A stretch of 64,000 bases of DNA from a virus. The notes beneath the pieces were generated by a model that saw only the letters and a program-made list of their open reading frames with translations, did not search any database and was not told where the DNA came from. The DNA is taken from positions 1-64,000 of the IMG/VR virus record IMGVR_UViG_3300030108_003282. One strand, 5' to 3'. Position 1 is the stretch's first letter. Every line of letters starts with the position of its first letter. This document shows, piece after piece, positions 1 to 64,000 of this stretch. The translations under genes and the position numbers were made by a program.

Positions 1-2
1 GA

Positions 3-77
3 AAGAAGGCCAAGAAAGAGGCCAAGTTGAAGGCGAAGTTGCAGAAGTTGAGAGGCGAAAAAGATGGAAAACAATGA
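3..77 (+). CDS. 3' end of an upstream gene (partial, Lys/Ala-rich tail)
   Basis: An open frame entering from the left edge codes 24 residues rich in Lys, Ala and Leu before a TGA at 75-77. It overlaps the start of the next gene by 14 nt, the same tight packing seen at neighbouring junctions. The composition suggests a basic helical or coiled-coil tail. The rest of the protein lies outside the window, so no function can be given. The direct micro-repeats of GCCAAG/GCGAAG explain the repetitive protein. Confidence 0.55.
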   Translation, partial: KKAKKEAKLKAKLQKLRGEKDGKQ

Positions 78-726
78 ACACAAAGATTGGACAAATACTG
101 AATCATTGAAAGAATCGAGACTAATGGTTGAAAAAACCATTACTCAGTCTTTTGATACGATTTTACAGAATCATCTTAAATCTTGTAAAGGCCCAAAAGA
201 AGATATTCTTGATGTGGCTATGCATGATTTAGATTTTCATCAGGTAATTTGGGAATGTTCTACTGTAATGCTTCCAGGATTAGAAGTTCAGGTGGTTATT
301 GACGGTAAGAACAATTGTTTTGTTTCTACTGGAAGTCCAGGATATGTTGAGTTTTTTGAGCCACCAATGGGAATGACTCTTCCTATTCGTTGTTGGATTC
401 ATACTCATCCATTTGGTGCTGCTTATTTTAGTGGAACTGATATTCGGACTGTTTCACAATGGCGACCAATTATGGAAACTGCTTATGTTCTTGGAGGAGA
501 AGGCCACTATGGTTTTTGGTCGCAAAAAGAACCAGAACAACTTGAAATCTACAAAAACAATAAGTCGTTTGAAATTCAAACTTGGGGTGATGAGAAGATT
601 GTAGTCTGCACTTTCTGTGAAACAGAAGTAAATGATGATTTGGGCTATTATACTTGTAATGAGTGTAAAAACTACGATGGAATCATAACTGTGAGTAAAA
701 AAGAATGGTATGGTGAAGAAGAATGA
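64..726 (+). CDS. JAMM/MPN-family zinc metalloprotease with C-terminal zinc ribbon
   Basis: The 220-residue protein contains a JAMM signature: His113-Thr-His115-Pro, then Ser123 and Asp126 (HxHP-x6-S-x2-D). JAMM enzymes are zinc isopeptidases that remove ubiquitin-like modifiers in eukaryotes and archaea; related domains also occur in phage tail-tip proteins. Glu64 is a candidate catalytic Glu but is not certain. A C-terminal zinc ribbon is visible at Cys182/Cys185 and Cys198/Cys201. The gene sits upstream of the chaperonin pair, far from the tail genes, so a role in de-conjugation or host protein control is more likely than a tail role; that is inference. The ATG at 64 follows a GAGGCG element. 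Confidence 0.75.
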   Translation: MENNEHKDWTNTESLKESRLMVEKTITQSFDTILQNHLKSCKGPKEDILDVAMHDLDFHQVIWECSTVMLPGLEVQVVIDGKNNCFVSTGSPGYVEFFEPPMGMTLPIRCWIHTHPFGAAYFSGTDIRTVSQWRPIMETAYVLGGEGHYGFWSQKEPEQLEIYKNNKSFEIQTWGDEKIVVCTFCETEVNDDLGYYTCNECKNYDGIITVSKKEWYGEEE

Positions 727-1145
727 ACATGAAGCAGTGGAATAAATTAACTGATGAAGAACGAGAACAAATCCTTGCAGACTTGCGGAAGAAATGGCCT
801 CGTTTCAAAAACACTCACCCTCGCCAAGAAAAATCAACTACTGGTGGTTGGAAAGACGTTCAATTAAAAGACTTTATTTTTTGTATGGATAAAGGTCTTT
901 TTTTCTCTTGGCGTGAGTTTAAGCAAGAATATGAAACTCAAAGATTTGCAGAACTTAAGGAAGACATGCTCGATTCTACTTTCTGGAAAAACTATGAAAA
1001 GAAATTTCCATATGTGGTCGAAATAATTCAAGAAGTCGTTAATTCTCGAAGAATGGGCTTTGAAAAAACACAAACATTCATCCGTCTTATGTTAAACAGT
1101 TTTTGTCCAGACGGGTGGCCCTTTAGAAGAGGTGAAGAAGAATGA
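723..1145 (+). CDS. Hypothetical 140-residue protein
   Basis: No family is recognised. The protein is charged, rich in aromatic residues and predicted mostly helical, with no membrane segment or cysteine cluster. The N-terminus has an acidic/basic helix beginning with a TDEEREQ stretch, a pattern also seen in the 30-residue protein at 1644. It starts at an ATG that overlaps the previous stop, directly behind GGTGAAGAAG, and is translationally coupled to both neighbours. Its C-terminus is GEEE, dictated by the ribosome binding site of the next gene. Confidence 0.7.
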   Translation: MNMKQWNKLTDEEREQILADLRKKWPRFKNTHPRQEKSTTGGWKDVQLKDFIFCMDKGLFFSWREFKQEYETQRFAELKEDMLDSTFWKNYEKKFPYVVEIIQEVVNSRRMGFEKTQTFIRLMLNSFCPDGWPFRRGEEE

Positions 1146-1432
1146 AAGGAAAACCAATAAAAAGAGGATTAAGCACAGCCGCAAAGTATCAGGAAAGGCC
1201 AATGCCATTTGAACAAATGACTGTTCTTGAAAGAAGGGAAAGACACATGAAAAACCACCCAAACGATAAAAACCAAAAGCGTAAAGATAAGGGTATTACT
1301 TGGTCAAAGAAGACAGAGCGAGATAAAATGCTCAAACAGTTTTACAAAACTCATGTTTATACCTTTGTTGATGAAAATGATGTTTCTAAGAAGCGTTGGA
1401 TTCGTATTGCAGGATATGGTGAAGAAGAATGA
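1142..1432 (+). CDS. Hypothetical 96-residue basic protein
   Basis: This small, very basic protein (many Lys/Arg in residues 1-65) has no recognised family. Basic charge suggests nucleic-acid or protein contact, but no motif supports a specific role. It overlaps the genes on either side by 4 nt at ATGA junctions, both with the GGTGAAGAAGAATGA sequence, so it belongs to the same operon as the JAMM protease and the chaperonins. Confidence 0.65.
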   Translation: MKGKPIKRGLSTAAKYQERPMPFEQMTVLERRERHMKNHPNDKNQKRKDKGITWSKKTERDKMLKQFYKTHVYTFVDENDVSKKRWIRIAGYGEEE

Positions 1433-1647
1433 AAGCGGTAGGTAATTTTGCTATTATTAAATTAGAGAACTCAGTATCAAGTTTAGGCATTCAAGTTAAA
1501 ACGGATGGAAAAGGACTTGTCCATTCATGTCCAAGTATTCCTGATATTGAAGGAAAGACCGTTCTTTTTGATGATAGGCATAGACACATCACTCATGAGG
1601 AATTTATTTTTGTTCCTACTGAGAATATTTTAGGGGTGTTTGAATGA
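1429..1647 (+). CDS. GroES-like co-chaperonin (short)
   Basis: The 72-residue protein lies two genes before a GroEL homologue. Its pattern matches GroES: an N-terminal strand NFAIIKLE like the DRVIVK strand, a short mobile loop ending in LGIQV like the GIVL contact, a GKTVLFDD strand like the VGDIVIF strand, and a C-terminal ENILGVFE like the DILAIVE end. GroES caps the GroEL chamber; phage T4 encodes its own version, gp31. At 72 residues it is shorter than GroES (about 97), with a trimmed loop and probably a reduced roof. The call rests on pattern plus neighbour; a structure prediction would confirm it. Confidence 0.65.
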   Translation: MKAVGNFAIIKLENSVSSLGIQVKTDGKGLVHSCPSIPDIEGKTVLFDDRHRHITHEEFIFVPTENILGVFE

Positions 1648-1736
1648 TTAAAGATTTGACAGATGAAGAGAAAAGCAAGTGGAAAAAGGCTATCCGCAAA
1701 GTAAAAGAAGATTTGAAAAAGAAAGAGGAGGAATGA
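1644..1736 (+). CDS. 30-residue charged helical peptide between GroES and GroEL genes
   Basis: An ATG at 1644 overlaps the GroES-like stop and opens a 30-codon frame, ending in TGA at 1734-1736 inside the start of the GroEL gene. The peptide is almost entirely Lys/Glu/Asp with a single amphipathic helix. It may serve mainly as a coupling frame, because its last codons contain the GAGGAGG ribosome binding site of the GroEL gene. No function is assigned. Confidence 0.5.
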   Translation: MIKDLTDEEKSKWKKAIRKVKEDLKKKEEE

Positions 1737-3229
1737 TTTTGATTATTAAAGGTAAAGAAGTCAAAGAAAAACTACTACAAGGAATCAATTTGGTCGCTGA
1801 TACGGTTAAGCCAACACTAGGGCCACAAGCAAAAACAGTTATTTTGCAGGGTAATCCTCCTGTTGTGATTAATGACGGTGTAACGATTACAAAATACGTT
1901 TCCCATGAAGACCCTTATGTTCAAATGGGAGTTCAATTAGTTCAGAATCTTGCCAGTAAAGCGCAGGATTCATCAGGCGATGGAACAACAACGGCTTGTA
2001 TTTTAGCACAGGCTTTTTGTAATAATTTGTATAACAATCCTCCAAAAGAAAGCGTTCATCAGTTTAATGAGTTGATGGAGAGTCTAAAGGAATTTACAAT
2101 TAATTGGCTTGATGAAATTTCTCTCGAAGTTAGAGACATTGATATTAAGAATGTTGCCACGATTGCATCAAATAATGATTCGCATTTAGGCGAACTAATC
2201 CAATCGGCTTTATCTAAAGTAGGAAGAGACGGTGTAGTTACTGTTGAAGAATCAAATAATTATCAAACGCAATTAATTCTCCGTGAAGGTATGGAAATTC
2301 AAGAAGGATTTTTAAGCCATCTTATGTGTAATACAGAAAGTGGCAAGGTTGAATTTGATAATCCTATTATATTTATGTCAAACATGGGATTGAGGCAATT
2401 TAAGGACATTATGCCCCTTCTTGAGTATTCCGCAAGCCAAAGCCGACCTCTTCTAATTATATGTAAAGGAATGGATGGTTCAGCACTTAACAATCTTTTG
2501 ATGAATGTCATGAATAAAACTGTTGAATGTGCAGTAATTCTTGCACCGAACTTTGGTGATGCTCAAATTGATGAGTTGGGAGATATTCAATCATTAGTTG
2601 GTGGAAAGGTTTTCATTGATGAAACAAAAGATGATGCTAAATTATTTACAGAAAGCGATTTAGGTACTTGTGCTAAAGTTGTAATTACAAAAGAAACAAC
2701 AACATTTGTTGGTGGTGAAGGAGACACTAAGGAAAGAATTTCTTCATTAAAAGAGCAGGTTAAAGAACTAAAGGGGCATGAATTGGCTAGAATTAAATCA
2801 AGAGTTGCCCGTTTAAATGGCGGTGTTGCGACAATTAAGGTTGGTGCTTCATCTTCCATTGAAATGCGAGAAAAGAAAGAAAGACTTGATGATGCACTTC
2901 ACGCAACAAAGGCTGCTTTAGAAGAAGGTATTGTTGTTGGCGGAGGTAATGCGTTTTATAGATTATCATTTAGACCTTTACCAGAATGGTTTAGAGAGGC
3001 GTTATTAGAACCGATGAAAACACTTATGCAAAATGGCGGAATTAATTCAAGTATTCCTTCACCTCTTGCTACTGATGAAGGTTTCAATGCTCTTACTGGT
3101 GAATTTGAAAATCTTGCAGATGTAGGAGTTTTTGACCCAGTAAAGGTTGCTAAAAATAGTTTCTTGGCTGCTTTGTCAATTGCTCAGTTGTTCTATTCAA
3201 CAGATGTTGCAGTATTATTGGAGAAATAA
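1733..3229 (+). CDS. groEL: Group I chaperonin (GroEL/Hsp60 family)
   Basis: The 498-residue protein is of the bacterial (group I) type, not the thermosome type. It has TLGP at 28-31, the nucleotide-binding GDGTTTA at 82-88, an apical segment around KVGRDGVVTVEE, the DALHATKAALEEG helix holding the ATP-hydrolysis Asp, and a GGG loop. It is about 45 residues shorter than GroEL and lacks the Gly/Met tail. The ATG at 1733 is chosen over an upstream start because GAGGAGG lies directly before it and family similarity begins there. With the GroES-like gene it probably folds viral proteins such as the capsid protein, as T4 gp31 with GroEL does (inference). Confidence 0.92.
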   Translation: MILIIKGKEVKEKLLQGINLVADTVKPTLGPQAKTVILQGNPPVVINDGVTITKYVSHEDPYVQMGVQLVQNLASKAQDSSGDGTTTACILAQAFCNNLYNNPPKESVHQFNELMESLKEFTINWLDEISLEVRDIDIKNVATIASNNDSHLGELIQSALSKVGRDGVVTVEESNNYQTQLILREGMEIQEGFLSHLMCNTESGKVEFDNPIIFMSNMGLRQFKDIMPLLEYSASQSRPLLIICKGMDGSALNNLLMNVMNKTVECAVILAPNFGDAQIDELGDIQSLVGGKVFIDETKDDAKLFTESDLGTCAKVVITKETTTFVGGEGDTKERISSLKEQVKELKGHELARIKSRVARLNGGVATIKVGASSSIEMREKKERLDDALHATKAALEEGIVVGGGNAFYRLSFRPLPEWFREALLEPMKTLMQNGGINSSIPSPLATDEGFNALTGEFENLADVGVFDPVKVAKNSFLAALSIAQLFYSTDVAVLLEK

Positions 3230-3231
3230 AT

Positions 3232-3633
3232 ATGGTAAAGAAAGGTAATTATACTTGTAGGTATTGTGATAAAAAATATAAGCGTGGAAAATACACTTCT
3301 TGTTGTAATCAATGTGCTCAAACTAAAGACTATTGTTTAACCGATAGTTGTAATAACTCTTCAATTTTACTAGATGGATATACTATGAAAGGCTATCCTA
3401 AAATTGAAGGAAAAACAATTTTATTAGGCGATGTTAAGGACAAAGCATTTAATTTTTGTATTGATAATAATAAAGATAGCACTTGGTTGTTTAACCATTG
3501 TCCTTCTTGCTTTGAAAAAGTAATTGGCGTTGAAGAACAAGACCATGAACTTGCGATTAAAATGTTAGACATGACTCTTAAAGAACAAATGATGGCTGAT
3601 AGTAAAAACCAATGGAGGAAAAGAAATGCTTGA
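3232..3633 (+). CDS. Cysteine-rich zinc-binding protein
   Basis: This 133-residue protein has an N-terminal C-x2-C pair in CRYC, a C-x2-C pair in CNQC with a preceding Cys, and a later CPSC near residue 90. This is consistent with two treble-clef or ribbon zinc sites, but no named family is recognised. It follows the chaperonin by two nucleotides and overlaps the next small zinc-ribbon gene. It is probably a viral regulatory or adaptor protein; that is inference from the zinc-ribbon content only. Confidence 0.6.
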   Translation: MVKKGNYTCRYCDKKYKRGKYTSCCNQCAQTKDYCLTDSCNNSSILLDGYTMKGYPKIEGKTILLGDVKDKAFNFCIDNNKDSTWLFNHCPSCFEKVIGVEEQDHELAIKMLDMTLKEQMMADSKNQWRKRNA

Positions 3634-3745
3634 AGATTGTCCACGATGTAAAAGAAGAATCAAACAATCCGATAGATATTTTTTACGAAGATATGGGGTT
3701 TGTGAAGAGTGTGTTAAAATAATGAGGTTGGGTAAGCATGAATAA
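3626..3745 (+). CDS. 39-residue zinc-ribbon microprotein
   Basis: A short frame starts at ATG 3626 behind GGAGGAAAAGAA and codes a protein with CPRC at 5-8 and C-x2-C at 26-29, a minimal zinc ribbon. Both ends overlap neighbouring genes, matching the operon's packing, which supports it as real. Basic residues between the two knuckles suggest nucleic-acid or protein binding. No specific partner can be named. Confidence 0.6.
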   Translation: MLEDCPRCKRRIKQSDRYFLRRYGVCEECVKIMRLGKHE

Positions 3746-4139
3746 GAAAAAGGCAATTACTGTTATTTTACCTGCCCCACATAAAGCAAGAGTTAAATGT
3801 CCCATTTGTTTAGGAAATAAATGCAAAGTTTGTGATATGACAGGAGAGTTGGCTATTGAAGTTGCTCCAAAGATTCCTATTCAAAGAGCGCACATTATTA
3901 AGTATGTTGCTGAAAATATGCATGAAATAGCAAAGGAAATAACCAAGAAATATGGTTTAGTTCCTGAAATTAATACTGCGGAAGTTTTAGAAGTGAATGA
4001 CGGACAATTTGAAATCGTTCAAATTTCAAGCCTCGGTGGTGTTTGTTGGGTGGTTAATCGTCTTGATGAATTAGATACACCAAGATATTTTACCTCAAAA
4101 CGAGAACTTGACAAGTTTAAACAGGGGTGGATGAATTGA
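3738..4139 (+). CDS. Zinc-knuckle protein, function unknown
   Basis: The 133-residue protein has an N-terminal CPICLGNKCKVC cluster (C-x2-C-x4-C-x2-C) of the DnaJ-like CxxCxG zinc-knuckle type, followed by a helical region and a C-terminal alpha/beta part. The knuckle is compact enough to bind one zinc. Because it lies just after the chaperonin block, a link to protein folding is possible but not shown. It overlaps the preceding microprotein by 8 nt. Confidence 0.6.
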   Translation: MNKKKAITVILPAPHKARVKCPICLGNKCKVCDMTGELAIEVAPKIPIQRAHIIKYVAENMHEIAKEITKKYGLVPEINTAEVLEVNDGQFEIVQISSLGGVCWVVNRLDELDTPRYFTSKRELDKFKQGWMN

Positions 4140-4348
4140 CAGATGAATTAGAAGTCAAAGGAACAATAGTCCGTAATGCTGAATTGGACTGTAAAATAAA
4201 GCGTGGTGTCTATTGGAATATAGAGGTCATGGATATTCGTTGGTATCGTAATGACAAACCAACAAATAAAGGCATTCGTTTGAATGTTGATGAAGCAAAA
4301 TTGTTATTACAAATTTTAAGGAGAGAATTAGATGAAGAGAGTAAGTGA
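4127..4348 (+). CDS. Hypothetical 73-residue protein
   Basis: An acidic N-terminus precedes a predicted beta-rich core (VKGTIVRNAELDCKIKRGVYWNIEVMDIRW) and a C-terminal helix. The start is uncertain: GTG at 4127, or TTG at 4136 that would overlap the previous TGA as TTGA, an arrangement also seen at 9668 and 13677. No family is recognised. The core could be a small beta barrel. Confidence 0.55.
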   Translation: MDELTDELEVKGTIVRNAELDCKIKRGVYWNIEVMDIRWYRNDKPTNKGIRLNVDEAKLLLQILRRELDEESK

Positions 4349-4610
4349 TGTTCAATCAAAGAAAAGCCTACGGGCAGCAAATGAAGATAGACAATACGGG
4401 CATAATGCTGTTCCCCGTTTTGGAAACTGTGCTGGAAAAATTATTGATTTATTCGCACAATATGTTGAAGATAGTATGACTATTCCACCTAAAGGCGGAA
4501 GAGGTTGCCGTGTTCAAAAAGAACACATTGATTTGTGTTTTGGTAAGTTTTATCAGGCTATGAGAGAATTTATGGATAATGAAAAGAAAGGTGAAGAAAA
4601 TGAACAATGA
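4332..4610 (+). CDS. Hypothetical 92-residue protein
   Basis: No family is recognised. The protein has a basic N-terminus, a central helix holding one Cys and a Gly/Arg-rich loop (KGGRGCR), and an acidic C-terminus. AAGGAGAG precedes the ATG at 4332, and the gene overlaps both neighbours. It has no membrane segment. Confidence 0.6.
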   Translation: MKRVSDVQSKKSLRAANEDRQYGHNAVPRFGNCAGKIIDLFAQYVEDSMTIPPKGGRGCRVQKEHIDLCFGKFYQAMREFMDNEKKGEENEQ

Positions 4611-5235
4611 ATACAATAAAATTAGACAATACTTAAAGAATACTCAACCAGATGTTCTTGAAAGTTATGACGCATGGGATGAAGAACAAAAGGCTCTTAA
4701 GATAAAGGAAGAAATTACTTTGCTAAAAGCAAAGAGAAGAAATATGATTGGTTTCTACAAGGAGAACTATTGGGATGATGAAATTGAATATGAAGTATAT
4801 CCTTCTTTTAATCAGACTATTCACCATAATATGAATTATGTAAAACAATTAATGATTGAATATATTGAATCATTACCAGTAGTTAAATCTTTTAGGGGAG
4901 TTAATCGTTGTCAATTTACTAGGACAAATTCTCCTGATTTAATTGGTCATAAACCAGGTGTATATTACACAGATGGGGAATTTACTATCAACAGTATCAC
5001 TCTTTTACACATTGAATTGTATGAAATCAAACTTCCGCAAAGATTCGTAGATAGAGCAGAAAGAGCAAATTACGACCCCGTTCAAGCAATTAAAGAGTCT
5101 ATTTGGGAAAATCAAGATGAGATTCTCCGAAAAATGTTCGCTGGGAGAGTAAGACATGAGTTAATGATGAATAATCAAAAAATTTTTATTGAGGCTATGT
5201 CTTTGTATGAAAAAGAAAGGAGGGAAGAAGAATGA
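4600..5235 (+). CDS. Hypothetical 211-residue protein
   Basis: The start at ATG 4600 is preferred over an upstream in-frame ATG because AAAGGTGAAG lies just before it and it gives the usual short overlap. The protein has an N-terminal helical part with a Glu/Lys coiled-coil stretch (residues about 25-50), a central region rich in Tyr and Asn, and a helical C-terminus ending in EKERREEE. No catalytic motif is apparent. Confidence 0.6.
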   Translation: MNNEYNKIRQYLKNTQPDVLESYDAWDEEQKALKIKEEITLLKAKRRNMIGFYKENYWDDEIEYEVYPSFNQTIHHNMNYVKQLMIEYIESLPVVKSFRGVNRCQFTRTNSPDLIGHKPGVYYTDGEFTINSITLLHIELYEIKLPQRFVDRAERANYDPVQAIKESIWENQDEILRKMFAGRVRHELMMNNQKIFIEAMSLYEKERREEE

Positions 5236-5585
5236 ATAAACTGTATTTAATTACAACTAACAATAAAAAGTTTGATTCTTGGTCAAAGGCGATGAAGAAG
5301 AAACTAAAGGGTATTGCTCTTGAGGCTTTTAGTTCGGGATATAATGAAGTAGTAAATGGAAATTATTTGGCAAGAGCCTCTTTTGTTTGCTATTGGGAAA
5401 TTTATGCAAATGATTCCTTAGCAAGATTAGCACCAGCAATTACCCAAGCATCGTTGATTCATATGTTGCATAGATTCATGGATGCGGGAATGCACGAAGA
5501 AGTGAGGGTTGTTGAGCAATTAATGATGAATTTCTTGCGACTCCTTCAAAGATTAGAAGGAGAGGAAAACAATGAAGAAGAGTGA
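5232..5585 (+). CDS. Hypothetical 117-residue protein
   Basis: Predicted mostly helical with no cysteine pairs and no membrane helix. It starts at an ATG overlapping the previous stop, behind AGGGAAGAAG, and ends in EENNEEE because of the ribosome binding site of the next gene. No family is recognised. Confidence 0.6.
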   Translation: MNKLYLITTNNKKFDSWSKAMKKKLKGIALEAFSSGYNEVVNGNYLARASFVCYWEIYANDSLARLAPAITQASLIHMLHRFMDAGMHEEVRVVEQLMMNFLRLLQRLEGEENNEEE

Positions 5586-5814
5586 TTGGATATACTTGGC
5601 AAAAGCCATGTGGGAATATTCAGAAAAAAATGAAGGAAGAGTCAGTAGCCTTCTAAAACAACTGATTAAAGAAATAAATAACAATAAGGAGATGATTGAA
5701 AATGACATGGGAAAATATGAGCAGGATGCTACAAGCAACAGACCAATTGACACCGACTCAACAAATAACTCGAATTTCACGGGACTTGGAGACATTCACG
5801 ACGCAGAAGAGTAA
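5572..5814 (+). CDS. Hypothetical 80-residue protein overlapping the ligase gene
   Basis: A frame starts at ATG 5572 behind GGAGAGG. The first 40 residues form amphipathic helices; the last 35 to 40 residues are read from the region that also codes the ligase N-terminus in another frame and look disordered (Asn, Asp, Ser, Thr). The 113 nt overlap is the longest in the window. The gene is likely real at its start; its tail may be a by-product of the overlap. Confidence 0.5.
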   Translation: MKKSDWIYLAKAMWEYSEKNEGRVSSLLKQLIKEINNNKEMIENDMGKYEQDATSNRPIDTDSTNNSNFTGLGDIHDAEE

Positions 5815-7243
5815 TCCTTCTTTGGTTTTGCAGATTCTTGACAAAGATAAACTGGAAGCAAATAATCTTGGTTTAGCCAAAGCAAAAAAGTGGATGGCTA
5901 AAATCTTTGATGTTTTTGATGATGAAATTGATGGATTAATGTATGCTCACGATGATTTAGGAGAAGCAATTTATCATCTTGACCCGTCGGCTGAAAAGCA
6001 ACGAAACTTTTCGGTTCAGTATGTTCATCGTCTTTTGAACATGAATTGTGGAAAGATTGATTCTAATGAGTTTTCAATGATTGAAGAATCAATTTTGGCT
6101 ATGTCTGCAAACGCACGACGCTGGTTTATTCGCTATATGCTCAGAACTCCGAGAAACGGAATCAATGAAGGAACAGTAGCGAAGATTATTGCTAAATATT
6201 ACAATACGAGACAAGCAGTTGTAAAGAAACATTTGAATTTTAATTCTGTTGAAGTAGTTTGTCAGTATTATTCTAACTATTTAGAACCTCCTTGTGATTT
6301 AACTTACGGAAAGTTTGTAAAACCAATGCTTGCTAAGGAAGTTCCGATGAATAAATGGCCGACTGATTTTGTTGTTGATTACAAATACGATGGAAACAGA
6401 TACCAGATTCATATTGATGGCAACAAAACTATGATTTTTAATCGTAAAGGTAAAATTGTAACTCAGCAATTCCCCGATGTTGTTGAATTGGTTCAAGCAT
6501 ATGACATTCAAAACGCTGTTCTTGATGGTGAAATCTATCCTATCTTGGAAAATGGCTCTCCTGCCCCACACAAAACAATGGGAACAAGGGTTCATTCAAA
6601 GAATGTTCAAGAGGCTATGGAACGAGTCAAAGTAGAATGGGTTATTTTTGATTGTCTGATGCTCAATAACGAAACAGTCATGGATTTATCATATACAGAA
6701 CGATTGGAGAAGATGAAAGACCTTCCTAATCAAGCACACCGTATCACCGAAGGCGACATTATGGCCTTTTACCATGAAGCAATCAACGAAGGGTTTGAAG
6801 GAATCATCGTTAAAGATGCAAGCCAACCTTATCAATCAGGAAAACGCTCCGTTTCTTGGGCTAAATACAAACCTCCGCAGATAAACTTGGATGTTGTTAT
6901 CCTTTCCGCAAAATATGGAGAAGGAAAACGAGCCAATGTCTTCGGCACTTTTGAATTAGGTGTGAAGGCTGATAATGGTTTTCATAGCGTCGGTTGGTGT
7001 GGAACAGGCTTCTCGGATAGCGATTTAGTCCAATTGACCAACACGCTTCGTCGTAATGTTGAATCGTTTGAGAACGGACAATTCTTTGTTTCACCCGTAG
7101 TTATTCTTGAAGTTAAGGCTGATTTAGTTAGTCGTGATGCTAAAAATAATTTAGGGCTTAGATTCCCTCGTTGTATTCGTATTCGTGATGATAAGTTTGT
7201 TGCGGATATTAATACCTTGAAAGATGTGGAGAGATTAGAATGA
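5702..7243 (+). CDS. ATP-dependent DNA ligase (replicative type)
   Basis: The 513-residue protein joins DNA nicks using ATP. Motif I is KYDGNR with the adenylated Lys at about 228, followed by LDGEIYP (III), VIFDCLM (IIIa), EGIIVKD (IV) and AKYKPP (V), then an OB-fold domain. An N-terminal helical DNA-binding domain spans residues 1-200, as in archaeal and phage T4-like ligases. The ATG at 5702 sits 9 nt after AAGGAG; a TTG at 5696 is too close to the site. Its place in the replication operon beside clamp and polymerase genes suggests Okazaki fragment joining. A second, unrelated ligase lies at 48401. Confidence 0.93.
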   Translation: MTWENMSRMLQATDQLTPTQQITRISRDLETFTTQKSNPSLVLQILDKDKLEANNLGLAKAKKWMAKIFDVFDDEIDGLMYAHDDLGEAIYHLDPSAEKQRNFSVQYVHRLLNMNCGKIDSNEFSMIEESILAMSANARRWFIRYMLRTPRNGINEGTVAKIIAKYYNTRQAVVKKHLNFNSVEVVCQYYSNYLEPPCDLTYGKFVKPMLAKEVPMNKWPTDFVVDYKYDGNRYQIHIDGNKTMIFNRKGKIVTQQFPDVVELVQAYDIQNAVLDGEIYPILENGSPAPHKTMGTRVHSKNVQEAMERVKVEWVIFDCLMLNNETVMDLSYTERLEKMKDLPNQAHRITEGDIMAFYHEAINEGFEGIIVKDASQPYQSGKRSVSWAKYKPPQINLDVVILSAKYGEGKRANVFGTFELGVKADNGFHSVGWCGTGFSDSDLVQLTNTLRRNVESFENGQFFVSPVVILEVKADLVSRDAKNNLGLRFPRCIRIRDDKFVADINTLKDVERLE

Positions 7244-7635
7244 GTGAAGAACACGCAAGTTGGAATGTAAAGTATATGCCCGATACTTTTGGGCGACCTC
7301 AAAAGATTTCTAAGATGAGTATTAAGCAGGTTGATAATCGTATTAGAAATACTAAAATGAGATTAAAAGCCAATAAATCTTGGTTAGATGGTCTTTATCA
7401 AAGAAGGGCTGTCTTAATGCTAAAAGCAGGAGACGTTGATTATCAACGAAAAAACACCAATGAGAAAATTATTCAAACTTTACAGTTAAGAAAGGACTTG
7501 GACACAGAAGAAGCCAAAGAAACTTACAATAGTAAATTGAAGGCTATTCTTCTTACTGCATTAGATTTCTTAGAGAGGGATAGACCCCTACCATTAATTA
7601 AAGCACTTCTTGAACAAGCGAGGGATGAATTATGA
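7240..7635 (+). CDS. Coiled-coil hypothetical protein
   Basis: The 131-residue protein is predicted almost entirely helical with heptad-like spacing (residues 25-115) and many Lys/Arg. No family is recognised. It lies between the ligase and the histone-fold gene, overlapping both by 4 nt, so the three are probably co-translated. It could be a structural or DNA-associated helper, which is speculation from position. Confidence 0.6.
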   Translation: MSEEHASWNVKYMPDTFGRPQKISKMSIKQVDNRIRNTKMRLKANKSWLDGLYQRRAVLMLKAGDVDYQRKNTNEKIIQTLQLRKDLDTEEAKETYNSKLKAILLTALDFLERDRPLPLIKALLEQARDEL

Positions 7636-8075
7636 TACAACAAGGAGAAATGACAATTATCGATGCAGTTACATATAGATGTTTAAAAATTGATGATGAA
7701 GGATATGCTCATCTTAAGAATATTTTACATGAACAAGGGCGACCTAAATTAGTTCTACAAAAGTATTGCCCATACATCAAAGATAATCAAATCGTTATTC
7801 CTGAGAAGCCAGTATATGAAAGACCAAAACCTACTACAAAAATTAGTATCACAAAGTTAATTCGTGAAAATACTAATTTTCAAGTTTCAAATAGCGCAAG
7901 GTATTTTATTACAGAATGGGTTGAAACGGCAATTGGCAACATGATAGCAAACGCAGAAGAAAACGCTATAAACAGGGGCGACTCACGCATAACCGAAGCA
8001 CACTTCTTTTGGCTTGAGACTAATAACGCACCTAATGGATATTGGCCCGAAAATAAGGAATATATGCAGGACTGA
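7632..8075 (+). CDS. Histone-fold protein (archaeal-histone-like C-terminal domain)
   Basis: Residues about 70-130 of this 147-residue protein follow the archaeal histone pattern. A first helix ISITKLIREN is followed by a loop reaching VSNSAR, matching the VSDDAR of HMf-type histones. A long central helix of about 28 residues comes next, then a G-D-S-R-I-T-E-A-H loop and helix matching the GRKTIKAEDI end. Spacing between the three helices agrees with the family. The first 70 residues are an extra domain of unknown type. Histones wrap DNA; a viral copy might compact viral DNA, alter host chromatin or act as a fused DNA adaptor. The call comes from pattern reading and is not confirmed by search. 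Confidence 0.65.
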   Translation: MIQQGEMTIIDAVTYRCLKIDDEGYAHLKNILHEQGRPKLVLQKYCPYIKDNQIVIPEKPVYERPKPTTKISITKLIRENTNFQVSNSARYFITEWVETAIGNMIANAEENAINRGDSRITEAHFFWLETNNAPNGYWPENKEYMQD

Positions 8076-8081
8076 TGTTTT

Positions 8082-8438
8082 ATGTTTAATGACTCTGAAA
8101 TCCAAAATTGGATTCTGGAGTTTGGAACAGCCACCAGTTTTACATTTATTGTTTATGGAGCAATAAGAGAAGAGGAACTTTTTACAATAACTAAAGGATT
8201 GATTATTTTTTTAGACTTAAAAGGATTCAACACGAATGTTGCTGTAGTTGATGAAACTATTGATGAGGATAAAGCAGTCGCTTGGAATACTTTTCAAGGA
8301 ACATCTGTTTCTTTTGTTTTTGCTGGGGATATGCTGGATGCAGAAGAAACTATTAAAGAAGTAGTGTTAGACGGGCTTAAATATCTAAGATACAAAAACG
8401 ACTATTTAGGATTTTATAGGAGTGATTCTCATGTATAG
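8082..8438 (+). CDS. Hypothetical 118-residue alpha/beta protein
   Basis: No family is recognised. The sequence alternates predicted strands (FTFIVYGAI, GLIIFLDLKGF, VSFVFAG) and helices and is acidic overall. The start at 8082 has only a weak ribosome binding site. It lies between the histone-fold gene and the clamp-loader genes. Confidence 0.55.
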   Translation: MFNDSEIQNWILEFGTATSFTFIVYGAIREEELFTITKGLIIFLDLKGFNTNVAVVDETIDEDKAVAWNTFQGTSVSFVFAGDMLDAEETIKEVVLDGLKYLRYKNDYLGFYRSDSHV

Positions 8439-8826
8439 TAAAGATATGTTAATTGGAATCTTACTATCAGCGAGTAAATTAGACTTTAATATTGAAAGAG
8501 CAAAAGACTCACAAATAGGCTATCGTGTAAGAATGAAAATCATCCTTCGTGCTGAAGAATCATTTCTTTTAGCAGTAAAGAGAACGCTTCTTCAACATGA
8601 AATTACTTCTTCTTACAAAGAAAAAGAGTCAAAGACTAGACCTAAACCAATTCTAAAGATTGGCGGTATCAAAAATCTGTATAAATTGACAGAATTGGTT
8701 CCTGATTTACCTGATGCAAAAGGGGAATGGAAAAAATTTAGAGAACTTGTAGAATTAATATCGGAAAATAAACATAGAACATCAAGTGGACTTGATAGAA
8801 TATTAGAAATAAAAGGGGTAATTTAA
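8431..8826 (+). CDS. Hypothetical 131-residue protein
   Basis: The ATG at 8431 is chosen over a GTG at 8422 because AGGAG ends 8 nt before it. The protein is basic and helical, with a Lys/Arg-rich middle (KEKESKTRPKP) that could touch DNA. It overlaps the preceding gene by 8 nt and the next ATPase gene by 1 nt, so it is probably co-expressed with the clamp loader. No family is recognised. Confidence 0.6.
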   Translation: MYSKDMLIGILLSASKLDFNIERAKDSQIGYRVRMKIILRAEESFLLAVKRTLLQHEITSSYKEKESKTRPKPILKIGGIKNLYKLTELVPDLPDAKGEWKKFRELVELISENKHRTSSGLDRILEIKGVI

Positions 8827-9671
8827 TGGGATTAACCAATAGAAATAATGATAATAGAACAATACTACTTACTGGAAAAACTGGAACGGGAAAATCAACA
8901 AAGGCACTTACATTCGTAAGTGACCCGATTGTTCTTTATGCAAATGATATTGATTTTGACGTAGGCTCATTTCCTGTGGAGAATGGTATCGTTATTGAAG
9001 ATGTGCATTACAAGCCCGATAAGTCGGCAATAATGCACATTATACGAAATTATCGTGGTCAAGTAGTATTGACTTCTATTAACCAAAAGTCGGTTCCCAA
9101 AGAAATTAAGGATATGTGTAAAATCAAAAGAGCAGGCTCTCATAATTTTCTTGAGGAAGAAATAAAAGCAATCGCTCCGAATAGCGAAAGTCCTTTCTCT
9201 TTAGATAGAGATACGTATTCTATTGTGAACGGTTTTCTTAAGGAAAGAAATAGAGATTTGGTTGCTGAAATTTTATTGTTTAATAAACCATCAGATACAC
9301 AAATTTTATCTTGGCTGTCTGAAAATATGCATCCCAATAGATTAATTTTTGTTGATGGAAGAGTTAAGCGAAGATGGAGTCAAAGATACTTTTATGAGAT
9401 GCTTGCATATTCTCATACAGGTTCTTTTGTTGGACAATTGAATATGCCAAAAAGAAGAGCATATTCACAAATACCAAAACTAGCAAGAAGGCTTGGTATT
9501 AAGAACCAAAGACTTCTTCCTGATTTATTGAAAGATGAAGCGTTTAAAGAACAGGCAAAAAAGAAACTTAACAATGCTGAGTGTCGTTTGCTTAAAATTG
9601 GTGAAAAAAGACGTAGAAAGAAAACTACACCCATTGTAATAACACAAACATCATTGGAGGAATACCTTTGA
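8826..9671 (+). CDS. P-loop ATPase, probable reduced clamp-loader large subunit
   Basis: The 281-residue protein has a Walker A motif GKTGTGKS at 17-24 and a compact ATPase domain, then a helical C-terminal domain and a basic linker. The last eight residues, QTSLEEYL, fit the PCNA-interaction motif (Q-x2-L-x2-aromatic/aliphatic) that ends archaeal replication factor C large subunits. It lies two genes before the clamp-loader small subunit. Together this suggests a minimal RFC large subunit, though it is much shorter than the usual 450-500 residues and no clear Walker B or SRC motif is seen. Another P-loop clamp-binding ATPase is possible. Confidence 0.55.
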   Translation: MGLTNRNNDNRTILLTGKTGTGKSTKALTFVSDPIVLYANDIDFDVGSFPVENGIVIEDVHYKPDKSAIMHIIRNYRGQVVLTSINQKSVPKEIKDMCKIKRAGSHNFLEEEIKAIAPNSESPFSLDRDTYSIVNGFLKERNRDLVAEILLFNKPSDTQILSWLSENMHPNRLIFVDGRVKRRWSQRYFYEMLAYSHTGSFVGQLNMPKRRAYSQIPKLARRLGIKNQRLLPDLLKDEAFKEQAKKKLNNAECRLLKIGEKRRRKKTTPIVITQTSLEEYL

Positions 9672-9802
9672 AACCAAAATGCAAAATGTATGAGTGTCCT
9701 AACTGTTATAATATAAAAATAGGAAGAAGCAAGACATATTGTATGCTTTGTAGAAGACATACACATAAAATAAAAATGCATGTAAAAGAATATATATTTT
9801 AA
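9668..9802 (+). CDS. 44-residue zinc-ribbon microprotein (TTG start)
   Basis: A TTG at 9668, seven nucleotides after GGAGG, overlaps the previous TGA and opens a 44-codon frame. It carries CPNC at 10-13 and C-x2-C at 25-28, a zinc ribbon, and a basic C-terminus with two His. The shared TTGA junction is the same as at 13677. It is probably a small nucleic-acid or protein adaptor. Confidence 0.55.
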   Translation: MKPKCKMYECPNCYNIKIGRSKTYCMLCRRHTHKIKMHVKEYIF

Positions 9803-9814
9803 GGAGAAATAAAA

Positions 9815-10318
9815 ATGAAAATAACAAAAAGAACAGTAAACCACCCATCAAAAGTATTTTGGTATTGTAAGGTTTGTAAAGAAAGAAGAGAAGATTGGAA
9901 AAGTAGGCAAAAATATTCAACATATCCTTTTTGTTCCTCAAACTGTAAAAAGTCTTTTCACACAAAACATGCCTTTGACAACAAAGGATATAAAACCTTC
10001 TTTACAAAAGATAGATTTAAAATTTGGCTACATAATCAAATAAGTATCTTTACTCCTCAATTCACTTCTATTAGACAAGACCATTCTTTTAGAAAATTAG
10101 TCAGAGATGAATTGTGGGCAATTAGGAAAGAAATGGTTTTAACAGAAGCAATATATTTTATTGTATTTATGCTTCAAGAACATGGAATACCTTATGTTAA
10201 GGATAGAAAATTGTATAATAATGTGTTTGGAACACATATCTCTGCATTATTAATGCAAGAGTTTAATCAAACTGCTCTTGATTATTTAGAAGAGGCGACA
10301 AATCTTTTGGAGGAATAA
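9815..10318 (+). CDS. Zinc-finger protein, 167 residues
   Basis: The N-terminal 50 residues contain CKVC and C-x3-C (CSSNC) followed by a His, consistent with a treble-clef zinc finger of the MYM/FCS type. The remainder is helical. It lies between the two clamp-loader-type ATPase genes behind AAGGAG, so it may act with the replication machinery. No exact family is recognised. Confidence 0.6.
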   Translation: MKITKRTVNHPSKVFWYCKVCKERREDWKSRQKYSTYPFCSSNCKKSFHTKHAFDNKGYKTFFTKDRFKIWLHNQISIFTPQFTSIRQDHSFRKLVRDELWAIRKEMVLTEAIYFIVFMLQEHGIPYVKDRKLYNNVFGTHISALLMQEFNQTALDYLEEATNLLEE

Positions 10319-10320
10319 AA

Positions 10321-11229
10321 ATGCTATGGACAGAAAAATATAGACCAAAGAAATTAAACGATGTAATAGGGCAGGAACATTTTACCTCAGATGCAAGAGG
10401 CTGGGTTGAAGAAAAAAATATGCCTAATGTTCTATTATACGGAAATCCTGGAAATGGTAAAACAGGTGCAGGATTAGCCATTGGAAGAGAAATATTGGGT
10501 GAAACATTTCAAGACAATTATGTTGAGGTAAATGCTTCGGATGATAGGCGTTTAGAAAATGTACGAACTACTATTAAGAATATTGCACAAAGCGGAACAA
10601 TTGGCGATGCACCATTCAGAATCGTATTATTAGATGAAATGGATGGTATGACTACCGATGCACAAAATGCCTTAAAGCGCATTATGGAAAGATATGCAAG
10701 TAATATTCGTTTTATCATTACCTGCAACGATAGAAATAAGATTATCTTTGCATTACAAAGTAGATGTGCAAATTATCATTTTAGACCCCTCTCTAATGAG
10801 GCCATGATGGACGTTTTATCTTCAATTCTTAAGGCTGAGGAAATAACCAAATTCTCGCAAGATGAATTGCACTCCTTTATATATGCTATGAATGGTGATA
10901 TGCGGAGGGCGATTACGGAACTACAAGCGGCAAAGGCAAGCAATTCCACCCTCAAAACGCAAATAAATGCAGGATTAAATGAATATAAGAAATTACTAAT
11001 GAAAATTATCAATAAAGATACCTTCGCATTAAGCAATATACATGACCTACTACATAACGGATTTACTATCCGTGAGGTTTGTATTGGCTTACATGACGCA
11101 GTTATCGAGACTGAATTAGATAGCAATATTAAATTCAAAGTATTACGAACAATAGGAGAAAGCGAATGGCGTTCAACCACTATGACTCCAAAGGTTTTAG
11201 CATCTTGGCTGATTAGTCAATTATCATAG
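10321..11229 (+). CDS. rfcS: Replication factor C small subunit (clamp loader)
   Basis: This 302-residue AAA+ ATPase opens with WTEKYRPKKLNDVIGQEH, the RFC box. It has Walker A GNPGNGKT, Walker B LLDEMDGM, sensor 1 around FIITCNDRNK and the SRC motif QSRCANYHF. The C-terminal collar domain is present but short, since archaeal RFC-S is about 320. It loads the PCNA ring encoded at 14261 onto primed DNA. GGAGGAATAAAA precedes the ATG. The strong match to archaeal-eukaryotic RFC points to an archaeal virus. Confidence 0.95.
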   Translation: MLWTEKYRPKKLNDVIGQEHFTSDARGWVEEKNMPNVLLYGNPGNGKTGAGLAIGREILGETFQDNYVEVNASDDRRLENVRTTIKNIAQSGTIGDAPFRIVLLDEMDGMTTDAQNALKRIMERYASNIRFIITCNDRNKIIFALQSRCANYHFRPLSNEAMMDVLSSILKAEEITKFSQDELHSFIYAMNGDMRRAITELQAAKASNSTLKTQINAGLNEYKKLLMKIINKDTFALSNIHDLLHNGFTIREVCIGLHDAVIETELDSNIKFKVLRTIGESEWRSTTMTPKVLASWLISQLS

Positions 11230-11270
11230 AATTGAACAAAACAAAACAAAAAAAATATGGAAGTGTAAAT

Positions 11271-12494
11271 ATGGATGAAAACATGAAAACAGAAATTGTA
11301 AAAAGTGCATCATACATCAGTATGACCGCAGAAGAAGCGATGAGCAAATTTGAAGAGATTTGTTCTGAAAACAACATTGAAACGACAAACCCTATCGCAA
11401 AGGGTCTTTGGAGAAACTTTGTTGCGAATGTGCGAAGAACCCAAAATACAGAAGGTTCTGAACAAAAGAGCAACGATTCTTACTTTAAGGCCGCTTTTGG
11501 TTTCTTCGTTTCTTTGGATGCCCCAAGAGATATGATGGCTTGGAACAGAATGAAGGCAAAAGAAGAGTTTATGCGTGATGCAGATAACGCCCTTGAACAA
11601 GGTATTGTTGCGATTGCTTCGCAAAATGCTCTTGGAAAGTGGGTTGTTTCCCGTTATCATAACGGTGAATACGGTGAAAAGACTGTTTCTACTCTCCCTT
11701 CGGGTGCAGAAGAAGCAGAAGATGGCCGTTTCTACATTCCTTTGGATAATACTGCTACCTACATGAATGGTGGTAAAAACAACAATTACGGTAAGCCTCT
11801 TCCCGCAGAACAAATGCGACGAAGTGGTGTGTTCTTTGGTTCTATTGGAGCAAGTGAGGAAATGAAGCCCTATTACTTCTCCTACAAGAATCAAGCGGGT
11901 GTTGATTTTGCACCGAATACTTTTGAATGGGTACATTTCCTGTGTATTGTCAATGATGCAGGAACAGATATTTATGGTGCAAAGGACTTGACTTTACAAA
12001 GTCTTTCGCTTAACTCTGACATGAACCCTGAAAATGAACTTTATCGTGATATGTCGTCCTTTGACTTTGAGGACTGTTTGAGAGAAAACTTTGAATCTCA
12101 TCTTGTTCCTCTTGTTGATATGGATAAAGCACACATTGGCCGACAAGCCCTTCCTTCTAAGGAAAGATATGTGATTACAGACGGAACTGTTTGTAATATG
12201 AATATGACTCCAACAAAGAACGGAAACAGAATCATTAATCTAACTGATTTAAATGCAGAAATGGATTATGATTCCGATGAAAGCGGCATTACTACCTGCT
12301 GGATTCCTGAACATTTGTCTCTTGATTTCGGTATTGGTTCTTCTGTTATTGTTATTGGCAGAACAAGCCAAAGAACGACAGATGAAGGAGTTGAACCAAC
12401 AACAATCAATGTTGCTGGTATTTACTGCACAGTTCGTCATGGTTCAGCAGTAGAGGTTTCAGTTCCAGTAGAAGAGGACTTCGACTGGTTTTGA
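11271..12494 (+). CDS. Probable single-stranded DNA-binding protein
   Basis: The 407-residue protein has an N-terminal helical region, a central Gly/Phe-rich beta region and a C-terminal beta part (GSSVIVIGRTSQR...INVAGIYC) that could be an OB fold. It ends in an acidic-aromatic tail, EEDFDWF, like the tips of bacterial SSB and T7 gp2.5 that recruit partner proteins. Codon use is richer and more regular than in neighbours, suggesting high expression. The ATG at 11271 follows GGAAGTG; an upstream TTG at 11232 has no binding site. Assignment rests on the tail and its place between clamp loader and polymerase genes; a capsid or tail role is unlikely here. Confidence 0.5.
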   Translation: MDENMKTEIVKSASYISMTAEEAMSKFEEICSENNIETTNPIAKGLWRNFVANVRRTQNTEGSEQKSNDSYFKAAFGFFVSLDAPRDMMAWNRMKAKEEFMRDADNALEQGIVAIASQNALGKWVVSRYHNGEYGEKTVSTLPSGAEEAEDGRFYIPLDNTATYMNGGKNNNYGKPLPAEQMRRSGVFFGSIGASEEMKPYYFSYKNQAGVDFAPNTFEWVHFLCIVNDAGTDIYGAKDLTLQSLSLNSDMNPENELYRDMSSFDFEDCLRENFESHLVPLVDMDKAHIGRQALPSKERYVITDGTVCNMNMTPTKNGNRIINLTDLNAEMDYDSDESGITTCWIPEHLSLDFGIGSSVIVIGRTSQRTTDEGVEPTTINVAGIYCTVRHGSAVEVSVPVEEDFDWF

Positions 12495-12537
12495 TTAAAA
12501 ACCTTTCTTTGTGTAATCGTTGGCGTTAATGACGGTC

Positions 12538-12558
12538 ATAGGGGTGCGAAGCCTCTAT
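12538..12558 (+). other. Hairpin upstream of the 12578 gene
   Basis: ATAGGGG at 12538-12544 pairs with CCTCTAT at 12552-12558 around a 7-nt loop, with one G-T pair. It lies in the 83 nt gap after the SSB-like gene, the largest gap on the + strand before the terminator. An A-tract, not a T-tract, follows, so it is not a typical terminator. It may stabilise the 3' end of the highly expressed upstream message or mark a new start of transcription. Confidence 0.4.
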
Positions 12559-12577
12559 TTAAAAAAAAGGTGTAAAT

Positions 12578-12874
12578 ATGGAAAAGATTACAATTAATGA
12601 TTATAAGTCAGCGTTTATCGCTGAAGAGTTTGTCATTAAGTCTGGTAGTTGGATTATTGATTTAAAGGATGTTCAATTTATGACATACCGACTTAATGAG
12701 AAAGATGAGACTTCCTATCTTGTTGCATTCCACATTGGAGATAAAGAAACCAAAATAATGGTTGATGATATTTCAGCAGTAAAAGAATTATTTACTGCTT
12801 GGACAAATGCTAAAGGATTGGAATTAGAATTTGAAAGAAACGATATAAAAGGAGAAGTGAAAGAATGGGATTAA
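12578..12874 (+). CDS. Hypothetical 98-residue protein
   Basis: A predicted alpha/beta protein of mixed charge with no cysteine motif. The ATG is preceded by AAAGGTGTAAAT, close to the element before the SSB-like gene at 11271. It overlaps the RecA-like ATPase gene by 10 nt, so a recombination or replication accessory role is possible. No family is recognised. Confidence 0.6.
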   Translation: MEKITINDYKSAFIAEEFVIKSGSWIIDLKDVQFMTYRLNEKDETSYLVAFHIGDKETKIMVDDISAVKELFTAWTNAKGLELEFERNDIKGEVKEWD

Positions 12875-13680
12875 CCAGCGGAAAAACGAAAATTGATGAA
12901 GGAATGGCACAAAACGCAAGGGTTGTGGCTTTTAAGGATAAACTGGCAAAACAGACGGCAGGGCGATTGGCTCGTAAAAACCGTTTAATTTGTGGTATTT
13001 GGGGAGAACCAAAGACTGTTAAAAGTGGTTTGGCTCTTGATTTTCCAAATAAGCAAATTTATGTTCTTGACTGGGATGATGGTTGCGAACCAACATGGCG
13101 ACAAAACCATGAAATGACGGATAGGATTACTCTTTGGAATCCTGAAGTACGAAACAAAAACGGTGAACTAGATATTCAAAAGTCTGAAGCAAATTCAGAA
13201 GATTTTGTTCTCTTTGTTAAGTCAAAGATTGAAGAAGGCGAAGATTGTCTTTTTGTCTTTGACGGTGTAGATAAGTGGCTTGATTGTTGCACATTAAATG
13301 TAACTGGCTCTTCAAAAATTGGAAAGCCACAAAAGATGAAGTTTGAGTGGGGCAAGAGAAATGCTCCATTTTATTCTCTTTTGATGATGTGTAAGAATCT
13401 TGATTGCGACCAAATCTACATTACACACGCAAAGGCTGATTATGGAGCAACAGGTGAAGTTATTGGTTCTAAACCAAACTGGCACAATTGGGGAGATTAT
13501 CTGTATCAAATTATTTCAACAAGAAGAACACGCAAAAAGAACGATGTTGTTTACAAGGCTGAATTACTCAGCAGTAAAACTAACACCGAATTAGTGGGCA
13601 AATCTTGGGAAACATTAACTGTTGGTAGCGGTAAAGTTTCTTGGGAAGGAATGTCTGAATTGCGTGAGGGATTGATTTGA
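12865..13680 (+). CDS. RecA-fold ATPase (Sak4/RadA-like recombinase)
   Basis: The 271-residue protein has a P-loop GEPKTVKS at 47-54, a Walker B strand CLFVFDGVD, and a conserved strand ending IYITHAKADY, as in the phage Sak4-type RecA-fold proteins found near single-strand binding proteins. It lacks the N-terminal DNA-binding domain of host RadA. It probably promotes strand annealing or exchange on viral DNA with the SSB-like protein. AGGAG precedes the start. A non-recombinase AAA_24-type NTPase is the main alternative. Confidence 0.65.
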   Translation: MGLTSGKTKIDEGMAQNARVVAFKDKLAKQTAGRLARKNRLICGIWGEPKTVKSGLALDFPNKQIYVLDWDDGCEPTWRQNHEMTDRITLWNPEVRNKNGELDIQKSEANSEDFVLFVKSKIEEGEDCLFVFDGVDKWLDCCTLNVTGSSKIGKPQKMKFEWGKRNAPFYSLLMMCKNLDCDQIYITHAKADYGATGEVIGSKPNWHNWGDYLYQIISTRRTRKKNDVVYKAELLSSKTNTELVGKSWETLTVGSGKVSWEGMSELREGLI

Positions 13681-14264
13681 GAAAAACATCAGAAATTATT
13701 GGTTTGCCACCTAAAACAAGGTTAGGCCACGCAGTAGGCTGTGAGGTCAAGGGTTGCCAAAGTTATGGGCATAAAACCCCAGCAGGATATATTTATTCAA
13801 AATGTGTCACGCACCGTATTTTAAATGGAGAAAAGAGTTCTCGCTTAGGTAAAACATTATGTAAAGCCACAAAAAAGGCGGGAGGTAAATGTAGAGCGAG
13901 AGCAATTGATGGGACTGATTTTTGCCAAATGCACCATTGGGAATCAACGGGTCTTAAAAACGAAATCTATGTGGATATGCCCAAAAATAAGGCAAAAATA
14001 GTAGAATATCCAGAAGACCACCCATTAGCAAAAAATGTTAATGAAAACCCAGAAGAAATTCCAGACTTTATTTTAAAAGAAACTGATATTGAAAAACTCA
14101 GGGCTATATGCTTAGTAGTGTTTGAAGAATACCCTCAGCATTGGTCAGATATTGTTTCTATTGCTAAAAGAAAAATAGAAAATAAAGAAAAGAATAGCAT
14201 GATTATGTCAAAAATTAATGTTTTACAATTAGAAATAAATAAATTAAGAGAGGAATTAAAATGA
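13677..14264 (+). CDS. Cys/His-rich protein with C-x(n)-C-x(n)-C-x2-H cluster
   Basis: A TTG start overlaps the previous TGA (TTGA) behind GAGGG. The 195-residue protein has a Cys/His cluster around residues 58-86 with the pattern LCKATKKAGGKCRARAIDGT followed by FCQMHH. This is a zinc-binding signature widespread in phage and bacterial small proteins. Another Cys pair lies at 22-26. The C-terminal third is a Lys/Glu coiled coil. Likely a nucleic-acid-binding protein; the exact role is unknown. Confidence 0.6.
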   Translation: MRKTSEIIGLPPKTRLGHAVGCEVKGCQSYGHKTPAGYIYSKCVTHRILNGEKSSRLGKTLCKATKKAGGKCRARAIDGTDFCQMHHWESTGLKNEIYVDMPKNKAKIVEYPEDHPLAKNVNENPEEIPDFILKETDIEKLRAICLVVFEEYPQHWSDIVSIAKRKIENKEKNSMIMSKINVLQLEINKLREELK

Positions 14265-15028
14265 AATTCACAATTGATAGTGATACTCTAAAGAAAGCAT
14301 TAGAAAGCGTTCAAGTAAGAGGCAAAGGAACAACAAATAGTGGTTTTGGCTCAACTAATTTTGGCACTTATGCCTATATTGTTGCTGATACTGCTTCTAT
14401 TGAGATTTGGAATGGTAATCCAACATTCTGTGTCAAAATTGTTATTGACGCTAATGTTGAAGAACAAGGCAGGGTTTGTGTTGATAGTTCAGCAGTAGTT
14501 CCCTATCTAAAGAATTTTAGTGGAGAAGATATTGTTTTCTCCGTTAGTGATTTTGTTCTTATTAATTGTGGTACTAAGAGAGCATCTATTCCTTTGGTTG
14601 TTAATCATCCAAATGCTGACGCTATCTCAAGACTACAAAATATGCTTAACCCGATTTCATATGAAATTCAACCTCAGACGCTTTTCAACTTTGGTAAGTC
14701 AAAGTTTGAGGGAGCATTTACTCTTACACAAAGACAATTGCAGGATTCAATCAAAGCCTGTGAGTTAGTTAAAAGCGGAGTATATAAATTTGATTTTAAT
14801 AAGGGTTTGTTGAATATTTCGACACGCCAAAATGTTACGAACAAATACGAAGAAACAATAACTCCTGCTTTTCCTACGGGAGAACCTGCTACGGTGGAGT
14901 TTAGTTCGCCAATCTATGCTTTCTTTGAGAAAGACCAGATGTTGAACTTTTACATGAGAGATGATTTTCCTCTCTTGGTTGTAGCAAATGATAGAATGCT
15001 ATTGAAAGCACCACATATTTCAGGGTGA
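14261..15028 (+). CDS. pcn: Sliding clamp (PCNA-like)
   Basis: This 255-residue protein begins MKFTIDSDTLKKALESV, the usual first strand and helix of clamp proteins. It continues with two topologically similar halves (residues about 1-125 and 135-255) and ends in a LLVVANDRMLLKAPH strand region. It is close to the length of archaeal PCNA. The clamp holds the polymerase on DNA and should be loaded by the RFC-like proteins at 8826 and 10321. It lies directly before the polymerase gene. The sequence is divergent, so the call relies on fold pattern and context together. Confidence 0.8.
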   Translation: MKFTIDSDTLKKALESVQVRGKGTTNSGFGSTNFGTYAYIVADTASIEIWNGNPTFCVKIVIDANVEEQGRVCVDSSAVVPYLKNFSGEDIVFSVSDFVLINCGTKRASIPLVVNHPNADAISRLQNMLNPISYEIQPQTLFNFGKSKFEGAFTLTQRQLQDSIKACELVKSGVYKFDFNKGLLNISTRQNVTNKYEETITPAFPTGEPATVEFSSPIYAFFEKDQMLNFYMRDDFPLLVVANDRMLLKAPHISG

Positions 15029-15034
15029 ATAATA

Positions 15035-16690
15035 ATGATAATTAATAGAATGGAAGATGGAAATAGAATATACAAATCTTGGAGAGAAAACGGAGAAAAG
15101 AAACACGAGATTGTTCCTTTTCGGCCTTATTTTTATGTTAAAGAAGATAGTGCAGAACCATTTGAATATAGACCTACTAAATATATTAGTCGGGAGTTTG
15201 AGTATATTCGTGGCGACTGGGTTAATCTTAACAACGAGCCATTGAAGAAGGTCATTGTTGAGACTTCTCACGATATGCGAAAAGCAAAGGATATGTTCGG
15301 TGAAACCTACGAAGCCGATGTTCCTTTTCATTTTCGCTATTGTGTTGATGAATTAGATGAAATGCCCGAATATAAACTGCGTAAGTGGTATTGGGATATG
15401 GAATGGCAACAAGGTGGAGATTATCACGACCAATTGACTACAATTGTTGTTTATGATAACTTTGATGAAACCTATTATCAATGGGTATGGTTTCCCGAAT
15501 TTGATAAGGATTTTATGGATAATATAGAAAATTGTGATAAGAAGATTTTCTCAAGTGAAAGAGATATGATTGAGAATTTTATGAACACCATGATTGTAAA
15601 AGACCCCGATATGTTAATTGCTTGGTTCGGTCATTTTGCTGATTTACCAAAGTTATTTGAACGGGCTTGTGCGGTGGGTCTTGACCCTCGCATTATTTCA
15701 CCAACGGCAACAGTTAAGGGAGTTAAGTCTGTAAAAGACGGCTATGAGTTCAAATATTCGGAGAAAGGTTTTTCTCCAATTGAACAACCTATTGGTGGTC
15801 GAATTACACTTTCTTTGGATTTGGCATTTGAAAGACAATGGAATGATTCTCAAAGAGGAACATTACCTTCTCTTTCTCTCGACTATATCGGTGAAACAGT
15901 TCTTGATAAGAAGAAGTTAGTATCGAAAAAGTTTCCTGATACTAACGAATTTTATCGTAGGGGTTGGCTAGAAGATACAGCGACTTATCTTCAATATGCT
16001 TTGAGAGATGTTGAATTGATGGTTGAAATTGATGAAACTAATTTTTGTAGTGAAGCAATCCTTTCTCTTCAACGATTACTGAAAGCACCATTTGATGCTT
16101 GTTTTTACGCAAGCCATATGGGTTCTATTTATTTCATGCGAAATGCTTGGTGGAAAGCACCAACAGGCAATAAAGTAGATAAGAGACAAGAATATGAAGG
16201 TGCGATGATTTATGACCCGTTAAGCGAAGGAACAAACGGATTACATCTTAATGTAGCCGCTTTTGATTTTGCTGGTCTATACCCTTCAATGATGATTGCT
16301 CGCAATATTAGTTGGGAAACTAAATCCGAAGAACCAACGGAGTTTGCAGTAAATATTCTTACTCCGAGAGACTTTAGTGAAACAAAGAGTAAACAAATGT
16401 TGTATTACAAAACAGATAAATTGGGTCTTTTGCCGAGAGCCGTTCTTGAATTGAAGGAGTTGCGAAATGAATATAAGCGTCTTATGCGAGAGGCAAGAGA
16501 AACGGATAATGGCGAGTATGCAAAGTGGTATAACAATCAAATGGCAGTAAAGCGATTAATGGCTTCTTTTTACGGAATTGTTGCTTTTCAAGGATTTGGA
16601 TGGGCTGATGTAGATTTAGCAGCATCTATTACCGCAAGTGCAAGAGAAGCAATTAGATTAGCGGCATTTGCCGCAAAGGAGATGGAATAA
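15035..16690 (+). CDS. polB: Family B DNA polymerase, N-terminal part (exonuclease, motifs A and B)
   Basis: The 551 residues hold the 3'-5' exonuclease motifs (D121-x-E123; D203 in FADLP; Y321-x3-D325) and polymerase motif A, DFAGLYPS with Asp411. Motif B is KRLMASFYG at 506-514, in which the usual Asn of KxxxNSxYG is Ala. The protein stops after the helix that normally precedes motif C. The missing palm segment and thumb are coded 720 bp downstream at 17410. Two polypeptides must therefore assemble to give an active enzyme, as known for the split polymerase of Methanothermobacter. Both ends are clean, with normal start and stop, so this is not a simple frameshift. Confidence 0.93.
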   Translation: MIINRMEDGNRIYKSWRENGEKKHEIVPFRPYFYVKEDSAEPFEYRPTKYISREFEYIRGDWVNLNNEPLKKVIVETSHDMRKAKDMFGETYEADVPFHFRYCVDELDEMPEYKLRKWYWDMEWQQGGDYHDQLTTIVVYDNFDETYYQWVWFPEFDKDFMDNIENCDKKIFSSERDMIENFMNTMIVKDPDMLIAWFGHFADLPKLFERACAVGLDPRIISPTATVKGVKSVKDGYEFKYSEKGFSPIEQPIGGRITLSLDLAFERQWNDSQRGTLPSLSLDYIGETVLDKKKLVSKKFPDTNEFYRRGWLEDTATYLQYALRDVELMVEIDETNFCSEAILSLQRLLKAPFDACFYASHMGSIYFMRNAWWKAPTGNKVDKRQEYEGAMIYDPLSEGTNGLHLNVAAFDFAGLYPSMMIARNISWETKSEEPTEFAVNILTPRDFSETKSKQMLYYKTDKLGLLPRAVLELKELRNEYKRLMREARETDNGEYAKWYNNQMAVKRLMASFYGIVAFQGFGWADVDLAASITASAREAIRLAAFAAKEME

Positions 16691-16936
16691 ATGGGAAGAA
16701 GTGCAGGTAATATGAGAATCAAAAAGAAGTTGCTTGAGTCTCTAAAGCAAGTAGAAGACCCAGATAAGTTTCAAATAGATGAAATTATTGATTTTTACAA
16801 TAGAGAACATGGCACTTATTATAAGACTGCTAGAATAGTTAAACTTCTACAACCATATGCTTTTCCTGTTGGAACTAAATCAAGAACAAAATTTTGGGTA
16901 GTGAAAGAAGAATGGAGGCACATTTATGAAAACTAA
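16691..16936 (+). CDS. Small winged-helix-like protein between polymerase halves
   Basis: The 81-residue basic protein has helices followed by a predicted beta wing (KFWVVKEEW), consistent with a winged-helix DNA-binding fold, though the match is weak. It starts one codon after the polymerase stop, behind AAGGAG. It is the first of four small genes that separate the two polymerase parts. Confidence 0.55.
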   Translation: MGRSAGNMRIKKKLLESLKQVEDPDKFQIDEIIDFYNREHGTYYKTARIVKLLQPYAFPVGTKSRTKFWVVKEEWRHIYEN

Positions 16937-17099
16937 ATACATTACAGTTAAGTTGTCTTATGACACAGAAGAAACCTATGATATTACAATGCAGGAAGTA
17001 AAAGAGATTTTTCAAATGATGAACAATCTAAAACGAAACGCTATCATTGTAGACATTGAACAAGGTGTGAATGAAAATGATGATGGACAAAACGAATGA
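16926..17099 (+). CDS. 57-residue acidic protein
   Basis: An ATG at 16926, behind GGAGG, opens a 57-codon frame. It codes two predicted strands around one helix and an acidic tail (VNENDDGQNE). It overlaps the genes on both sides, which supports translation. No family is recognised. Confidence 0.5.
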   Translation: MKTKYITVKLSYDTEETYDITMQEVKEIFQMMNNLKRNAIIVDIEQGVNENDDGQNE

Positions 17100-17208
17100 A
17101 TTACTTGAGGAGTTGTTGAATATGATAGCAAAATCAAATAGAATACTAATGATGGTTAATATCGTAAATATTGCCACTATCCTAACAATTGTAGCGGTGA
17201 TAGCATGA
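17077..17208 (+). CDS. 43-residue single-pass membrane protein
   Basis: The frame starts with three Met codons at 17077, has an acidic helix (TNELLEELLN), and ends in a hydrophobic stretch of about 20 residues (residues 23-43) that can cross a membrane. The stop overlaps the ATG of the next gene. The size and topology recall holin or anti-holin type peptides, but the position inside the replication block makes this uncertain. Confidence 0.45.
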   Translation: MMMDKTNELLEELLNMIAKSNRILMMVNIVNIATILTIVAVIA

Positions 17209-17405
17209 CGGATGAAATTAAAAAACTACGGAGCGAAATCGACTCGCTTAAAGCACAAATTAAAGCATTGAAAAATGATTTAGATTTTCTTTATGATAAC
17301 AAGAAGAATCTACCAAAGATGATTGCTTGTATTCGTGAATTACAAGAAGAAGTTTCTAAATTATCTGGACAGCCTGTTGGAATACAATTTGACTACATGG
17401 GGTGA
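17205..17405 (+). CDS. 66-residue coiled-coil protein
   Basis: Residues 1-45 form a clear heptad pattern of Leu/Ile with Lys/Glu flanks, predicted as a coiled coil, followed by a short loop with one Pro-Lys and a hydrophobic end. It overlaps the preceding membrane peptide gene by 4 nt and ends just before the second polymerase gene, whose GGTGATT binding site it contains. No function is assigned. Confidence 0.55.
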   Translation: MTDEIKKLRSEIDSLKAQIKALKNDLDFLYDNKKNLPKMIACIRELQEEVSKLSGQPVGIQFDYMG

Positions 17406-17409
17406 TTAA

Positions 17410-18303
17410 ATGAAAGTAGTTTATGGACACACAGATTCTATTTATGTTCAAATAGATTCAGTAGAAGAAGCACAAAATTCAATTAAAAAGATTGAAGAAA
17501 AGGTACGGGAACATTTCCCCAATATTATGGGATTAGACAATCATCCTGTTGTTCTTGAGTTTGAGAAGTATTATTCAGCATTAGGTGTTGGAACGACCAA
17601 AAACAGAAACGCAGGACTAGTATCTTGGGAAGATGGAGAATGGTTAGAAAAGCCAAAGTTTAGTATGACTGGATTTACAGCAAAGCGTGTTAGTGAAACT
17701 AAATTGGCTAAACATATTCAAACTGAAACTCTCAAAATGTGGGTTGAAGGTAAAACACAAGCAGAAATTGTGAATTATCTACACCGCCAATATACAATGG
17801 TTCTTGATGGAGAATTGAGTATAATGCCTCTCATCAAAAGAAGCCGTCTAAGGGAAAATAGATTCATGGTAAAATGCCCCGAATGTAATACAAAGTATCA
17901 TGTTCGTGATTGTATTAACTTGAAACATAAGGTATGTGAAAAGTGTGCAACAGAAACGACTAGATTTACAACCCTTGATGGAAAGAAACCTACATTTGGT
18001 GCTGGTATTGCAGGTGTTTTGTATGCTTGGGAAAAGAAAAACACTAATTTTGATGACTCTTATATTTATTTAAAAGTAAAGGGCGTAAATGATTTTTATA
18101 CGCATCCTTTAACGCAAGAAAGGCGAGAAGTTGAATACTTATCAGGCACAACCGCAAAGGATTTTAGCGGTTATCGTCCAGACCTTGCGTTCTATGCCTC
18201 GCAAGTGGTAAAGAAGGCCGAACCGATTTTCAAGGCGATGGATTGGGATATATCGGCCATACGGACGGGGAGATTACAGGCAAGCCTTGATGAATGGTGG
18301 TGA
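17410..18303 (+). CDS. polB: Family B DNA polymerase, C-terminal part (motif C, thumb)
   Basis: The 297 residues start immediately before polymerase motif C, here YGHTDS at 5-10 in place of YGDTDS. The first Asp, usually one of the metal ligands, is His. It continues with the KKRY-like region (TKNRNAGLV, then FTAKRVSETKLAK). A zinc-ribbon insert follows (CPEC and CEKC with an intervening Cys, around residues 155-182), then the thumb helices. The last eight residues QASLDEWW look like a PCNA-interaction motif, showing this is the true C-terminus. GGTGATTAAATG gives a strong start. It completes the protein at 15035. Confidence 0.9.
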   Translation: MKVVYGHTDSIYVQIDSVEEAQNSIKKIEEKVREHFPNIMGLDNHPVVLEFEKYYSALGVGTTKNRNAGLVSWEDGEWLEKPKFSMTGFTAKRVSETKLAKHIQTETLKMWVEGKTQAEIVNYLHRQYTMVLDGELSIMPLIKRSRLRENRFMVKCPECNTKYHVRDCINLKHKVCEKCATETTRFTTLDGKKPTFGAGIAGVLYAWEKKNTNFDDSYIYLKVKGVNDFYTHPLTQERREVEYLSGTTAKDFSGYRPDLAFYASQVVKKAEPIFKAMDWDISAIRTGRLQASLDEWW

Positions 18304-18307
18304 AAAT

Positions 18308-18493
18308 ATGGAAAGAAAAGAAATAGAAGAGAAAAAGAAAAAATTGATGGAACACTATGAAAGAATGTTAGTTGGAGATACGGAAGGACATTTAGGAGAA
18401 TATTCCTTTATTGACCATCTTATTCTGACTATTGATTTCCTTGAATGGGAAATTAAAGATAGAATGGAGGCTGAGATAAATGAACACCGATGA
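18308..18493 (+). CDS. 61-residue charged helical protein
   Basis: The ATG at 18308 is preferred over upstream in-frame codons because the GGTGG element lies just before it. The protein is Lys/Glu-rich at the start, with a helix containing DHLILTIDFLEWE. No family is recognised. It overlaps the Cas4-like nuclease gene by 14 nt. Confidence 0.5.
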   Translation: MERKEIEEKKKKLMEHYERMLVGDTEGHLGEYSFIDHLILTIDFLEWEIKDRMEAEINEHR

Positions 18494-19391
18494 AAAGTAT
18501 GAAGCAAGAATATCTTCAATGCGAGATTTTACTTATGATTGGCAACCAGAAAATTATGACGACCCTTCAAAGCCTATCTTGAAGATTAGTAAATCTTCCT
18601 TAGTTAATACTTTTGGTTGGTGTAATAAGAAGTATGAATTTGCTTATATTCAAAAACTTCCGCAAGACCAAACAGAAGCCATGAGAAAGGGTACTATTCT
18701 TCACAATAGCCGAGAGGCTTTCTTTGAAGAGTTTGATATTAAGAAAGCAGAAAAGATGAATAACTCAGAAGTTCTTGAATACTGCACATCTTTAATGCCT
18801 GTTGATGATTATTTTGATATTTCATTAACAGTAGCGGCATTTGAAGCCCAACGCTTTATTGAAGCAAGAAGCGAAGAAAGAGTTGATGAGTTTCTACCAG
18901 TAATTAATGAAAAGTTATTTGATTGTGAAATTACCGTGCCTAAAAATGTAAGTAAGAAATATCCTCTTCAAAGAGACTATGTAGTGAGACTTCAAGGTAT
19001 TATTGACCGTGTGTTTATTGAAGACGGCAAACTGATTCCGTTTGAATACAAGACTGGGGGCTGGAAAGATAGTAAAGAATCTTCTATGCGTCAAGAAATG
19101 GCCTTTTATCAATTGATGATTGAAAATGCACCCGAAGAAGTGCTTGAAAAACATGGTTTGACAAAAGACATGAAAGTGAGCCATTGGGGTTGGTATTATC
19201 CTGTTGCTAATCATATTCAGGTTGAACCTGTTAAAAAGAGGTCAATGACCGCACTATGGGATAATATTGCTAAGTTGATTTATTCTTATGAACAAAAACA
19301 ATTCCCGACTAGTTTTTGGAGAAGCACTTGTTCTGAGTATTGTTCTTATTACGGTATTTGTCCTGCGGCACAAGAGGATGCGTGGTTGTGA
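18480..19391 (+). CDS. PD-(D/E)XK nuclease of the Cas4/RecB type with Fe-S cysteines
   Basis: The 303-residue protein has the PD-(D/E)XK core strand LIPFEYKTGG (Glu and Lys of E-x-K), an upstream GIIDRVF strand giving the Asp, and a following QEMAFYQLMI helix. An N-terminal Cys in GWCNKKYEF and three C-terminal Cys in CSEYCSYYGIC match the four-Cys iron-sulphur site of Cas4 and AddB-like exonucleases. It probably resects DNA ends during replication or recombination. No CRISPR array or other cas gene is present, so it is not an adaptation module. Confidence 0.85.
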   Translation: MNTDEKYEARISSMRDFTYDWQPENYDDPSKPILKISKSSLVNTFGWCNKKYEFAYIQKLPQDQTEAMRKGTILHNSREAFFEEFDIKKAEKMNNSEVLEYCTSLMPVDDYFDISLTVAAFEAQRFIEARSEERVDEFLPVINEKLFDCEITVPKNVSKKYPLQRDYVVRLQGIIDRVFIEDGKLIPFEYKTGGWKDSKESSMRQEMAFYQLMIENAPEEVLEKHGLTKDMKVSHWGWYYPVANHIQVEPVKKRSMTALWDNIAKLIYSYEQKQFPTSFWRSTCSEYCSYYGICPAAQEDAWL

Positions 19392-19395
19392 TAAT

Positions 19396-19560
19396 ATGAG
19401 AAAAACATTAGTAAAAAGAGAAAAAATTGTAGAGCATAAAATTGAATTAAAGAAGTTATATGACGAAATAAAGTTTAATTACCAACCGCCCCTATCGTTT
19501 AATGATTTTCTTATCATGATAATAATGACTATGGAGGGAGAAAATGAAAGAACTAATTGA
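19396..19560 (+). CDS. 54-residue hypothetical protein
   Basis: The ATG at 19396 gives a basic helix followed by a hydrophobic segment (FNDFLIMIIMTME). It ends overlapping the next gene, whose GGAGGG binding site it contains. No family is recognised. The earlier in-frame ATG at 19288 would overlap the nuclease gene by about 100 nt and is not used. Confidence 0.5.
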   Translation: MRKTLVKREKIVEHKIELKKLYDEIKFNYQPPLSFNDFLIMIIMTMEGENERTN

Positions 19561-19915
19561 AAAGAAAGTGCTTGGAAGAAATTGGACATTCAATGAGATT
19601 TCTAATCTCAATGATACAGTAGCCGACTTATCACAGGATATTTATTCAGAAATGACATTAGTTGAAAAGTTTAAATTAATTCAAGACCTGAGAATAAAAG
19701 AAGATTATGTTGGTGCATATTTTGAAGATGTAGTTAAACTAACAGTAATGACAGTATTAAATGGCGAGATTGCTAGGATAATCAAACAATTGCTCAATGG
19801 AGCAACAATTAATTTTGGAGGTAATAAGAATGAAGTTTCCGAGGGAAGTTTGGGCGGGAAGCCACATCAAGAACGCACCACAAATGAAAAGAAAAGTCGT
19901 CTTAGCGAGGAATGA
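19544..19915 (+). CDS. Hypothetical 123-residue protein overlapping the primase
   Basis: The first 85 residues form helices with mixed charge; residues about 96-123 come from the DNA shared with the primase start and are Lys/Ser-rich, probably disordered. The 86 nt overlap is unusual for this genome, similar to the 5572/5702 pair. The start has a strong GGAGGGAGAAA site. No family is recognised. Confidence 0.5.
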   Translation: MKELIEKKVLGRNWTFNEISNLNDTVADLSQDIYSEMTLVEKFKLIQDLRIKEDYVGAYFEDVVKLTVMTVLNGEIARIIKQLLNGATINFGGNKNEVSEGSLGGKPHQERTTNEKKSRLSEE

Positions 19916-20858
19916 TTATGCTAACTTTATTAATGCTCAAAATAACAGGACAAATGTCTATACTACGGTCTATGACTTTGAACACTTTTCGGAGAAAGCA
20001 AAAGTAGAATCCTCAGTTATTATTGATAGAGTTTTTCTTGATTTTGATGCACACGAAGATGAATTAGAATTGGCTTGGCGAGATGTGAAAAAGGTGATGG
20101 AATTGGTTATTACAAAAAATTATCAACACACTTTGTTTTTCTCAGGCCGTGGATTTCATTTATTTTTGTTTGGAGAAAGAACAAATAACATGAGAAATGT
20201 TCAAACATTTTTCCGTGAAATTAAAGAGTATTTGAAGGCAAAGGTTGGAAGTAAGAATACTCTTGATGATAGGGTAGGTCAAACAACAAGACTACGAAGA
20301 GTTCCAAATACGGTTAATATGTCCTCTTCTGATGAGAACGGTAATCCTTATTATTGTGTTCCTTTGACTGTTGATGACCTTTCTTTGTCTCTTGAAGAAA
20401 TACTATCAATTGCTAAGAAGCCTCGCCATATCCCGTTCAAAAAGGGCGGCAAAAACGAGGTGCTGTTTCCCGATGCACCCCCCATTGAGGCAAAGGTGGG
20501 CGACGTTTCCGTTCCCGATACAGTAGGAAAACTTCCAATGTTGCCCTGTTTGCATAATGCGGTAATGACAGAGAATCCCTCGCATATGTCAAGAGCATAC
20601 CTTGTTTCTTGGTATCGTGATTTATTATCAGGCTATCGTGATTTATCTTCAGGACAGGAGAAAATGAAAGTGCTTGAGTTAGTCGTTGAAGAACTTGAAA
20701 GAGTATTTGCTGAATCTGATTCAGTATGGCTTGATTGGGATAAGAACGAAACTAGAAAACACGCAAGATTTACAGTATTCAATAACTATAATACACCCCA
20801 TTGTGATAAATTGATTAGTGATGGATATTGTGTTGGTAAATGTTGGAGGTATGCTTAA
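19830..20858 (+). CDS. priS: Archaeo-eukaryotic DNA primase (PriS-like)
   Basis: The 342-residue protein has the catalytic DFD at 71-73 and the SGRGFH motif at 105-110, the hallmark of the archaeo-eukaryotic primase superfamily. A third acidic motif lies further on. The C-terminus HCDKLISDGYCVGKCWRY is Cys-rich and may be a PriL-like or zinc element, which would make this a self-contained primase (tentative). It makes primers for the split polymerase. The ATG at 19830, behind GGAGGT, is chosen over an in-frame start at 19797. Confidence 0.85.
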   Translation: MKFPREVWAGSHIKNAPQMKRKVVLARNDYANFINAQNNRTNVYTTVYDFEHFSEKAKVESSVIIDRVFLDFDAHEDELELAWRDVKKVMELVITKNYQHTLFFSGRGFHLFLFGERTNNMRNVQTFFREIKEYLKAKVGSKNTLDDRVGQTTRLRRVPNTVNMSSSDENGNPYYCVPLTVDDLSLSLEEILSIAKKPRHIPFKKGGKNEVLFPDAPPIEAKVGDVSVPDTVGKLPMLPCLHNAVMTENPSHMSRAYLVSWYRDLLSGYRDLSSGQEKMKVLELVVEELERVFAESDSVWLDWDKNETRKHARFTVFNNYNTPHCDKLISDGYCVGKCWRYA

Positions 20859-20968
20859 TGGGAAGAAAAAGCATAATGTTCTACTCAAGAGTTTGTTTTT
20901 ACTGTTTAGGCAGTATTGCTTTTGTTGTAAATATAGTTATGGAGGTAGGTGCAAATGCTTGTCATTGA
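20858..20968 (+). CDS. 36-residue hydrophobic, Cys-containing peptide
   Basis: An ATG overlaps the primase stop (TAATG) behind GGAGGT and opens a 36-codon frame that ends inside the next gene. It has a basic start, a CFYC pair and a hydrophobic stretch of about 15 residues. It may be a small membrane peptide or only a coupling frame carrying the next gene's GGAGGT site. Confidence 0.4.
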   Translation: MGRKSIMFYSRVCFYCLGSIAFVVNIVMEVGANACH

Positions 20969-21644
20969 TTCAAGGGAGAAGTCTAAATTAGCCAAACTGG
21001 TAATGCAGAAAGCAAAGGGATTAAATATACAATATGAACAGCGTTGGATTGAGATAGGCGACTATGTTTATGATGATGTTTGTTTTGAGGCAAAGTCCAC
21101 CACAGACTTCTTAGGGTCAGTAATATCAAAAAGATTATGGACTCAAATTGATAATATGGATAGACACTATAAAACAAATGTAGTGATTATTCATGGTAGT
21201 CTTGATGAAGCAATTATGAATGTAATACAAAATTCACCCAGTAAAATGCCAATTAGCAGTAGGAATATTATGCTAAACCAAAAGTTTCTTGGTGCTATTG
21301 GCAGGTTAATTCTTGATACAGATGTAAAACCAGTATGGGTAGAAACAGAAGAAGAAGCAGCATTAATTATAACAGCAGTAAGTAAAATGAAACCAATGAC
21401 AAGAGATGTAATAGCACCACAAGTATTTAAAAGATTAACAACGGATGATTTAAGACTAGATTTATTAAGCAGTATTAAAGGCGTATCAATTAAAAAAGCA
21501 AAACAACTAATAAAAGAATTTGGCTCTATTATGGAAATAGGTGAGTGTTCAGCATATGAATTACAAGCCATTGAGGGAATCGGAGAAACCTTAGCCAACA
21601 GAATAATCTCCACATTAAACTCGGAAGAGAAGGTGAAAATATGA
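20955..21644 (+). CDS. XPF/ERCC4-family structure-specific nuclease with helix-hairpin-helix
   Basis: The 229-residue protein begins MLVIDSREK, the first ERCC4 motif, followed by GDYVY and FEAKSTTDF, a variant of the V-E-R-K-x3-D active site in which Arg is Ala. The C-terminal 60 residues hold a tandem helix-hairpin-helix pair (IKGVSIKKAKQLI and IEGIGETLANRI). XPF-type enzymes cut branched DNA such as flaps and fork structures. This is the core archaeal form without a helicase domain. The ATG at 20955 lies 8 nt after GGAGGT. Confidence 0.92.
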   Translation: MLVIDSREKSKLAKLVMQKAKGLNIQYEQRWIEIGDYVYDDVCFEAKSTTDFLGSVISKRLWTQIDNMDRHYKTNVVIIHGSLDEAIMNVIQNSPSKMPISSRNIMLNQKFLGAIGRLILDTDVKPVWVETEEEAALIITAVSKMKPMTRDVIAPQVFKRLTTDDLRLDLLSSIKGVSIKKAKQLIKEFGSIMEIGECSAYELQAIEGIGETLANRIISTLNSEEKVKI

Positions 21645-23104
21645 ATGAAGAATTTAACGAAGAAGAATATATGGAAGCACTTGAATCGAATGCAGGTGTT
21701 TTTAGCGAAGCATTACCCGCAATTGTAAGGGATTTTCAAGCATCAGCAGTTGAAGTATCACACTATAATGATATTCCTGCTGGTATTTGTTTCTTTAACA
21801 TTTTAGGTCAAGTAGTGAAAGATTTCATTACTATTCCTAATGGAAGAAACCATGAAGACACAAGAATACATTTTTGTTGGGTTCAAACAAGCGGAACGGG
21901 TAAATCTACAATGTGGAACTTTGTTGGGCCAGTTTCAGAAAGAACCTTTAAGAAAATTAATGAGAGTAATAAACACCCTCCATTTGTAAGGAACAACTTA
22001 CCTATGAATCGAATCTTCAACACTTTTGGGGTGACTGATTATACCGATTCTGTTCTCATTGGTGGATATGATAAAGAAGTCAATGATGATGGAGAAGTTG
22101 AATATAATAGAAGACCTGGAGTTTTAGAAGGAAATGGCCTTGCTCATTGGGATGAGTTTGAATATTCTGGTATCTTTAAACAAAGCCAACATAAAGAAAA
22201 CTCTATTGTGTATCTCAATACTTTGATGAACTCATTAGCGGGAGAGTCTTGGATTATTTCTAAGGCTTTAACTTCTTTTGGTGGCATGATTATGGAATGT
22301 TTCTGTGAGCGTTCCGTTTTGGCTATGACTTATCCACCAACCAATCTAAATGATGTTATGGCAGAAAAGGGTGTTCTACAAAGAATGCTATTGTATGTTT
22401 GGGATGTTCCTGAGTTTATTCAACATAAAATGCGTCTTGAACAAATTGAAAAAGCGGGAACGGTTGAAGAAGTTAATTCACCAATTGACAAGTATGCAGA
22501 TGCTATCTTTACTCTCTATGAATTAACCCGTGATAGATTTAATGAAGTAGGAGGCGACCCTCTTAAAACAATGAAATATACTCCCGACTTTAATCAGGTT
22601 CTAAGACTTGAATATGAAAGTATGCGTATGTATATTCAATCTTATCCTAGCCATGTTGCTAAGATTGCGGGTAATTTTACTACCCGTTTGATGAAAATTC
22701 TGTATAAAATGTCTGTTCTTTGTAGCGTTGCATCTGCTCCATCAATCAAGGATAAAAACCAAAGATTCGTAGTTACTGGACATAATGTGCGTCAAGCCTC
22801 AACAATCGTCCGACAATGTTATAGGTCATTGGTGGACTGGCTAACTGATAGCCTCCGAGCGAAGCGTAAGAGCATAGCCGAGAACTCGCTTGAATCTCTC
22901 TTTATGGATGTTTATAGCAAAATGAAGAAAGATGATGAAGGTTTTGTCAATAAAACAACACTCTTAACAGAAGTCCGAACCAAAGCGAAAAAATCAAGAG
23001 CGCAGGTGTATAGGCATTTTGATGTAATTAGACACAAGTTTGAGGAACAAAAAGGTGCAAGTAATAGGACTTATGTTAAGTTAATACGGAGTGATGAAGA
23101 ATGA
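21641..23104 (+). CDS. P-loop ATPase, probable replicative helicase with C-terminal winged helix
   Basis: The 487-residue protein has a Walker A motif TSGTGKST near residue 88, a Walker B AHWDEFE near 170, a conserved Arg in LQRMLLYVW that could be an arginine finger, and a C-terminal winged-helix-like domain (residues about 415-485). Size and order fit an MCM- or SF3-like replicative helicase, the one function otherwise missing from this replication set. The family itself is not firmly recognised; a D5/DUF3987-type ATPase is possible. Confidence 0.6.
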   Translation: MNEEFNEEEYMEALESNAGVFSEALPAIVRDFQASAVEVSHYNDIPAGICFFNILGQVVKDFITIPNGRNHEDTRIHFCWVQTSGTGKSTMWNFVGPVSERTFKKINESNKHPPFVRNNLPMNRIFNTFGVTDYTDSVLIGGYDKEVNDDGEVEYNRRPGVLEGNGLAHWDEFEYSGIFKQSQHKENSIVYLNTLMNSLAGESWIISKALTSFGGMIMECFCERSVLAMTYPPTNLNDVMAEKGVLQRMLLYVWDVPEFIQHKMRLEQIEKAGTVEEVNSPIDKYADAIFTLYELTRDRFNEVGGDPLKTMKYTPDFNQVLRLEYESMRMYIQSYPSHVAKIAGNFTTRLMKILYKMSVLCSVASAPSIKDKNQRFVVTGHNVRQASTIVRQCYRSLVDWLTDSLRAKRKSIAENSLESLFMDVYSKMKKDDEGFVNKTTLLTEVRTKAKKSRAQVYRHFDVIRHKFEEQKGASNRTYVKLIRSDEE

Positions 23105-23328
23105 AGTGGGAAAATACCTATCTGGTGTTTCAAGTTGAGAAAGGGCCAAAAGTAATTATTGATACGTTGAATACTTACGGGGAAGATGGTTGGGAATGTT
23201 GTTCCCAACTAATTGTCGCAAATAAGCAGATTGTTTGTTTCTTAAAGCGAAGAACCGACCTTGAAGAAGAACCAAAGGTCAATAAGGAAGAAGAAAAGAT
23301 TAGCAAACTTTGGTCTAACGGTGAATGA
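23101..23328 (+). CDS. Small protein resembling the DUF4177 pattern
   Basis: This 75-residue protein has a strand WENTYLVFQV, a helix with ...TLNTYGEDGWECC and a strand IVCFLKRR, the arrangement of DUF4177-type small proteins. The C-terminal 25 residues are Glu/Lys-rich. It overlaps the helicase-like gene by 4 nt at an ATGA junction. Function unknown. Confidence 0.55.
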   Translation: MKWENTYLVFQVEKGPKVIIDTLNTYGEDGWECCSQLIVANKQIVCFLKRRTDLEEEPKVNKEEEKISKLWSNGE

Positions 23329-23329
23329 T

Positions 23330-23923
23330 ATGTCAGTTTTGGCTATTGATTTAGAAACCAAAAATATGTCCTATGACATTGGTGGTTTTGGCAATACCCA
23401 TATGTTTCAAGTATCAACCGTAGCAACATGGGATGGACAAAATGGAACTGTTTATGTTGATGAAACAGTTGATACTTTTGCTAAATCAGGACACACAATT
23501 AAGTCTCTTTCTGAACTTAAATATGATTTAGATAATCATTTTCAAAAGGGAGGATTATTATTGGGACATAACATCAAGGCTTTTGATTTGCCTATTCTTA
23601 GGGATTCTATGGACATTTATTGTATCAATAAGTATATTAAAGAAGAACAATTCATTGATACTTCAAGAATACTTTTGAAAGAACATGGAGAAAGATTTCA
23701 ATTAAAAAATCTAGTAAAATGCACAATGAATGATTTTAAACTAATGGATAGTGCAGATGCTCCTAAATTATGGAAAGCAGGTCAATATGATGAGGTTGTT
23801 GAGTATTGTATGAAAGATACTCAATTAGTCTATGACCTTTGGAAGTATGGGCAAACAAATGGTATTGTTAAGGCTTTTTCTTTGGAAGAAGGCGAACATA
23901 AAGAATTAGAGGTGATGTGGTAA
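23330..23923 (+). CDS. DEDD-type 3'-5' exonuclease (RNase H fold)
   Basis: The 197-residue protein shows the DEDD motifs in order: AIDLETK (Asp-x-Glu), GHNIKAFDLP (Asp of Exo II) and YCMKDTQLVYDLW (Y-x3-D of Exo III). It is a stand-alone exonuclease, of the RNase T/DnaQ-like type, and could proofread or process ends. The ATG at 23330 is one nucleotide after the previous stop, with GGTGA just before; a longer in-frame start at 23261 would sit within the previous gene. Confidence 0.88.
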   Translation: MSVLAIDLETKNMSYDIGGFGNTHMFQVSTVATWDGQNGTVYVDETVDTFAKSGHTIKSLSELKYDLDNHFQKGGLLLGHNIKAFDLPILRDSMDIYCINKYIKEEQFIDTSRILLKEHGERFQLKNLVKCTMNDFKLMDSADAPKLWKAGQYDEVVEYCMKDTQLVYDLWKYGQTNGIVKAFSLEEGEHKELEVMW

Positions 23924-24069
23924 TGACAACATGGGAATGGATTGGTTTAATCTTTTTCGTTGCTATTTTGATGCTTTTATTCTTTGCTGCTTTTGGTGGA
24001 ACTAATATCACCGATGAAAGCGTTGAAGAATACATGAAGCGTCTGATGGGCGACGATAGCCAAAAGTGA
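23923..24069 (+). CDS. 48-residue single-pass membrane protein
   Basis: Starting at the ATG overlapping the exonuclease stop, it codes a short polar start with two Trp, a hydrophobic segment of about 19 residues (7-25) and an acidic cytoplasmic-type tail. Being the next-to-last gene of the + operon, it may be a late membrane effector, but the sequence gives no more detail. Confidence 0.55.
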   Translation: MTTWEWIGLIFFVAILMLLFFAAFGGTNITDESVEEYMKRLMGDDSQK

Positions 24070-24073
24070 TGAT

Positions 24074-24217
24074 ATGGCATTAAAGCAAGAATGCTTCTAC
24101 TGTAAAGAAAAGACAGTAGCAAGACGATTACTTGGCTTTTATGTTGGTTCTACTGAACAAGTAAAATTGTGGGAATGTAGAGCCTGTAATTCCATTTGGT
24201 CGGAAAAAACAAATTGA
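24074..24217 (+). CDS. 47-residue zinc-ribbon microprotein
   Basis: The frame from ATG 24074 has CFYC at 7-10 and CRAC at 35-38 separated by basic and aromatic residues, a compact zinc ribbon. It is the last gene before the convergent terminator; its stop codon lies within the first bases of the terminator stem. No specific function is seen. Confidence 0.6.
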   Translation: MALKQECFYCKEKTVARRLLGFYVGSTEQVKLWECRACNSIWSEKTN

Positions 24218-24248
24218 GGGGGAGCGTATGCTCCCTCTCCTTTTTTTT
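24216..24248 (+). terminator. Intrinsic terminator of the replication operon
   Basis: A 10-bp stem (24216-24225 with 24230-24239, one G-T pair) closed by a GTAT loop is followed by CTTTTTTTT. It lies directly after the last + strand gene. This is a textbook intrinsic shape; archaeal termination mostly depends on the T-tract, which is also present and followed by another T-run at 24251-24256. Confidence 0.85.
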
Positions 24249-24272
24249 GGTTTTTTCTCGATGCCCGATTTT

Positions 24273-24394
24273 AAATTCGCTTATTACGAATTTTATTAGG
24301 CTAAATGAGAGCATTTCCTCATATTAGGAAGGACACCCCCTACATTCAAATCTTCCTGCGAATTGATTTGAATGCAACGCCAAAGTTGGTGTTG
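24273..24394. other. Convergent spacer with four further hairpins
   Basis: The spacer between the two converging operons (24218-24403) holds, after the terminator, AAATTCG/CGAATTT at 24273-24293, CTAAATGAG/CTCATATTAG at 24301-24327 (one bulge), ATTCAAATC/GATTTGAAT at 24344-24373 with a 12-nt loop, and CAACGCCAA/TTGGTGTTG at 24375-24394 (one wobble). No gene was seen. The last two lie just past the stop of the - strand fibre gene and may end or stabilise that message. Confidence 0.55.
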
Positions 24395-24403
24395 TTGAAC
24401 TAA

Positions 24404-25552
24404 TTAAGAGATTAGACCATACAGTTGTAAAGCATCAATTACTGCATCTAGTTTAGTTCTAAGATTTGAAATCTCTGCTTCTAAAGAACCCACATATGCG
24501 TCTAAACCCGGTTCAAATCCTGGATTTGCTGTTGGGTCAGCAGGAGGTCTGGAAATTACCGATGTTGTACCTAAATTATTAACAGTCTGTTTAGTTGCAG
24601 GAGTTGTAGCATAAAAGCCAACAGTTGAACCATTATGGTCTAAAGCACCACCAATTATAACATCACCGCTTGAACGAATATTACCTGAAACAGATAATTT
24701 TTCAGCAGGGGTAGCAGTTCCAATTCCAACCTTTGAGACATCACCATCAATTCTTATAACTTCAGTGGGAGTTCCACCATCATTGATTTTAAAGATAATA
24801 TCTTTGTCTGAATTTGTATTTTCAATAATAGCGTCATTAGAAGAAGCAGAAAAATCTAATCCTGCTTCTGTTTCAATCGCTGAAACTGCATTAGCATCGG
24901 AATAAGTTGAACCGACGCTACTTGGTGCAACAAGTTTTAATTGGTTATTTGTTGCATCTCTTACCAATAATCGGTCAGCGGCAGAATCTAAACTAGAAAT
25001 GTCAGTTAAAGCACTACCTGTTAATTCAACATTACCACCATTACCTTCCATTTTTAAAATTTCATTATAAACATTTGAATCAGAATAGGCAACAGAAAGA
25101 GTATTTGCTTCTTTTCTATTTGTAAAGTATTGAAACTCCATTGTTGATTGAACCGCAGTATATAGAACAATGGCAATAGGAATATCCCCCGCAGTTAATT
25201 CGGGAACTAAATTATCAGTTGTAGTAGTTCTAACAGCAAAAGCGTTTGAAGAATCAACAACAACCAAAGAATAAGTTTTTCCAGCCGAAGTAGCCCCGAT
25301 TGAAAGATTGCTCCCAGCAGTAATAGATGCTTGTAATTCTCCATCTCTTACTACTTTACCGCTTGTAATGTTAATTGCACTTGCACTAGCGGCAGTTATG
25401 TTAAAATCACTTGAAGTCTTAACGGGATAACTTCCCGTTGAATAAATCGCTAATGCTTTAATTAAACCAGTATGGGGTGCATCTGTTCCATCGGTGATTT
25501 GTGCGCTAACTGTTGTTCCTAATCTACTAAAATGATATGGATTACTAACCAT
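24404..25552 (-). CDS. Tail fibre protein (distal)
   Basis: The 382-residue protein is Ser/Thr/Ala-rich and beta-repeat-like. Near residue 280 it has a VGIGTATPAEKLSVSGNI-type segment, typical of trimeric phage fibres. It ends in a short coiled coil (SLEAEISNLRTKLDAVIDAL) that probably trimerises the tip. It is the last gene of the tail module, the usual place of receptor-binding proteins. It follows the 117-residue gene with no gap. Confidence 0.75.
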   Translation of the reverse strand: MVSNPYHFSRLGTTVSAQITDGTDAPHTGLIKALAIYSTGSYPVKTSSDFNITAASASAINITSGKVVRDGELQASITAGSNLSIGATSAGKTYSLVVVDSSNAFAVRTTTTDNLVPELTAGDIPIAIVLYTAVQSTMEFQYFTNRKEANTLSVAYSDSNVYNEILKMEGNGGNVELTGSALTDISSLDSAADRLLVRDATNNQLKLVAPSSVGSTYSDANAVSAIETEAGLDFSASSNDAIIENTNSDKDIIFKINDGGTPTEVIRIDGDVSKVGIGTATPAEKLSVSGNIRSSGDVIIGGALDHNGSTVGFYATTPATKQTVNNLGTTSVISRPPADPTANPGFEPGLDAYVGSLEAEISNLRTKLDAVIDALQLYGLIS

Positions 25553-25906
25553 CTATTCCACCTCCATTGTAATAAAAATCTGTAATCTTTCAGACGCACT
25601 AAATGGGCCAACTCCCTGAAAATTTACTCTTTGAAGCAAACTGCCGCTTGCTGGTGTTGCATGATTAAATAAACCTGCTTCTCTTACAACTAAACCAGTG
25701 ATTGCTGTTCCTAATATTTCTAGTTTTACTTGAACAACATTTTCACTAGCCTTTTCTACTGATTTAGATACAGTAATAGACTCAATGGGAACATCAAGAG
25801 TATTTGCTAAAGGAGATGTAGAATTACCTCCTTGTCCTATTTGTCCACTTAATATTTCTTCTTTTAATTTAGTTGCTAAAATTTTTCTTAATTCATCTGT
25901 TATCAT
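25553..25906 (-). CDS. Tail-associated 117-residue protein
   Basis: This small protein lies between the giant hub gene and the distal fibre gene and overlaps the former by 4 nt. It has an N-terminal helix (LRKILATKLKEEILSGQIG) and a beta-rich remainder with TGLVVREAGLFN, a phrase seen in short tail-collar or fibre-connector proteins. It probably links the fibre to the baseplate; this is inference from position and pattern. Confidence 0.6.
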   Translation of the reverse strand: MITDELRKILATKLKEEILSGQIGQGGNSTSPLANTLDVPIESITVSKSVEKASENVVQVKLEILGTAITGLVVREAGLFNHATPASGSLLQRVNFQGVGPFSASERLQIFITMEVE

Positions 25907-28900
25907 AAATCTTCCTCCAAGAGTGTTGTGTGGGTAATTGTCCCTCCCCCGAATCCTATCGTGCTTGTGTCCGTATTTAAAGTGTGCGAGAAACCTAAAG
26001 TGATTCCTGTCTGCGTCCTCTTTCGCAAAACCAGATTTATTTCTTTTATCTTTATATTTTCAAAGAAATCAAAATTGAAATCGTTTTCTAAAAAGTCCTT
26101 TTTTCTAAGGTATGAATCTGTCTGTTTATTAGATAAAAGTAATTCTGAAAATCTGTCTTCAACACCTTTTTTGTATTTTCCTAAAACCAAAGTAGTTAAA
26201 CCACTAATTTCATATTTCATTTCTAAAACCATATATAAGTTTCTTGGTATATTTTCCTGCTTTATTTCAACAATAACAATATCTCCACTTGAAACTGTTT
26301 CTGCATCTCTAATGTGAGTTTTTATTTCTAAATTACCAGTATCATTATTATGTATATTTAATAGTTCAAAGGCTCGTTTATCTACATCTGATTGTGATTT
26401 AAGTTTTTTGTCAAACACTTCTAATGTCTTTTTTCCTATGTTCTTAATGCTGCGAATGTTTTTCTTTATTGCTTTATGACTGCTACCGTAAACAACTATT
26501 TCATTATAGAAATCAAAACCACTATCAACTAATTCGTATTCAATTATGTTATCATCATCAAACTCATATTTAGTAATAGTATTGGAATCTAAAATATCTC
26601 TTGAAGTAATTGTTCCAGCATTATCAAATAAAGTTTTATCTTTAAGATTTAAAAGATACTTTGCTAAAGTATATAATGAAGAACCTTGAAAATCAGGAGA
26701 AGCAAAAATACTGTAATCTGAAGAAACTAAAGAATGGCTAATATCGTTTTCAATAAACAACTCTTCTACTAACTCTTCTGCTTCTCTTGAAATATCAAGA
26801 GTTGCTCCTATGATGGCTCTTTTATCTGTGTTTTTTATATCTCCATTTATTTTGAGTTCAAAAGTTTCGGAAATAGAAACGGCTCCCTGTAGGTATTTTA
26901 GGTTTTCAAAGGATAAAGAGTGTATTTTTTGACTGGACCTCGAAGAACCAGTTAAATTACCAACAACATTAGTTTCTCCATCAGAAGCACATATTTCAAC
27001 ATTCATTCCATCAGCAGTAATTAGATTTTGTAATTCTGTTCTCGACCTTAAAACTGTTTTATTACTTTGTCCTATATTATCTAAATCAATGACACAATAC
27101 ATTGACAAAATACCTTCGTTTAAATCTGAAATTGATGTTCCTGAATTATCTTCTGTTATTCCAGCATCTTTATTTCCATAAACTTTTATCTGACCATACA
27201 TTTCAGAAGAATTAGGTTTCTTAGTATATGCTGAGGAAAGTTGGTTAATATTTATTTCTTTTGGGCTTGTATTCCAAAAGCAGACAGGATTTGGTTGCAT
27301 TATTTTAAATACTATCCCATTAAAATCAGAATGAGATATATCAACATCTAAAGTAATAAAGGAAAAATCTTCATCATCCGATACACTAGTTGAAGTATCA
27401 TAAACATGAGAAACGACATATGCAAAATTATCTACATGAACATCCTTTGAGAAGGCGTTGCTTGAATCAATTGTTGCACCAGTGGTGTCTTGGCCTTTAA
27501 TTGGAACCAAATAACAACCAGTTAAATCTAAAAATTGTAAAAAGTTATATTTACCTTTATGACTAAATTTGAATTGATAATAAGTTTTGTTTCCAGATGC
27601 TTTCTTTTCAATTGGATAACTAGTTGCTGATTTAAGCCCTATTCCTGAACTAGCAGATGTTCCTGTCTCTCCACTAATAAAAAAGAATTTATATCCAGAA
27701 TATGCTCCTGCTAAGGAAGTAAAGTTATTATTACCAGAAACATCACCTAATATACTGTATCTTGAATCGTCATACAAAGGAACAACTAAATCATTACTAC
27801 CATCCGTTAGGTGTTCTAAAGATAATCCTCCCAAAGTATGCGTTTCACCCGCTTCAACGTCTCTTCCGCTTTCTACACTATATCCTTTTAATAAAACAAC
27901 CTTATGTCTTGTCATGTTTGCTAAACCATATTCTGTATAATCAATTGTTGGTAAATTAGCATAGTCTAGTTGTTTAAATATTCTGGAAAGATGAAAGTTT
28001 TTCTTGGGTCTTTTTGTAATAAATGTTAAACTTCCAGTATGAGTTGCAGAAGCAGCCGCACTTAAAGTCACAGTGGTTGAACCACCAATAGCAGTAATAT
28101 AAACTCCTGCGGCAATACCAAAATTAGTAGTTTCTCCAATTGCTCCAACACCAACATAAGCCCCCACTTCTAATTTAGAAGAGTCCTGAACAGTTAATGT
28201 TGTAGTTCCATTAGTGGAACAAGTTTGAGACACCCTATCAATTAAAAATGCTCTAGTTTGATTTTCTGAAAAAACAAATGGGCTTACCATACCATAATTT
28301 TCTCCGCTTCTAGCAATTTTAAGTAATTTTTCTGAGTATTTATCAAAGAATTTATTATTAGGATTTAAAGAACTCCCAGTATTATCATCGCAAAAAACTC
28401 TAGCACTGGCAAAAAACATATTTTTATTTGGATGCAGACCGCTTTGTTTTTCGCTCGCTATTTTGTAAATAACACTATTTGCTTCTTTACCAGATATGTC
28501 AGAAAATACAGTATTTGATTCAGTTGCACTTATTCTTCGGAGAGTTCCCGTGTATAAAGCACCATTATTAGATAAGTGATTTACATTGATAGAAACACTT
28601 GCGCCTGTTGGAGTAGAATTAACTTCACCCCAAATAACATTTTCTGCAAGGTCTACTAATAAATCATTGACTTGTAAATTTGTAGGAGTTCCAGTAATAG
28701 TTACTGTTGAATCTCTTCCAGAAAAAGTACCATAGTCACTTGTTGCAGAAATAGAAATTGCCGTTCCTCCTGAATCAACAACTGTTTCAACATCGTAATT
28801 AAATACTTTATCTAATTTTTCTATATATCTATTTTCATCTATCTCTTCTTCTGGATTTATTGGATTGTAAGCATAATCAGTAACTAATTCTGTTAATCTC

Positions 28901-31900
28901 ATCAACCCAAATCTTTTAAGACTCGATAAAGTCTTATCAGATTCAATAATTGAACTATGGGAATATGATGAATCTAAATGAGAAACTCTTCTAGTATCAC
29001 CGACAACCGATTCTTTGTTCTCTCCTGAATCGTATTTTAAAAGGTCGCCAAAACTCAAAAGTCCATACTTTTCAATATTTCTTGTTGCACTATTCATCAA
29101 ACTATCTTTTCTTGTAGAAGAGTAAGGATAAATATCACAATTAGCAAATAAAAATAGCCTAGCAGCATTTGGGCTAGGATGATACAAAGTGTCTTCTACT
29201 TCTAAAGAATTAGCAAAACCAGAAGAAAGGGCTTGGTCGCTTAAAACTCTATAGTCATGTGAAACATTCAATGAGGCCGAGTTTGGTAAAATTCTTCCAT
29301 AGTAATTAGAATAGGTAATTGGGCGTAAGCCTCTTCGTTCAATAGGCAACACCCTTGAGTCATAAACATTAGAACCACCAGAAATATTATATTTAACAGT
29401 ATTTTTGCCTTTATATGAAGTAGCATAGTAATTAAAAATGCCTTTGGGTCTAATTATAGAGTTTGGATTATTTAATCTGCCTAAAGTTTGATTTATAGCG
29501 TTAAATCCATTGCTTGGGCCAATAAGACCTTTTTCTAAATTAAAAATTCTAAAAATAGAGTTTCCGAATTTATTGGAGTAAGATATGTGAGAAGAAGTAT
29601 CAAATGTTTCAAATTCAATTATGTTGTTATCTGTTCCTAAAAGACCAATAATTTTTCCACCATGTAAATGACTTCCATTAATTAACTGGAGTTCATGGTG
29701 TATTTTAGATGTTGGGACTTGTATTGATTTTCCAGAAGACCAACCAGAAAGATAAGGTTGTTCTACCGTTGTAAGTAAGAAAGAATCTGAAACAGAAGAA
29801 GAAGGCTGAATTGATTGAAAAAGAAGCCTTCCTACAAATTTTTCATCAACATAAATAGGAGTGTGAAATGGAATACTAAAGGAAGTAAAGTTTCCAAAGA
29901 TTTGACCGTCACTTACAGTAGAAGAAGAAGTGGTTGTTCCTATAGTAGTAAATGTTAATTCGCTTTCATTTTCGTAATTAGTATGGCCTCTTCCTAAAGC
30001 AATTGGAACATGGGGCGCTAATTTTACTACGCTATTTGTTGATTCCTTTCTAATTTGTAATATATTAAAGTCAATTAATGTATTTATAGGCTCGTCCGAA
30101 AATATTGTGCCTTTTGCTAAAAATATAGAATCTTGTGTGCCTACTGAATCTGTTTGGTCTATATTATATCCTATTGCTCTAACATCTGTATTATCAGAAG
30201 TTCCCGATAATTCTTTTACTTCTGCTCCTGAAGAGTCTAATTCTGTTCCATCACGAAATGACAGCCCTTTATTTGCTGCTCCACTTAAATCAGTTGAACT
30301 AGATATTTGTAAGTTTGAAGCCATCGCTTTATTAAATATTACTTGCTTTGTTGCAGTATGCGCTGTTCCCGAATAGTGAATCAAAGGAAAATCTTCTAAA
30401 GTTCCGCTTGTTGAGGAAGAAATGTCGCTTTGTAATTTACCAATAAAACCTATATCTCCAAAAATTTCAGTTCCAGCAGTTAAAGTGACATTTGCTCCAA
30501 ATGTTAATGCTTTGCTCTGTAGGCTTGTTGTAGCAACAGTTGTCCCTAATGAAGTTAATTTTTTGTATGGGCTTCTTGAAGAATAAATAGCATCTAATGA
30601 ATATAATGAATCTCTATTTACAATCGGATTCACCAATTTGCTGAAAGTATTTCTTCCTCCAATTGTTACGATGTTATTCCCATTTTCTATTTTTCTAGTA
30701 ATTTTTTCAATCTTTCCAGTAAAAACTTCATATAAAATAACATATTCTCCATTTACATATTCTAAACCATTATCATCACTATCGTGATAATTATTTTCAA
30801 AATTTAAATACAGTAATTGATAAGTGTTATCAATAGAAACACTAGTATGGGGAGAAAGGGGTGTTTGATATGCTACGACAGTTGCTTCTATTGCTTTAGC
30901 AGAATCCGAATAAAGAACGACTCGTAATCTATCTAAACTGGTATCTTCAAATTTAACACGAGTTAATAAATTACTATTTGATAAATTAAATGCCCTGCGA
31001 TACACCTTTTCTCCGCCAAGTAAAGTGGTCATATCAAAAGTAGTTGTGAATTTTCCTTCTGTCAATAATCTACTTTTTTCGGTAAGAACAATCTCATTAC
31101 CATTACGACTTGAAACGATACAAACCCTATCTCCTATCCTTATTTCATCATTTTGATTAAAGTATTCTGAAATGTTAATATGTTCACCATAGGTAGCATT
31201 TTTTAAGTCATAGAAATATGATGTTGATGAAACAGTCACAAAAGAATCTATTTCTCCTACTTGTACCCAATCATTAAAACTACCAGTTCCTATTGCTTGT
31301 CGGATAATATAATCTTGATTGGTCTGTAATTTTTTTCCTAAAATTTGATTATTATCAATTACTTTAGTTTCTGAATATCCTGCCTTACCATCAATTGATT
31401 CTTCGATATACGAATCAAAAACATTATTTAGTAAATTGCTTTTATTAGGAGAGTCTCTATAATGAGTGTATCTAGTTAAACCATTTAATGAGAGAGAAGA
31501 GTAATTATCATCACTATCCCTTCTTGCATTAATAAAACAATCGTTATAGTCATCATAATCAGTAAAAGTCCCAGAAAGAACAGAACTTTCATTACTAGTT
31601 GCAGTATTGGGGTCATCTTTTAATTTAAGATTATCTTTTAATTTGACAACATAAGAATACTTGCTTGAGTCAATAACTCTATAATGGGTTTCAGCCATTG
31701 TTACGAAAGAAACTTTTTCGGCACTAGCACTTAAATCAATACTATTTCCACTACTTGCTTCGTGTAATCTAACAAAATATTTAGTATTATGGTCTAATTC
31801 ATTATCCTTTACTGTTTTATCATTGTAAAAATACCATAACGGTCTTGATACAACATAATTTGCTCCAAAGGTAGAAGCATCTAAGCCTCCAGTAATTGCG

Positions 31901-32382
31901 ACGATTTTAGTAGAATTAGCAATAGATGGTCCTTTAAAAATCATAAACTTCGTTCCTTTAGCGACCCTATTACCAAATTTAGGCTCAAAAGTAAAGGAAT
32001 CTCCGTTAGAATCAGCGTTTTCTACTGTATCAATTTTAGCAAAGTGATGCATATTAGCATCATCAGAATGGATTAAAACAAAATAAGTGTCTGTTGTTAA
32101 ATCAATACTAGCCAAATCAACTCCATTTGTTCCATCATAACATCTTATAGTGTGTCCGTTTGTATTATCCAAATTAGAATATTCTGTTAAAAGAGCAGTA
32201 CCAACTTTTTCAATAACTGTATTTGCATTTGAACCGAGTAAAGTATCATCAGTATGAATAATTCCAAAAACTCTTTGTGTAAATGCAGTATTTTTAGTTA
32301 TTTTGGGATTAGTAGGAACATCATAATTATTATCTGCCGTAGCATTGTAAATAGAAGTCAAACCGCCAACTGTTAATGTCAT
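25903..32382 (-). CDS. Giant tail hub / baseplate protein (2,159 residues)
   Basis: The largest gene in the window. The N-terminal two thirds are beta-rich with many short repeats; around residues 1,386-1,455 (DNA about 28,015-28,225) there is a TTLTV..SSKLEVG..-type beta module also found in three other structural proteins here. The C-terminal 400 residues, including LEIKTHIRDAETVSSGDIV, resemble the hub domain of tail tip proteins. It follows the LamG-like gene and precedes fibre genes, so it likely forms the tail tip that contacts the host. No enzymatic motif was recognised. Reading frame is uninterrupted for 6.5 kb. Confidence 0.75.
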   Translation of the reverse strand: MTLTVGGLTSIYNATADNNYDVPTNPKITKNTAFTQRVFGIIHTDDTLLGSNANTVIEKVGTALLTEYSNLDNTNGHTIRCYDGTNGVDLASIDLTTDTYFVLIHSDDANMHHFAKIDTVENADSNGDSFTFEPKFGNRVAKGTKFMIFKGPSIANSTKIVAITGGLDASTFGANYVVSRPLWYFYNDKTVKDNELDHNTKYFVRLHEASSGNSIDLSASAEKVSFVTMAETHYRVIDSSKYSYVVKLKDNLKLKDDPNTATSNESSVLSGTFTDYDDYNDCFINARRDSDDNYSSLSLNGLTRYTHYRDSPNKSNLLNNVFDSYIEESIDGKAGYSETKVIDNNQILGKKLQTNQDYIIRQAIGTGSFNDWVQVGEIDSFVTVSSTSYFYDLKNATYGEHINISEYFNQNDEIRIGDRVCIVSSRNGNEIVLTEKSRLLTEGKFTTTFDMTTLLGGEKVYRRAFNLSNSNLLTRVKFEDTSLDRLRVVLYSDSAKAIEATVVAYQTPLSPHTSVSIDNTYQLLYLNFENNYHDSDDNGLEYVNGEYVILYEVFTGKIEKITRKIENGNNIVTIGGRNTFSKLVNPIVNRDSLYSLDAIYSSRSPYKKLTSLGTTVATTSLQSKALTFGANVTLTAGTEIFGDIGFIGKLQSDISSSTSGTLEDFPLIHYSGTAHTATKQVIFNKAMASNLQISSSTDLSGAANKGLSFRDGTELDSSGAEVKELSGTSDNTDVRAIGYNIDQTDSVGTQDSIFLAKGTIFSDEPINTLIDFNILQIRKESTNSVVKLAPHVPIALGRGHTNYENESELTFTTIGTTTSSSTVSDGQIFGNFTSFSIPFHTPIYVDEKFVGRLLFQSIQPSSSVSDSFLLTTVEQPYLSGWSSGKSIQVPTSKIHHELQLINGSHLHGGKIIGLLGTDNNIIEFETFDTSSHISYSNKFGNSIFRIFNLEKGLIGPSNGFNAINQTLGRLNNPNSIIRPKGIFNYYATSYKGKNTVKYNISGGSNVYDSRVLPIERRGLRPITYSNYYGRILPNSASLNVSHDYRVLSDQALSSGFANSLEVEDTLYHPSPNAARLFLFANCDIYPYSSTRKDSLMNSATRNIEKYGLLSFGDLLKYDSGENKESVVGDTRRVSHLDSSYSHSSIIESDKTLSSLKRFGLMRLTELVTDYAYNPINPEEEIDENRYIEKLDKVFNYDVETVVDSGGTAISISATSDYGTFSGRDSTVTITGTPTNLQVNDLLVDLAENVIWGEVNSTPTGASVSINVNHLSNNGALYTGTLRRISATESNTVFSDISGKEANSVIYKIASEKQSGLHPNKNMFFASARVFCDDNTGSSLNPNNKFFDKYSEKLLKIARSGENYGMVSPFVFSENQTRAFLIDRVSQTCSTNGTTTLTVQDSSKLEVGAYVGVGAIGETTNFGIAAGVYITAIGGSTTVTLSAAASATHTGSLTFITKRPKKNFHLSRIFKQLDYANLPTIDYTEYGLANMTRHKVVLLKGYSVESGRDVEAGETHTLGGLSLEHLTDGSNDLVVPLYDDSRYSILGDVSGNNNFTSLAGAYSGYKFFFISGETGTSASSGIGLKSATSYPIEKKASGNKTYYQFKFSHKGKYNFLQFLDLTGCYLVPIKGQDTTGATIDSSNAFSKDVHVDNFAYVVSHVYDTSTSVSDDEDFSFITLDVDISHSDFNGIVFKIMQPNPVCFWNTSPKEININQLSSAYTKKPNSSEMYGQIKVYGNKDAGITEDNSGTSISDLNEGILSMYCVIDLDNIGQSNKTVLRSRTELQNLITADGMNVEICASDGETNVVGNLTGSSRSSQKIHSLSFENLKYLQGAVSISETFELKINGDIKNTDKRAIIGATLDISREAEELVEELFIENDISHSLVSSDYSIFASPDFQGSSLYTLAKYLLNLKDKTLFDNAGTITSRDILDSNTITKYEFDDDNIIEYELVDSGFDFYNEIVVYGSSHKAIKKNIRSIKNIGKKTLEVFDKKLKSQSDVDKRAFELLNIHNNDTGNLEIKTHIRDAETVSSGDIVIVEIKQENIPRNLYMVLEMKYEISGLTTLVLGKYKKGVEDRFSELLLSNKQTDSYLRKKDFLENDFNFDFFENIKIKEINLVLRKRTQTGITLGFSHTLNTDTSTIGFGGGTITHTTLLEEDL

Positions 32383-33515
32383 AAGTTTTCCTCCTCAAAT
32401 TGCAAAAATAAAAGAGTTTCTGAAAATTTTGGCATAAGACTATTTAAATATCTAAATGATTTTTGATAACTGCCAACAACACAAAGTTCATGTATCTCTC
32501 CCATAAATTGACAATCAGTAGAAGCATTATTATCAGAAGTCGTTTTCTTTCCTATAACAATGTCTTCTCTACCAAAAGTTAAGATTTCAGACGCTAGTGT
32601 TTTTGTTGTCGTATTAATTAAAGAGCCATTATAATACATATTTATTTTTTGAGAAGTTGAAGAATATGCAACCGCTATGTGATGTATATTATCAATGTAT
32701 TTTGGTTCTTTATATGTTCTAGTAAATAGCCTAGTGCCTAATGAAAGCGCACTTGTTGTAGAAGTATCTAAAGTAATTCTACCGCTACTTGGAACATCTA
32801 CTCCTGTAATTGTTCCCAAAAGAGTAAAATCAAATTCATTTTCTCTTATGAAAACTTCTTGCCCTACTCCAAATTTAGTAGTATCTGCTCCAATAACTGC
32901 TGATGCAGAAGACTGGCCGGGAATAACTGAACCAGCATCATTAAATCTAATTCTACCGTCCTCTGTAAAGCCTTCAATATAACTATTATAATTTGCATTT
33001 CCGTATTCATAAGAGCGTGAATTAGAAGAGGTTATAACTGCGCTTGATTGAGAAGAACCTGTACCGCCACTATAAGAATATTCAATTCTAATTCCATACT
33101 CGGCAGGTTGATTTACATTATTTGTTGTAGTATTGACTAAATATAAAGAAAAATTAGCACATTTGAAAAAACACATTTTATGCCCAAATCTATCGCTCGT
33201 TGGTAGGTAGGTTTCGCTTAGAAAAGTCCCTGTTCCGTTAGCGGGCATAACGCCCCTTCTGTTATTCTGTGCTAAACGGTCCCTTCTGCCCGTTGCTCCA
33301 CTTCCGTTTATGTCATAGGGGGTGATAAGGGCTTCTACCGTCCAGTCGCCCTCATGCGCCCATATCCCATAAGGAATATCATCGGTTGTGTCGCTTGGGG
33401 TGGACTCTATATCAGGAATATTATCGGTATAACTAACCGAAACATGAGAATTGCACATAATAGGAAAAACTAAACTTTTCCTCTTACCTACATAAACATC
33501 ATACATTGATAGCAC
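32379..33515 (-). CDS. Tail protein with LamG/concanavalin-like domain
   Basis: The 378-residue protein has a jelly-roll pattern: WTVEALITPYD near the start, a KMCFFKCANFSLYL strand and, later, HHIAVAYSSTSQKINMYYNGSLI and FMGEIHELCVVGSY, the standard LamG end strands. A beta module with GVGQEVFI (about residues 195-260) is inserted between the two halves. LamG-like domains often bind sugars, so host-surface binding is plausible. It overlaps the giant hub gene by 4 nt. Confidence 0.7.
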   Translation of the reverse strand: MLSMYDVYVGKRKSLVFPIMCNSHVSVSYTDNIPDIESTPSDTTDDIPYGIWAHEGDWTVEALITPYDINGSGATGRRDRLAQNNRRGVMPANGTGTFLSETYLPTSDRFGHKMCFFKCANFSLYLVNTTTNNVNQPAEYGIRIEYSYSGGTGSSQSSAVITSSNSRSYEYGNANYNSYIEGFTEDGRIRFNDAGSVIPGQSSASAVIGADTTKFGVGQEVFIRENEFDFTLLGTITGVDVPSSGRITLDTSTTSALSLGTRLFTRTYKEPKYIDNIHHIAVAYSSTSQKINMYYNGSLINTTTKTLASEILTFGREDIVIGKKTTSDNNASTDCQFMGEIHELCVVGSYQKSFRYLNSLMPKFSETLLFLQFEEENL

Positions 33516-33516
33516 C

Positions 33517-34146
33517 TCAAGGGAAAATATTTGCTTGTTTAAATTCCATGCTAAATTCTACTTCTGTAGTTTCACCGCTTAGTGTAAAATTAAAAGATTG
33601 AATATAGCCACTAATTCCATCGGCTGTTTGTGTATCTGGAAAATTAAAAGGAAAAGGTACACGTTCATTATCTTTATCATTTGCTTCTCCCCTTGCACTA
33701 AAGGTAAATGGAATCAAATCGCCTCTTGAACCAACGCCTGAAGCAGAATCTCTATCAACAAAGGAAGAATCAACATTAGAAGGTATAAGAATTACTAGTT
33801 CATTAAAGTTTTGATATTTAGCGATACTAGATGAATCAACGCTTGCGGCTATCATTTGAGCAATTTCCTGAGCAGTAAAGAAAACAGAACCCGAAGTGTG
33901 GCTCTTTGTTATGTTTGCATCAGTAATGAACCCACTAAGAGAAATGGTTTTTTCAGCCGCACCAAAGTCAGCACCAACAGTTAATGACTCACCAGTAGCA
34001 ATACTTGATAAAGGAATAGTAAAATCTAAAACTTGACGACTAACTGAAATGCTTAAATTATTTATTCTTAGAGGAATAGTATCTGTAGTTAAATCAGTAG
34101 AGCCTTTAGCAAAAGCATTAAGTTTTAAATATACATAACTACTCAT
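33517..34146 (-). CDS. Distal tail protein candidate
   Basis: The 209-residue beta-rich protein lies directly after the tape measure gene, where distal tail proteins are usually coded. It has no catalytic motif; the C-terminal strand pair (QSFNFTLSGETTEVEFSMEF) suits a ring-forming tail protein. A GAGGTGATTAA site precedes the ATG. The call rests on position and beta content. Confidence 0.55.
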   Translation of the reverse strand: MSSYVYLKLNAFAKGSTDLTTDTIPLRINNLSISVSRQVLDFTIPLSSIATGESLTVGADFGAAEKTISLSGFITDANITKSHTSGSVFFTAQEIAQMIAASVDSSSIAKYQNFNELVILIPSNVDSSFVDRDSASGVGSRGDLIPFTFSARGEANDKDNERVPFPFNFPDTQTADGISGYIQSFNFTLSGETTEVEFSMEFKQANIFP

Positions 34147-34150
34147 TTAA

Positions 34151-35812
34151 TCACCTCATTATTGCAGAAGATGTGCTTCTATTGACAGAATTATTAACCA
34201 TATTTCCTATTTTTTGTGCTATTCTTCTAAGTTCTGCATCAGATGTATCTTTTGCATTAATCGTAATATTGAAATTATTAACAGGGCTAGAATTAGAAAT
34301 CATCTTTTTACTTTGTGAATTGGAATGAACCCTTGAACCTCTTGGTAATGAAACTAATTCTGCTCCTCTTTCTCCAACAACTGCTAATCCTCCTGAAGAA
34401 GTTCCTCCTTTAGAAAAACCTGGAACTATATCAGCCAACTTTTTAACTGCAAATGCCGCTACTTTGTATAAAACTATGCCAATTGTTAATGCCAACCAAA
34501 CAGGCGCACCCATTATAAATGCAATAAGACCACCGACAACTAAAAGAATAGCAGGTAAAGCCTTAAGGAAGTTTTCTGTGTTTTTAAAAGCATTACTTAT
34601 GAAACCTTTTAATCTATCAAATGCAATTCCTACAAATTCTACAACAAATCCACCTAAAGCAACTAATAATGTCCCTACAACCCCTAAAGCAAATTGTAAT
34701 ATGCCAAGACCAATTAGAATAACCCCGTCAATAACATCATTTAAACTACCCCCTTCTCCGAAGAATCCTTTAAAAATGCTTTGTATTCCTTCCCACACTA
34801 GCATTATTCCACCAAGAGCAATAGTAGCCACTTGTAATATTGCAGGATAAATAGTTTTAAGTGTTTCAATAATAGTTTTCCCAACCGTTTTATATAAAAT
34901 ATATGCTATGGTTAGGAAAAGAGTAGCATATAGCATCACTTTACCAAAAAATACAAGTGACTTTGCTAAAAATTGAGGTGCGGCTTTCAATCCTTTAATA
35001 AATTTATTTGTAAACTTACCCATTTTACTCATTTCGATAGCACTATCTCTTGATTCTTCTAATATTTTAATTTGTTCCTCTATATCTTCTATTTCTCGTT
35101 TTCCTGCATCACTACTAGCATAAGACCTAGAATCCTTAATGGTAGAAAGTTTATTCTTTTCTTCTTTTATTAAACTGTTATAAAATTTAGAAGTTTCTCC
35201 TATATCCCTAGCCTCTGCTATTCCTGATTTTATTTTGCTTATTATATTAAAGTCGCCCTTCTTCATTTTCATTGCTTTAGGTAAAGACAATATTCCTCTA
35301 GTCATTTTTTTGAATATATTATCTATATTTTCTCCGTCTTCTCCCGTTTTTCTAAATACTCCGCCTAAAAATCTAAAAGAAGTAGATAATTTATTCACTA
35401 ATCTAAACATTCCAGGCGGTAAAAACCCATACATAACTTTTCTTGCTAGTGAAGCCTCTACACCAAAGATTTTAACTCTTTGATTAGTTGATGATAATGC
35501 TAAGTCAAAGAAATCGAAGGCGTTTCCACCCGAAGCAATAAAAGCATCAAATGATTTTTTAGAAAAAATTTCAAATTTTCTTACTTCTAATCCACCCGCT
35601 TCTAATTGCTTAAAAGCGCGATTAAGAGTTTCTTCTCTCGTAACCAATTCTTTATTAAGTGCTTTTTCTGTCTTTTCTGCTTTTTTGGTTTGTTCAGTAA
35701 ATGTCTTTTGTGATTTAGCAAAATTATCTAAAGTATCTGTTAATTTATCCATAGTGGCTTGCATTGTCTCCAACATCGCATTATTTTGCCTTAATGTTGC
35801 AGTATATGTCAT
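34151..35812 (-). CDS. Tail tape measure protein
   Basis: The 553-residue protein has an N-terminal coiled coil (residues 10-70), helical stretches with Lys/Glu, four to six hydrophobic helices (residues about 290-470) and the motif GLAVVGERGAELVSLPRGSRV, a signature of tape measure proteins. It sets tail length; at about 0.15 nm per residue a tail of roughly 80 nm is expected, a short to medium length. The upstream G/GT chaperone genes support the call. Confidence 0.9.
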   Translation of the reverse strand: MTYTATLRQNNAMLETMQATMDKLTDTLDNFAKSQKTFTEQTKKAEKTEKALNKELVTREETLNRAFKQLEAGGLEVRKFEIFSKKSFDAFIASGGNAFDFFDLALSSTNQRVKIFGVEASLARKVMYGFLPPGMFRLVNKLSTSFRFLGGVFRKTGEDGENIDNIFKKMTRGILSLPKAMKMKKGDFNIISKIKSGIAEARDIGETSKFYNSLIKEEKNKLSTIKDSRSYASSDAGKREIEDIEEQIKILEESRDSAIEMSKMGKFTNKFIKGLKAAPQFLAKSLVFFGKVMLYATLFLTIAYILYKTVGKTIIETLKTIYPAILQVATIALGGIMLVWEGIQSIFKGFFGEGGSLNDVIDGVILIGLGILQFALGVVGTLLVALGGFVVEFVGIAFDRLKGFISNAFKNTENFLKALPAILLVVGGLIAFIMGAPVWLALTIGIVLYKVAAFAVKKLADIVPGFSKGGTSSGGLAVVGERGAELVSLPRGSRVHSNSQSKKMISNSSPVNNFNITINAKDTSDAELRRIAQKIGNMVNNSVNRSTSSAIMR

Positions 35813-35816
35813 TTAA

Positions 35817-36032
35817 TCACCTAATTTTGTTCATATTATTTTTTGTATTTTTTTCCATTTTATCCATTTCTTCTTGTTCTAGTTCTAGCATTACTTTATG
35901 AATGGATAATAAATCAATAACTAATGAAGATGGCATTTTGTAAATTTCAAGAGGACTTATTCCTAATGCTTTCGCCAATGAATAAACTATGATTAAGGAA
36001 ATATGTTCAGGAGAGCCTTTTCCTCCCTTCAA
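35817..36032 (-). CDS. Tail assembly chaperone, frameshifted C-terminal part (T-like)
   Basis: This frame, 71 residues from a TTG at 36032, is open further upstream and is in the -1 frame relative to the preceding gene. A -1 shift at the slippery site 36050-36056 joins the two as a G-T type fusion, as in phage lambda. It has helices and a Met/Lys-rich C-terminus. The TTG has no good ribosome binding site, so translation as a fusion is more likely than separate initiation. Confidence 0.8.
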   Translation of the reverse strand: MKGGKGSPEHISLIIVYSLAKALGISPLEIYKMPSSLVIDLLSIHKVMLELEQEEMDKMEKNTKNNMNKIR

Positions 36033-36040
36033 TATTCCCT

Positions 36041-36409
36041 TTAATTTACGTTTTTTTCTTCATCCTCCTCTAACGCATTAAATGGGTTTGGGAGAATTTC
36101 TTTTAACTGATTGCCGATATACGGCGTGAGTCGTAAAATGTCAATCGCAGAAAGACTTGGTTCTGTCTTTACTACGAAATTTTCAACCATGAATCTAAAC
36201 ATAGCGTTTAGGTCTAACTCCATGTCTTGACGCTTTGCATCAATCTTCATCATGGCGTTCATGGCTTTATCAACCTCAAGCCATGTGGGTTCTTTTACCC
36301 ACACTTTGAGGTATTCTTCTTTTTCGGGTGCTACACGAATATAATGCAGCGTAGGCTCGGTTAGTGCAAAAAGCACACTTTTATCTGATACAATTTTTCT
36401 GTTCAACAT
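36041..36409 (-). CDS. Tail assembly chaperone (G-like)
   Basis: The 122-residue protein (ATG at 36409, after AAAGGTGG) lies between tail tube and tape measure genes, the standard place of the lambda G-type chaperone. It ends in an acidic stretch, EEDEEKNVN, that contains the slippery heptamer. The normal product would end here; a fraction of ribosomes would shift to make the longer G-T protein that recruits the tape measure to tube subunits. Confidence 0.8.
   Translation of the reverse strand: MLNRKIVSDKSVLFALTEPTLHYIRVAPEKEEYLKVWVKEPTWLEVDKAMNAMMKIDAKRQDMELDLNAMFRFMVENFVVKTEPSLSAIDILRLTPYIGNQLKEILPNPFNALEEDEEKNVN
36050..36056 (-). promoter_or_regulatory. -1 programmed frameshift site (A AAA AAC)
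   Basis: On the - strand the codons GAA AAA AAC read as the heptamer A AAA AAC in the correct phase for -1 slippage. After the slip the frame continues CGT AAA TTA AAG GGA without a stop into the T-like frame. A GAGGAGG element lies 8 to 10 nt upstream, similar to the Shine-Dalgarno-like stimulator of dnaX. No strong downstream pseudoknot was noticed. Confidence 0.8.
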
Positions 36410-36458
36410 TTTATCCACCTTTTATACCAACAAACAAACAAACGGTGTTGGTGGAATA

Positions 36459-36566
36459 TCATTCTGCTAACTTAGACTTTTGAGTAGTTTTCTTTTCTTT
36501 TTTTGGTTTTTTATCCTGTGCTTTTAGTGCCTTAACTAAGGCTAATTTTTCTGCTCTTGAAACCAT
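36459..36566 (-). CDS. 35-residue Lys-rich peptide between tail tube and chaperone genes
   Basis: An ATG at 36566, four nucleotides after the tail tube stop, opens a 35-codon frame of very basic residues ending KKTTQKSKLAE. The last residues resemble the KSKKSSLAE end of the 106-residue head protein at 45055. It may be a structural tail peptide. The hairpin ACCAACA/TGTTGGT at 36426-36452 lies just after its stop. Confidence 0.55.
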   Translation of the reverse strand: MVSRAEKLALVKALKAQDKKPKKEKKTTQKSKLAE

Positions 36567-36570
36567 GCTA

Positions 36571-38412
36571 TCACCCCTGCAAAACCCAATGTGTTTTAAC
36601 GGTGCAAAGACTTAAATTTCTCGGCATAACTGTGGCTTCTACTGCAATTGGCCCTTTATCATCAGCGATTGGGAAATTGTTAGAACTTACCATGTAATCA
36701 GTAAAGTTTAAAGTAATTGCTTCACCGTTAGGCTTAGTGAAAATTAATTCAATAGTCTGTGTAATATTTTCAGTATCATCTCTAAGTGCCTTATATAATG
36801 CATTATCAGTCACATGACCTGTAAATGAAATTTCATAATTTCTTTGAGCAGGAATAGCCTCTTGAACTTCTTTGCTTCCAACACCTAAAAACCTACGGTC
36901 TTGGAGATTATTGTTCATAGTCAATGTTAGAGTATTGATTTTCAAAAACTCTTGTCCTAATACCTTAAAGGTTCCATCGGAGAAGAAAAATGGCTCTCGG
37001 AACTCTTGTGCTGCATTTGCACCAGTTGTTTCTGCTTCAAAATTAAAGAAATCTTTTTCATTAGAAACTGCGCTTCTAGCATCATATTGCTCTCCTTCTT
37101 TTGGAGAGTGAACATTTCTAGTATTTAGGCTAAGAGTCATTTTAACCTCTTCATTTTCATTTGCGGTCATTGTTAAAGTATTAACCCTACATCCTCTTGC
37201 GATTTGAACAAAAGAATTATCTTCATCTTCTGTTAAAGTAAATGTAAGAGAAGAACCCGTAGCAGTAGCATTGTTTGTCAATTCTGCTCTAACCCCGCTA
37301 ACAATTTGTGCAATACGAGTATGGGCAGGAATACCAGTTCCACTAATTAACATTCCAACCTGCATTAAAGCAGAATTAGCATTATCAGTAAATGTAATTG
37401 TGGTATCTCCTGAAGTTGTGCTTCCGCCAGTAATTGAAATAGAAGTTGTATCTGTTCTAAACGGGGTAGTGGCCGCTAATTTACTATCACTTCTTTCAAT
37501 AGCAAAAGAAGGTAAATTATCCGAATCCGATTCAGCAAAGGTATAAGTGATGGGATTGGTAATAGAGCCACTTGAAATACTCGGTCTAGTCAAAACATCC
37601 ATATTCGTTATATTAGCAATTTCATTATCTGCTAAAGGAGGACAAATATCTGTTCCTACACTCCTATAAAAAATAGGGCCAGTTTCAGTAAATGATGCTA
37701 AAGTTTTTCCAGCACCAACAGGAACATTAGTTCCGCTTGCATCTAAGCCTTCAATCAAAACTTTATTTGATTCACCAGCAGTAAATCTATCTGTAATTGA
37801 AGAACCAACCGCTTCGGTTGAGCAAATTAGGCTTGTGCATCTTCCTAAGAAATAATAAAGCCAAGCACCATGATTTGCTACCAAATTTAAATCAGCCGTC
37901 CCAAAGTTCGTAATCCCTTTGTATTGGTAAGTAAAGTTTCTTGAGCCACCGAGACTTAAATTAACTTGCTTAAAGTCAGGCTCAACTGTTGGGAAAGTAG
38001 CACTTTCAAGAACACCTAACCATTGGTCAGAAAGAAGTCTTTTTGCGGTTGAAGTAGTTGAAGGAGTGGGTGCGCCATATGCACGAATAACGAAATAGTC
38101 ATCTGCATGGGGCTTAAATGAATGTGTCGTAGTAATAGTTGTGGCGGTATTTGATTTAATTCTATGAACTGAGGCTAAGGTATCGTCTGCCCCAGTATAT
38201 CTTTCAATTAAACAACCAATATACAAATCCTCCAATAAAGAAAAATTTGTTAAAAACCCAGAGGATGCTTTAACTTCATTAGTTGTTAATGAGCCGTTTG
38301 TTGGGAATGCTGAATCGTCATCCTGTCGCCCTACCCCTAAATATAAATCACATTCAGGAATAAATGTTAAACTAGTGCCAGCCCCTAAAAATATATCTTT
38401 GTTTAATACCAT
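36571..38412 (-). CDS. Major tail tube protein with inserted beta domain
   Basis: The 613-residue protein ends with a typical tail-tube region (NYEISFTGHVTDNALYKAL followed by TIELIFTKPNGEAITLNF and a C-terminal strand). Tail tube proteins are usually 150-350 residues; here extra beta modules are added, including one around residues 325-398 (DNA about 37,220-37,440) of the type VGMLISGTGIPAHTRIA. They probably decorate the outside of the tail. It precedes the chaperone and tape measure genes, as expected. Confidence 0.75.
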   Translation of the reverse strand: MVLNKDIFLGAGTSLTFIPECDLYLGVGRQDDDSAFPTNGSLTTNEVKASSGFLTNFSLLEDLYIGCLIERYTGADDTLASVHRIKSNTATTITTTHSFKPHADDYFVIRAYGAPTPSTTSTAKRLLSDQWLGVLESATFPTVEPDFKQVNLSLGGSRNFTYQYKGITNFGTADLNLVANHGAWLYYFLGRCTSLICSTEAVGSSITDRFTAGESNKVLIEGLDASGTNVPVGAGKTLASFTETGPIFYRSVGTDICPPLADNEIANITNMDVLTRPSISSGSITNPITYTFAESDSDNLPSFAIERSDSKLAATTPFRTDTTSISITGGSTTSGDTTITFTDNANSALMQVGMLISGTGIPAHTRIAQIVSGVRAELTNNATATGSSLTFTLTEDEDNSFVQIARGCRVNTLTMTANENEEVKMTLSLNTRNVHSPKEGEQYDARSAVSNEKDFFNFEAETTGANAAQEFREPFFFSDGTFKVLGQEFLKINTLTLTMNNNLQDRRFLGVGSKEVQEAIPAQRNYEISFTGHVTDNALYKALRDDTENITQTIELIFTKPNGEAITLNFTDYMVSSNNFPIADDKGPIAVEATVMPRNLSLCTVKTHWVLQG

Positions 38413-38442
38413 GCTAAAACTCCCCCTTTCCTAACAAACTTA

Positions 38443-38955
38443 CTAGGGAATACTTAATGCAAATCTTTTCGCTTCTAAATTGACTTTATATCCGAATAAA
38501 CGCTTGGCTCTATCATTTGATTCGCTTCTTGAACCAACGAACAACTGATTGAACTTTGAACCATCACTTGCGGTATAGCCCTTGCGCTTACCCTCAAGAA
38601 CCCTACGCAGAATCAAGTATATAGCCCTTAGCCTATCTTTTCCGTGTGAGGCATCTGCTCCACCCCTCTCATCATGTAATACTCGGATATGAATAGTGAA
38701 TGAATAAGTTTCATTTCTAACATCATAATGAATTGTTGGATATTCAATTGTTTGTGAGTCTTCAAAAACAACAATAGTAGCAGGACTTCTGCTTAAATCA
38801 ACACGAACACCTTTATTAGCAGATAGTGTTCTAATATCAATAAATTCAGGAATAACTGCATGGTCGGCACTAATTGTCCCTGCGCTAACAAGAGCAGTAG
38901 CATTAGAAGACCAATTACTTGATAGTAAATCTAAGAGAAGAGAGACTTCATCAAT
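38443..38955 (-). CDS. Tail terminator/completion-like protein with probable ATT start
   Basis: A 170-codon frame without any stop fills the space between the tail tube and the 74-residue gene. It has no ATG or GTG, and its only TTG lies deep inside (near codon 114), so standard gene finders would miss it. AAGGAGGT at 38962-38969 lies six nucleotides before an in-frame ATT at 38955-38953, the best start candidate. The protein has alpha/beta pattern, with IHYDVRNETYSFTIHIRV followed by a helix-rich end, resembling tail terminator or head-tail joining proteins. Gene order supports this. The exact start needs protein data. Confidence 0.7.
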   Translation of the reverse strand: MDEVSLLLDLLSSNWSSNATALVSAGTISADHAVIPEFIDIRTLSANKGVRVDLSRSPATIVVFEDSQTIEYPTIHYDVRNETYSFTIHIRVLHDERGGADASHGKDRLRAIYLILRRVLEGKRKGYTASDGSKFNQLFVGSRSESNDRAKRLFGYKVNLEAKRFALSIP

Positions 38956-39146
38956 AACGATACCTCCTTGTTTATTTGTTTATCAATTTCTTTTTGATAT
39001 TCTTCTAAAGCAAATTCCATTACTTCATCATCACTAAAGCCAATATCAATACCTAATGCTTCGGACGCTTCTTTCATAGCCAATTGTCTTTCCTTTTGTA
39101 TTTGAAGAAGTTTTTCAAATGATGATATATCAATTTTTATTGCCAT
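38931..39146 (-). CDS. 71-residue acidic helical protein
   Basis: The ATG at 39146 gives MAIKIDISSF followed by Lys/Glu-rich helices. It lies between a head-tail connector candidate and the ATT-start gene, whose ribosome binding site it contains. No family is recognised; a small joining protein is likely by position. An alternative TTG lies at 39155. Confidence 0.6.
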   Translation of the reverse strand: MAIKIDISSFEKLLQIQKERQLAMKEASEALGIDIGFSDDEVMEFALEEYQKEIDKQINKEVSLLMKSLFS

Positions 39147-39151
39147 ATTAA

Positions 39152-40453
39152 TCAATCCAAGAAATAAACAAGGTCGCCCTTTCCTTTTAAAATATCCATA
39201 GCCTCTTTACGAAGAATATCATATTTTTCTTTTGTTGAAATATTAGCACCTGATTCTGCGATTAGAATACTTTGGTCGTCATGTCTTATAATTTCAGATG
39301 CCGCTAATTTTGTGGTGGCTTCGTGAATAGCAGAAGGAACTCGATTATCACCAGCAATATAAGAAACAATAACTGAGTTGCTTCTATGATAGGGATAATC
39401 TTTCAAAAAGAAAATACGGCCTTCTTCATTGATAGTCCAATAATCACCAAGTCTTCTTAGGTCTTCTTTATCTGTAAAATCTATTAATGTGCAAACAGTT
39501 GGTATTGCTTCTGTTGTAGTAAATGTTAAAACATTTGACGCACTTGCCGAAGCAGGTGCGCTTAATACAACATTTGTTGCATCAGTGATTGAAGCGATAG
39601 TAATTGTCCCTGTAATACCAGTTCCACTAACAACCATACCTACTGCTAATTTTGATGAATCAGCGACAGTAAGAGCAGTAGATGAGTTAATCGTCGTGCA
39701 TGACTGTTTTATGGTCGCCTTGATAACGCAATCTGCCCCATCATCCCCCGAAAGTAGGGATGAGATGAAAATTTGCTTGCCATTTTCTTTGTTCTTGGCG
39801 GCATAGAAAAAGTCAGAAATAGAAAGATTAGAAGAAGTGAGGCTTTTTGGAGCAGTTGCACCAGTATATTGAGACATTGAAGGGAACGATTCGTTTATTA
39901 AAGAAACAATTTCTTCATTGGTTGTCTTGATGCCAAAGGTATTATTGAACTCATCGTTTCCTAGATTTGTCAAATCATTTTCAGAGAGCAGTTCAAAAGA
40001 AACTCCGCTATTTGGTAATTGAAGAATAATAGAATTCAAGTCTCTAAAATTATCTTGTAAGGTAATTTTTGCTTGTGCTGAAGCAATTTCAATATATTGG
40101 CTTCCTTGCCACAACTGTAATGAAACAATCTTCCTTACTTTCATTTTTGATAATTGAATAAAACCAACATGACCACCATAATATGCCTTGTGTGGCATAC
40201 GAGAAAATTCAAAGTTATGGTGTTCATCCTTCGTAATAATTGGTCGGTATGAACGCTTTACCTTATCATCAACGATTCCCTCCACCCTTTTGATGATTGA
40301 ACCAACTTGGGCTAAGGTTGGGAAGGTAGAGACTGAAAATGCAGGAACTTGGAGTAAATTAGCAACCTCGGTAGCATTGGTATAAAAACCTCGACCTTCA
40401 GAATAATTAGGATTAATTTCTGTAAAGTCGCTTGGCGAAATTGTTTGACCCAT
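39152..40453 (-). CDS. Head-tail connector-like protein with beta insert
   Basis: The 433-residue protein begins with a helical part containing FTEINPNYSEGRGFYTNATE and KRVEGIVDDKVKRSYRP, resembling head-tail connector (adaptor) proteins that bind the portal. Around residues 250-315 (DNA about 39,515-39,705) there is a beta module with VGMVVSGTGITGTITIA, as in other structural proteins here. The remainder is helical. The start is placed at the ATG 40453 behind GGTG. Confidence 0.55.
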   Translation of the reverse strand: MGQTISPSDFTEINPNYSEGRGFYTNATEVANLLQVPAFSVSTFPTLAQVGSIIKRVEGIVDDKVKRSYRPIITKDEHHNFEFSRMPHKAYYGGHVGFIQLSKMKVRKIVSLQLWQGSQYIEIASAQAKITLQDNFRDLNSIILQLPNSGVSFELLSENDLTNLGNDEFNNTFGIKTTNEEIVSLINESFPSMSQYTGATAPKSLTSSNLSISDFFYAAKNKENGKQIFISSLLSGDDGADCVIKATIKQSCTTINSSTALTVADSSKLAVGMVVSGTGITGTITIASITDATNVVLSAPASASASNVLTFTTTEAIPTVCTLIDFTDKEDLRRLGDYWTINEEGRIFFLKDYPYHRSNSVIVSYIAGDNRVPSAIHEATTKLAASEIIRHDDQSILIAESGANISTKEKYDILRKEAMDILKGKGDLVYFLD

Positions 40454-40454
40454 T

Positions 40455-42074
40455 TTATACACCAATCATTCTTTTAAGTTTTCTAACATTCTTTTTTATT
40501 TTATTTGAATGAGAAACCATGCTTCTATTCTGTCTTGACCTTGAGCCACTCAAATTGTATTCTCCGTGTTTAGTCACTTCAAAAGTTAATTTAACAAAAG
40601 CATCACCAAAAGCGTCTTGAATATCTCCTAATCTGAGAGTCTCTGTTCCAAATTTCATTTGACCAAAATCACCCGCATCTCTTGTAGTTGTTGGTTTTTC
40701 ATCTCCTACTTCAAACACTCTAATTTCAGACTTGTAATTTTCTTTTTCTGCTTTAGGCAATTTAGCATATTCATCTTCCGAAATAAAGATAGGATTTCCT
40801 TTTTCGTCTTTTTCTGTTTTATGGCTAAAGGCTCTTTTAGATTGCTCATCAATCATTTCTTGAGTTAATGGCTTTCCACCTTCACCCATAGTTGTTAATC
40901 CTTCGGCAGCAGTAGCAAAATCTCTATATGTTTCTGCTCTATCCTTTTTTGTAGTAATATTTCCATATACTTTAAAAGAATACACTTCATCAGGTATAAC
41001 CAAGAAAGGCTTAAATGCTTTCATAATTACTCTTTTAACTGCTTCATCCTCAAAGAAACCTTCAATAGTTCCTCTTCCTTCTCCATCAAATTTAAGATTT
41101 GCTTGCTTACCAGATTCACCTTCGGGCTTAAATACGAAGGAGTAGTATTTACCATTCAATTCGATAATATCTTCTTCTTTCATCTCTTCCGTTCTATTCA
41201 AATCCCCGATTGCTGATTGAACATTAAGCATATTGATTTCTTCTTCAGGATTTGATGTAAGATTTATTTTTTCCCCAACAGATTCAAACTCTCCATCTTC
41301 ATTTAATTCTGCTTCAATGACATAATTTTCTTGTGCAGAAACCCCGCCTTTTAATTTGTCAATAAAGGAATCAGGTATGTTAAATGAATAATCAACAACA
41401 TCTTCTGCAATTGTAAACTTTTGGTTAGATGGTCTATATGATGCCTCTTGCCCAGTAGTTTCTAAAATAAAATCTGCTTTAACTTTCTCTAAATCTCCAT
41501 AATCAAAAGCAGGTATCTTGGCCTCAATGTGTGCCTTAAGCGAACTTCGTTGTGGTTGATGAGCATAGTTGAACCTATCATTTAATCTTTTATTTTCTCT
41601 AAACTGAATATCATAGTTTACAGTTGGCTTATCACCATAGGCTGAAATAAAATCATCAAAATCAAAGTCGGGTAATTTAGTTTTTCCACTACGAATAAAA
41701 GAAACATCAGTTCCTTTTAATCTACCAAGAACTCTTGCATTTGTAATGTCTCCTACTTTTTTATCTTCAATAAAAGCAAGATTAGATTCGTTTGGGGTTT
41801 TATCCCTCTTACGAGAAAATCCTTTCCATGCGTCAGCGTCTCTTTCCAAAAGAGGTTTTAGTGGTTCATCGAGAACCTTTTCTAAAATTTCTGTTAATTG
41901 TTCTTTTAGTGCGGCACTATTTGGCTCGCTATCATCTACACTATCCTTTGCAGTCTTAACCTTACGACGAAATTCTTTATCGCCAGTAAGAACATAGTCT
42001 TTCATCTGTGTTTCAATAAAAGACGCAGAACGAGGAAGACTAAGGGTTTGTCGTCCCCAATTAAAACTAACCAC
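40455..42074 (-). CDS. Virion-associated protein, unknown (539 residues)
   Basis: No family is recognised. The protein starts at GTG 42074 behind GAGGTGAATTAA. It is rich in charged residues, mixed alpha/beta, with a basic C-terminal 30 residues ending KKNVRKLKRMIGV. It sits among connector genes, so a minor head or neck protein is likely. Confidence 0.55.
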   Translation of the reverse strand: MVSFNWGRQTLSLPRSASFIETQMKDYVLTGDKEFRRKVKTAKDSVDDSEPNSAALKEQLTEILEKVLDEPLKPLLERDADAWKGFSRKRDKTPNESNLAFIEDKKVGDITNARVLGRLKGTDVSFIRSGKTKLPDFDFDDFISAYGDKPTVNYDIQFRENKRLNDRFNYAHQPQRSSLKAHIEAKIPAFDYGDLEKVKADFILETTGQEASYRPSNQKFTIAEDVVDYSFNIPDSFIDKLKGGVSAQENYVIEAELNEDGEFESVGEKINLTSNPEEEINMLNVQSAIGDLNRTEEMKEEDIIELNGKYYSFVFKPEGESGKQANLKFDGEGRGTIEGFFEDEAVKRVIMKAFKPFLVIPDEVYSFKVYGNITTKKDRAETYRDFATAAEGLTTMGEGGKPLTQEMIDEQSKRAFSHKTEKDEKGNPIFISEDEYAKLPKAEKENYKSEIRVFEVGDEKPTTTRDAGDFGQMKFGTETLRLGDIQDAFGDAFVKLTFEVTKHGEYNLSGSRSRQNRSMVSHSNKIKKNVRKLKRMIGV

Positions 42075-42084
42075 TTAATTCACC

Positions 42085-42732
42085 TCACATGAGCCATTTT
42101 GCCCAAGCCGCCCCTTTTTGGATTGCCGCACCTAAATGTAATCCACTTGAAGGAGGCTCATAACTCATTTGACCTTGAGCATCAATCCAATAAGGACGAC
42201 CATATCCGTCTGTTCCCGAAGGAGGAATAGGATAGCCTGTGCCATTATTCATAGCACCTTGCATTTGTTGATATTGTTGAGTATTTCCAGTAACGTTGGC
42301 TAAAGCCATACCTGCTGATGGTTGTTGCATACCTCCACCACTAAATCCCTGTGATTCAAGATACTGTTGTTTTGCCATCTTTCTTTGCATAACAACCTCA
42401 GTATTAATTGCTGATTGCAATAACTTTTGAATATCTAAATCAATGTTTTCTTGAGTAATTCTTTCGTATTCACGAAGAGCATCTCGGTTTACAGTAAGGT
42501 TGCTGCCATTAGTGTCAAAACTTAACTTAGCAAGCATTTGAGAAACAACTCTTTCAACAACATCTTCCATTAACTTTTCAAGAGCAATCAAGAATTGTTC
42601 TCCATGATATTGAAAAAATTCTTCAACATGATTTTCCTGTAATGAAAGTAAATTATTTACAGTCTTAAATTGTGTGTCGCTTTGCGCTTGAACTGCTCCT
42701 AAAACAGTCTTGTTGCTAGTTCCAAATACCAT
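42085..42732 (-). CDS. Virion-associated protein with Gly/Gln-rich tail
   Basis: The 215-residue protein has a helical N-terminal half (residues 15-130) and a low-complexity C-terminal half rich in Gln, Gly, Met and Tyr. It starts MVFG, as does the 72-residue membrane protein at 44086. AAGGAGG precedes the ATG. No family is recognised; a structural role next to the connector is inferred. Confidence 0.55.
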   Translation of the reverse strand: MVFGTSNKTVLGAVQAQSDTQFKTVNNLLSLQENHVEEFFQYHGEQFLIALEKLMEDVVERVVSQMLAKLSFDTNGSNLTVNRDALREYERITQENIDLDIQKLLQSAINTEVVMQRKMAKQQYLESQGFSGGGMQQPSAGMALANVTGNTQQYQQMQGAMNNGTGYPIPPSGTDGYGRPYWIDAQGQMSYEPPSSGLHLGAAIQKGAAWAKWLM

Positions 42733-42734
42733 AT

Positions 42735-43415
42735 CTATGCCTCCTTAACTAATTCCTCTTTTATTTCTTCTTGCGGTAATTCATTTTGTGCTTGAACATT
42801 ATGCTTAAGCATCAAATGATTGAGTCTTTCTGTGATAATATTTATTTCAGTGATTAGACGAATGACCTCATCCGTTGCCGTCTTTGAATCTCCTATTGCG
42901 GGTGGGGTTATAAACCATCCTGCCGAGGTAAGACTCATAACATCTTCTTTGCTTAAAGTCTTAATTGGTCCTGCTTTGAGCATTTTAGGCATACGGGGCT
43001 TAAATGATTTAAATTCAAGTCCATGCTTATCTGCAAGAATTTGCTGTTGTAGCATTTCTAATTGCATATATATGGAAGCGTGTTTAGGACAATAAGTTCC
43101 CATTAAAGGTCTTCCCTTAACTACTCCATCTAAAGGCATAGGAGGACGCATATAATCTCCTTGTTCCCAAATATGATGAAAACCACAAACAACACATCTG
43201 TCTTTGAGGTTAAATTTTTTTCCATATTTAATGCCTAAAAACTTCTTTGGTTCTGCTTTTAAAACCAATTTAAGTTCCTTTAATTGAGTCTTCGGCTTAT
43301 ACGAAATAAACTTGTATTCTTGCACAACACCACTTGCTCTTGCCTGTTGAAGTGGCGAAAGAGCAGGATTAAATTGTTGTGGTGCATTTTGTCCTATAAT
43401 GTTGTTTTGGTACAT
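42735..43415 (-). CDS. Zinc-binding virion-associated protein
   Basis: The 226-residue protein has a CVVCGFHH cluster near residue 75 and a CPKHA pair near 108, giving a C2H2-type or C-x2-C-x(n)-C-x2-H zinc site. The C-terminal part is a helix ending with Glu/Lys. The ATG at 43415 is chosen over a TTG at 43424. It lies between GTPase and tail-side genes. No family is recognised. Confidence 0.55.
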   Translation of the reverse strand: MYQNNIIGQNAPQQFNPALSPLQQARASGVVQEYKFISYKPKTQLKELKLVLKAEPKKFLGIKYGKKFNLKDRCVVCGFHHIWEQGDYMRPPMPLDGVVKGRPLMGTYCPKHASIYMQLEMLQQQILADKHGLEFKSFKPRMPKMLKAGPIKTLSKEDVMSLTSAGWFITPPAIGDSKTATDEVIRLITEINIITERLNHLMLKHNVQAQNELPQEEIKEELVKEA

Positions 43416-43420
43416 AATAA

Positions 43421-44086
43421 TCAATAGTCCTTTATCATTGTGGTAATTCCTCTATAAACCATTTCGGGGTCAGACTTTGCAGAAACAATATATTTGAAAC
43501 ACGGTATTCCTTTATCATTTAACTTTCTCATTCCATATTTAAATGGTTCAAATATTTCATGCTTATCTATAGATTGGTCTTCTAATGGATATTTCTTTCC
43601 CCAAATATCATACTTATTTGCCCAAATACCTACTGCCATTGGAAAATCTGAGTCTCTTTTCTTTTTACCGTTTGACCACTTATTTGAAATAATCGAATCA
43701 ACTAAAAACTTCCATGCTAACTGATGGTCTAAATTAACTTCACTATCTAAATGCCTGTGGTCAATCATGAAAATAATATATTTGACTCTCCTATTTTGCA
43801 TATCCTTTTCCCATTCTTTCCAGTAAATTGCTTCTCCTCCAATATCTGCACTTCTTACTGTATGGGAGTCTCCATCTATTTTGACATTTTTTCTTGTTGC
43901 TCTATGTCTTCCAACCGTTCTTTCATTTATTTGAGGAACTTCCCCTCTTGTTCTTAATTGATGGCTTAGTGTTGTTTTTCCAACCATTGTGGCCCCATAG
44001 ACTCCAAAATTAATTGCGTGAATTTTTTTGTAAAATCCTATGATTGCTTCACCTACAAGAATAGCAAATCCTGTCATTAGGGACAT
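43421..44086 (-). CDS. Small Ras/Arf-like GTPase with N-terminal hydrophobic segment
   Basis: The 221-residue protein has all G motifs: G1 GATMVGKT at 31-38, a switch I Thr near 57, G3 DIGGE at 81-85, G4 NKYD at 157-160 and G5 SAK at 202-204. Residues 1-18 are hydrophobic and could insert in a membrane. The gene overlaps the upstream membrane protein gene by 3 nt at a TAATG junction. It lies among two other membrane protein genes, so a membrane-linked GTPase switch is likely. The start at 44086 follows GGTGGGGG. Small GTPases are rare in viruses; its role is unknown. Confidence 0.85.
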   Translation of the reverse strand: MSLMTGFAILVGEAIIGFYKKIHAINFGVYGATMVGKTTLSHQLRTRGEVPQINERTVGRHRATRKNVKIDGDSHTVRSADIGGEAIYWKEWEKDMQNRRVKYIIFMIDHRHLDSEVNLDHQLAWKFLVDSIISNKWSNGKKKRDSDFPMAVGIWANKYDIWGKKYPLEDQSIDKHEIFEPFKYGMRKLNDKGIPCFKYIVSAKSDPEMVYRGITTMIKDY

Positions 44087-44304
44087 TAATGCCCCCACCC
44101 ATTGAGAAGGGTATCTAATAACCAGCCCATGATGTTAATATCAAAAACACCAAGAATATTTCCAATAAGGAAACCTGAAAGACAGGCACAAGAACCCCAA
44201 AACCACATTCTCATCTTCAAAAAGAAGATATCTGCTGAATGCGCCCTTTGTTGATTATAAGCATAATCCGAATCAGAAAAGCCCATTATGTCGCCAAAGA
44301 CCAT
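44086..44304 (-). CDS. 72-residue membrane protein
   Basis: The protein starts MVFG, has a polar N-terminal part with MGFSDSDYAYNQQRAHS, and one to two hydrophobic segments (WFWGSCACLSGFLIGNILGV and IMGWLLDTLL). It overlaps the GTPase gene. AGGCGGTGAAAG precedes the ATG. It is probably a partner of the GTPase or a virion membrane component. Confidence 0.65.
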   Translation of the reverse strand: MVFGDIMGFSDSDYAYNQQRAHSADIFFLKMRMWFWGSCACLSGFLIGNILGVFDINIMGWLLDTLLNGWGH

Positions 44305-44315
44305 TCTTTCACCGC

Positions 44316-44699
44316 CTATTGTAGTGCGGCCAAGAACTCATTACCAACGCTATTTTCTTCTTCCTGCTGAACAGGTTGATAAAAGGTAGTGTTGTATTGT
44401 TTTGCGCTTTCACGCATCTTTTGTCTTTGTTGTTCATCCCTAGCCTTTCTTTCCCAGTATGCCGCAATTTTACGGTCTAAGAGCCAAAGTTCAATTCTAT
44501 CATTGAGTGATAAATCAAAAATTGCTTTCATAACCATAATTGCACCAATTGTGCCTAAACCAAATAGAACTGAGTGTGCTAATGGGCCATAAGGAAAATT
44601 CATTCCGAATGCCGCATATGCCCAAACATTTGTTCCGCTTAATGCGCCAACAAATAAAATTGTCATAATGAGTCTTGTATCTTGACTTAATGCTGCCAT
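44316..44699 (-). CDS. 127-residue membrane protein with cytoplasmic coiled coil
   Basis: Two to three hydrophobic segments (residues about 9-30, 35-60) are followed by a long charged helix rich in Arg, Lys, Gln and Glu and a disordered end. GAGGTG precedes the ATG. It belongs to the three-gene membrane cluster with the GTPase, placed between the capsid and connector genes. Confidence 0.65.
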   Translation of the reverse strand: MAALSQDTRLIMTILFVGALSGTNVWAYAAFGMNFPYGPLAHSVLFGLGTIGAIMVMKAIFDLSLNDRIELWLLDRKIAAYWERKARDEQQRQKMRESAKQYNTTFYQPVQQEEENSVGNEFLAALQ

Positions 44700-44708
44700 T
44701 TTAACACC

Positions 44709-44993
44709 TCAAGAAAAGTGAATGAAAGTATTTGCGTTTCCACTAGTCTCTTCATAAAAGAGTCCAACAGAACAAATAACCCCATGCATGTCAAATTCGA
44801 GATTTTGGACACCAGCACCATCTATGTTAATACGGGCTAATTCTTTACCCGTATTATCTGTTCCGTCAAATACTTTTATTTGACAAGGCGCACCGCCACT
44901 ATCGTTATTAACATGAATAGAAATTAATTTGCATTGTCCAACAAAAACCTTTCCACTAGCCGTTAAAAGACCACTACTTCTGCAACTCGGCAT
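44709..44993 (-). CDS. Beta-rich 94-residue protein, possible head decoration protein
   Basis: The protein consists of predicted strands (KVFVGQCKLISIHVNN, QIKVFDGTDNTGKELARI, ICSVGLFYEET) in a jelly-roll-like order and resembles small capsid-decorating or tail-spike-base proteins in pattern only. It follows the head genes, separated by a hairpin region. GGAAGTGA precedes the ATG. Confidence 0.5.
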   Translation of the reverse strand: MPSCRSSGLLTASGKVFVGQCKLISIHVNNDSGGAPCQIKVFDGTDNTGKELARINIDGAGVQNLEFDMHGVICSVGLFYEETSGNANTFIHFS

Positions 44994-45037
44994 GATTCAT
45001 CACTTCCGTTCAAACTGTCTATGAGGCATCACCCTCT

Positions 45038-45057
45038 TAATCCTATCGCTAGGATTA
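45038..45057 (-). other. Stem-loop in the head gene region
   Basis: TAATCCTA (45038-45045) and TAGGATTA (45050-45057) form a perfect 8-bp stem with a TCGC loop, overlapping the stop codon of the 45055 gene. A second weaker stem (GAGG/CCTC) follows on the - strand, and a 9-codon frame behind GAGGGTG (45029-45000) precedes the next gene. It may limit read-through from capsid to downstream genes or protect the capsid message. Confidence 0.5.
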
Positions 45058-45375
45058 TTCAGCCAAAGAGGACTTTTTGCTCTTAGCAGGTGCTTTCTTC
45101 ACCTTTGGTTTAGCGGGGAGAAGATATGCACACAATTTATCATGTGTGTCAAAATCTTTTCCTAACGCCTTGCCTAAGCGAACCAGTCTTTCGGGCTTTA
45201 GTTGCTTCAAAACCTTTCTTTCACTTTCGAGAAAAGTGATTTCTAAAGCACTATCGCCTAAATAGATTAAAGCCTTTTCAGTAGGCAAATCTAAAGAGAC
45301 TGTTCTATCAAGCACTTGTCCATCAACAAATAGTGTTTTTGACCTTGCCCCTTTGGTCAGTTTAATTGTTGCCAA
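45055..45375 (-). CDS. 106-residue head-associated protein with Lys-rich tail
   Basis: The protein starts at a TTG behind GAGGTGGTTTAA. Its N-terminal beta part is followed by helices; residues 85-106 are Lys/Ala/Pro-rich and end KSKKSSLAE. It lies two genes after the major capsid gene, where capsid-stabilising or connector proteins often sit. No family is recognised. Confidence 0.55.
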   Translation of the reverse strand: MATIKLTKGARSKTLFVDGQVLDRTVSLDLPTEKALIYLGDSALEITFLESERKVLKQLKPERLVRLGKALGKDFDTHDKLCAYLLPAKPKVKKAPAKSKKSSLAE

Positions 45376-45385
45376 TTAAACCACC

Positions 45386-45721
45386 TCAAAGCAAACCAAA
45401 GACTCTTACACGAACAATTCCTTCATCAGCAGTTCCGCTTTGTTGTGCAGAACCAGTCGAAAGAATGATTTTGACGCTAGAAACAGATTCATAAGCCCCC
45501 GTTGTTGAAACAACGGCTCTTGCTGAATGACCAATTTCTTCTACGCCAGTTACCATCAATTGCGTGATTTGACTTAAACCGACTTCGGCAGCCGTTAAAG
45601 TAATACCTCCAGAAACATAATTGGTGATGTTAATGATTGCATCAACCATATATTCATCGCCATTTGCTCTTGGCTTGGTAAAACCTTTATGGTCTGCCAA
45701 TAACGTAACTGTATGTGCCAA
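45386..45721 (-). CDS. Capsid-associated 111-residue protein (TTG start)
   Basis: A TTG at 45721, placed just after GAGGTGATTAAA, is the likely start; an in-frame longer version would overlap the capsid gene heavily. The protein is Thr/Val/Gly-rich and predicted beta, with little charge. Placed directly after the major capsid gene, it may decorate the head. No exact family is recognised. Confidence 0.6.
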   Translation of the reverse strand: MAHTVTLLADHKGFTKPRANGDEYMVDAIINITNYVSGGITLTAAEVGLSQITQLMVTGVEEIGHSARAVVSTTGAYESVSSVKIILSTGSAQQSGTADEGIVRVRVFGLL

Positions 45722-45731
45722 TTTAATCACC

Positions 45732-47084
45732 TCAAAGAAGGTTGGTAATCTTTCCTTGACCCTTGAAGTAAGAACAACCAGTTTCACCCATTGTGCGATA
45801 AAGAGCCTTGTTTCCGAGGTTTCCAACACCGAATGGGTTTCCGTTGCTGATACCATCCTCGAAATACTGAGTAGGCTTCATCACAGACAGCCACAAATGG
45901 TCAGTATCAAGGAAAAGCATATCGCTAATCAAACTTGAGTTATTACCAGTAGTAGGCATAGCGGCAACAGGAATCAAAGGAATGTCGTAGTAAGTAGAAA
46001 CACGGAATCCGACTTCTTGACCCTTAACACCACGAACACCGTTCACGGTTGGGACAATTTCTTTTCGGTCCATGAATCGCTCTTGAGCCTGTAATAAGTC
46101 AGAAAGCGTTTGAAGGGTGTCATATCCAGTAAGGATAACCTTTGGTGAACCGCCAGCAACACGGAGTCTTCGGAGCATATCGTTAATAACCGTTAAGGTT
46201 AATTGTCGTGCTTCTGCCGAAAGGTAGCCATCACCAAAAGAAACTTCTGCATCCAAAAACTCGTTTCCTGAATCACTTCTTTGCTTTCCGTAAAGGTGGT
46301 CAATTTGTTGGTCAGTAGCAGAATCAACAAGGTTTCCACCAGAATTGTCAGCCAATTCGGTAATTTCAGCCGAGTTAGAAACAATCTTCATAAGAGAAGT
46401 GTAGCCTCTATCAATAGCGTTTGCCGTGTTATAAGCCGTAGTTGGAGAATAGTTCTCCAATGGCATAACAAGCATAGTGTTTTGAACTTCAGCGTGATGC
46501 TTACCCATGTCTTCTCTCAATTGCGCTCTAATATCACCGATACCGTCGTCAATCTGAGCCATTTCCATTGAAAGTTCGCTGAAAGCAAATTGATGAGCAA
46601 TAATTTTTGGGCTCGTAAAGAGAACATCGTATTCAGGAGCAATTGATTGAAGACCGTCCGAATCTGAATCTAACGATGCATTTTCTGGAACGCCACCAAT
46701 TCGGTCTGCTCTCAAAGAATCAGCACCATAAAGTGCAGTATTAAGAGTGGTGTTGGAAGCGGCAGAAATGTCCAAAAAGTTTCCAGAACCGCCAGCAGGA
46801 CGCTTCTTGAGGATTCTCCAACCACTTGAAGAATATGGTCGCTTTGAAATAACAGACAATGCGTTGCATTCTCGGTTTAACATAGACCAGACCTTTTGGC
46901 CGTAAATCTTGTTGTAAAGGTTTGCGTTAATTCCCGATGGGTCGCTAAATGAACCATCGTGAGCAACATGAATGCCGCTTACGGTTCCTTGAGCCTTAAG
47001 CAATTGATTGCTAATGTGGCCCGTTGCGCTTGTTCCATAGGTTTGTGCTTCTAAATCTGCAATAGTGTTAATATATCCTGTCAT
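45732..47084 (-). CDS. Major capsid protein (HK97 fold, probable)
   Basis: The 450-residue protein directly follows the protease-scaffold gene and precedes small head genes. The middle contains the helix QLREDMGKHHAEVQNTMLV and the pattern LTVINDMLRRLRVAGGSPKVILTGYDTLQ with a later strand region, typical of HK97-type capsid proteins in archaeal caudoviruses. Strong GAGGTGATTTAGC start site and regular codon use suggest high expression. The 47096 protease probably removes an N-terminal part. Confidence 0.85.
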   Translation of the reverse strand: MTGYINTIADLEAQTYGTSATGHISNQLLKAQGTVSGIHVAHDGSFSDPSGINANLYNKIYGQKVWSMLNRECNALSVISKRPYSSSGWRILKKRPAGGSGNFLDISAASNTTLNTALYGADSLRADRIGGVPENASLDSDSDGLQSIAPEYDVLFTSPKIIAHQFAFSELSMEMAQIDDGIGDIRAQLREDMGKHHAEVQNTMLVMPLENYSPTTAYNTANAIDRGYTSLMKIVSNSAEITELADNSGGNLVDSATDQQIDHLYGKQRSDSGNEFLDAEVSFGDGYLSAEARQLTLTVINDMLRRLRVAGGSPKVILTGYDTLQTLSDLLQAQERFMDRKEIVPTVNGVRGVKGQEVGFRVSTYYDIPLIPVAAMPTTGNNSSLISDMLFLDTDHLWLSVMKPTQYFEDGISNGNPFGVGNLGNKALYRTMGETGCSYFKGQGKITNLL

Positions 47085-47095
47085 GCTAAATCACC

Positions 47096-48355
47096 TCAAA
47101 GGTTTCCTCCAACCATTTTATGAATGTCAGCCCAATCCATTTCGGCTAATTCATCCATAGTAGGGAGTTTGATAGAAGACTCTTCTTGAGCCTTTAGGAT
47201 GTTTTCCTTCTCAGCAGTCAAAGACTTGCGAAGTGCGGCAAATTCATCCTTAAGAGAAGCAATTTCGCTTTGAGCATCATATTGAGACTTTGCGAGAATG
47301 TTTTCTCTTTGAGAAGTTTCAGCCTTGAAGCGAGCCTCAAACTGCTTTTGGAGGTTGTCGTAAGCCAACTTCTCTAATTGTTCTTGACGGAAAGCCTCGT
47401 AAGCCTTCTCAATGTTTCCAACAGATAAGTCAAGGGTTTCTAATTCTTCGTTGTTAAATGCCTTAACAACTGGTAAATCAGAAGCCTTTGGTCGGCCTCC
47501 TTCAATAATGATTCTGTCAGCAGGTTCGCCAATTTCAACACCTGCTCCATCAAGAGTAGGAACATAGGCTTTGGCTTCATCATCCATGTATTCGCCCATA
47601 CCCTTCTCTTCATCATCCATCATTTCTTTGTCGTCCTTCATCTTTTCAGACATCATTTTGTCCTTTTCAGACATCATTTTGTCCTTTTCATCCATCAACT
47701 TTTCAGACATCATTTTTTCGTCCTTCATGTCCATGTTTTCTTCTTCTTCCTTTCTTAGCGTATTGACTTCTTCCATAAGAGCGTCAAGTTCTGCCAATGC
47801 TTTTTCAATTCTGGTCATTTTTTTCACCTTTTTTGTTTTTTCTTGCTTTAAAATGTCAAATTTTGCTTCTGGATTAATTCCTTTTTCACAAATAGTGACT
47901 TCATGTAATTCTAACTTTGAAATTTCGTTGTATTCCCCTAATTCATCATGGGTTTTCTTAACTTTCTCTAAAGCCTGTCCTCCAATACTGAAACTTCTTA
48001 ATGAACCTTTTCTAATGCCACGATTAATTTCTTTGGCCTTTTCAATATCATCTCTTAATTTGATTACAACAAAGAATCCTACATCATCAACTTCTGTTTT
48101 GAATAGTCTCCCTGATTTATCTCGGTATGATTCAACAACTTCTCCGACTTGAACATTTGAATGATTTGTCATTACATTTCTAAACTTGGGGTTCTCCATG
48201 TATTTCTTTACCGCTTCTTGAAGGGCTTTAAGTGTGATTAAATCATTTTGCTTATCAACGATTTCAATGCTTGCATATCCTCCAATCATTAAATCGTCTT
48301 GGCTTTTGAGAATCCTGAAATCAGAAGTGTTGTTTCGCATCACCACAGAAGACAT
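47096..48355 (-). CDS. Prohead protease fused to scaffold domain
   Basis: The first 175 residues carry the HK97-type serine protease pattern: His in MTNHSNVQVGE, Ser in LRSFSIGG and the acidic residue in HEVTICEKGINPEA. Residues about 180-419 form a long coiled coil, including a Met/Lys/Glu/Asp repeat region (about 205-250), that would be the scaffold. The C-terminus is DWADIHKMVGGNL, near-identical to the end of the 81-residue protein at 51486. ATG 48355 is preferred over TTG 48364. The product guides capsid assembly and then cleaves itself. Confidence 0.9.
   Translation of the reverse strand: MSSVVMRNNTSDFRILKSQDDLMIGGYASIEIVDKQNDLITLKALQEAVKKYMENPKFRNVMTNHSNVQVGEVVESYRDKSGRLFKTEVDDVGFFVVIKLRDDIEKAKEINRGIRKGSLRSFSIGGQALEKVKKTHDELGEYNEISKLELHEVTICEKGINPEAKFDILKQEKTKKVKKMTRIEKALAELDALMEEVNTLRKEEEENMDMKDEKMMSEKLMDEKDKMMSEKDKMMSEKMKDDKEMMDDEEKGMGEYMDDEAKAYVPTLDGAGVEIGEPADRIIIEGGRPKASDLPVVKAFNNEELETLDLSVGNIEKAYEAFRQEQLEKLAYDNLQKQFEARFKAETSQRENILAKSQYDAQSEIASLKDEFAALRKSLTAEKENILKAQEESSIKLPTMDELAEMDWADIHKMVGGNL
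47647..47688 (-). repeat. Two perfect 21-nt tandem repeats in the scaffold region
   Basis: The unit cagacatcattttgtccttt(t) occurs at 47647-47667 and 47668-47688 without change, with degenerate copies from about 47,620 to 47,735. In protein it gives MMSEKDK heptads in the coiled coil. The repeats could expand or contract by slippage and change scaffold length. Confidence 0.8.
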
Positions 48356-48400
48356 TCTTCTCAACCCCTACTAACCATTATCCAGTATATAAAGAACAAC

Positions 48401-50947
48401 CTATTCTTCGGTAGGAAGGGGTAATTTGTTATACCTATCTTCATAAATATTCCACTTTCCTTCATCCCCTTCCTTATCAGCAGGAGTTTGTTTATATCCA
48501 GTCCATGCAAGCCACATTCTTTGTCCATCTACGTCTAAGACTCTATAATGCATTTTAGTTTCAAACTTGTTGCCTTCTAAGAAATATTCATGATAGCCGT
48601 CCCTTTGAATGCCTAATCTTATCTTTCCAGAATCAATAACTTTTCCCTTAGTTACTGTTTTTGCTACTTCTGCTGGATATTTCCCAGCCGCACCGAATAA
48701 ATCAAAAAGTTCTTCCTCATTCTCGACATTAATTGTCCAAAACATATTTTCAGTTTTAAGTTTGATTGCTAATGTTATATTATCATCTTCTCTCGAATAA
48801 AGTTTGAATTCACCCTCTCTTAACTCAGGCGGTGTTTTATATTCACCTTCGACGGCTTTAATATCTTCTTTTTTAATTTCTTCTTCCTGCATGATTTTAT
48901 CATCATCAGCAACTATTTTATTGTCTTTTTCGCTAATACCGTCTCTAAGAATAGACCATTGTTTAAGTTTTTTCTCATCAGAATCAAGAACCTCTTCATA
49001 TAAACTGGGCTGTTTTTCTTTTAAGAAATTATGTAATTGTTTTGGTGTCTTAGGACCATTCATTTTTAAATGCTGAAAAATAGCAACAGTTAAATCGCTT
49101 TGTTTTGATTTCATAATATCAATTACCTGTTGCTTCCACATATCTAAATCCATTGTAGCATTTCTAGACATTAGATTATCTTCTTCATAGCCATAGATTG
49201 TAAATCCATCTATATCATATTTGATAATAATATTTGCTTCTCCATGAATATGGTCAGTAATTTTTATTCCTTTTGTGAATGCTTCAACATCATAATTAAG
49301 AGATTTCTTAGTGTCTTGAGAAAGTAATTCTAATGTGACTAGTTTATCGGGATGTTCTACTTCGGGAATCTCAATAGGTTTTGCTGAAAACAAACTAAAC
49401 CCGTCTCCCTTCTTTTTGACTTCATCTACCTTTACTCGAATAATATCCCCAACATCTACAGAAATTTTTGTATTGAGTGCTTTACCTACATTCAAATAAT
49501 GTCTTTTCTTTATTTCAACTGCTCCAGTCATTTCTTCATCAACTGGCCCAACACCCACAGTATAAGAAAATAGATTACTTTTTGTTTTCTTCTTATCTAA
49601 AACAATAACATCTAAGTCAACAAACTTCTTCAATTTAATCCATTTTGGATTTTTCTTAGTGCCAATATAATAAGTTGAAGTAGCGTCTTTAATAACTACT
49701 CCTTCAGATGTAGGAATTTGCATCATTTCTTCTGCATACTTCTCAATATCTTTTAAATTATCTGCTTGGCGAGTATCTTTCTTTGATGGATATGCTATCG
49801 CTTCGCTAGATTTAGAGGAATAGTTATTGAATAAAATTGTCATTCGGTTCTCTAATTCTTCGTCTGCCAATGTCTGAGATTCGTGGCGAATAATATCAAA
49901 AACATGGCATCGAAGTTTAGCGTCTTTATATTTCCCTTTGAAGACATGAGCGACGGTATCGGCTCTATGAAGAGGCTCATCATTATTAAAAAGAACCAAT
50001 TCTCCATCTAAAATACAATCACCATACTCTTTTTTCTTTAATTCCTTTACTTGTTCTTTACATTGTTCAGAAATGTCTTTACCATTAAATGAATATATTT
50101 TAACATTGTCATCAATTTTATGCAACTGGACTCTCATCCCGTCGTATTTTTCTTGAACATACCAGTTGCCACTAAACCCTTTTAATTCATTAATATCATC
50201 TACTTCAAAAATTCTATACATGGGTTTATTAGGAATAATAAACTGCGATATGGACTTTTTCTCATCACTCGGAATAGACTTCTCTAATCCGTCTATATCT
50301 TTCAGTTCTTCCCAATCTTCCTCTTCATTTTTAGAAAAGAAGATTAGTTCTAACATATCCATAGCAGCCTTTACTTTCGATTCGACCTTTTTTGAGTCTT
50401 TTCCGTCTCCGTAATGTTCTATAATATAGAGGGCTATGTCGTCCGATTCTAGGTCAAGACCCATAAGACCCTCCGTAATTGTGTCGGGACGCATCCCTTT
50501 AACACTATAAATGTCAGCAGATAGGGCTTTATTATCGTCCCTTAATGCATAATGCACAAATTTAACCATAGTTTCTGGATTATCTAACAATTCTTCAAGA
50601 ACACCGTCCTTGAACATCGTTGCGAAAGGGTCAGCAACGATAGATGAGGAATAGCGAAGAAGTTTTACTTTATCAAACAGTTCTTTTGCTTGTCTTGAAG
50701 AAGGGTCTTTTGCGTCTTTGTCTTCTAAATCCTTTTCATCAATAAAGTTTCTCATCTCTTTTCCTGCGGCATCACTCTCATTATAAGAGTCTATAATCAT
50801 ATCAACCGCTTTACGCCAACGACCCGAATATTCTGTAGGGTCTTGTCTTGCAGATAAATAGGCAACTCTTGTCTTTTCAAATAGACGAAGAATTTCTTGG
50901 GAAGGCTGTTTATCCTTCTCAATAGAACCCAACTTCATACAAATCAT
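48401..50947 (-). CDS. Large ATP-dependent DNA ligase encoded among head genes
   Basis: The 848-residue protein has ligase motifs: I EKYDGMR with Lys267, III LDGELVLF, IIIa HVFDIIRH, IV EGVVIKDA and V KWIKLKKF, followed by an OB-fold. It has a 240-residue N-terminal helical region and about 300 extra C-terminal residues. These include helical linkers and a beta domain with KMHYRVLDVDGQRMWLAWTG. It is unrelated in detail to the ligase at 5702. Its site between portal-side genes and the protease suggests a virion-linked ligase, perhaps packaged and sealing the genome on entry (inference). Confidence 0.88.
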   Translation of the reverse strand: MICMKLGSIEKDKQPSQEILRLFEKTRVAYLSARQDPTEYSGRWRKAVDMIIDSYNESDAAGKEMRNFIDEKDLEDKDAKDPSSRQAKELFDKVKLLRYSSSIVADPFATMFKDGVLEELLDNPETMVKFVHYALRDDNKALSADIYSVKGMRPDTITEGLMGLDLESDDIALYIIEHYGDGKDSKKVESKVKAAMDMLELIFFSKNEEEDWEELKDIDGLEKSIPSDEKKSISQFIIPNKPMYRIFEVDDINELKGFSGNWYVQEKYDGMRVQLHKIDDNVKIYSFNGKDISEQCKEQVKELKKKEYGDCILDGELVLFNNDEPLHRADTVAHVFKGKYKDAKLRCHVFDIIRHESQTLADEELENRMTILFNNYSSKSSEAIAYPSKKDTRQADNLKDIEKYAEEMMQIPTSEGVVIKDATSTYYIGTKKNPKWIKLKKFVDLDVIVLDKKKTKSNLFSYTVGVGPVDEEMTGAVEIKKRHYLNVGKALNTKISVDVGDIIRVKVDEVKKKGDGFSLFSAKPIEIPEVEHPDKLVTLELLSQDTKKSLNYDVEAFTKGIKITDHIHGEANIIIKYDIDGFTIYGYEEDNLMSRNATMDLDMWKQQVIDIMKSKQSDLTVAIFQHLKMNGPKTPKQLHNFLKEKQPSLYEEVLDSDEKKLKQWSILRDGISEKDNKIVADDDKIMQEEEIKKEDIKAVEGEYKTPPELREGEFKLYSREDDNITLAIKLKTENMFWTINVENEEELFDLFGAAGKYPAEVAKTVTKGKVIDSGKIRLGIQRDGYHEYFLEGNKFETKMHYRVLDVDGQRMWLAWTGYKQTPADKEGDEGKWNIYEDRYNKLPLPTEE

Positions 50948-51480
50948 CTATTTCTTTCGTACTCAGGGTCTAATGTTTCTCCTGAGTATTCGGAATCATA
51001 AAACATAGTTTGTTCAGGAATAGAAGCCAATTCTTTTTCAAGAGCCATTAATTTACGATTGATATTAATGATTTCATTCATCATTTCATTTCGTTCTTCA
51101 GGCTTAGCCATTTTAATCTGTTTAGATAAACCAGTAAGCATAGAAGCAAGACCATCAATTTGACTAATCAACTTAACTCTTTGTTCATGATTCAGAAGAG
51201 GGTTTTCATCCATATCTTCAGGTAGAATAGCCTTAAGCAAACTAACCATCTTTGTTATTTCTCCCGCATAAGCATGAAGAGTATCGGGGCCATCGTTTGA
51301 TTGTGCATTGTAGTTATAATTTTCAGCCTTTGGTCTTTTCAATTTCACCGCTTCTGATTCATCATCCATTGGGTTTCTATTATTATCCATTAAGGACTGA
51401 TAAAGAATTTCTTTGGCTTCTCTCGCTTTTTGAATAATAATACTAATCTGTCTTTCTTCTTTCGTTACTCTTTCAGGCAT
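50944..51480 (-). CDS. Coiled-coil 178-residue protein
   Basis: No family is recognised. The protein is helical and strongly charged, with a long heptad region (residues about 85-160) and no membrane segment. It overlaps the ligase gene by 4 nt. A GAGTGATTTAA site precedes the ATG. It may be an auxiliary scaffold or inner-head protein, by position. Confidence 0.55.
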   Translation of the reverse strand: MPERVTKEERQISIIIQKAREAKEILYQSLMDNNRNPMDDESEAVKLKRPKAENYNYNAQSNDGPDTLHAYAGEITKMVSLLKAILPEDMDENPLLNHEQRVKLISQIDGLASMLTGLSKQIKMAKPEERNEMMNEIININRKLMALEKELASIPEQTMFYDSEYSGETLDPEYERNR

Positions 51481-51485
51481 TTAAA

Positions 51486-51731
51486 TCACTCCATTTTTGA
51501 AACCATTTTATGAATTTCGGACCAATCCATACTAGAAACATCAGTTGTCGGTAAAGAATCAACTCCACCAACACTATTATCCATAGAAGGGGTTGGACTT
51601 TGAGAAACAACTAAACCTGCTTTCATTAGAAGACTATCCTTTGCATAAATTGTTTTTTCTAATGCTTCCACTTTAGCGGTTAAAGCCTTAATTATTTCTA
51701 ACACATCTTTGTTAATACTCTCTTCTGTCAT
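51486..51731 (-). CDS. 81-residue protein with scaffold-type C-terminal peptide
   Basis: An N-terminal coiled coil (residues 5-45) is followed by a Ser/Pro-rich linker and the C-terminus SSMDWSEIHKMVSKME. The last part matches the scaffold end DWADIHKMV at 47096 in protein and nearly in DNA. It probably binds the same capsid site as the scaffold and could be an assembly helper. AGGAGGAAAAGAA precedes the ATG. Confidence 0.65.
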   Translation of the reverse strand: MTEESINKDVLEIIKALTAKVEALEKTIYAKDSLLMKAGLVVSQSPTPSMDNSVGGVDSLPTTDVSSMDWSEIHKMVSKME

Positions 51732-52093
51732 TTCTTTTCCTCCTTTTTACCAACTGGATAAATTAAATCTCTTAATTGTCTATAAAGAAGTTCGTACTCT
51801 TTACGAAGTTTCGTAGCAGTAGCCACTATATCAATGTTCCTTTCATCCATTGACTTCATTTTCTTATTTAACTTCTTGTCTGATTTGATTAGTTCTAATT
51901 CTCTAAGAGTCTCAATAAGTTCACCTAATTTAGTAAAGTCTTGACCAAAAAATTCTGTGGGTTCTGCGGCTTGAAGTGTCTTTTTCAGTTTTCTTCTTCC
52001 TTTAGTATCTAAAGAGTCAATAAGTTTTTTAGGCTTTTGTTTCTCCTCTTTGAGAACAAAATTATCTCCATCTCCGTAGTAATCCCATGTCAT
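51728..52093 (-). CDS. 121-residue charged helical protein
   Basis: Two Lys/Arg-rich helical halves with Leu heptads are separated by a short loop. It starts at an ATG that overlaps the previous stop in GGGGAAGAAGAATGA, the same junction type found on the + strand. No family is recognised. Confidence 0.55.
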   Translation of the reverse strand: MTWDYYGDGDNFVLKEEKQKPKKLIDSLDTKGRRKLKKTLQAAEPTEFFGQDFTKLGELIETLRELELIKSDKKLNKKMKSMDERNIDIVATATKLRKEYELLYRQLRDLIYPVGKKEEKK

Positions 52094-53670
52094 TCTTCTT
52101 CCCCCACATCAGAAAGATTTCTCAACTGATTTACAATATCGCCTAATTCATTTGACTTTTCTTGGTATTTGTCAGAAGCATCTTCAAACTCTGTCATTCT
52201 TGCAGCATTAAGAGTAGGGAATCCTTCAAAGAAACCATCTACTAGTCTAGCGTCGGGATTTTCCATCATAAAATCAGTAAATCCTTGAGTAATCGCTCCT
52301 TCGGATTCACGAGTAATTTGTGCCATTTTATTAGATTGTCTTCTTAGATACGAAAGCATATTGATTCCCTTAGTAAATAATTTTTTAACTGGAGTAGATG
52401 GTTCTAATTCTCTGAACATTCCTAAGAATCTTCCAAACGCTTTTATATTTTCATCTTGGTCAAAAGCGTCAATATCTGTCATTAATCTTTCTAATTTTCT
52501 TCTTTCTAAGGCAATCTCTCTTTCTAATTCTTGAGTTGCTTCGGCAACATATTTGTCTTTATTCTCGCTTATATCTTTAAATGTGGACATCAGAGACTTG
52601 ACATCCTCGACACTTCCTGAGCCAATAACACGCTTCAAAGATTCATTTAATTTTTGCAACTTTCTTCCAACAATCTTATCTTTATCTTTTAACAGTTTCT
52701 CTAATTCACCTATCTTTTCTTCTAAAAATATCTTAGAAGAAGCAATTTGCCTATTGTTAGCCTGAACTGCTTGAACTTTTCTTAATGCTCTTTCATATTG
52801 AACATTTACCCCTAAATCTACATCTTTCTTTTTTGCTCTTTCCATCATGGATAGCCTTTCTCTTTTGACTCTTCTTCTATCAACAAGATTTCTTGGCTTT
52901 CTTTTATATTTTTGAGTATGTAATAATTCAAAGACCTTTAAGAAATCAATTGGCTCTTTTCCTTCAACCTCAAAATCTAAATCCAAAATTCCTCTAAGAG
53001 TTCTAAATATTCTATTAGCATCAATATCTTTTCCTGTTCTTTCTTCTGTTCTTTGGGTTCTGCTTAAATTAAATTTTTTACCAGTTAAAATCCCATCGAC
53101 CAAAAGTTTATCATATTTATCGTTTAGATAATCAGGATTCTTCTTAATCATTGTCAGCAAAGTAAGTAATTTACTAGATTTAGCGGCAGTTGCCCCTAAT
53201 TTAAGATAATCTTTCATAGCACCTCTAACAACAGTTTTGCCGTCAACAACTTGAACTCTTGCATTTTCGGCAATATCTAAAAGAATATCTTTTTGATAAT
53301 TTAATTCAGATAATTCTTTGTAAGCATCTTTTTCTTCAGATTGCCTACTAATTCTTGAACCCAATGCCTCTTCTTCTAATCTTGCTTCTCTTTCTTCTTC
53401 GGTAGAGAGAATCTCTTCCTCGGTTGTTAAATCAGACTCTCCTTCTTCAAGGCTTCTCCTTGCATCTTCTCTTGCTTCTTCTTCATTCTTCGCAATAGTA
53501 ATATATTTACGATATTCAATCATATTTTGAGAAGTAAGGTTGTTTATTAAAGAAACCTTGATTAAAGAAGCATCAGCGCCCTCATTAACTAATGAGGTAG
53601 TTTCTTCGTCTAAATTAGCCTTTCTTAAAATGTTAAGCAAAGATTTATCTTTGGCTAATTCATAATACAT
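52090..53670 (-). CDS. Large coiled-coil virion-region protein (526 residues)
   Basis: The protein is mainly helical with several heptad regions (residues about 60-130, 270-420) and many Glu, Lys and Arg. Its N-terminus has SLLNILRKANL, resembling the W-x-x-ILK peptide of the neighbours but without Trp. It ends in VGEEE. No enzymatic motif is apparent. Located between portal-side genes and ligase, it may be an inner-core component of the head. Confidence 0.6.
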   Translation of the reverse strand: MYYELAKDKSLLNILRKANLDEETTSLVNEGADASLIKVSLINNLTSQNMIEYRKYITIAKNEEEAREDARRSLEEGESDLTTEEEILSTEEEREARLEEEALGSRISRQSEEKDAYKELSELNYQKDILLDIAENARVQVVDGKTVVRGAMKDYLKLGATAAKSSKLLTLLTMIKKNPDYLNDKYDKLLVDGILTGKKFNLSRTQRTEERTGKDIDANRIFRTLRGILDLDFEVEGKEPIDFLKVFELLHTQKYKRKPRNLVDRRRVKRERLSMMERAKKKDVDLGVNVQYERALRKVQAVQANNRQIASSKIFLEEKIGELEKLLKDKDKIVGRKLQKLNESLKRVIGSGSVEDVKSLMSTFKDISENKDKYVAEATQELEREIALERRKLERLMTDIDAFDQDENIKAFGRFLGMFRELEPSTPVKKLFTKGINMLSYLRRQSNKMAQITRESEGAITQGFTDFMMENPDARLVDGFFEGFPTLNAARMTEFEDASDKYQEKSNELGDIVNQLRNLSDVGEEE

Positions 53671-53679
53671 TTAATCACC

Positions 53680-53904
53680 TCAAAAAGGAATGTTTTCTTT
53701 CTTTCCTCTTTTTTTAGGAGGTAATAGAATAACATCGGGATTATCTGCCGATGATGGCCTAGCCTTGTGAGAAGTATCTGGTGGTAATCCAACAGACATA
53801 TCTCTATTCTTCTTTACCTTATTATTCTCTTGTGCTGTCATAGCCTTAACTTTGGCTAATTCTTTTGTTAGTCTTCTTTGTTTTTGGTGTAAATCTTCGC
53901 TCAT
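53680..53904 (-). CDS. 74-residue basic protein
   Basis: The protein has an N-terminal Lys/Arg-rich helix, a Pro/Ser-rich middle and a basic end (PPKKRGKKENIPF). Predicted largely disordered. TGGAGG precedes the ATG at 53904, which overlaps the previous gene by 4 nt. No family is recognised; nucleic-acid contact is possible. Confidence 0.6.
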   Translation of the reverse strand: MSEDLHQKQRRLTKELAKVKAMTAQENNKVKKNRDMSVGLPPDTSHKARPSSADNPDVILLPPKKRGKKENIPF

Positions 53905-54215
53905 ATTTTTGCCTCCATTAAATTTCCTCGTGTTCTTTCTAAAATTTTAATAAGTTCTTCTTTTGACATTTGACCAATTTTATCCATAACGGCATCCATT
54001 AAATCTTCTCTTGTCATTTCAGCCAATTCATCCATTTCTTCTCCAAACATAGAATCAAAGGTAGGGTCATCCATTCTTCCAGAAGCAGGAGAAGGTTTTC
54101 CTCCTGCTACCTTAATAGGTGGTTTTCTTCTTTCAGGACTTCTACTTCTTCTTTCGGGGTCAAGTTCCCGAATAGGTCTTACTCTTGCCTTTATGATGTT
54201 TTCCCAACTATTCAT
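53901..54215 (-). CDS. Tagged 104-residue protein (W-x-N-I-I-K N-terminus)
   Basis: Starting at ATG 54215, just after the portal stop and behind GGAGGGTTGG, the protein begins MNSWENIIKAR, a variant of the peptide tag shared in this block. A Pro/Arg-rich linker follows, then an acidic helical C-terminus with Met/Glu. The earlier in-frame start at 54248 lies within the portal gene and is not used. Function unknown; targeting into the capsid is proposed. Confidence 0.65.
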   Translation of the reverse strand: MNSWENIIKARVRPIRELDPERRSRSPERRKPPIKVAGGKPSPASGRMDDPTFDSMFGEEMDELAEMTREDLMDAVMDKIGQMSKEELIKILERTRGNLMEAKI

Positions 54216-54216
54216 A

Positions 54217-55857
54217 TTAACCAACCCTCCTTTCTGTTCTTCTGTCATTGTTTTGATTTCCAGCGTCTAACGGCAATCCCGACATTCGCTTATCGGGTGC
54301 TACGCTCATGGAGGGTTTATTTCTTGTGGTCGCAGGATTCTCCTGTGGCTTGCTCCCGCCTTGAAGTGCTTGTTCTTGCATTTGTCCCAATTGTGAAGCA
54401 TCAATGTTTGTTCCTGCATACGGGTCAGTTTGAGCAGTTCCCTCTCCCTTTTCACCCTCTGGTTTTTGTTCGGGTTCTGGCTTCTTAAAAGTAAATTGAC
54501 CATCTTCATCCATATCTACTTCAAATCCTAGATTTTTAGTTGATGCAGCAATATTAACTTCAATCTCACGCTTACGAAGAACAGCAATTTCATCTTCTTC
54601 TTCGCTTGGAGGCAACTTTAAGTTCCAATCTGTAATACCAAATTGTTTTACAAGGAATGGAAAAACGTAATTATTATAGACAGTTTGTGCTTTTTGAACT
54701 GCTCTATTCGTTACAAGAATTTGCATACCTTCATTGTTTAATCCACCGCTAGTAGTGTTATCAGCCATAAAGACTTTACTAACTCCATAAAAGGCTGATA
54801 TTCTATCTCTTAAATCATCTTTAACAGAAACATAATCCATTTCTTTAAGGCTATCCATGAACTTAATCCACTCAACTCCGCCTTTACCACCTTCTGCTTC
54901 AATTCCCATAACAGGAATAAAATGAGGGTCTGCCTCCATTTTTTCTTTTACAGAACGCCAAAAAGACCTCATTGAATCCATGTTTCTTGTTTGGACTGCC
55001 AAAAGACCTCTTGGCATACGACTCTTAGTATAGGAAGAATTAACATAGTTTTCCATAGCAATAAGAGTCATGATATTATTAAAGAGAGTAATTACAGGAG
55101 ACATACCATATAACCTTGAAGGGCTGTATTTACTAAAATGTAATACTTCTCCTTTTAAGAAATATTGGTCGTCTCCTTTTACCCTATTAACATAATGAAT
55201 AGGGAATAAATTACTACCACAAATTTCGCACTTTTCATGTGGGTCTTTGTGAATAATGTTGCGATGATTTACACAAGTAAAGCCTTTTGTTCCTCTTTGT
55301 CCATTTTCATCGCTATAAATAAACATAGTAACTGGGTCGCCTCGATAAACTTCTTTAACTCGATGCATTCTAATTTTACCATTACCATCAATAAAATATT
55401 CTTTAACAAGAACAATATAAGCATCATCCATAATATTTAAATCATCTTCAAGTTCCTGTAAAACATCAATAAACAACTGTTCAGACTTATTTACATAACC
55501 CTCGATGAACTTCTCAGCGTATTCCAATTGTTTAACATCGGGAATCTTAAGGTCGGTGCTTCCACAACGAGAGCATTCTTGAACAGGTCTTTTGTGTTCT
55601 TTACTACAATTATTACATCGTGCTTCATATGCTTTTTCCCAAACATAACCTCTTCTAAATACTTCTTGTTTTAGTTGAGTAATACAAGTTCTAGCGATTA
55701 CGGATTGATTAACGATATTATAAATAATTGGGCCTGTCATTAAGTGGTGGGTTTCTCTTTCTTGAATACCCATATTGTAGACTTTTCTATCAGCAGGTTT
55801 GGGAGTTTGTCTCCTAAATAGGTTAGTAATACTAAATCGTCTTTTTTCTTCAACCAT
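54217..55857 (-). CDS. Portal protein with two zinc-ribbon inserts
   Basis: The 546-residue protein follows the portal pattern: an N-terminal helical stem with EETHHLMTGPIIYNIV-like start, a central region with YFLKGEVLHFSKYSPSRLYGMSPV and a C-terminal region with FYGVSKVFMADN. Two zinc sites are visible: CNNC...CSRCG near residues 80-98 and CVNH...CEICG near 194-213, unusual for a portal. The C-terminal 100 residues are Pro/Gln/Gly-rich and disordered. The portal is the DNA gate; it sits near terminase and protease genes as expected. Confidence 0.88.
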   Translation of the reverse strand: MVEEKRRFSITNLFRRQTPKPADRKVYNMGIQERETHHLMTGPIIYNIVNQSVIARTCITQLKQEVFRRGYVWEKAYEARCNNCSKEHKRPVQECSRCGSTDLKIPDVKQLEYAEKFIEGYVNKSEQLFIDVLQELEDDLNIMDDAYIVLVKEYFIDGNGKIRMHRVKEVYRGDPVTMFIYSDENGQRGTKGFTCVNHRNIIHKDPHEKCEICGSNLFPIHYVNRVKGDDQYFLKGEVLHFSKYSPSRLYGMSPVITLFNNIMTLIAMENYVNSSYTKSRMPRGLLAVQTRNMDSMRSFWRSVKEKMEADPHFIPVMGIEAEGGKGGVEWIKFMDSLKEMDYVSVKDDLRDRISAFYGVSKVFMADNTTSGGLNNEGMQILVTNRAVQKAQTVYNNYVFPFLVKQFGITDWNLKLPPSEEEDEIAVLRKREIEVNIAASTKNLGFEVDMDEDGQFTFKKPEPEQKPEGEKGEGTAQTDPYAGTNIDASQLGQMQEQALQGGSKPQENPATTRNKPSMSVAPDKRMSGLPLDAGNQNNDRRTERRVG

Positions 55858-55910
55858 AAATCACACCCCCTTTTTTATCCCTACGCTATCCTTGCCTATC
55901 AACGCTTCGG

Positions 55911-56165
55911 TCAGGGTTGGCCCCTATCCTCGATGTCATATCTTTCGTTGCTTGAACGAAGCATTTCGTCTAAAATACCCTTTAAATACGTTGGTCTATT
56001 TTCTGGTTTTTTCATTCCAGACTTTAAATAATAGATGACCATTCTTTTATTTATGTCTGCTAAATTAGTGTATCGGACATATTTTTTCCTATCTCTTGGT
56101 AATTCGTCATTTATGATACCGTCTTTGAGTTCTTTCCAACTCATTCTTTTTTTAGCAATCACCAT
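55911..56165 (-). CDS. Tagged small basic protein, 84 residues
   Basis: The ATG at 56165 overlaps the previous stop. Residues 8-15 read MSWKELKDG, a weaker form of the W-x-[DE]-[IL]-K peptide. The rest is a helical, basic protein with Arg/Tyr pairs. An in-frame start at 56144 would place the tag at the exact N-terminus. No family is recognised. Confidence 0.55.
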   Translation of the reverse strand: MVIAKKRMSWKELKDGIINDELPRDRKKYVRYTNLADINKRMVIYYLKSGMKKPENRPTYLKGILDEMLRSSNERYDIEDRGQP

Positions 56166-56326
56166 GCTTGCCCCCAATATAAAGCGAATTCTGTTTGACA
56201 GGTCATACATTTTTCTCTTTGACTAACGGCCTTTTTGCATTTACGACAGACCGTAGCATAACGAATGCGTTTAGGTAATTTTTTTCTTACTGTGTGTTTA
56301 AACACTTCATAATGATGGCGTGGCAT
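56159..56326 (-). CDS. 55-residue zinc-ribbon protein
   Basis: An ATG directly after the stop of the 56327 gene opens a frame with a basic N-terminus (residues 1-25) and CRKC/CMTC at 27-30 and 40-43, a zinc ribbon. The spacing and overlap with the next gene support it, and no other frame covers this 116 nt stretch on this strand. Likely binds DNA or a capsid partner. Confidence 0.6.
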   Translation of the reverse strand: MPRHHYEVFKHTVRKKLPKRIRYATVCRKCKKAVSQREKCMTCQTEFALYWGQAW

Positions 56327-56617
56327 TTAGCAATTCCACCTTCTTCTAGCGGCTTTTGCTTTCTCGCTGTAAGTGCCATCTTTTCTCTTAAATCCTCTTG
56401 ACCTTGCACAAAAACTCTTTCTTCTTTTTGCTGCCTTACTTCCAGGTTTTAATTTACTAGGCTTAGTAGTAACTGGTGGCTTTAAATTAGAACCTTGTTC
56501 ACGCTTAAACTTAGCACGACCTTTAGCACTTAATCCACCCGTTCTTGCGTGAATCTTTTTGTTATAGCCTTTAAATGGCTTCTTTTTCTTTTTAAGAATA
56601 TCTTGCCAATCATTCAT
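56327..56617 (-). CDS. Tagged basic protein of the phage LSAKGR/NLKPPV type
   Basis: The ATG at 56617, behind AGGTGATAAAT, gives MNDWQDILKKKKKPFKG, a clear tag followed by a Lys tract. The body has GGLSAKGRAKFKREQGSNLKPPV, then RKSFCARSRG and ARRRWNC, a pattern I recognise as common in small phage proteins of unknown function. It is extremely basic (about 36 Lys/Arg in 96 residues) and probably binds DNA inside the head. Confidence 0.7.
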   Translation of the reverse strand: MNDWQDILKKKKKPFKGYNKKIHARTGGLSAKGRAKFKREQGSNLKPPVTTKPSKLKPGSKAAKRRKSFCARSRGFKRKDGTYSEKAKAARRRWNC

Positions 56618-57185
56618 ATTTATCACCTATCATGTAGCCTAATTTTTTTCCTGCTTCAATATCGCTTGGGTAGTGGCTTCCCATTTGTATTCTTGATAAA
56701 GAAATTTTGTCAGCCATTTCTTTTAATTCTTTCTTCTTATCTGGATATTTTTTTCCTAAAACTCTTTCTAATCCATGAGCAAGCATTGAATGACCGCTTG
56801 GGAAAGCAGGAGTATCATCTGTTTTTGTTTTTGTTGTTTTTATTTTATCAGATATTTGATGAGGACGTGGCCTTTGGTATTTCATTTTAAGTGTCATGGC
56901 ATAATAATTAATATCTTTCATGAAGTCCATGTAATTATTTTTGTCCTCGCCTACAATTTTAAACATTTCAACATCGGGTTTTAAGTCAGAATCTTTCATT
57001 TGCTTAGGAGTTATTCTTTTCTTTTTCATTGTTGCTATCACAGAAGGTATTTCTTTTTCTTCTTGGGGATAACTTAATTTAGGAATATCTATTTTCATCT
57101 TTGGGCTTCTTTCTAATATTTTCTTCTTATCTTCCGAAAGTGTTCCTTCCCACTTTCTTTTCTTAAGAATAGAAAACCAATTCAT
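56610..57185 (-). CDS. PAP2-type acid phosphatase with N-terminal tag
   Basis: The 191-residue protein has the three motifs of the PAP2/vanadium haloperoxidase superfamily: K100-x6-R107-P108, PSGH at 129-132 and S164-R165-x5-H171-x3-D175. No membrane helix is seen, so it looks soluble, like class A acid phosphatases. The ATG at 57185 gives MNWFSILKKRK, a shared tag, directly at the N-terminus. It would remove phosphate from lipid, nucleotide or other substrates. Packaging into the virion is proposed from the tag and place in the cluster. Confidence 0.85.
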   Translation of the reverse strand: MNWFSILKKRKWEGTLSEDKKKILERSPKMKIDIPKLSYPQEEKEIPSVIATMKKKRITPKQMKDSDLKPDVEMFKIVGEDKNNYMDFMKDINYYAMTLKMKYQRPRPHQISDKIKTTKTKTDDTPAFPSGHSMLAHGLERVLGKKYPDKKKELKEMADKISLSRIQMGSHYPSDIEAGKKLGYMIGDKYE

Positions 57186-57189
57186 TTTA

Positions 57190-57567
57190 TCACTTTGGTT
57201 TATGTGTGTAAATGTCTCCATCTTTGTGCATAAAGATTTTACCTTCCTTTTCTAATTTAGACAAGGCTCTTTTAATTTCAGATTCTTCTCCAAATTGTTT
57301 TAGATTTTTCATCCCCAATGCTCCGCCTTCTTTTTTGATTTCAGCAAGAATTTTTGCTTCAATGTCTTGTTTAACCATTCTTCCAACCACAGGTCTTTGC
57401 CCTACACCATATTTTTGTTTTAGTTCGCTAATCAAACGACTTACATTAATCATAGGGCTATTTCTTCTATCAAACTCTCTTATTGCTTCATCAGGCAATC
57501 CTCTTAGAGCAGGATAAGTTTGCCTTAGTCCTTTAATATCTAATTTCAATATATCTTTCCAAGTCAT
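57190..57567 (-). CDS. Tagged winged-helix protein
   Basis: The 125-residue protein begins MTWKDILKLD, the tag, and ends in a domain with KRALSKLEKEGKIFMHKDGDIYTH that fits a winged-helix DNA-binding fold (residues about 65-125). AGAGGATG precedes the start. It may be a viral transcription factor brought in with the genome; that is inference. Confidence 0.7.
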   Translation of the reverse strand: MTWKDILKLDIKGLRQTYPALRGLPDEAIREFDRRNSPMINVSRLISELKQKYGVGQRPVVGRMVKQDIEAKILAEIKKEGGALGMKNLKQFGEESEIKRALSKLEKEGKIFMHKDGDIYTHKPK

Positions 57568-58022
57568 GCTCTCATCCTCTTTGTTTTTCTTTTACTAGAT
57601 TCTTTTCTTGCTAGTGCTACCTTATGTGCTGAATTTAATCTTTTCTTTGTTTCAGGGTCTTTGGCTCTCTTTGCTGCTACCCTTGCTCTTTGTTCAACTA
57701 AATTGATAATTTGTGATTGTCTCTTGTGTGGTTTTGATTTAAATGAAGAACTAGAAAAAGTTTCTCTTACATCTTTTGCAGTTTTAAACTTTACAGGGAC
57801 AGTATCTTTCGGGTTTTCATCAGTATATAATCTTCTTGTAGAACCCTTCGGCTTCTTCCCAGTCCCCTTCTTCGGGTCTTTCTTTAAAATATTTTTCCAA
57901 CTCTTTCCAACATATCCTGAAGCATAAGCGGCTGCTGCTTGTCTTTCGGCATCTTTACGATTTTTATAGACTTTACCCTTACTACCCCATTTATAGCCGC
58001 CTTTTACCTTTCTAATAGGCAT
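57564..58022 (-). CDS. Basic protein with KGGYKWGSKGK domain and internal tag
   Basis: The 152-residue protein begins with a short domain, MPIRKVKGGYKWGSKGKVYK and AERQAAAAYASGY, a pattern familiar from many phage proteins near terminase and portal genes. The shared peptide SWKNILKKDPKK follows at residues about 41-52, then a Lys/Arg-rich tail with KRQSQIINLVEQRARVAAKRAK. The start at 58022 is chosen over an upstream ATG at 58031. Highly basic, likely DNA-associated. Confidence 0.7.
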   Translation of the reverse strand: MPIRKVKGGYKWGSKGKVYKNRKDAERQAAAAYASGYVGKSWKNILKKDPKKGTGKKPKGSTRRLYTDENPKDTVPVKFKTAKDVRETFSSSSFKSKPHKRQSQIINLVEQRARVAAKRAKDPETKKRLNSAHKVALARKESSKRKTKRMRA

Positions 58023-58027
58023 AAGAA

Positions 58028-58312
58028 TCACTTTTGACTAAATTTCTTTCCTGTTGGAACGTGCTGAATACCCTTTTTACGGCCTTTTCTTTTCTTTGAG
58101 TCTTGATACCGAAGAGTTTTCTTATCTGTTCTCTTATAGGTCGCTCTTGGCATATATCTTCCTTTAGTTTTGGGTTTTGGTTTCTTGCCTTTATCTTTTG
58201 CTCTATGCTGTTCAGCACTCCCCCAATCCTCATCAGTCCAAGTAGATAAATCTCTTTGCCTTTTTGATTTGGCTTTGAGAATATTACGCCAATTAATTTT
58301 TATATCCGCCAC
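58028..58312 (-). CDS. Tagged basic protein, 94 residues (GTG start)
   Basis: A GTG at 58312 gives MADIKINWRNILKAKSKRQR, with the tag close to the start. The body is Lys/Arg-rich with Trp/Asp motif STWTDEDWGS and ends KFSQK. A longer in-frame start at 58378 would read through the previous gene in another frame and is unlikely. Probably a DNA-binding virion protein. Confidence 0.6.
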   Translation of the reverse strand: MADIKINWRNILKAKSKRQRDLSTWTDEDWGSAEQHRAKDKGKKPKPKTKGRYMPRATYKRTDKKTLRYQDSKKRKGRKKGIQHVPTGKKFSQK

Positions 58313-58502
58313 CAGCCCTCTTATACGCCTGAGCCAACATCTGCGCTTTTCTTGCAGACCATTGACCTGCCGCACCACCTTTTGTTCCTCGTTTAATTCT
58401 ATTAAAAATTCTTTTTCTCATTCCAGGTTTTGTATAGTTTCCAGACTGATTTACAGTAGATTTCTTCTTTTTCTTTTTCTTTAAAATATCCTGCCATTCC
58501 AT
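58293..58502 (-). CDS. Tagged basic protein, 69 residues
   Basis: The protein begins MEWQDILKKKKKKKST, the clearest form of the tag with a following Lys tract. The body has RIKRGTKGGAAGQWSARKAQ, an Ala/Gly/Lys-rich region reminiscent of small phage head proteins. AAGGAAGTGAAAAA precedes the ATG. It is likely packaged; function unknown. Confidence 0.7.
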   Translation of the reverse strand: MEWQDILKKKKKKKSTVNQSGNYTKPGMRKRIFNRIKRGTKGGAAGQWSARKAQMLAQAYKRAGGGYKN

Positions 58503-58519
58503 TTTTTCACTTCCTTAAA

Positions 58520-60154
58520 TTAATCTTGTGTTTTTTCAATAGTTCCCATTTCTTCAATATAAAGTTTAAGATATTTTTGCATTCTTCCAATAGCATAACT
58601 GTAATTTTGTCCAGATTTATACATCAAGTGTGCGGTTTCAAGTTCTCTGATAATTTTTGCAAGTCTATCACTAATAGCAGTGGTATCTAGTTTTCTATCA
58701 AGAATTTTTTTAGTTGAAGAAATAATGTGGTCTACCTCTTTATCACCTAAACCTTTTTTATCTCTTAAATACGGAGTTGAACTTTTAGTAATCTTAATAA
58801 TTGTTCCAATATTTTCTAAAGAGTCCATAACCGACATTTTACAATTGTCTTTGTATTTTTGAATATCATCTAAATAGATACCTTCTTTCAACCAATCAAA
58901 ACCCACATGGTCTTTATGATTCTCCCACTTCATTAACTTAAAAATTTCATCACAACGGCTTTTATACCAGTCGGCTTTCTTATATGACTTCTTCATGCGA
59001 ATCAACTCAAGCAATAACTCAGCGTTGCCTTTCTTAAGACGAAAATGAGGAAGACAATTCTTTAACAGTTTAGAAACATCATCCTGTGAATAAAAATTTA
59101 ATCTATTAATTAAACGGGTTGCTTGTGGAGATTTCTGGTCTAAATGCATTCTGCCGAAACCAAGAGACTTATGCATTTCTTGCATAAAAGCCTTACCTCT
59201 TTCTCCTGTTGCGACTAATCCTACTCTTGGATTCATGTTGCGGTCTAATGTAATATATCCATCTGAATCAATAAAAGCAGCAGTATAAGCCCAAATATTT
59301 TTCTTAATCATAGAAGGGACTTTGTAATACGAACCCTTTACAGAACTAATTTCTAATTTTTTGACTGCCTTTGAAATTGAATTAGGGCTTGCTGCTTTAT
59401 GAAGAGAGGAAGGCATTCTTTCGTGTATTCCTGAAGCAGTAATTCCTGGATTTTCACAAACCATTTTTAAAATAAAGTCCTCTGTTCTTTGTTTCTTTGA
59501 TTTGGTAAGAGACTGGTCTGTAATCTTAGAAATAGCATTTCTAAAATCCTTTTTAGCAGAACTCATAGTTTTGTGCAGATTAGAATATTCTTTTCCATAG
59601 GCCATTCCAGTTTGCTCTATTTCAGCCTCCCAGTATTTACAAAGAGCATCAACAGTTTCTCTTCTTAATTCTGAACTTTTCATCTTATGTAGTTTGGACA
59701 AATCTTTCTCATTATACCTCATTTTTCTTAGAGGAACCTCATAGTCGTTTAACCAAGTAATAGAACCGATGCAATTATTTAAATGTTCAGTATAAGCATC
59801 AATCATCGTATCAATGGCTTTTGACATTTTAATACGATGTTCCCCCTTCAACGCTCTCCGAGACTTTCTCATTTTTCTAACTAAATCAGGAATAGTGTGT
59901 TCTTGAACAATATATTCATTTGGAAAAGAAGTGAGTCTCTTTCTTGCATCGCTAGCATTGATGTTAAAAGCAGTAGATAATTTAACTATTTCTTCATGCT
60001 CAGACATAACATAGGTATTGTTGAAGATACTCTTTAATTCTGTATCTAGTTGTTCCTCTATGCTATCTTTAACTTCGGCTTCTTCTTCATCTAATTCGGC
60101 TAAACGGTTCATTTGTTCAGCCGCTTGACGGTATTTATCTGCCTGTTCTGTCAT
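58520..60154 (-). CDS. DNA-binding protein with LAGLIDADG domain, possible small terminase
   Basis: The 544-residue protein has an N-terminal coiled-coil region (residues 1-220), then a winged-helix-like segment (NPGITASGIHERMPSSLHKAA to SSVKGSYYKV, about 235-285). A single LAGLIDADG motif follows in AYTAAFIDSDGYITL (about 291-305) with the usual domain behind it, and a helical C-terminus ends it. It is directly downstream of the terminase gene, where small terminases commonly lie, but no classical TerS match is seen. Whether the LAGLIDADG part still cuts DNA is unknown. It is not an intein, since no splice motifs flank the domain. Confidence 0.65.
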   Translation of the reverse strand: MTEQADKYRQAAEQMNRLAELDEEEAEVKDSIEEQLDTELKSIFNNTYVMSEHEEIVKLSTAFNINASDARKRLTSFPNEYIVQEHTIPDLVRKMRKSRRALKGEHRIKMSKAIDTMIDAYTEHLNNCIGSITWLNDYEVPLRKMRYNEKDLSKLHKMKSSELRRETVDALCKYWEAEIEQTGMAYGKEYSNLHKTMSSAKKDFRNAISKITDQSLTKSKKQRTEDFILKMVCENPGITASGIHERMPSSLHKAASPNSISKAVKKLEISSVKGSYYKVPSMIKKNIWAYTAAFIDSDGYITLDRNMNPRVGLVATGERGKAFMQEMHKSLGFGRMHLDQKSPQATRLINRLNFYSQDDVSKLLKNCLPHFRLKKGNAELLLELIRMKKSYKKADWYKSRCDEIFKLMKWENHKDHVGFDWLKEGIYLDDIQKYKDNCKMSVMDSLENIGTIIKITKSSTPYLRDKKGLGDKEVDHIISSTKKILDRKLDTTAISDRLAKIIRELETAHLMYKSGQNYSYAIGRMQKYLKLYIEEMGTIEKTQD

Positions 60155-60163
60155 ATAAATACC

Positions 60164-61594
60164 TCAAAAGTTTAAGCCTATGGACGAAGAAAAGCCCTGT
60201 TTTGGTCGTTGCGGAGCATCGTTAAACAGCCCTAAATCATCGAGCAGTATGAAGTTATCGCTGGCCTGATAAGTAGCGGCATTTGCTAAAGCAAGACTCA
60301 TCACCATATCGTCATGCGCCCCAATACCTTCAAATTTTCCACGCTCGGTAATAGCAAACATTGATAATTCTTCAATAAGCAAAGAAGAAACCTTTCTACT
60401 TTCTTCATTCCCGTATGGGAAGTGAATCTTTCCATTTTCAAGAGACATTTGTAAATTAAGAATAATCTCTTGTTTCTTTCTTCTAGTTGTATCAAAGTCA
60501 TGAACATTTACATCAGCAACTTGACGAAGTTCTTGAGTAAATGATTTAGCAAAAGTATTTGTTTCAAACAAAATAACTTCGGGTCTAAAGACTTGATTTA
60601 ATAATTTTACCTTTTGAATATTTTCACGGAACTGAACGTTCTTTGCTCGGTCTACGTACACAATTGATTTATTTTCATTTTCATCTACCTCAAGAACAGT
60701 AATCACATTGTAATCCCCATCAGTAGAAATAGCGGGGTCCACTCCTATGAAATATTTATATCCTTCACGCTTTAATGGTTTCAATACTAAATCTTTGTTC
60801 TTAGCATTATCTAAATGTTCGGGACTGAATAAAGAAGTTCCTGTTGAAATAGGCACACACATATATTCTCTTGTAAACATTAATGAACCGACTTCTGCCT
60901 TACGAGCCATTAACGCCTCATAGTTCCATCGGTCAGGCCACAACGGTTCGTTTAGTGCATTTAAACAGGGGTATGTTCTAACAGTATAAGCAGCATTTTC
61001 GGATAATTGCTGGTAAATATCCGTATAACTGAAAGGTGTTCCAATAACACGTAAAGATGCGGTATGGTGAAGTGTTGGAATCATATCCCCATAAAACCAG
61101 TCAGTGACTTTTTGAATACCAGTCATACTAAACTCTTTCAAAGGGTCATCAATAACAATCTCTTGAGGGTGAAGCCCACGAATCTGTGAACCAACCGACC
61201 TTTCAAGGATTTGGTTTCCATTGGTTAATGTAATATTCCCAATAGCCCAACCTCTTGCGGGTTTAAATTTCTTGAGCATTGGGTGAGTAAACATCTTATC
61301 AATGTCTCTCATGTGAACCAAAGTCTGTTTTTGGTTAGAAGAAATATAAAGCATTTGATATGGAGGCTCTTCAAAGATTAATTTCCACACAACCCATGAA
61401 TGCATAAATACAGATTTTCCGTGGTCTCTTGAACAGATAATTACAGTTCTTTGAGTAGTGTTCATTAACTCATGCCATTCCTGTATGTATGAAGGAAAAT
61501 CAAAACCTAATACATTTTGAAAAAAATAAGGGAACGAGTTTTTGGATAACTGCATATCCATCTCATGTTCAAAATTAAAGGCTTCTAATTCCAT
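60164..61594 (-). CDS. terL: Large terminase subunit (TerL)
   Basis: The 476-residue protein has ATPase motifs CSRDHGKS (Walker A, residues 54-61) and EIVIDDPL (Walker B), and the C-terminal RNase H-like nuclease with GVDPAISTDGDYN, LFETNTF and GAHDDMVMSLALA. It packages viral DNA into proheads using ATP and cuts the concatemer. AAGGAGATAG precedes the ATG. Both domains look intact. Confidence 0.95.
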   Translation of the reverse strand: MELEAFNFEHEMDMQLSKNSFPYFFQNVLGFDFPSYIQEWHELMNTTQRTVIICSRDHGKSVFMHSWVVWKLIFEEPPYQMLYISSNQKQTLVHMRDIDKMFTHPMLKKFKPARGWAIGNITLTNGNQILERSVGSQIRGLHPQEIVIDDPLKEFSMTGIQKVTDWFYGDMIPTLHHTASLRVIGTPFSYTDIYQQLSENAAYTVRTYPCLNALNEPLWPDRWNYEALMARKAEVGSLMFTREYMCVPISTGTSLFSPEHLDNAKNKDLVLKPLKREGYKYFIGVDPAISTDGDYNVITVLEVDENENKSIVYVDRAKNVQFRENIQKVKLLNQVFRPEVILFETNTFAKSFTQELRQVADVNVHDFDTTRRKKQEIILNLQMSLENGKIHFPYGNEESRKVSSLLIEELSMFAITERGKFEGIGAHDDMVMSLALANAATYQASDNFILLDDLGLFNDAPQRPKQGFSSSIGLNF

Positions 61595-61598
61595 ATGA

Positions 61599-63206
61599 CT
61601 ATCTCCTTAATAATTGTTTCCATAACATTCTTTCAAGGGATTCTCTTTGTCCTCCCATAATGTCTTTCTTTCCTCTTTCTGTTGCTCTACCAAGTTGATT
61701 TAATCTGTCTTTTAAAGACTGAATATGCTTGATTCTTTTTTCAAGAAATGTTTCTAAATACTTTTTCTCTTCGTTTAACCTAATTCTATATTTATTCGTT
61801 TCTTTTTCTTTATCTTTTCCTGTGTATTCATTCGCAAATTGTTCTACCATTGGTTCGATATTTTCTAATTGTTTAAGTCTTTTTCTTGCACTTTCTATGT
61901 TAAACTTTCTTCTGACTTTCCCTTGAGAAGTATTGACCATTCTATCAGTAACTTGGTCATAGTCTGTCTGTATTCTATCTATGAGTTTTTGTCTAATGTC
62001 AATGATTTCTTTTTGAGGATTTTTATCATAATACTCTCTTTGCTTTCTGTTTTTTTCTCTTCTCTCTTCTATCTCTTTAGCCCTTTCTTGGCTTTCCTTT
62101 TTTCTTCTTTCTTCTTTAATTCTTTTTTCTTCTCTATCTATTGTATCTTGGTAAGAATCACCCATAAGATGGCCCTCTTTTATTTCATCTACAAAGATAT
62201 TATGAAATTTATATTTTTTTGAAGGATATCCCATTGGGTGACTTCTTATTGAATCAAAAACATAAATTTGTTTTGGTTTTTCATTTAAAAAATATTGCTT
62301 AATTTTTGGGTTTGACTCTAATTCTTCCTTTCCCCTATAGGTTCCTTGCTGTCTTTGAATCGTTTCAAAAGTAATATAAGAATAATCTTCAGAATCATCA
62401 TTAATATAAATCCAGCCATATCTGCCATAAAATGGATTAGCATCTAATTCAGAAGCAATTTCTTCCATTTTTTCAGTTGAGTAATCAGGATGTTCTTTGA
62501 ATCTTGCATTTACCATTACTGAGTAGTGAGGTCTATACATTATATTATATCCAGAACTGTATTTTATCGGGTTATCATTATCCTTTGGAAAGCGACTGAT
62601 TAATTTATTTCCATCAATGTCTTCGGCATCTTCAAAAGTATTATCGGGCAAGATTTTGAGAAGATTAAACCATGTCGGCATAGGGTCGTCAAGATAAACA
62701 CACTTCGCAAACTCGCCTTCGCCACGAATGGGCCGAATAGCCATCCTATCAGGATATTTGGACAACCAAGCACTTAAAACATCAGGTGGCAATAATTTAC
62801 TCATTTGCCCCCAATTTGGACTATCTGGAAAAGACCATCCATTCTTTTTTGCGTTAGCAATCCAACGAGCATTATCTCCGTCTCTATGTCCAAAAGCAGC
62901 AACTAATGGTTTTGAAGGATTTAACTGCGGTTCTCTTGCATCTTGTAATGCTCGACTATTTCCACCAATTTGTCTTCCTTCAGCAGTAGCATACATTCCC
63001 CCAACAACGGTATGTGAAGGGTGTTCTTTGAAACCAACGGTTGCTATTGCTCTATTATTATCATCAACACGAATAAGCCAACTATCTAATTCATAAATGC
63101 CAGATTCTAAATCAGCCCTGCGAGTATAGGGGTCGTCAGGATTATCCTGAGCAAACCTACTTTTCATATTTTCATATGAAAAAATTGCGGGGAGAACTTT
63201 AGTCAT
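61599..63206 (-). CDS. Protein with GNAT-like N-terminal part and coiled-coil C-terminus
   Basis: The 535-residue protein has an N-terminal region with WLIRVDDNNRAIATVGFKE, a VVGGMYATAEGRQIGGNSR segment and KNGWSF, suggestive of a GNAT acetyltransferase fold, but the match is weak. Residues about 360-535 are Lys/Glu/Arg coiled coil with KRIKEERRKKESQERAKE. It directly precedes terminase. The role is unknown; a modified virion or DNA-packaging helper is possible. Confidence 0.55.
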   Translation of the reverse strand: MTKVLPAIFSYENMKSRFAQDNPDDPYTRRADLESGIYELDSWLIRVDDNNRAIATVGFKEHPSHTVVGGMYATAEGRQIGGNSRALQDAREPQLNPSKPLVAAFGHRDGDNARWIANAKKNGWSFPDSPNWGQMSKLLPPDVLSAWLSKYPDRMAIRPIRGEGEFAKCVYLDDPMPTWFNLLKILPDNTFEDAEDIDGNKLISRFPKDNDNPIKYSSGYNIMYRPHYSVMVNARFKEHPDYSTEKMEEIASELDANPFYGRYGWIYINDDSEDYSYITFETIQRQQGTYRGKEELESNPKIKQYFLNEKPKQIYVFDSIRSHPMGYPSKKYKFHNIFVDEIKEGHLMGDSYQDTIDREEKRIKEERRKKESQERAKEIEERREKNRKQREYYDKNPQKEIIDIRQKLIDRIQTDYDQVTDRMVNTSQGKVRRKFNIESARKRLKQLENIEPMVEQFANEYTGKDKEKETNKYRIRLNEEKKYLETFLEKRIKHIQSLKDRLNQLGRATERGKKDIMGGQRESLERMLWKQLLRR

Positions 63207-63212
63207 GAAGCA

Positions 63213-64000
63213 TCACCTAAAAGATGCCTTAATCATATATACTTGTTCACCGCTAATTCCATACTCCTTTGAAATATTGTCGTGAGAATCTACTGCCTTA
63301 ATAATTTGCTCCACTTCAAACGAAGTCAAGTCAATATTTTCATCAACTTGCATCTTTGTAATCATTTTGTTAATACCATACTCATTCATAGGAATCTGTG
63401 CATAAATGACAGGCTTTCCTAATTCCTGCCTAATTACATCGTGAGCCTTTAATAACTTGTGAAGAAGAACTGGTAAGTCCACTTGAGCCGATTCAAAGAT
63501 AGCCTTTAATCTATTATATGCGGTCTTTTTAGCAGGAGCGCCTTTCGTTAAAATCCCTTGATTCATGTCTAACCAATGGGGTAATGCAAATACAGGGAAT
63601 GGTTTTCTAGCCCTATAGTCCTCGAAAAACTGTTCCTTTCTCTCTTTGATAGACTTCCCATCAAAGTCTTTGCCTTCTCTTTGTAAATCATTAGTCTCTG
63701 TCATATAATGATGAATTAAAGCGGCTGCGTAATTGTTGTTTCTTTCTCTTGTTCCTTCACCAAAAATTTCTGTTAATGCATCAGCAAACTCTTCACCATC
63801 GGCAATCAAAGAACCATCAATTTGAATTTCAGGCATGAAGATGTTGTCTAAGAAATCAGCAATAGCGGCCATATCGCCAGCATCTATTTCTTCTCTTGAG
63901 CCTTCAAAGAGAGTATCGTAAGCACCTGACATAATAGTTTCCATTCCTAATTCTAAACTCATTGTTTGGAGAACCTTTGAACCAATGCTGGAACCAAAGG
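63213..64000 (-). CDS. Hypothetical protein, N-terminus cut by the window edge
   Basis: The reading frame is open to the right edge; the first in-window ATG is at 63962, but no ribosome binding site lies before it and 12 further sense codons continue upstream, so the true start is probably outside. The visible 261 residues are acidic and helical, with a C-terminal part containing DLTSFEVEQIIKAVDSHDN, and no recognised motif. AGGTGATGC of the next gene follows the stop. Confidence 0.6.
   Translation of the reverse strand, partial: FGSSIGSKVLQTMSLELGMETIMSGAYDTLFEGSREEIDAGDMAAIADFLDNIFMPEIQIDGSLIADGEEFADALTEIFGEGTRERNNNYAAALIHHYMTETNDLQREGKDFDGKSIKERKEQFFEDYRARKPFPVFALPHWLDMNQGILTKGAPAKKTAYNRLKAIFESAQVDLPVLLHKLLKAHDVIRQELGKPVIYAQIPMNEYGINKMITKMQVDENIDLTSFEVEQIIKAVDSHDNISKEYGISGEQVYMIKASFR

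Follow-up and report, generated by a model that had tools for sequence, protein, structure and literature searches.

Why do so many otherwise unlike proteins of one uncultured virus begin with nearly the same short tryptophan-containing peptide? The question is posed by the window analysed here, the whole stretch of 64,000 nucleotides at positions 1 to 64,000 of IMG/VR record IMGVR_UViG_3300030108_003282, the full record being 94.9-kb. The record encodes an SU10-type capsid protein, an S78 protease, a portal, a terminase, an archaeal-type ligase and a TFB-like protein. This gene set agrees with the published description of magroviruses, tailed viruses of marine group II archaea, and the source is regarded as magrovirus-type on that basis, without direct comparison with a named magrovirus genome. 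Magroviruses have been described as among the most abundant surface-ocean viruses (PMC10160649). To our knowledge, none has been cultured.

The peptide, with the consensus M-x-W-x-[D/N/E]-I-L-K at protein N-termini, was verified in seven strong occurrences, all of them in real, co-oriented genes on the minus strand. MEWQDILKK (58476..58502) opens a 69-aa Lys-rich protein (58293-58502, ORF start 58502), and (I/M)NWRNILKA (58271..58297) opens the protein at 58028-58297, whose start at 58297, in overlap with the upstream TAA stop, is most likely an ATT codon, since homologues carry ATT or ATG at precisely that position. An internal copy, KSWKNILKK (57879..57905, in the context GKSWKNILKKD), marks the boundary between the two parts of a fusion protein (57564-58031), of which the downstream part is separate in relatives and begins with the tag. 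The other N-terminal tags are carried by a winged-helix-like protein with only weak Pfam winged-helix matches (57190-57567; MTWKDILKL, 57541..57567), a PAP2 phosphatase (56610-57185, PF01569 1.7e-12; MNWFSILKK, 57159..57185), a DUF6321 protein (56327-56617, PF19846 3.8e-16; MNDWQDILKK, 56588..56617) and the protein directly after the portal gene (53901-54215, 32 loci; MNSWENIIKA, 54186..54215). The portal protein (54217..55857, minus strand; PF04860 1.3e-11, phrog_18178 1.4e-65) and the terminase large subunit (60164..61594, minus strand; phrog_38 5.6e-56) are without a tag.

Two degenerate forms were also found on the minus strand. MSWKELKDG (56118..56144, in 55911-56210) has the counterpart MSWRELHRG in a homologue, and MTWDYYGDG (52067..52093) is a probable degenerate tag on a 121-aa protein (51728-52093), the canonical tag being present in 15/109 homologues with an N-proximal match and absent in 94/109. 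The original prediction, made from sequence alone, had claimed an N-terminal W-peptide repeated on proteins with different bodies (PAP2 phosphatase, winged helix, Lys-rich). Both claims held, with weak Pfam support for the winged helix. Two of its starts were moved: INWRNILKA, correct as a peptide, from 58312 to 58297, and MSWKELKDG, called a weaker form and confirmed only as a degenerate variant, from 56165 to 56144. The region to which the pattern had been assigned (53901-58502) was too small, as tags continue outside the window in the same record, with the N-terminal forms MSWQTILKN (67968-68285), MSWFDILKV (70332-71174) and MSWRDIIRK (71598-71801) and looser forms at 65695-67950, 71177-71353, 71354-71647, 71906-72124 and 72105-72359.

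The repetition is not a product of chance. The N-terminal tag opened 118 of the 630 ORFs on the late strand of nine near-complete relatives versus 0 of 641 on the opposite strand, and shuffled N-termini yielded a mean of 0.9 tagged proteins and a maximum of 4 in 200 trials, which excludes a chance origin. Under the strict pattern there are 6-23 tagged proteins per genome. Tagged genes are late genes, and almost all of them precede the major capsid gene: on its upstream side 116/404 late ORFs of the nine genomes were tagged, versus 2/225 downstream, among tail-side genes. An IMG/VR-wide DNA pattern search returned at least 120 hits versus 4 for a codon-order-reversed control; 6 of 120 hits to the tag pattern were chance DNA matches with no tagged ORF. 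Matches to WLSVMK were rejected as tags, being located inside the capsid protein. A provirus or host-genome source was likewise rejected: the sole bacterial MAG contig (97%, Maricaulis bin) was probably mis-binned, and the other match was a distant Thermoplasmatales contig with no visible tags.

The fetched loci contained 978 distinct tagged proteins, which formed 371 sequence clusters, 109 of them with at least two members, and the tag is present on well over 100 unrelated families. The 105 tagged representatives were alignable at MxWxxILK only, and their functional annotation was sparse (11 Pfam and 17 PHROG families), the bodies including PAP2 phosphatase, DUF6321 and pentapeptide-repeat proteins. 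Conservation of the tag is at the amino-acid level, since all six Leu codons occur in it; all three Ile and both Lys codons are used as well. It is kept in homologues, and also inside fusion proteins far from the start codon. Absence or poor conservation of the motif in homologues would have refuted the original prediction, and neither was observed, the tag being conserved while the bodies differ. In 17 homologues of the PAP2 protein, the tag residues M1, W3, I6, L7 and K8 are invariant; in the structural model of this protein, the one case modelled, residues 1-13 have pLDDT <50 and the body is well folded, which predicts a tag lying outside the body fold. No conserved residues follow W+5 in the tags and no conserved cleavage site was found downstream of them. 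The motif was not mentioned anywhere in the literature searched.

The same core closes two proteins of scaffold type. A fusion of an S78 prohead protease with a helical, scaffold-like tail (47096..48364, minus strand; PF04586 2.2e-10) ends in EMDWADIHKMVGGNL (motif at 47114-47140), and an 81-aa coiled-coil scaffold-like protein (51486..51731, minus strand) ends in SSMDWSEIHKMVSKME (motif at 51504-51530), both terminating in M-[D/E]-W-x-[D/E]-I-H-K-M. Apart from this peptide they have only coiled-coil character in common, and their scaffold role is an inference based on sequence and on where their genes lie; the 81-aa protein had no relative in the phage collection. The C-terminal core is present in almost every complete homologue of both: it is conserved across all complete protease-scaffold homologues listed and kept in ~60 distinct homologues of the 81-aa protein, with a looser form down to ~41% identity. 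A profile built from the N-terminal tags only ranked both C-termini 2nd-7th of ~29,500 windows per genome in nine genomes, so the match of the tag to the two C-termini is shown. Tag and scaffold also occur together: five multi-tag contigs with no BLAST match to a reference magrovirus each encode a homologue of this protease-scaffold.

The two peptides also differ. W+4 is consistently H in the scaffolds and L in the tags, and the K at W+5 is missing from divergent scaffolds, so that tag and scaffold peptide may bind non-identically. When Met at W-2 was left out of the profile, the scaffold C-termini dropped to ranks 3rd-25th. In the tags this Met is the start codon, and it supplies part of the profile match to the C-termini. 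An AlphaFold2 model in which the scaffold tail continued in frame into the capsid protein (L021, stop codons translated as Ser) was of low confidence (pLDDT 46, pTM 0.28) and uninformative on docking. The motif was absent from the termini of 11 head-region proteins examined in the halovirus HVTV-1, whose prohead protease is related and whose gene order is similar.

The reading that we consider likely is that the tag is an N-terminal capsid-loading peptide imitating the C-terminal shell-binding peptide of the scaffold; packaging and binding are inferred, with neither virion proteomics nor an isolate available. As the prohead assembles, the protease-scaffold fusion and the smaller scaffold protein would attach to the inside of the growing shell via their C-terminal W-peptides, the presumed partner being most likely the major capsid protein (45732..47084, minus strand; PF17236 4.4e-6, phrog_24667 2.9e-20). 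Tagged late proteins would occupy the same site through their short amphipathic peptide and be trapped within the prohead before DNA packaging, and some may be delivered to the next host cell. The T4-like capsid targeting originally proposed is supported as a functional analogy inferred from sequence, not as membership of that system. Two sequence observations support it independently: the scaffold-type proteins end in the same core, and within the late operon nearly all tags precede the capsid gene. The accompanying claim that the tagged set is packaged and injected remains an inference, as virion presence, injection and tag cleavage were not shown.

A bolder reading, towards which we lean only slightly, is that the scaffold's shell-binding peptide was moved N-terminally and became an open address code. 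As part of the same joint reading, any late protein gaining M-x-W-x-[D/N/E]-I-L-K would become prohead cargo, and each virus would have a large, fast-changing packaged set, including phosphatase, metalloprotease-like, nucleic-acid-binding and many unknown proteins, with probable delivery to the host cell. This would be the first general cargo code of such kind described for an archaeal virus. If capsid loading is true, an eight-residue rule would assign dozens of uncharacterised late genes in each genome to the predicted contents of the virion and make the cargo of uncultured viruses legible from sequence; it would also provide a minimal tag with which foreign proteins could be loaded into an HK97-type shell, and suggest that cargo systems could originate by copying of the scaffold's own shell-binding peptide.

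Other explanations can be considered. The tag could target the prohead by binding the scaffold core, the portal or the protease rather than the scaffold's own shell site, in which case the likeness to the scaffold would be looser, for example if both peptides were recognised by the maturation protease. T4 internal proteins are described as entering the precursor scaffolding core (PMC3012670), and W+4 and W+5 are unlike between tags and scaffold C-termini; however, the M-x-W-x-[DE]-I core and its spacing are common to both peptides and the N-tag profile finds both C-termini in 9/9 genomes, and we regard this alternative as unlikely. Less probable still is the recruitment of late proteins to a non-virion host or viral factor (replication, transcription or membrane), with a coincidental scaffold likeness. 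Short docking peptides on unrelated proteins can be inferred to be a general device, and the Lys-rich composition of several tagged proteins could allow them to bind nucleic acid inside the cell, but the tag is missing from all 641 opposite-strand ORFs and from almost all genes downstream of the capsid gene, and the profile recovers both scaffold-type C-termini exactly.

Two further alternatives can be practically dismissed. A nucleic-acid feature, such as a translation initiation element or downstream box, or a recombination site shuffling accessory genes, would fit the location of the tag at gene starts and the high variability of accessory genes among genomes, but not the use of six Leu, three Ile and both Lys codons, the survival of the tag inside fused ORFs remote from the start codon, or the same core at C-termini. 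Descent of the tagged proteins from one duplicated gene, with the tag as a remnant of ancestry, would agree with the similarity of some tagged neighbours within one genome (the G007 series, 337 to 4419); against it, the 371 clusters, with PAP2 phosphatase, DUF6321 and pentapeptide-repeat proteins among them, have no detectable body similarity, and bodies are related to untagged bacterial-phage proteins.

The proposed capsid loading by a short peptide has several parallels. According to reviews (PMC3012670, PMC7697877), the internal proteins of T4 have nothing in common but the capsid targeting sequence (CTS), and this sequence delivers them to the scaffolding core. It is a ~10-residue N-terminal peptide, aromatic and hydrophobic, on otherwise unlike proteins (IPI, IPII, IPIII and others), and the magrovirus proteins fit the T4-type criterion that several proteins with no other relationship begin with one short conserved peptide. 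By analogy the magrovirus tag would work like the T4 CTS, homology not being shown: T4 internal proteins start with MKTYQEFIAEA or MKTFKEFTS (MKT[YF]..F), and no sequence relationship was found beyond a loose aromatic-x-x-hydrophobic pattern. Unlike the T4 signal, the magrovirus tag occurs on 6-23 proteins per genome and in hundreds of clusters, shows no fixed cleavage site after it, and also ends the scaffold-type proteins, whereas T4 gp22 starts with MLKEQLIAEA, which is just loosely CTS-like. In phage P1, the N-terminal 30 residues of DarB direct the protein into the capsid (PMC9024508), a likewise N-terminal signal, but it is reported for DarB with no consensus among Dar proteins, and P1 is apparently without a separate scaffold.

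The herpesvirus protease-scaffold and scaffold, UL26/UL26.5, offer a precedent, both binding the major capsid protein through a common C-terminus (PMC12474303, PMC12005531). This arrangement resembles the magrovirus protease-scaffold fusion and separate scaffold-like protein with their common conserved C-terminus, their scaffold role being putative; the herpesvirus protease is a different one, however, and no cargo has been described as copying the C-terminal peptide. Encapsulin cargo-loading peptides, short and present on unrelated cargo, load an HK97-type shell (PMC8346489, PMC10960027), but encapsulins are cellular compartments with dedicated cargo enzymes, whereas magroviruses are viruses with many inferred cargos and a putative scaffold. 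As to the bodies that follow the tag, homologues of the 69-aa protein in pelagiphages, roseophages and HMO-2011 match it mostly from ~residue 15.

All seven strong peptides of the original prediction (consensus MxWxxILK, here the tag) were confirmed, being present on the same strand and in real genes, and no pattern match fell in any antisense ORF. The eighth, MSWKELKDG, is a degenerate form. The tagged set extends beyond what the window alone shows: tagged starts were found at 67968-68285, 70332-71174 and 71598-71801 of the same record, outside the window, and five neighbours carry looser forms, e.g. MSWFEQLK, MSWRDVVLK, MWKESIKK, MWKDDIKK and MWKEDIRK.

The record containing the window is a virus contig of 94,926 bases. 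Its late genes, on the minus strand, encode the terminase large subunit (60164-61594; phrog_38, 5.6e-56), the portal (54217-55857; PF04860; phrog_18178, 1.4e-65), an S78 prohead protease (47096-48364; PF04586, 2.2e-10), an SU10-type major capsid protein (45732-47084; PF17236; phrog_24667) and tail proteins. An ATP-dependent DNA ligase gene (48401-50947, minus strand; phrog_114, 6.6e-23) lies within the head gene cluster, with the portal on one side and the protease on the other, and a TFB-like protein was recognised by eye only. Since this gene set fits what has been published on magroviruses (PMC10160649), which are tailed viruses of marine group II archaea, the virus was assigned to the order Magrovirales by gene content, without comparison to a named reference genome. 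After the terminase, a 544-aa protein (58520-60154, minus strand) contains a LAGLIDADG-like stretch, AAFIDSDGYITLDRN, seen by eye; a Pfam search gave no match for it. A contig of a 'Maricaulis' MAG (NZMJ01000061.1) has a terminase stretch 97% identical to that of the window and is likely a mis-binned magrovirus contig. Two other loci lie on a single contig (IMGVR_UViG_3300021958_000021, 184,733 bases), which thereby carries two distinct portal genes of magrovirus type and is probably a fusion of two genomes made in assembly, or a co-binned record.

In 80 related loci, fetched using the portal protein, the pattern W..[ILV][ILMV][KR] had 502 matches. The sense strand accounts for 491 of these, and 335 of the 502 had an in-frame Met no more than three residues away. 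Nine near-complete genomes, with ORFs from mechanical tiling rather than curated gene calls, carried 6 to 23 tags each, on 118 of 630 late-strand ORFs versus none of 641 opposite-strand ORFs; shuffling the N-terminal residues gave a mean of 0.9 tags and a maximum of 4 (200 trials). Tagged late ORFs made up 116/404 upstream of the capsid gene versus 2/225 downstream. All fetched loci together yielded 978 distinct tagged proteins, which fall into 371 clusters; 109 clusters have more than one member. Across IMG/VR, at least 120 stretches matched a DNA pattern encoding M-[ST]-W-[KQ]-D-I-L-K, and the control with the same codons in reversed order retrieved 4. BLAST matches to magrovirus proteins were found in 108 of 120 such stretches; of the remaining 12, five have several tagged ORFs and a magrovirus-type protease-scaffold on the same contigs, and one, a fragment, has a tagged ORF, the protease being absent from the record. 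The other six were rejected as chance DNA matches without a tagged ORF.

A peptide resembling the tag also ends two scaffold-type proteins. The prohead protease gene encodes a long tail past the S78 domain, predicted to be helical, which ends EMDWADIHKMVGGNL, and a separate 81-aa coiled-coil protein (51486-51731, minus strand) ends SSMDWSEIHKMVSKME. In all complete homologues of the protease fusion that were listed, the extreme C-terminus reads M-[DEN]-W-[SANK]-[DET]-I-H-K-M or differs from it only slightly, and homologues of the 81-aa protein likewise keep the C-terminal motif, which was not found in neighbouring conserved proteins. In the more divergent members W-x-[DE]-[IV] is retained; counting from the Trp, W+4 is H or N, and W-2 is usually Met or Ile. 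With the 81-aa protein as query, a protease fusion was matched directly at its C-terminus (E 1.7e-4; 70% over 20 residues). When a profile built from N-terminal tags only was run along each genome after removal of the tags (about 29,500 sequence windows per genome), both C-termini ranked 2nd to 7th in every genome, and 3rd to 25th without the Met column; the windows outscoring both in the full profile were nearly all tags that the strict pattern had missed, with a few internal or possibly chance matches. That both proteins are scaffolds is inferred from the fusion to a protease, the coiled coils, the position of the genes and a parallel with herpesviruses, in which the protease-scaffold fusion and the separate scaffold protein have a common C-terminus binding the major capsid protein (PMC12474303, PMC12005531).

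The tag can be separated from the protein bodies. Homologues of the tagged 69-aa protein in Pelagibacter, Roseobacter, Puniceispirillum and other phages mostly match from residue 15 onwards. In the PAP2 phosphatase, M1, W3, I6, L7 and K8 are invariant (17 homologues); residues 1-13 of its AlphaFold model have pLDDT <50, and the body is well folded (whole-model mean pLDDT 84) and matches acid phosphatases, e.g. 7f17 (E 1.3e-5). A terminus conserved yet unfolded would have the character of a docking peptide. Few tagged proteins have annotated functions, among them PAP2, DUF6321, pentapeptide repeats and some zinc-ribbon-like proteins; one HExxH metalloprotease-like member was recognised by eye. 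Actinomycetia phage DSL-LC01 encodes a protein (63051-63785) related to a tagged cysteine-rich family, and the match begins at position 11 in the tagged protein used as query; this gene, annotated as high potential iron-sulfur protein, directly precedes the capsid maturation protease.

The tag acts at the peptide level, is confined to those late genes that precede the capsid gene, is found on very many unlike proteins and resembles both scaffold-type ends. A likely reading, inferred throughout, is that the scaffold ends would bind the shell (a docking model was uninformative), that tagged proteins would bind the same site, and that they would become enclosed in the prohead as cargo, for which there is no virion proteome.

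A feature acting at the level of nucleic acid is all but excluded. The conserved tag positions use all six leucine, all three isoleucine and both lysine codons. Fused proteins retain the tag internally, as in the gene at 57564-58031, where it lies at the junction of two parts, the second of which is in relatives a separate gene beginning with the tag. The start codon of 58028-58297 (minus strand) is most likely ATT (ATTAAC), overlapping the upstream TAA stop as ATTAA in an exact register shared by about 31 fetched loci; homologues in other viruses have ATG at the same position. Paralogy of the tagged proteins is equally hard to maintain: in an alignment of 105 representatives from different families, W was invariant and K near-invariant, and no common residues were found outside MxWxxILK. 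A prohead tag with some other binding partner is unlikely: the differences between the tag and divergent scaffold ends at W+4 and W+5 speak for it, but the high scores of the two scaffold-type C-termini with the tag profile speak against it; a role outside the virion is less likely still, with tagged genes lying where they do in the late region.

If the preferred reading of prohead cargo is right, the tag would work like its nearest functional relatives, the T4 capsid targeting sequence, the P1 DarB signal and encapsulin cargo-loading peptides. Membership in any of these systems is not shown, since the tag differs in sequence from the T4 signal, no cleavage site is evident, and encapsidation is only inferred. 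Delivery into the host by injection, which the original prediction also proposed, remains a guess by analogy. No report of the motif was found in the open-licence literature searched; what is new is its scale, its presence in presumed archaeal viruses and its match to the scaffold's own terminus. In five other genomes, proteins of ~221 aa whose place in the late operon matches record positions 68282-68947 end in IWL[DE]IKK[RK]MQE[KR]LQ, another C-terminal W-x-x-I-x-K that could be due to chance or mark one more protein using that site.
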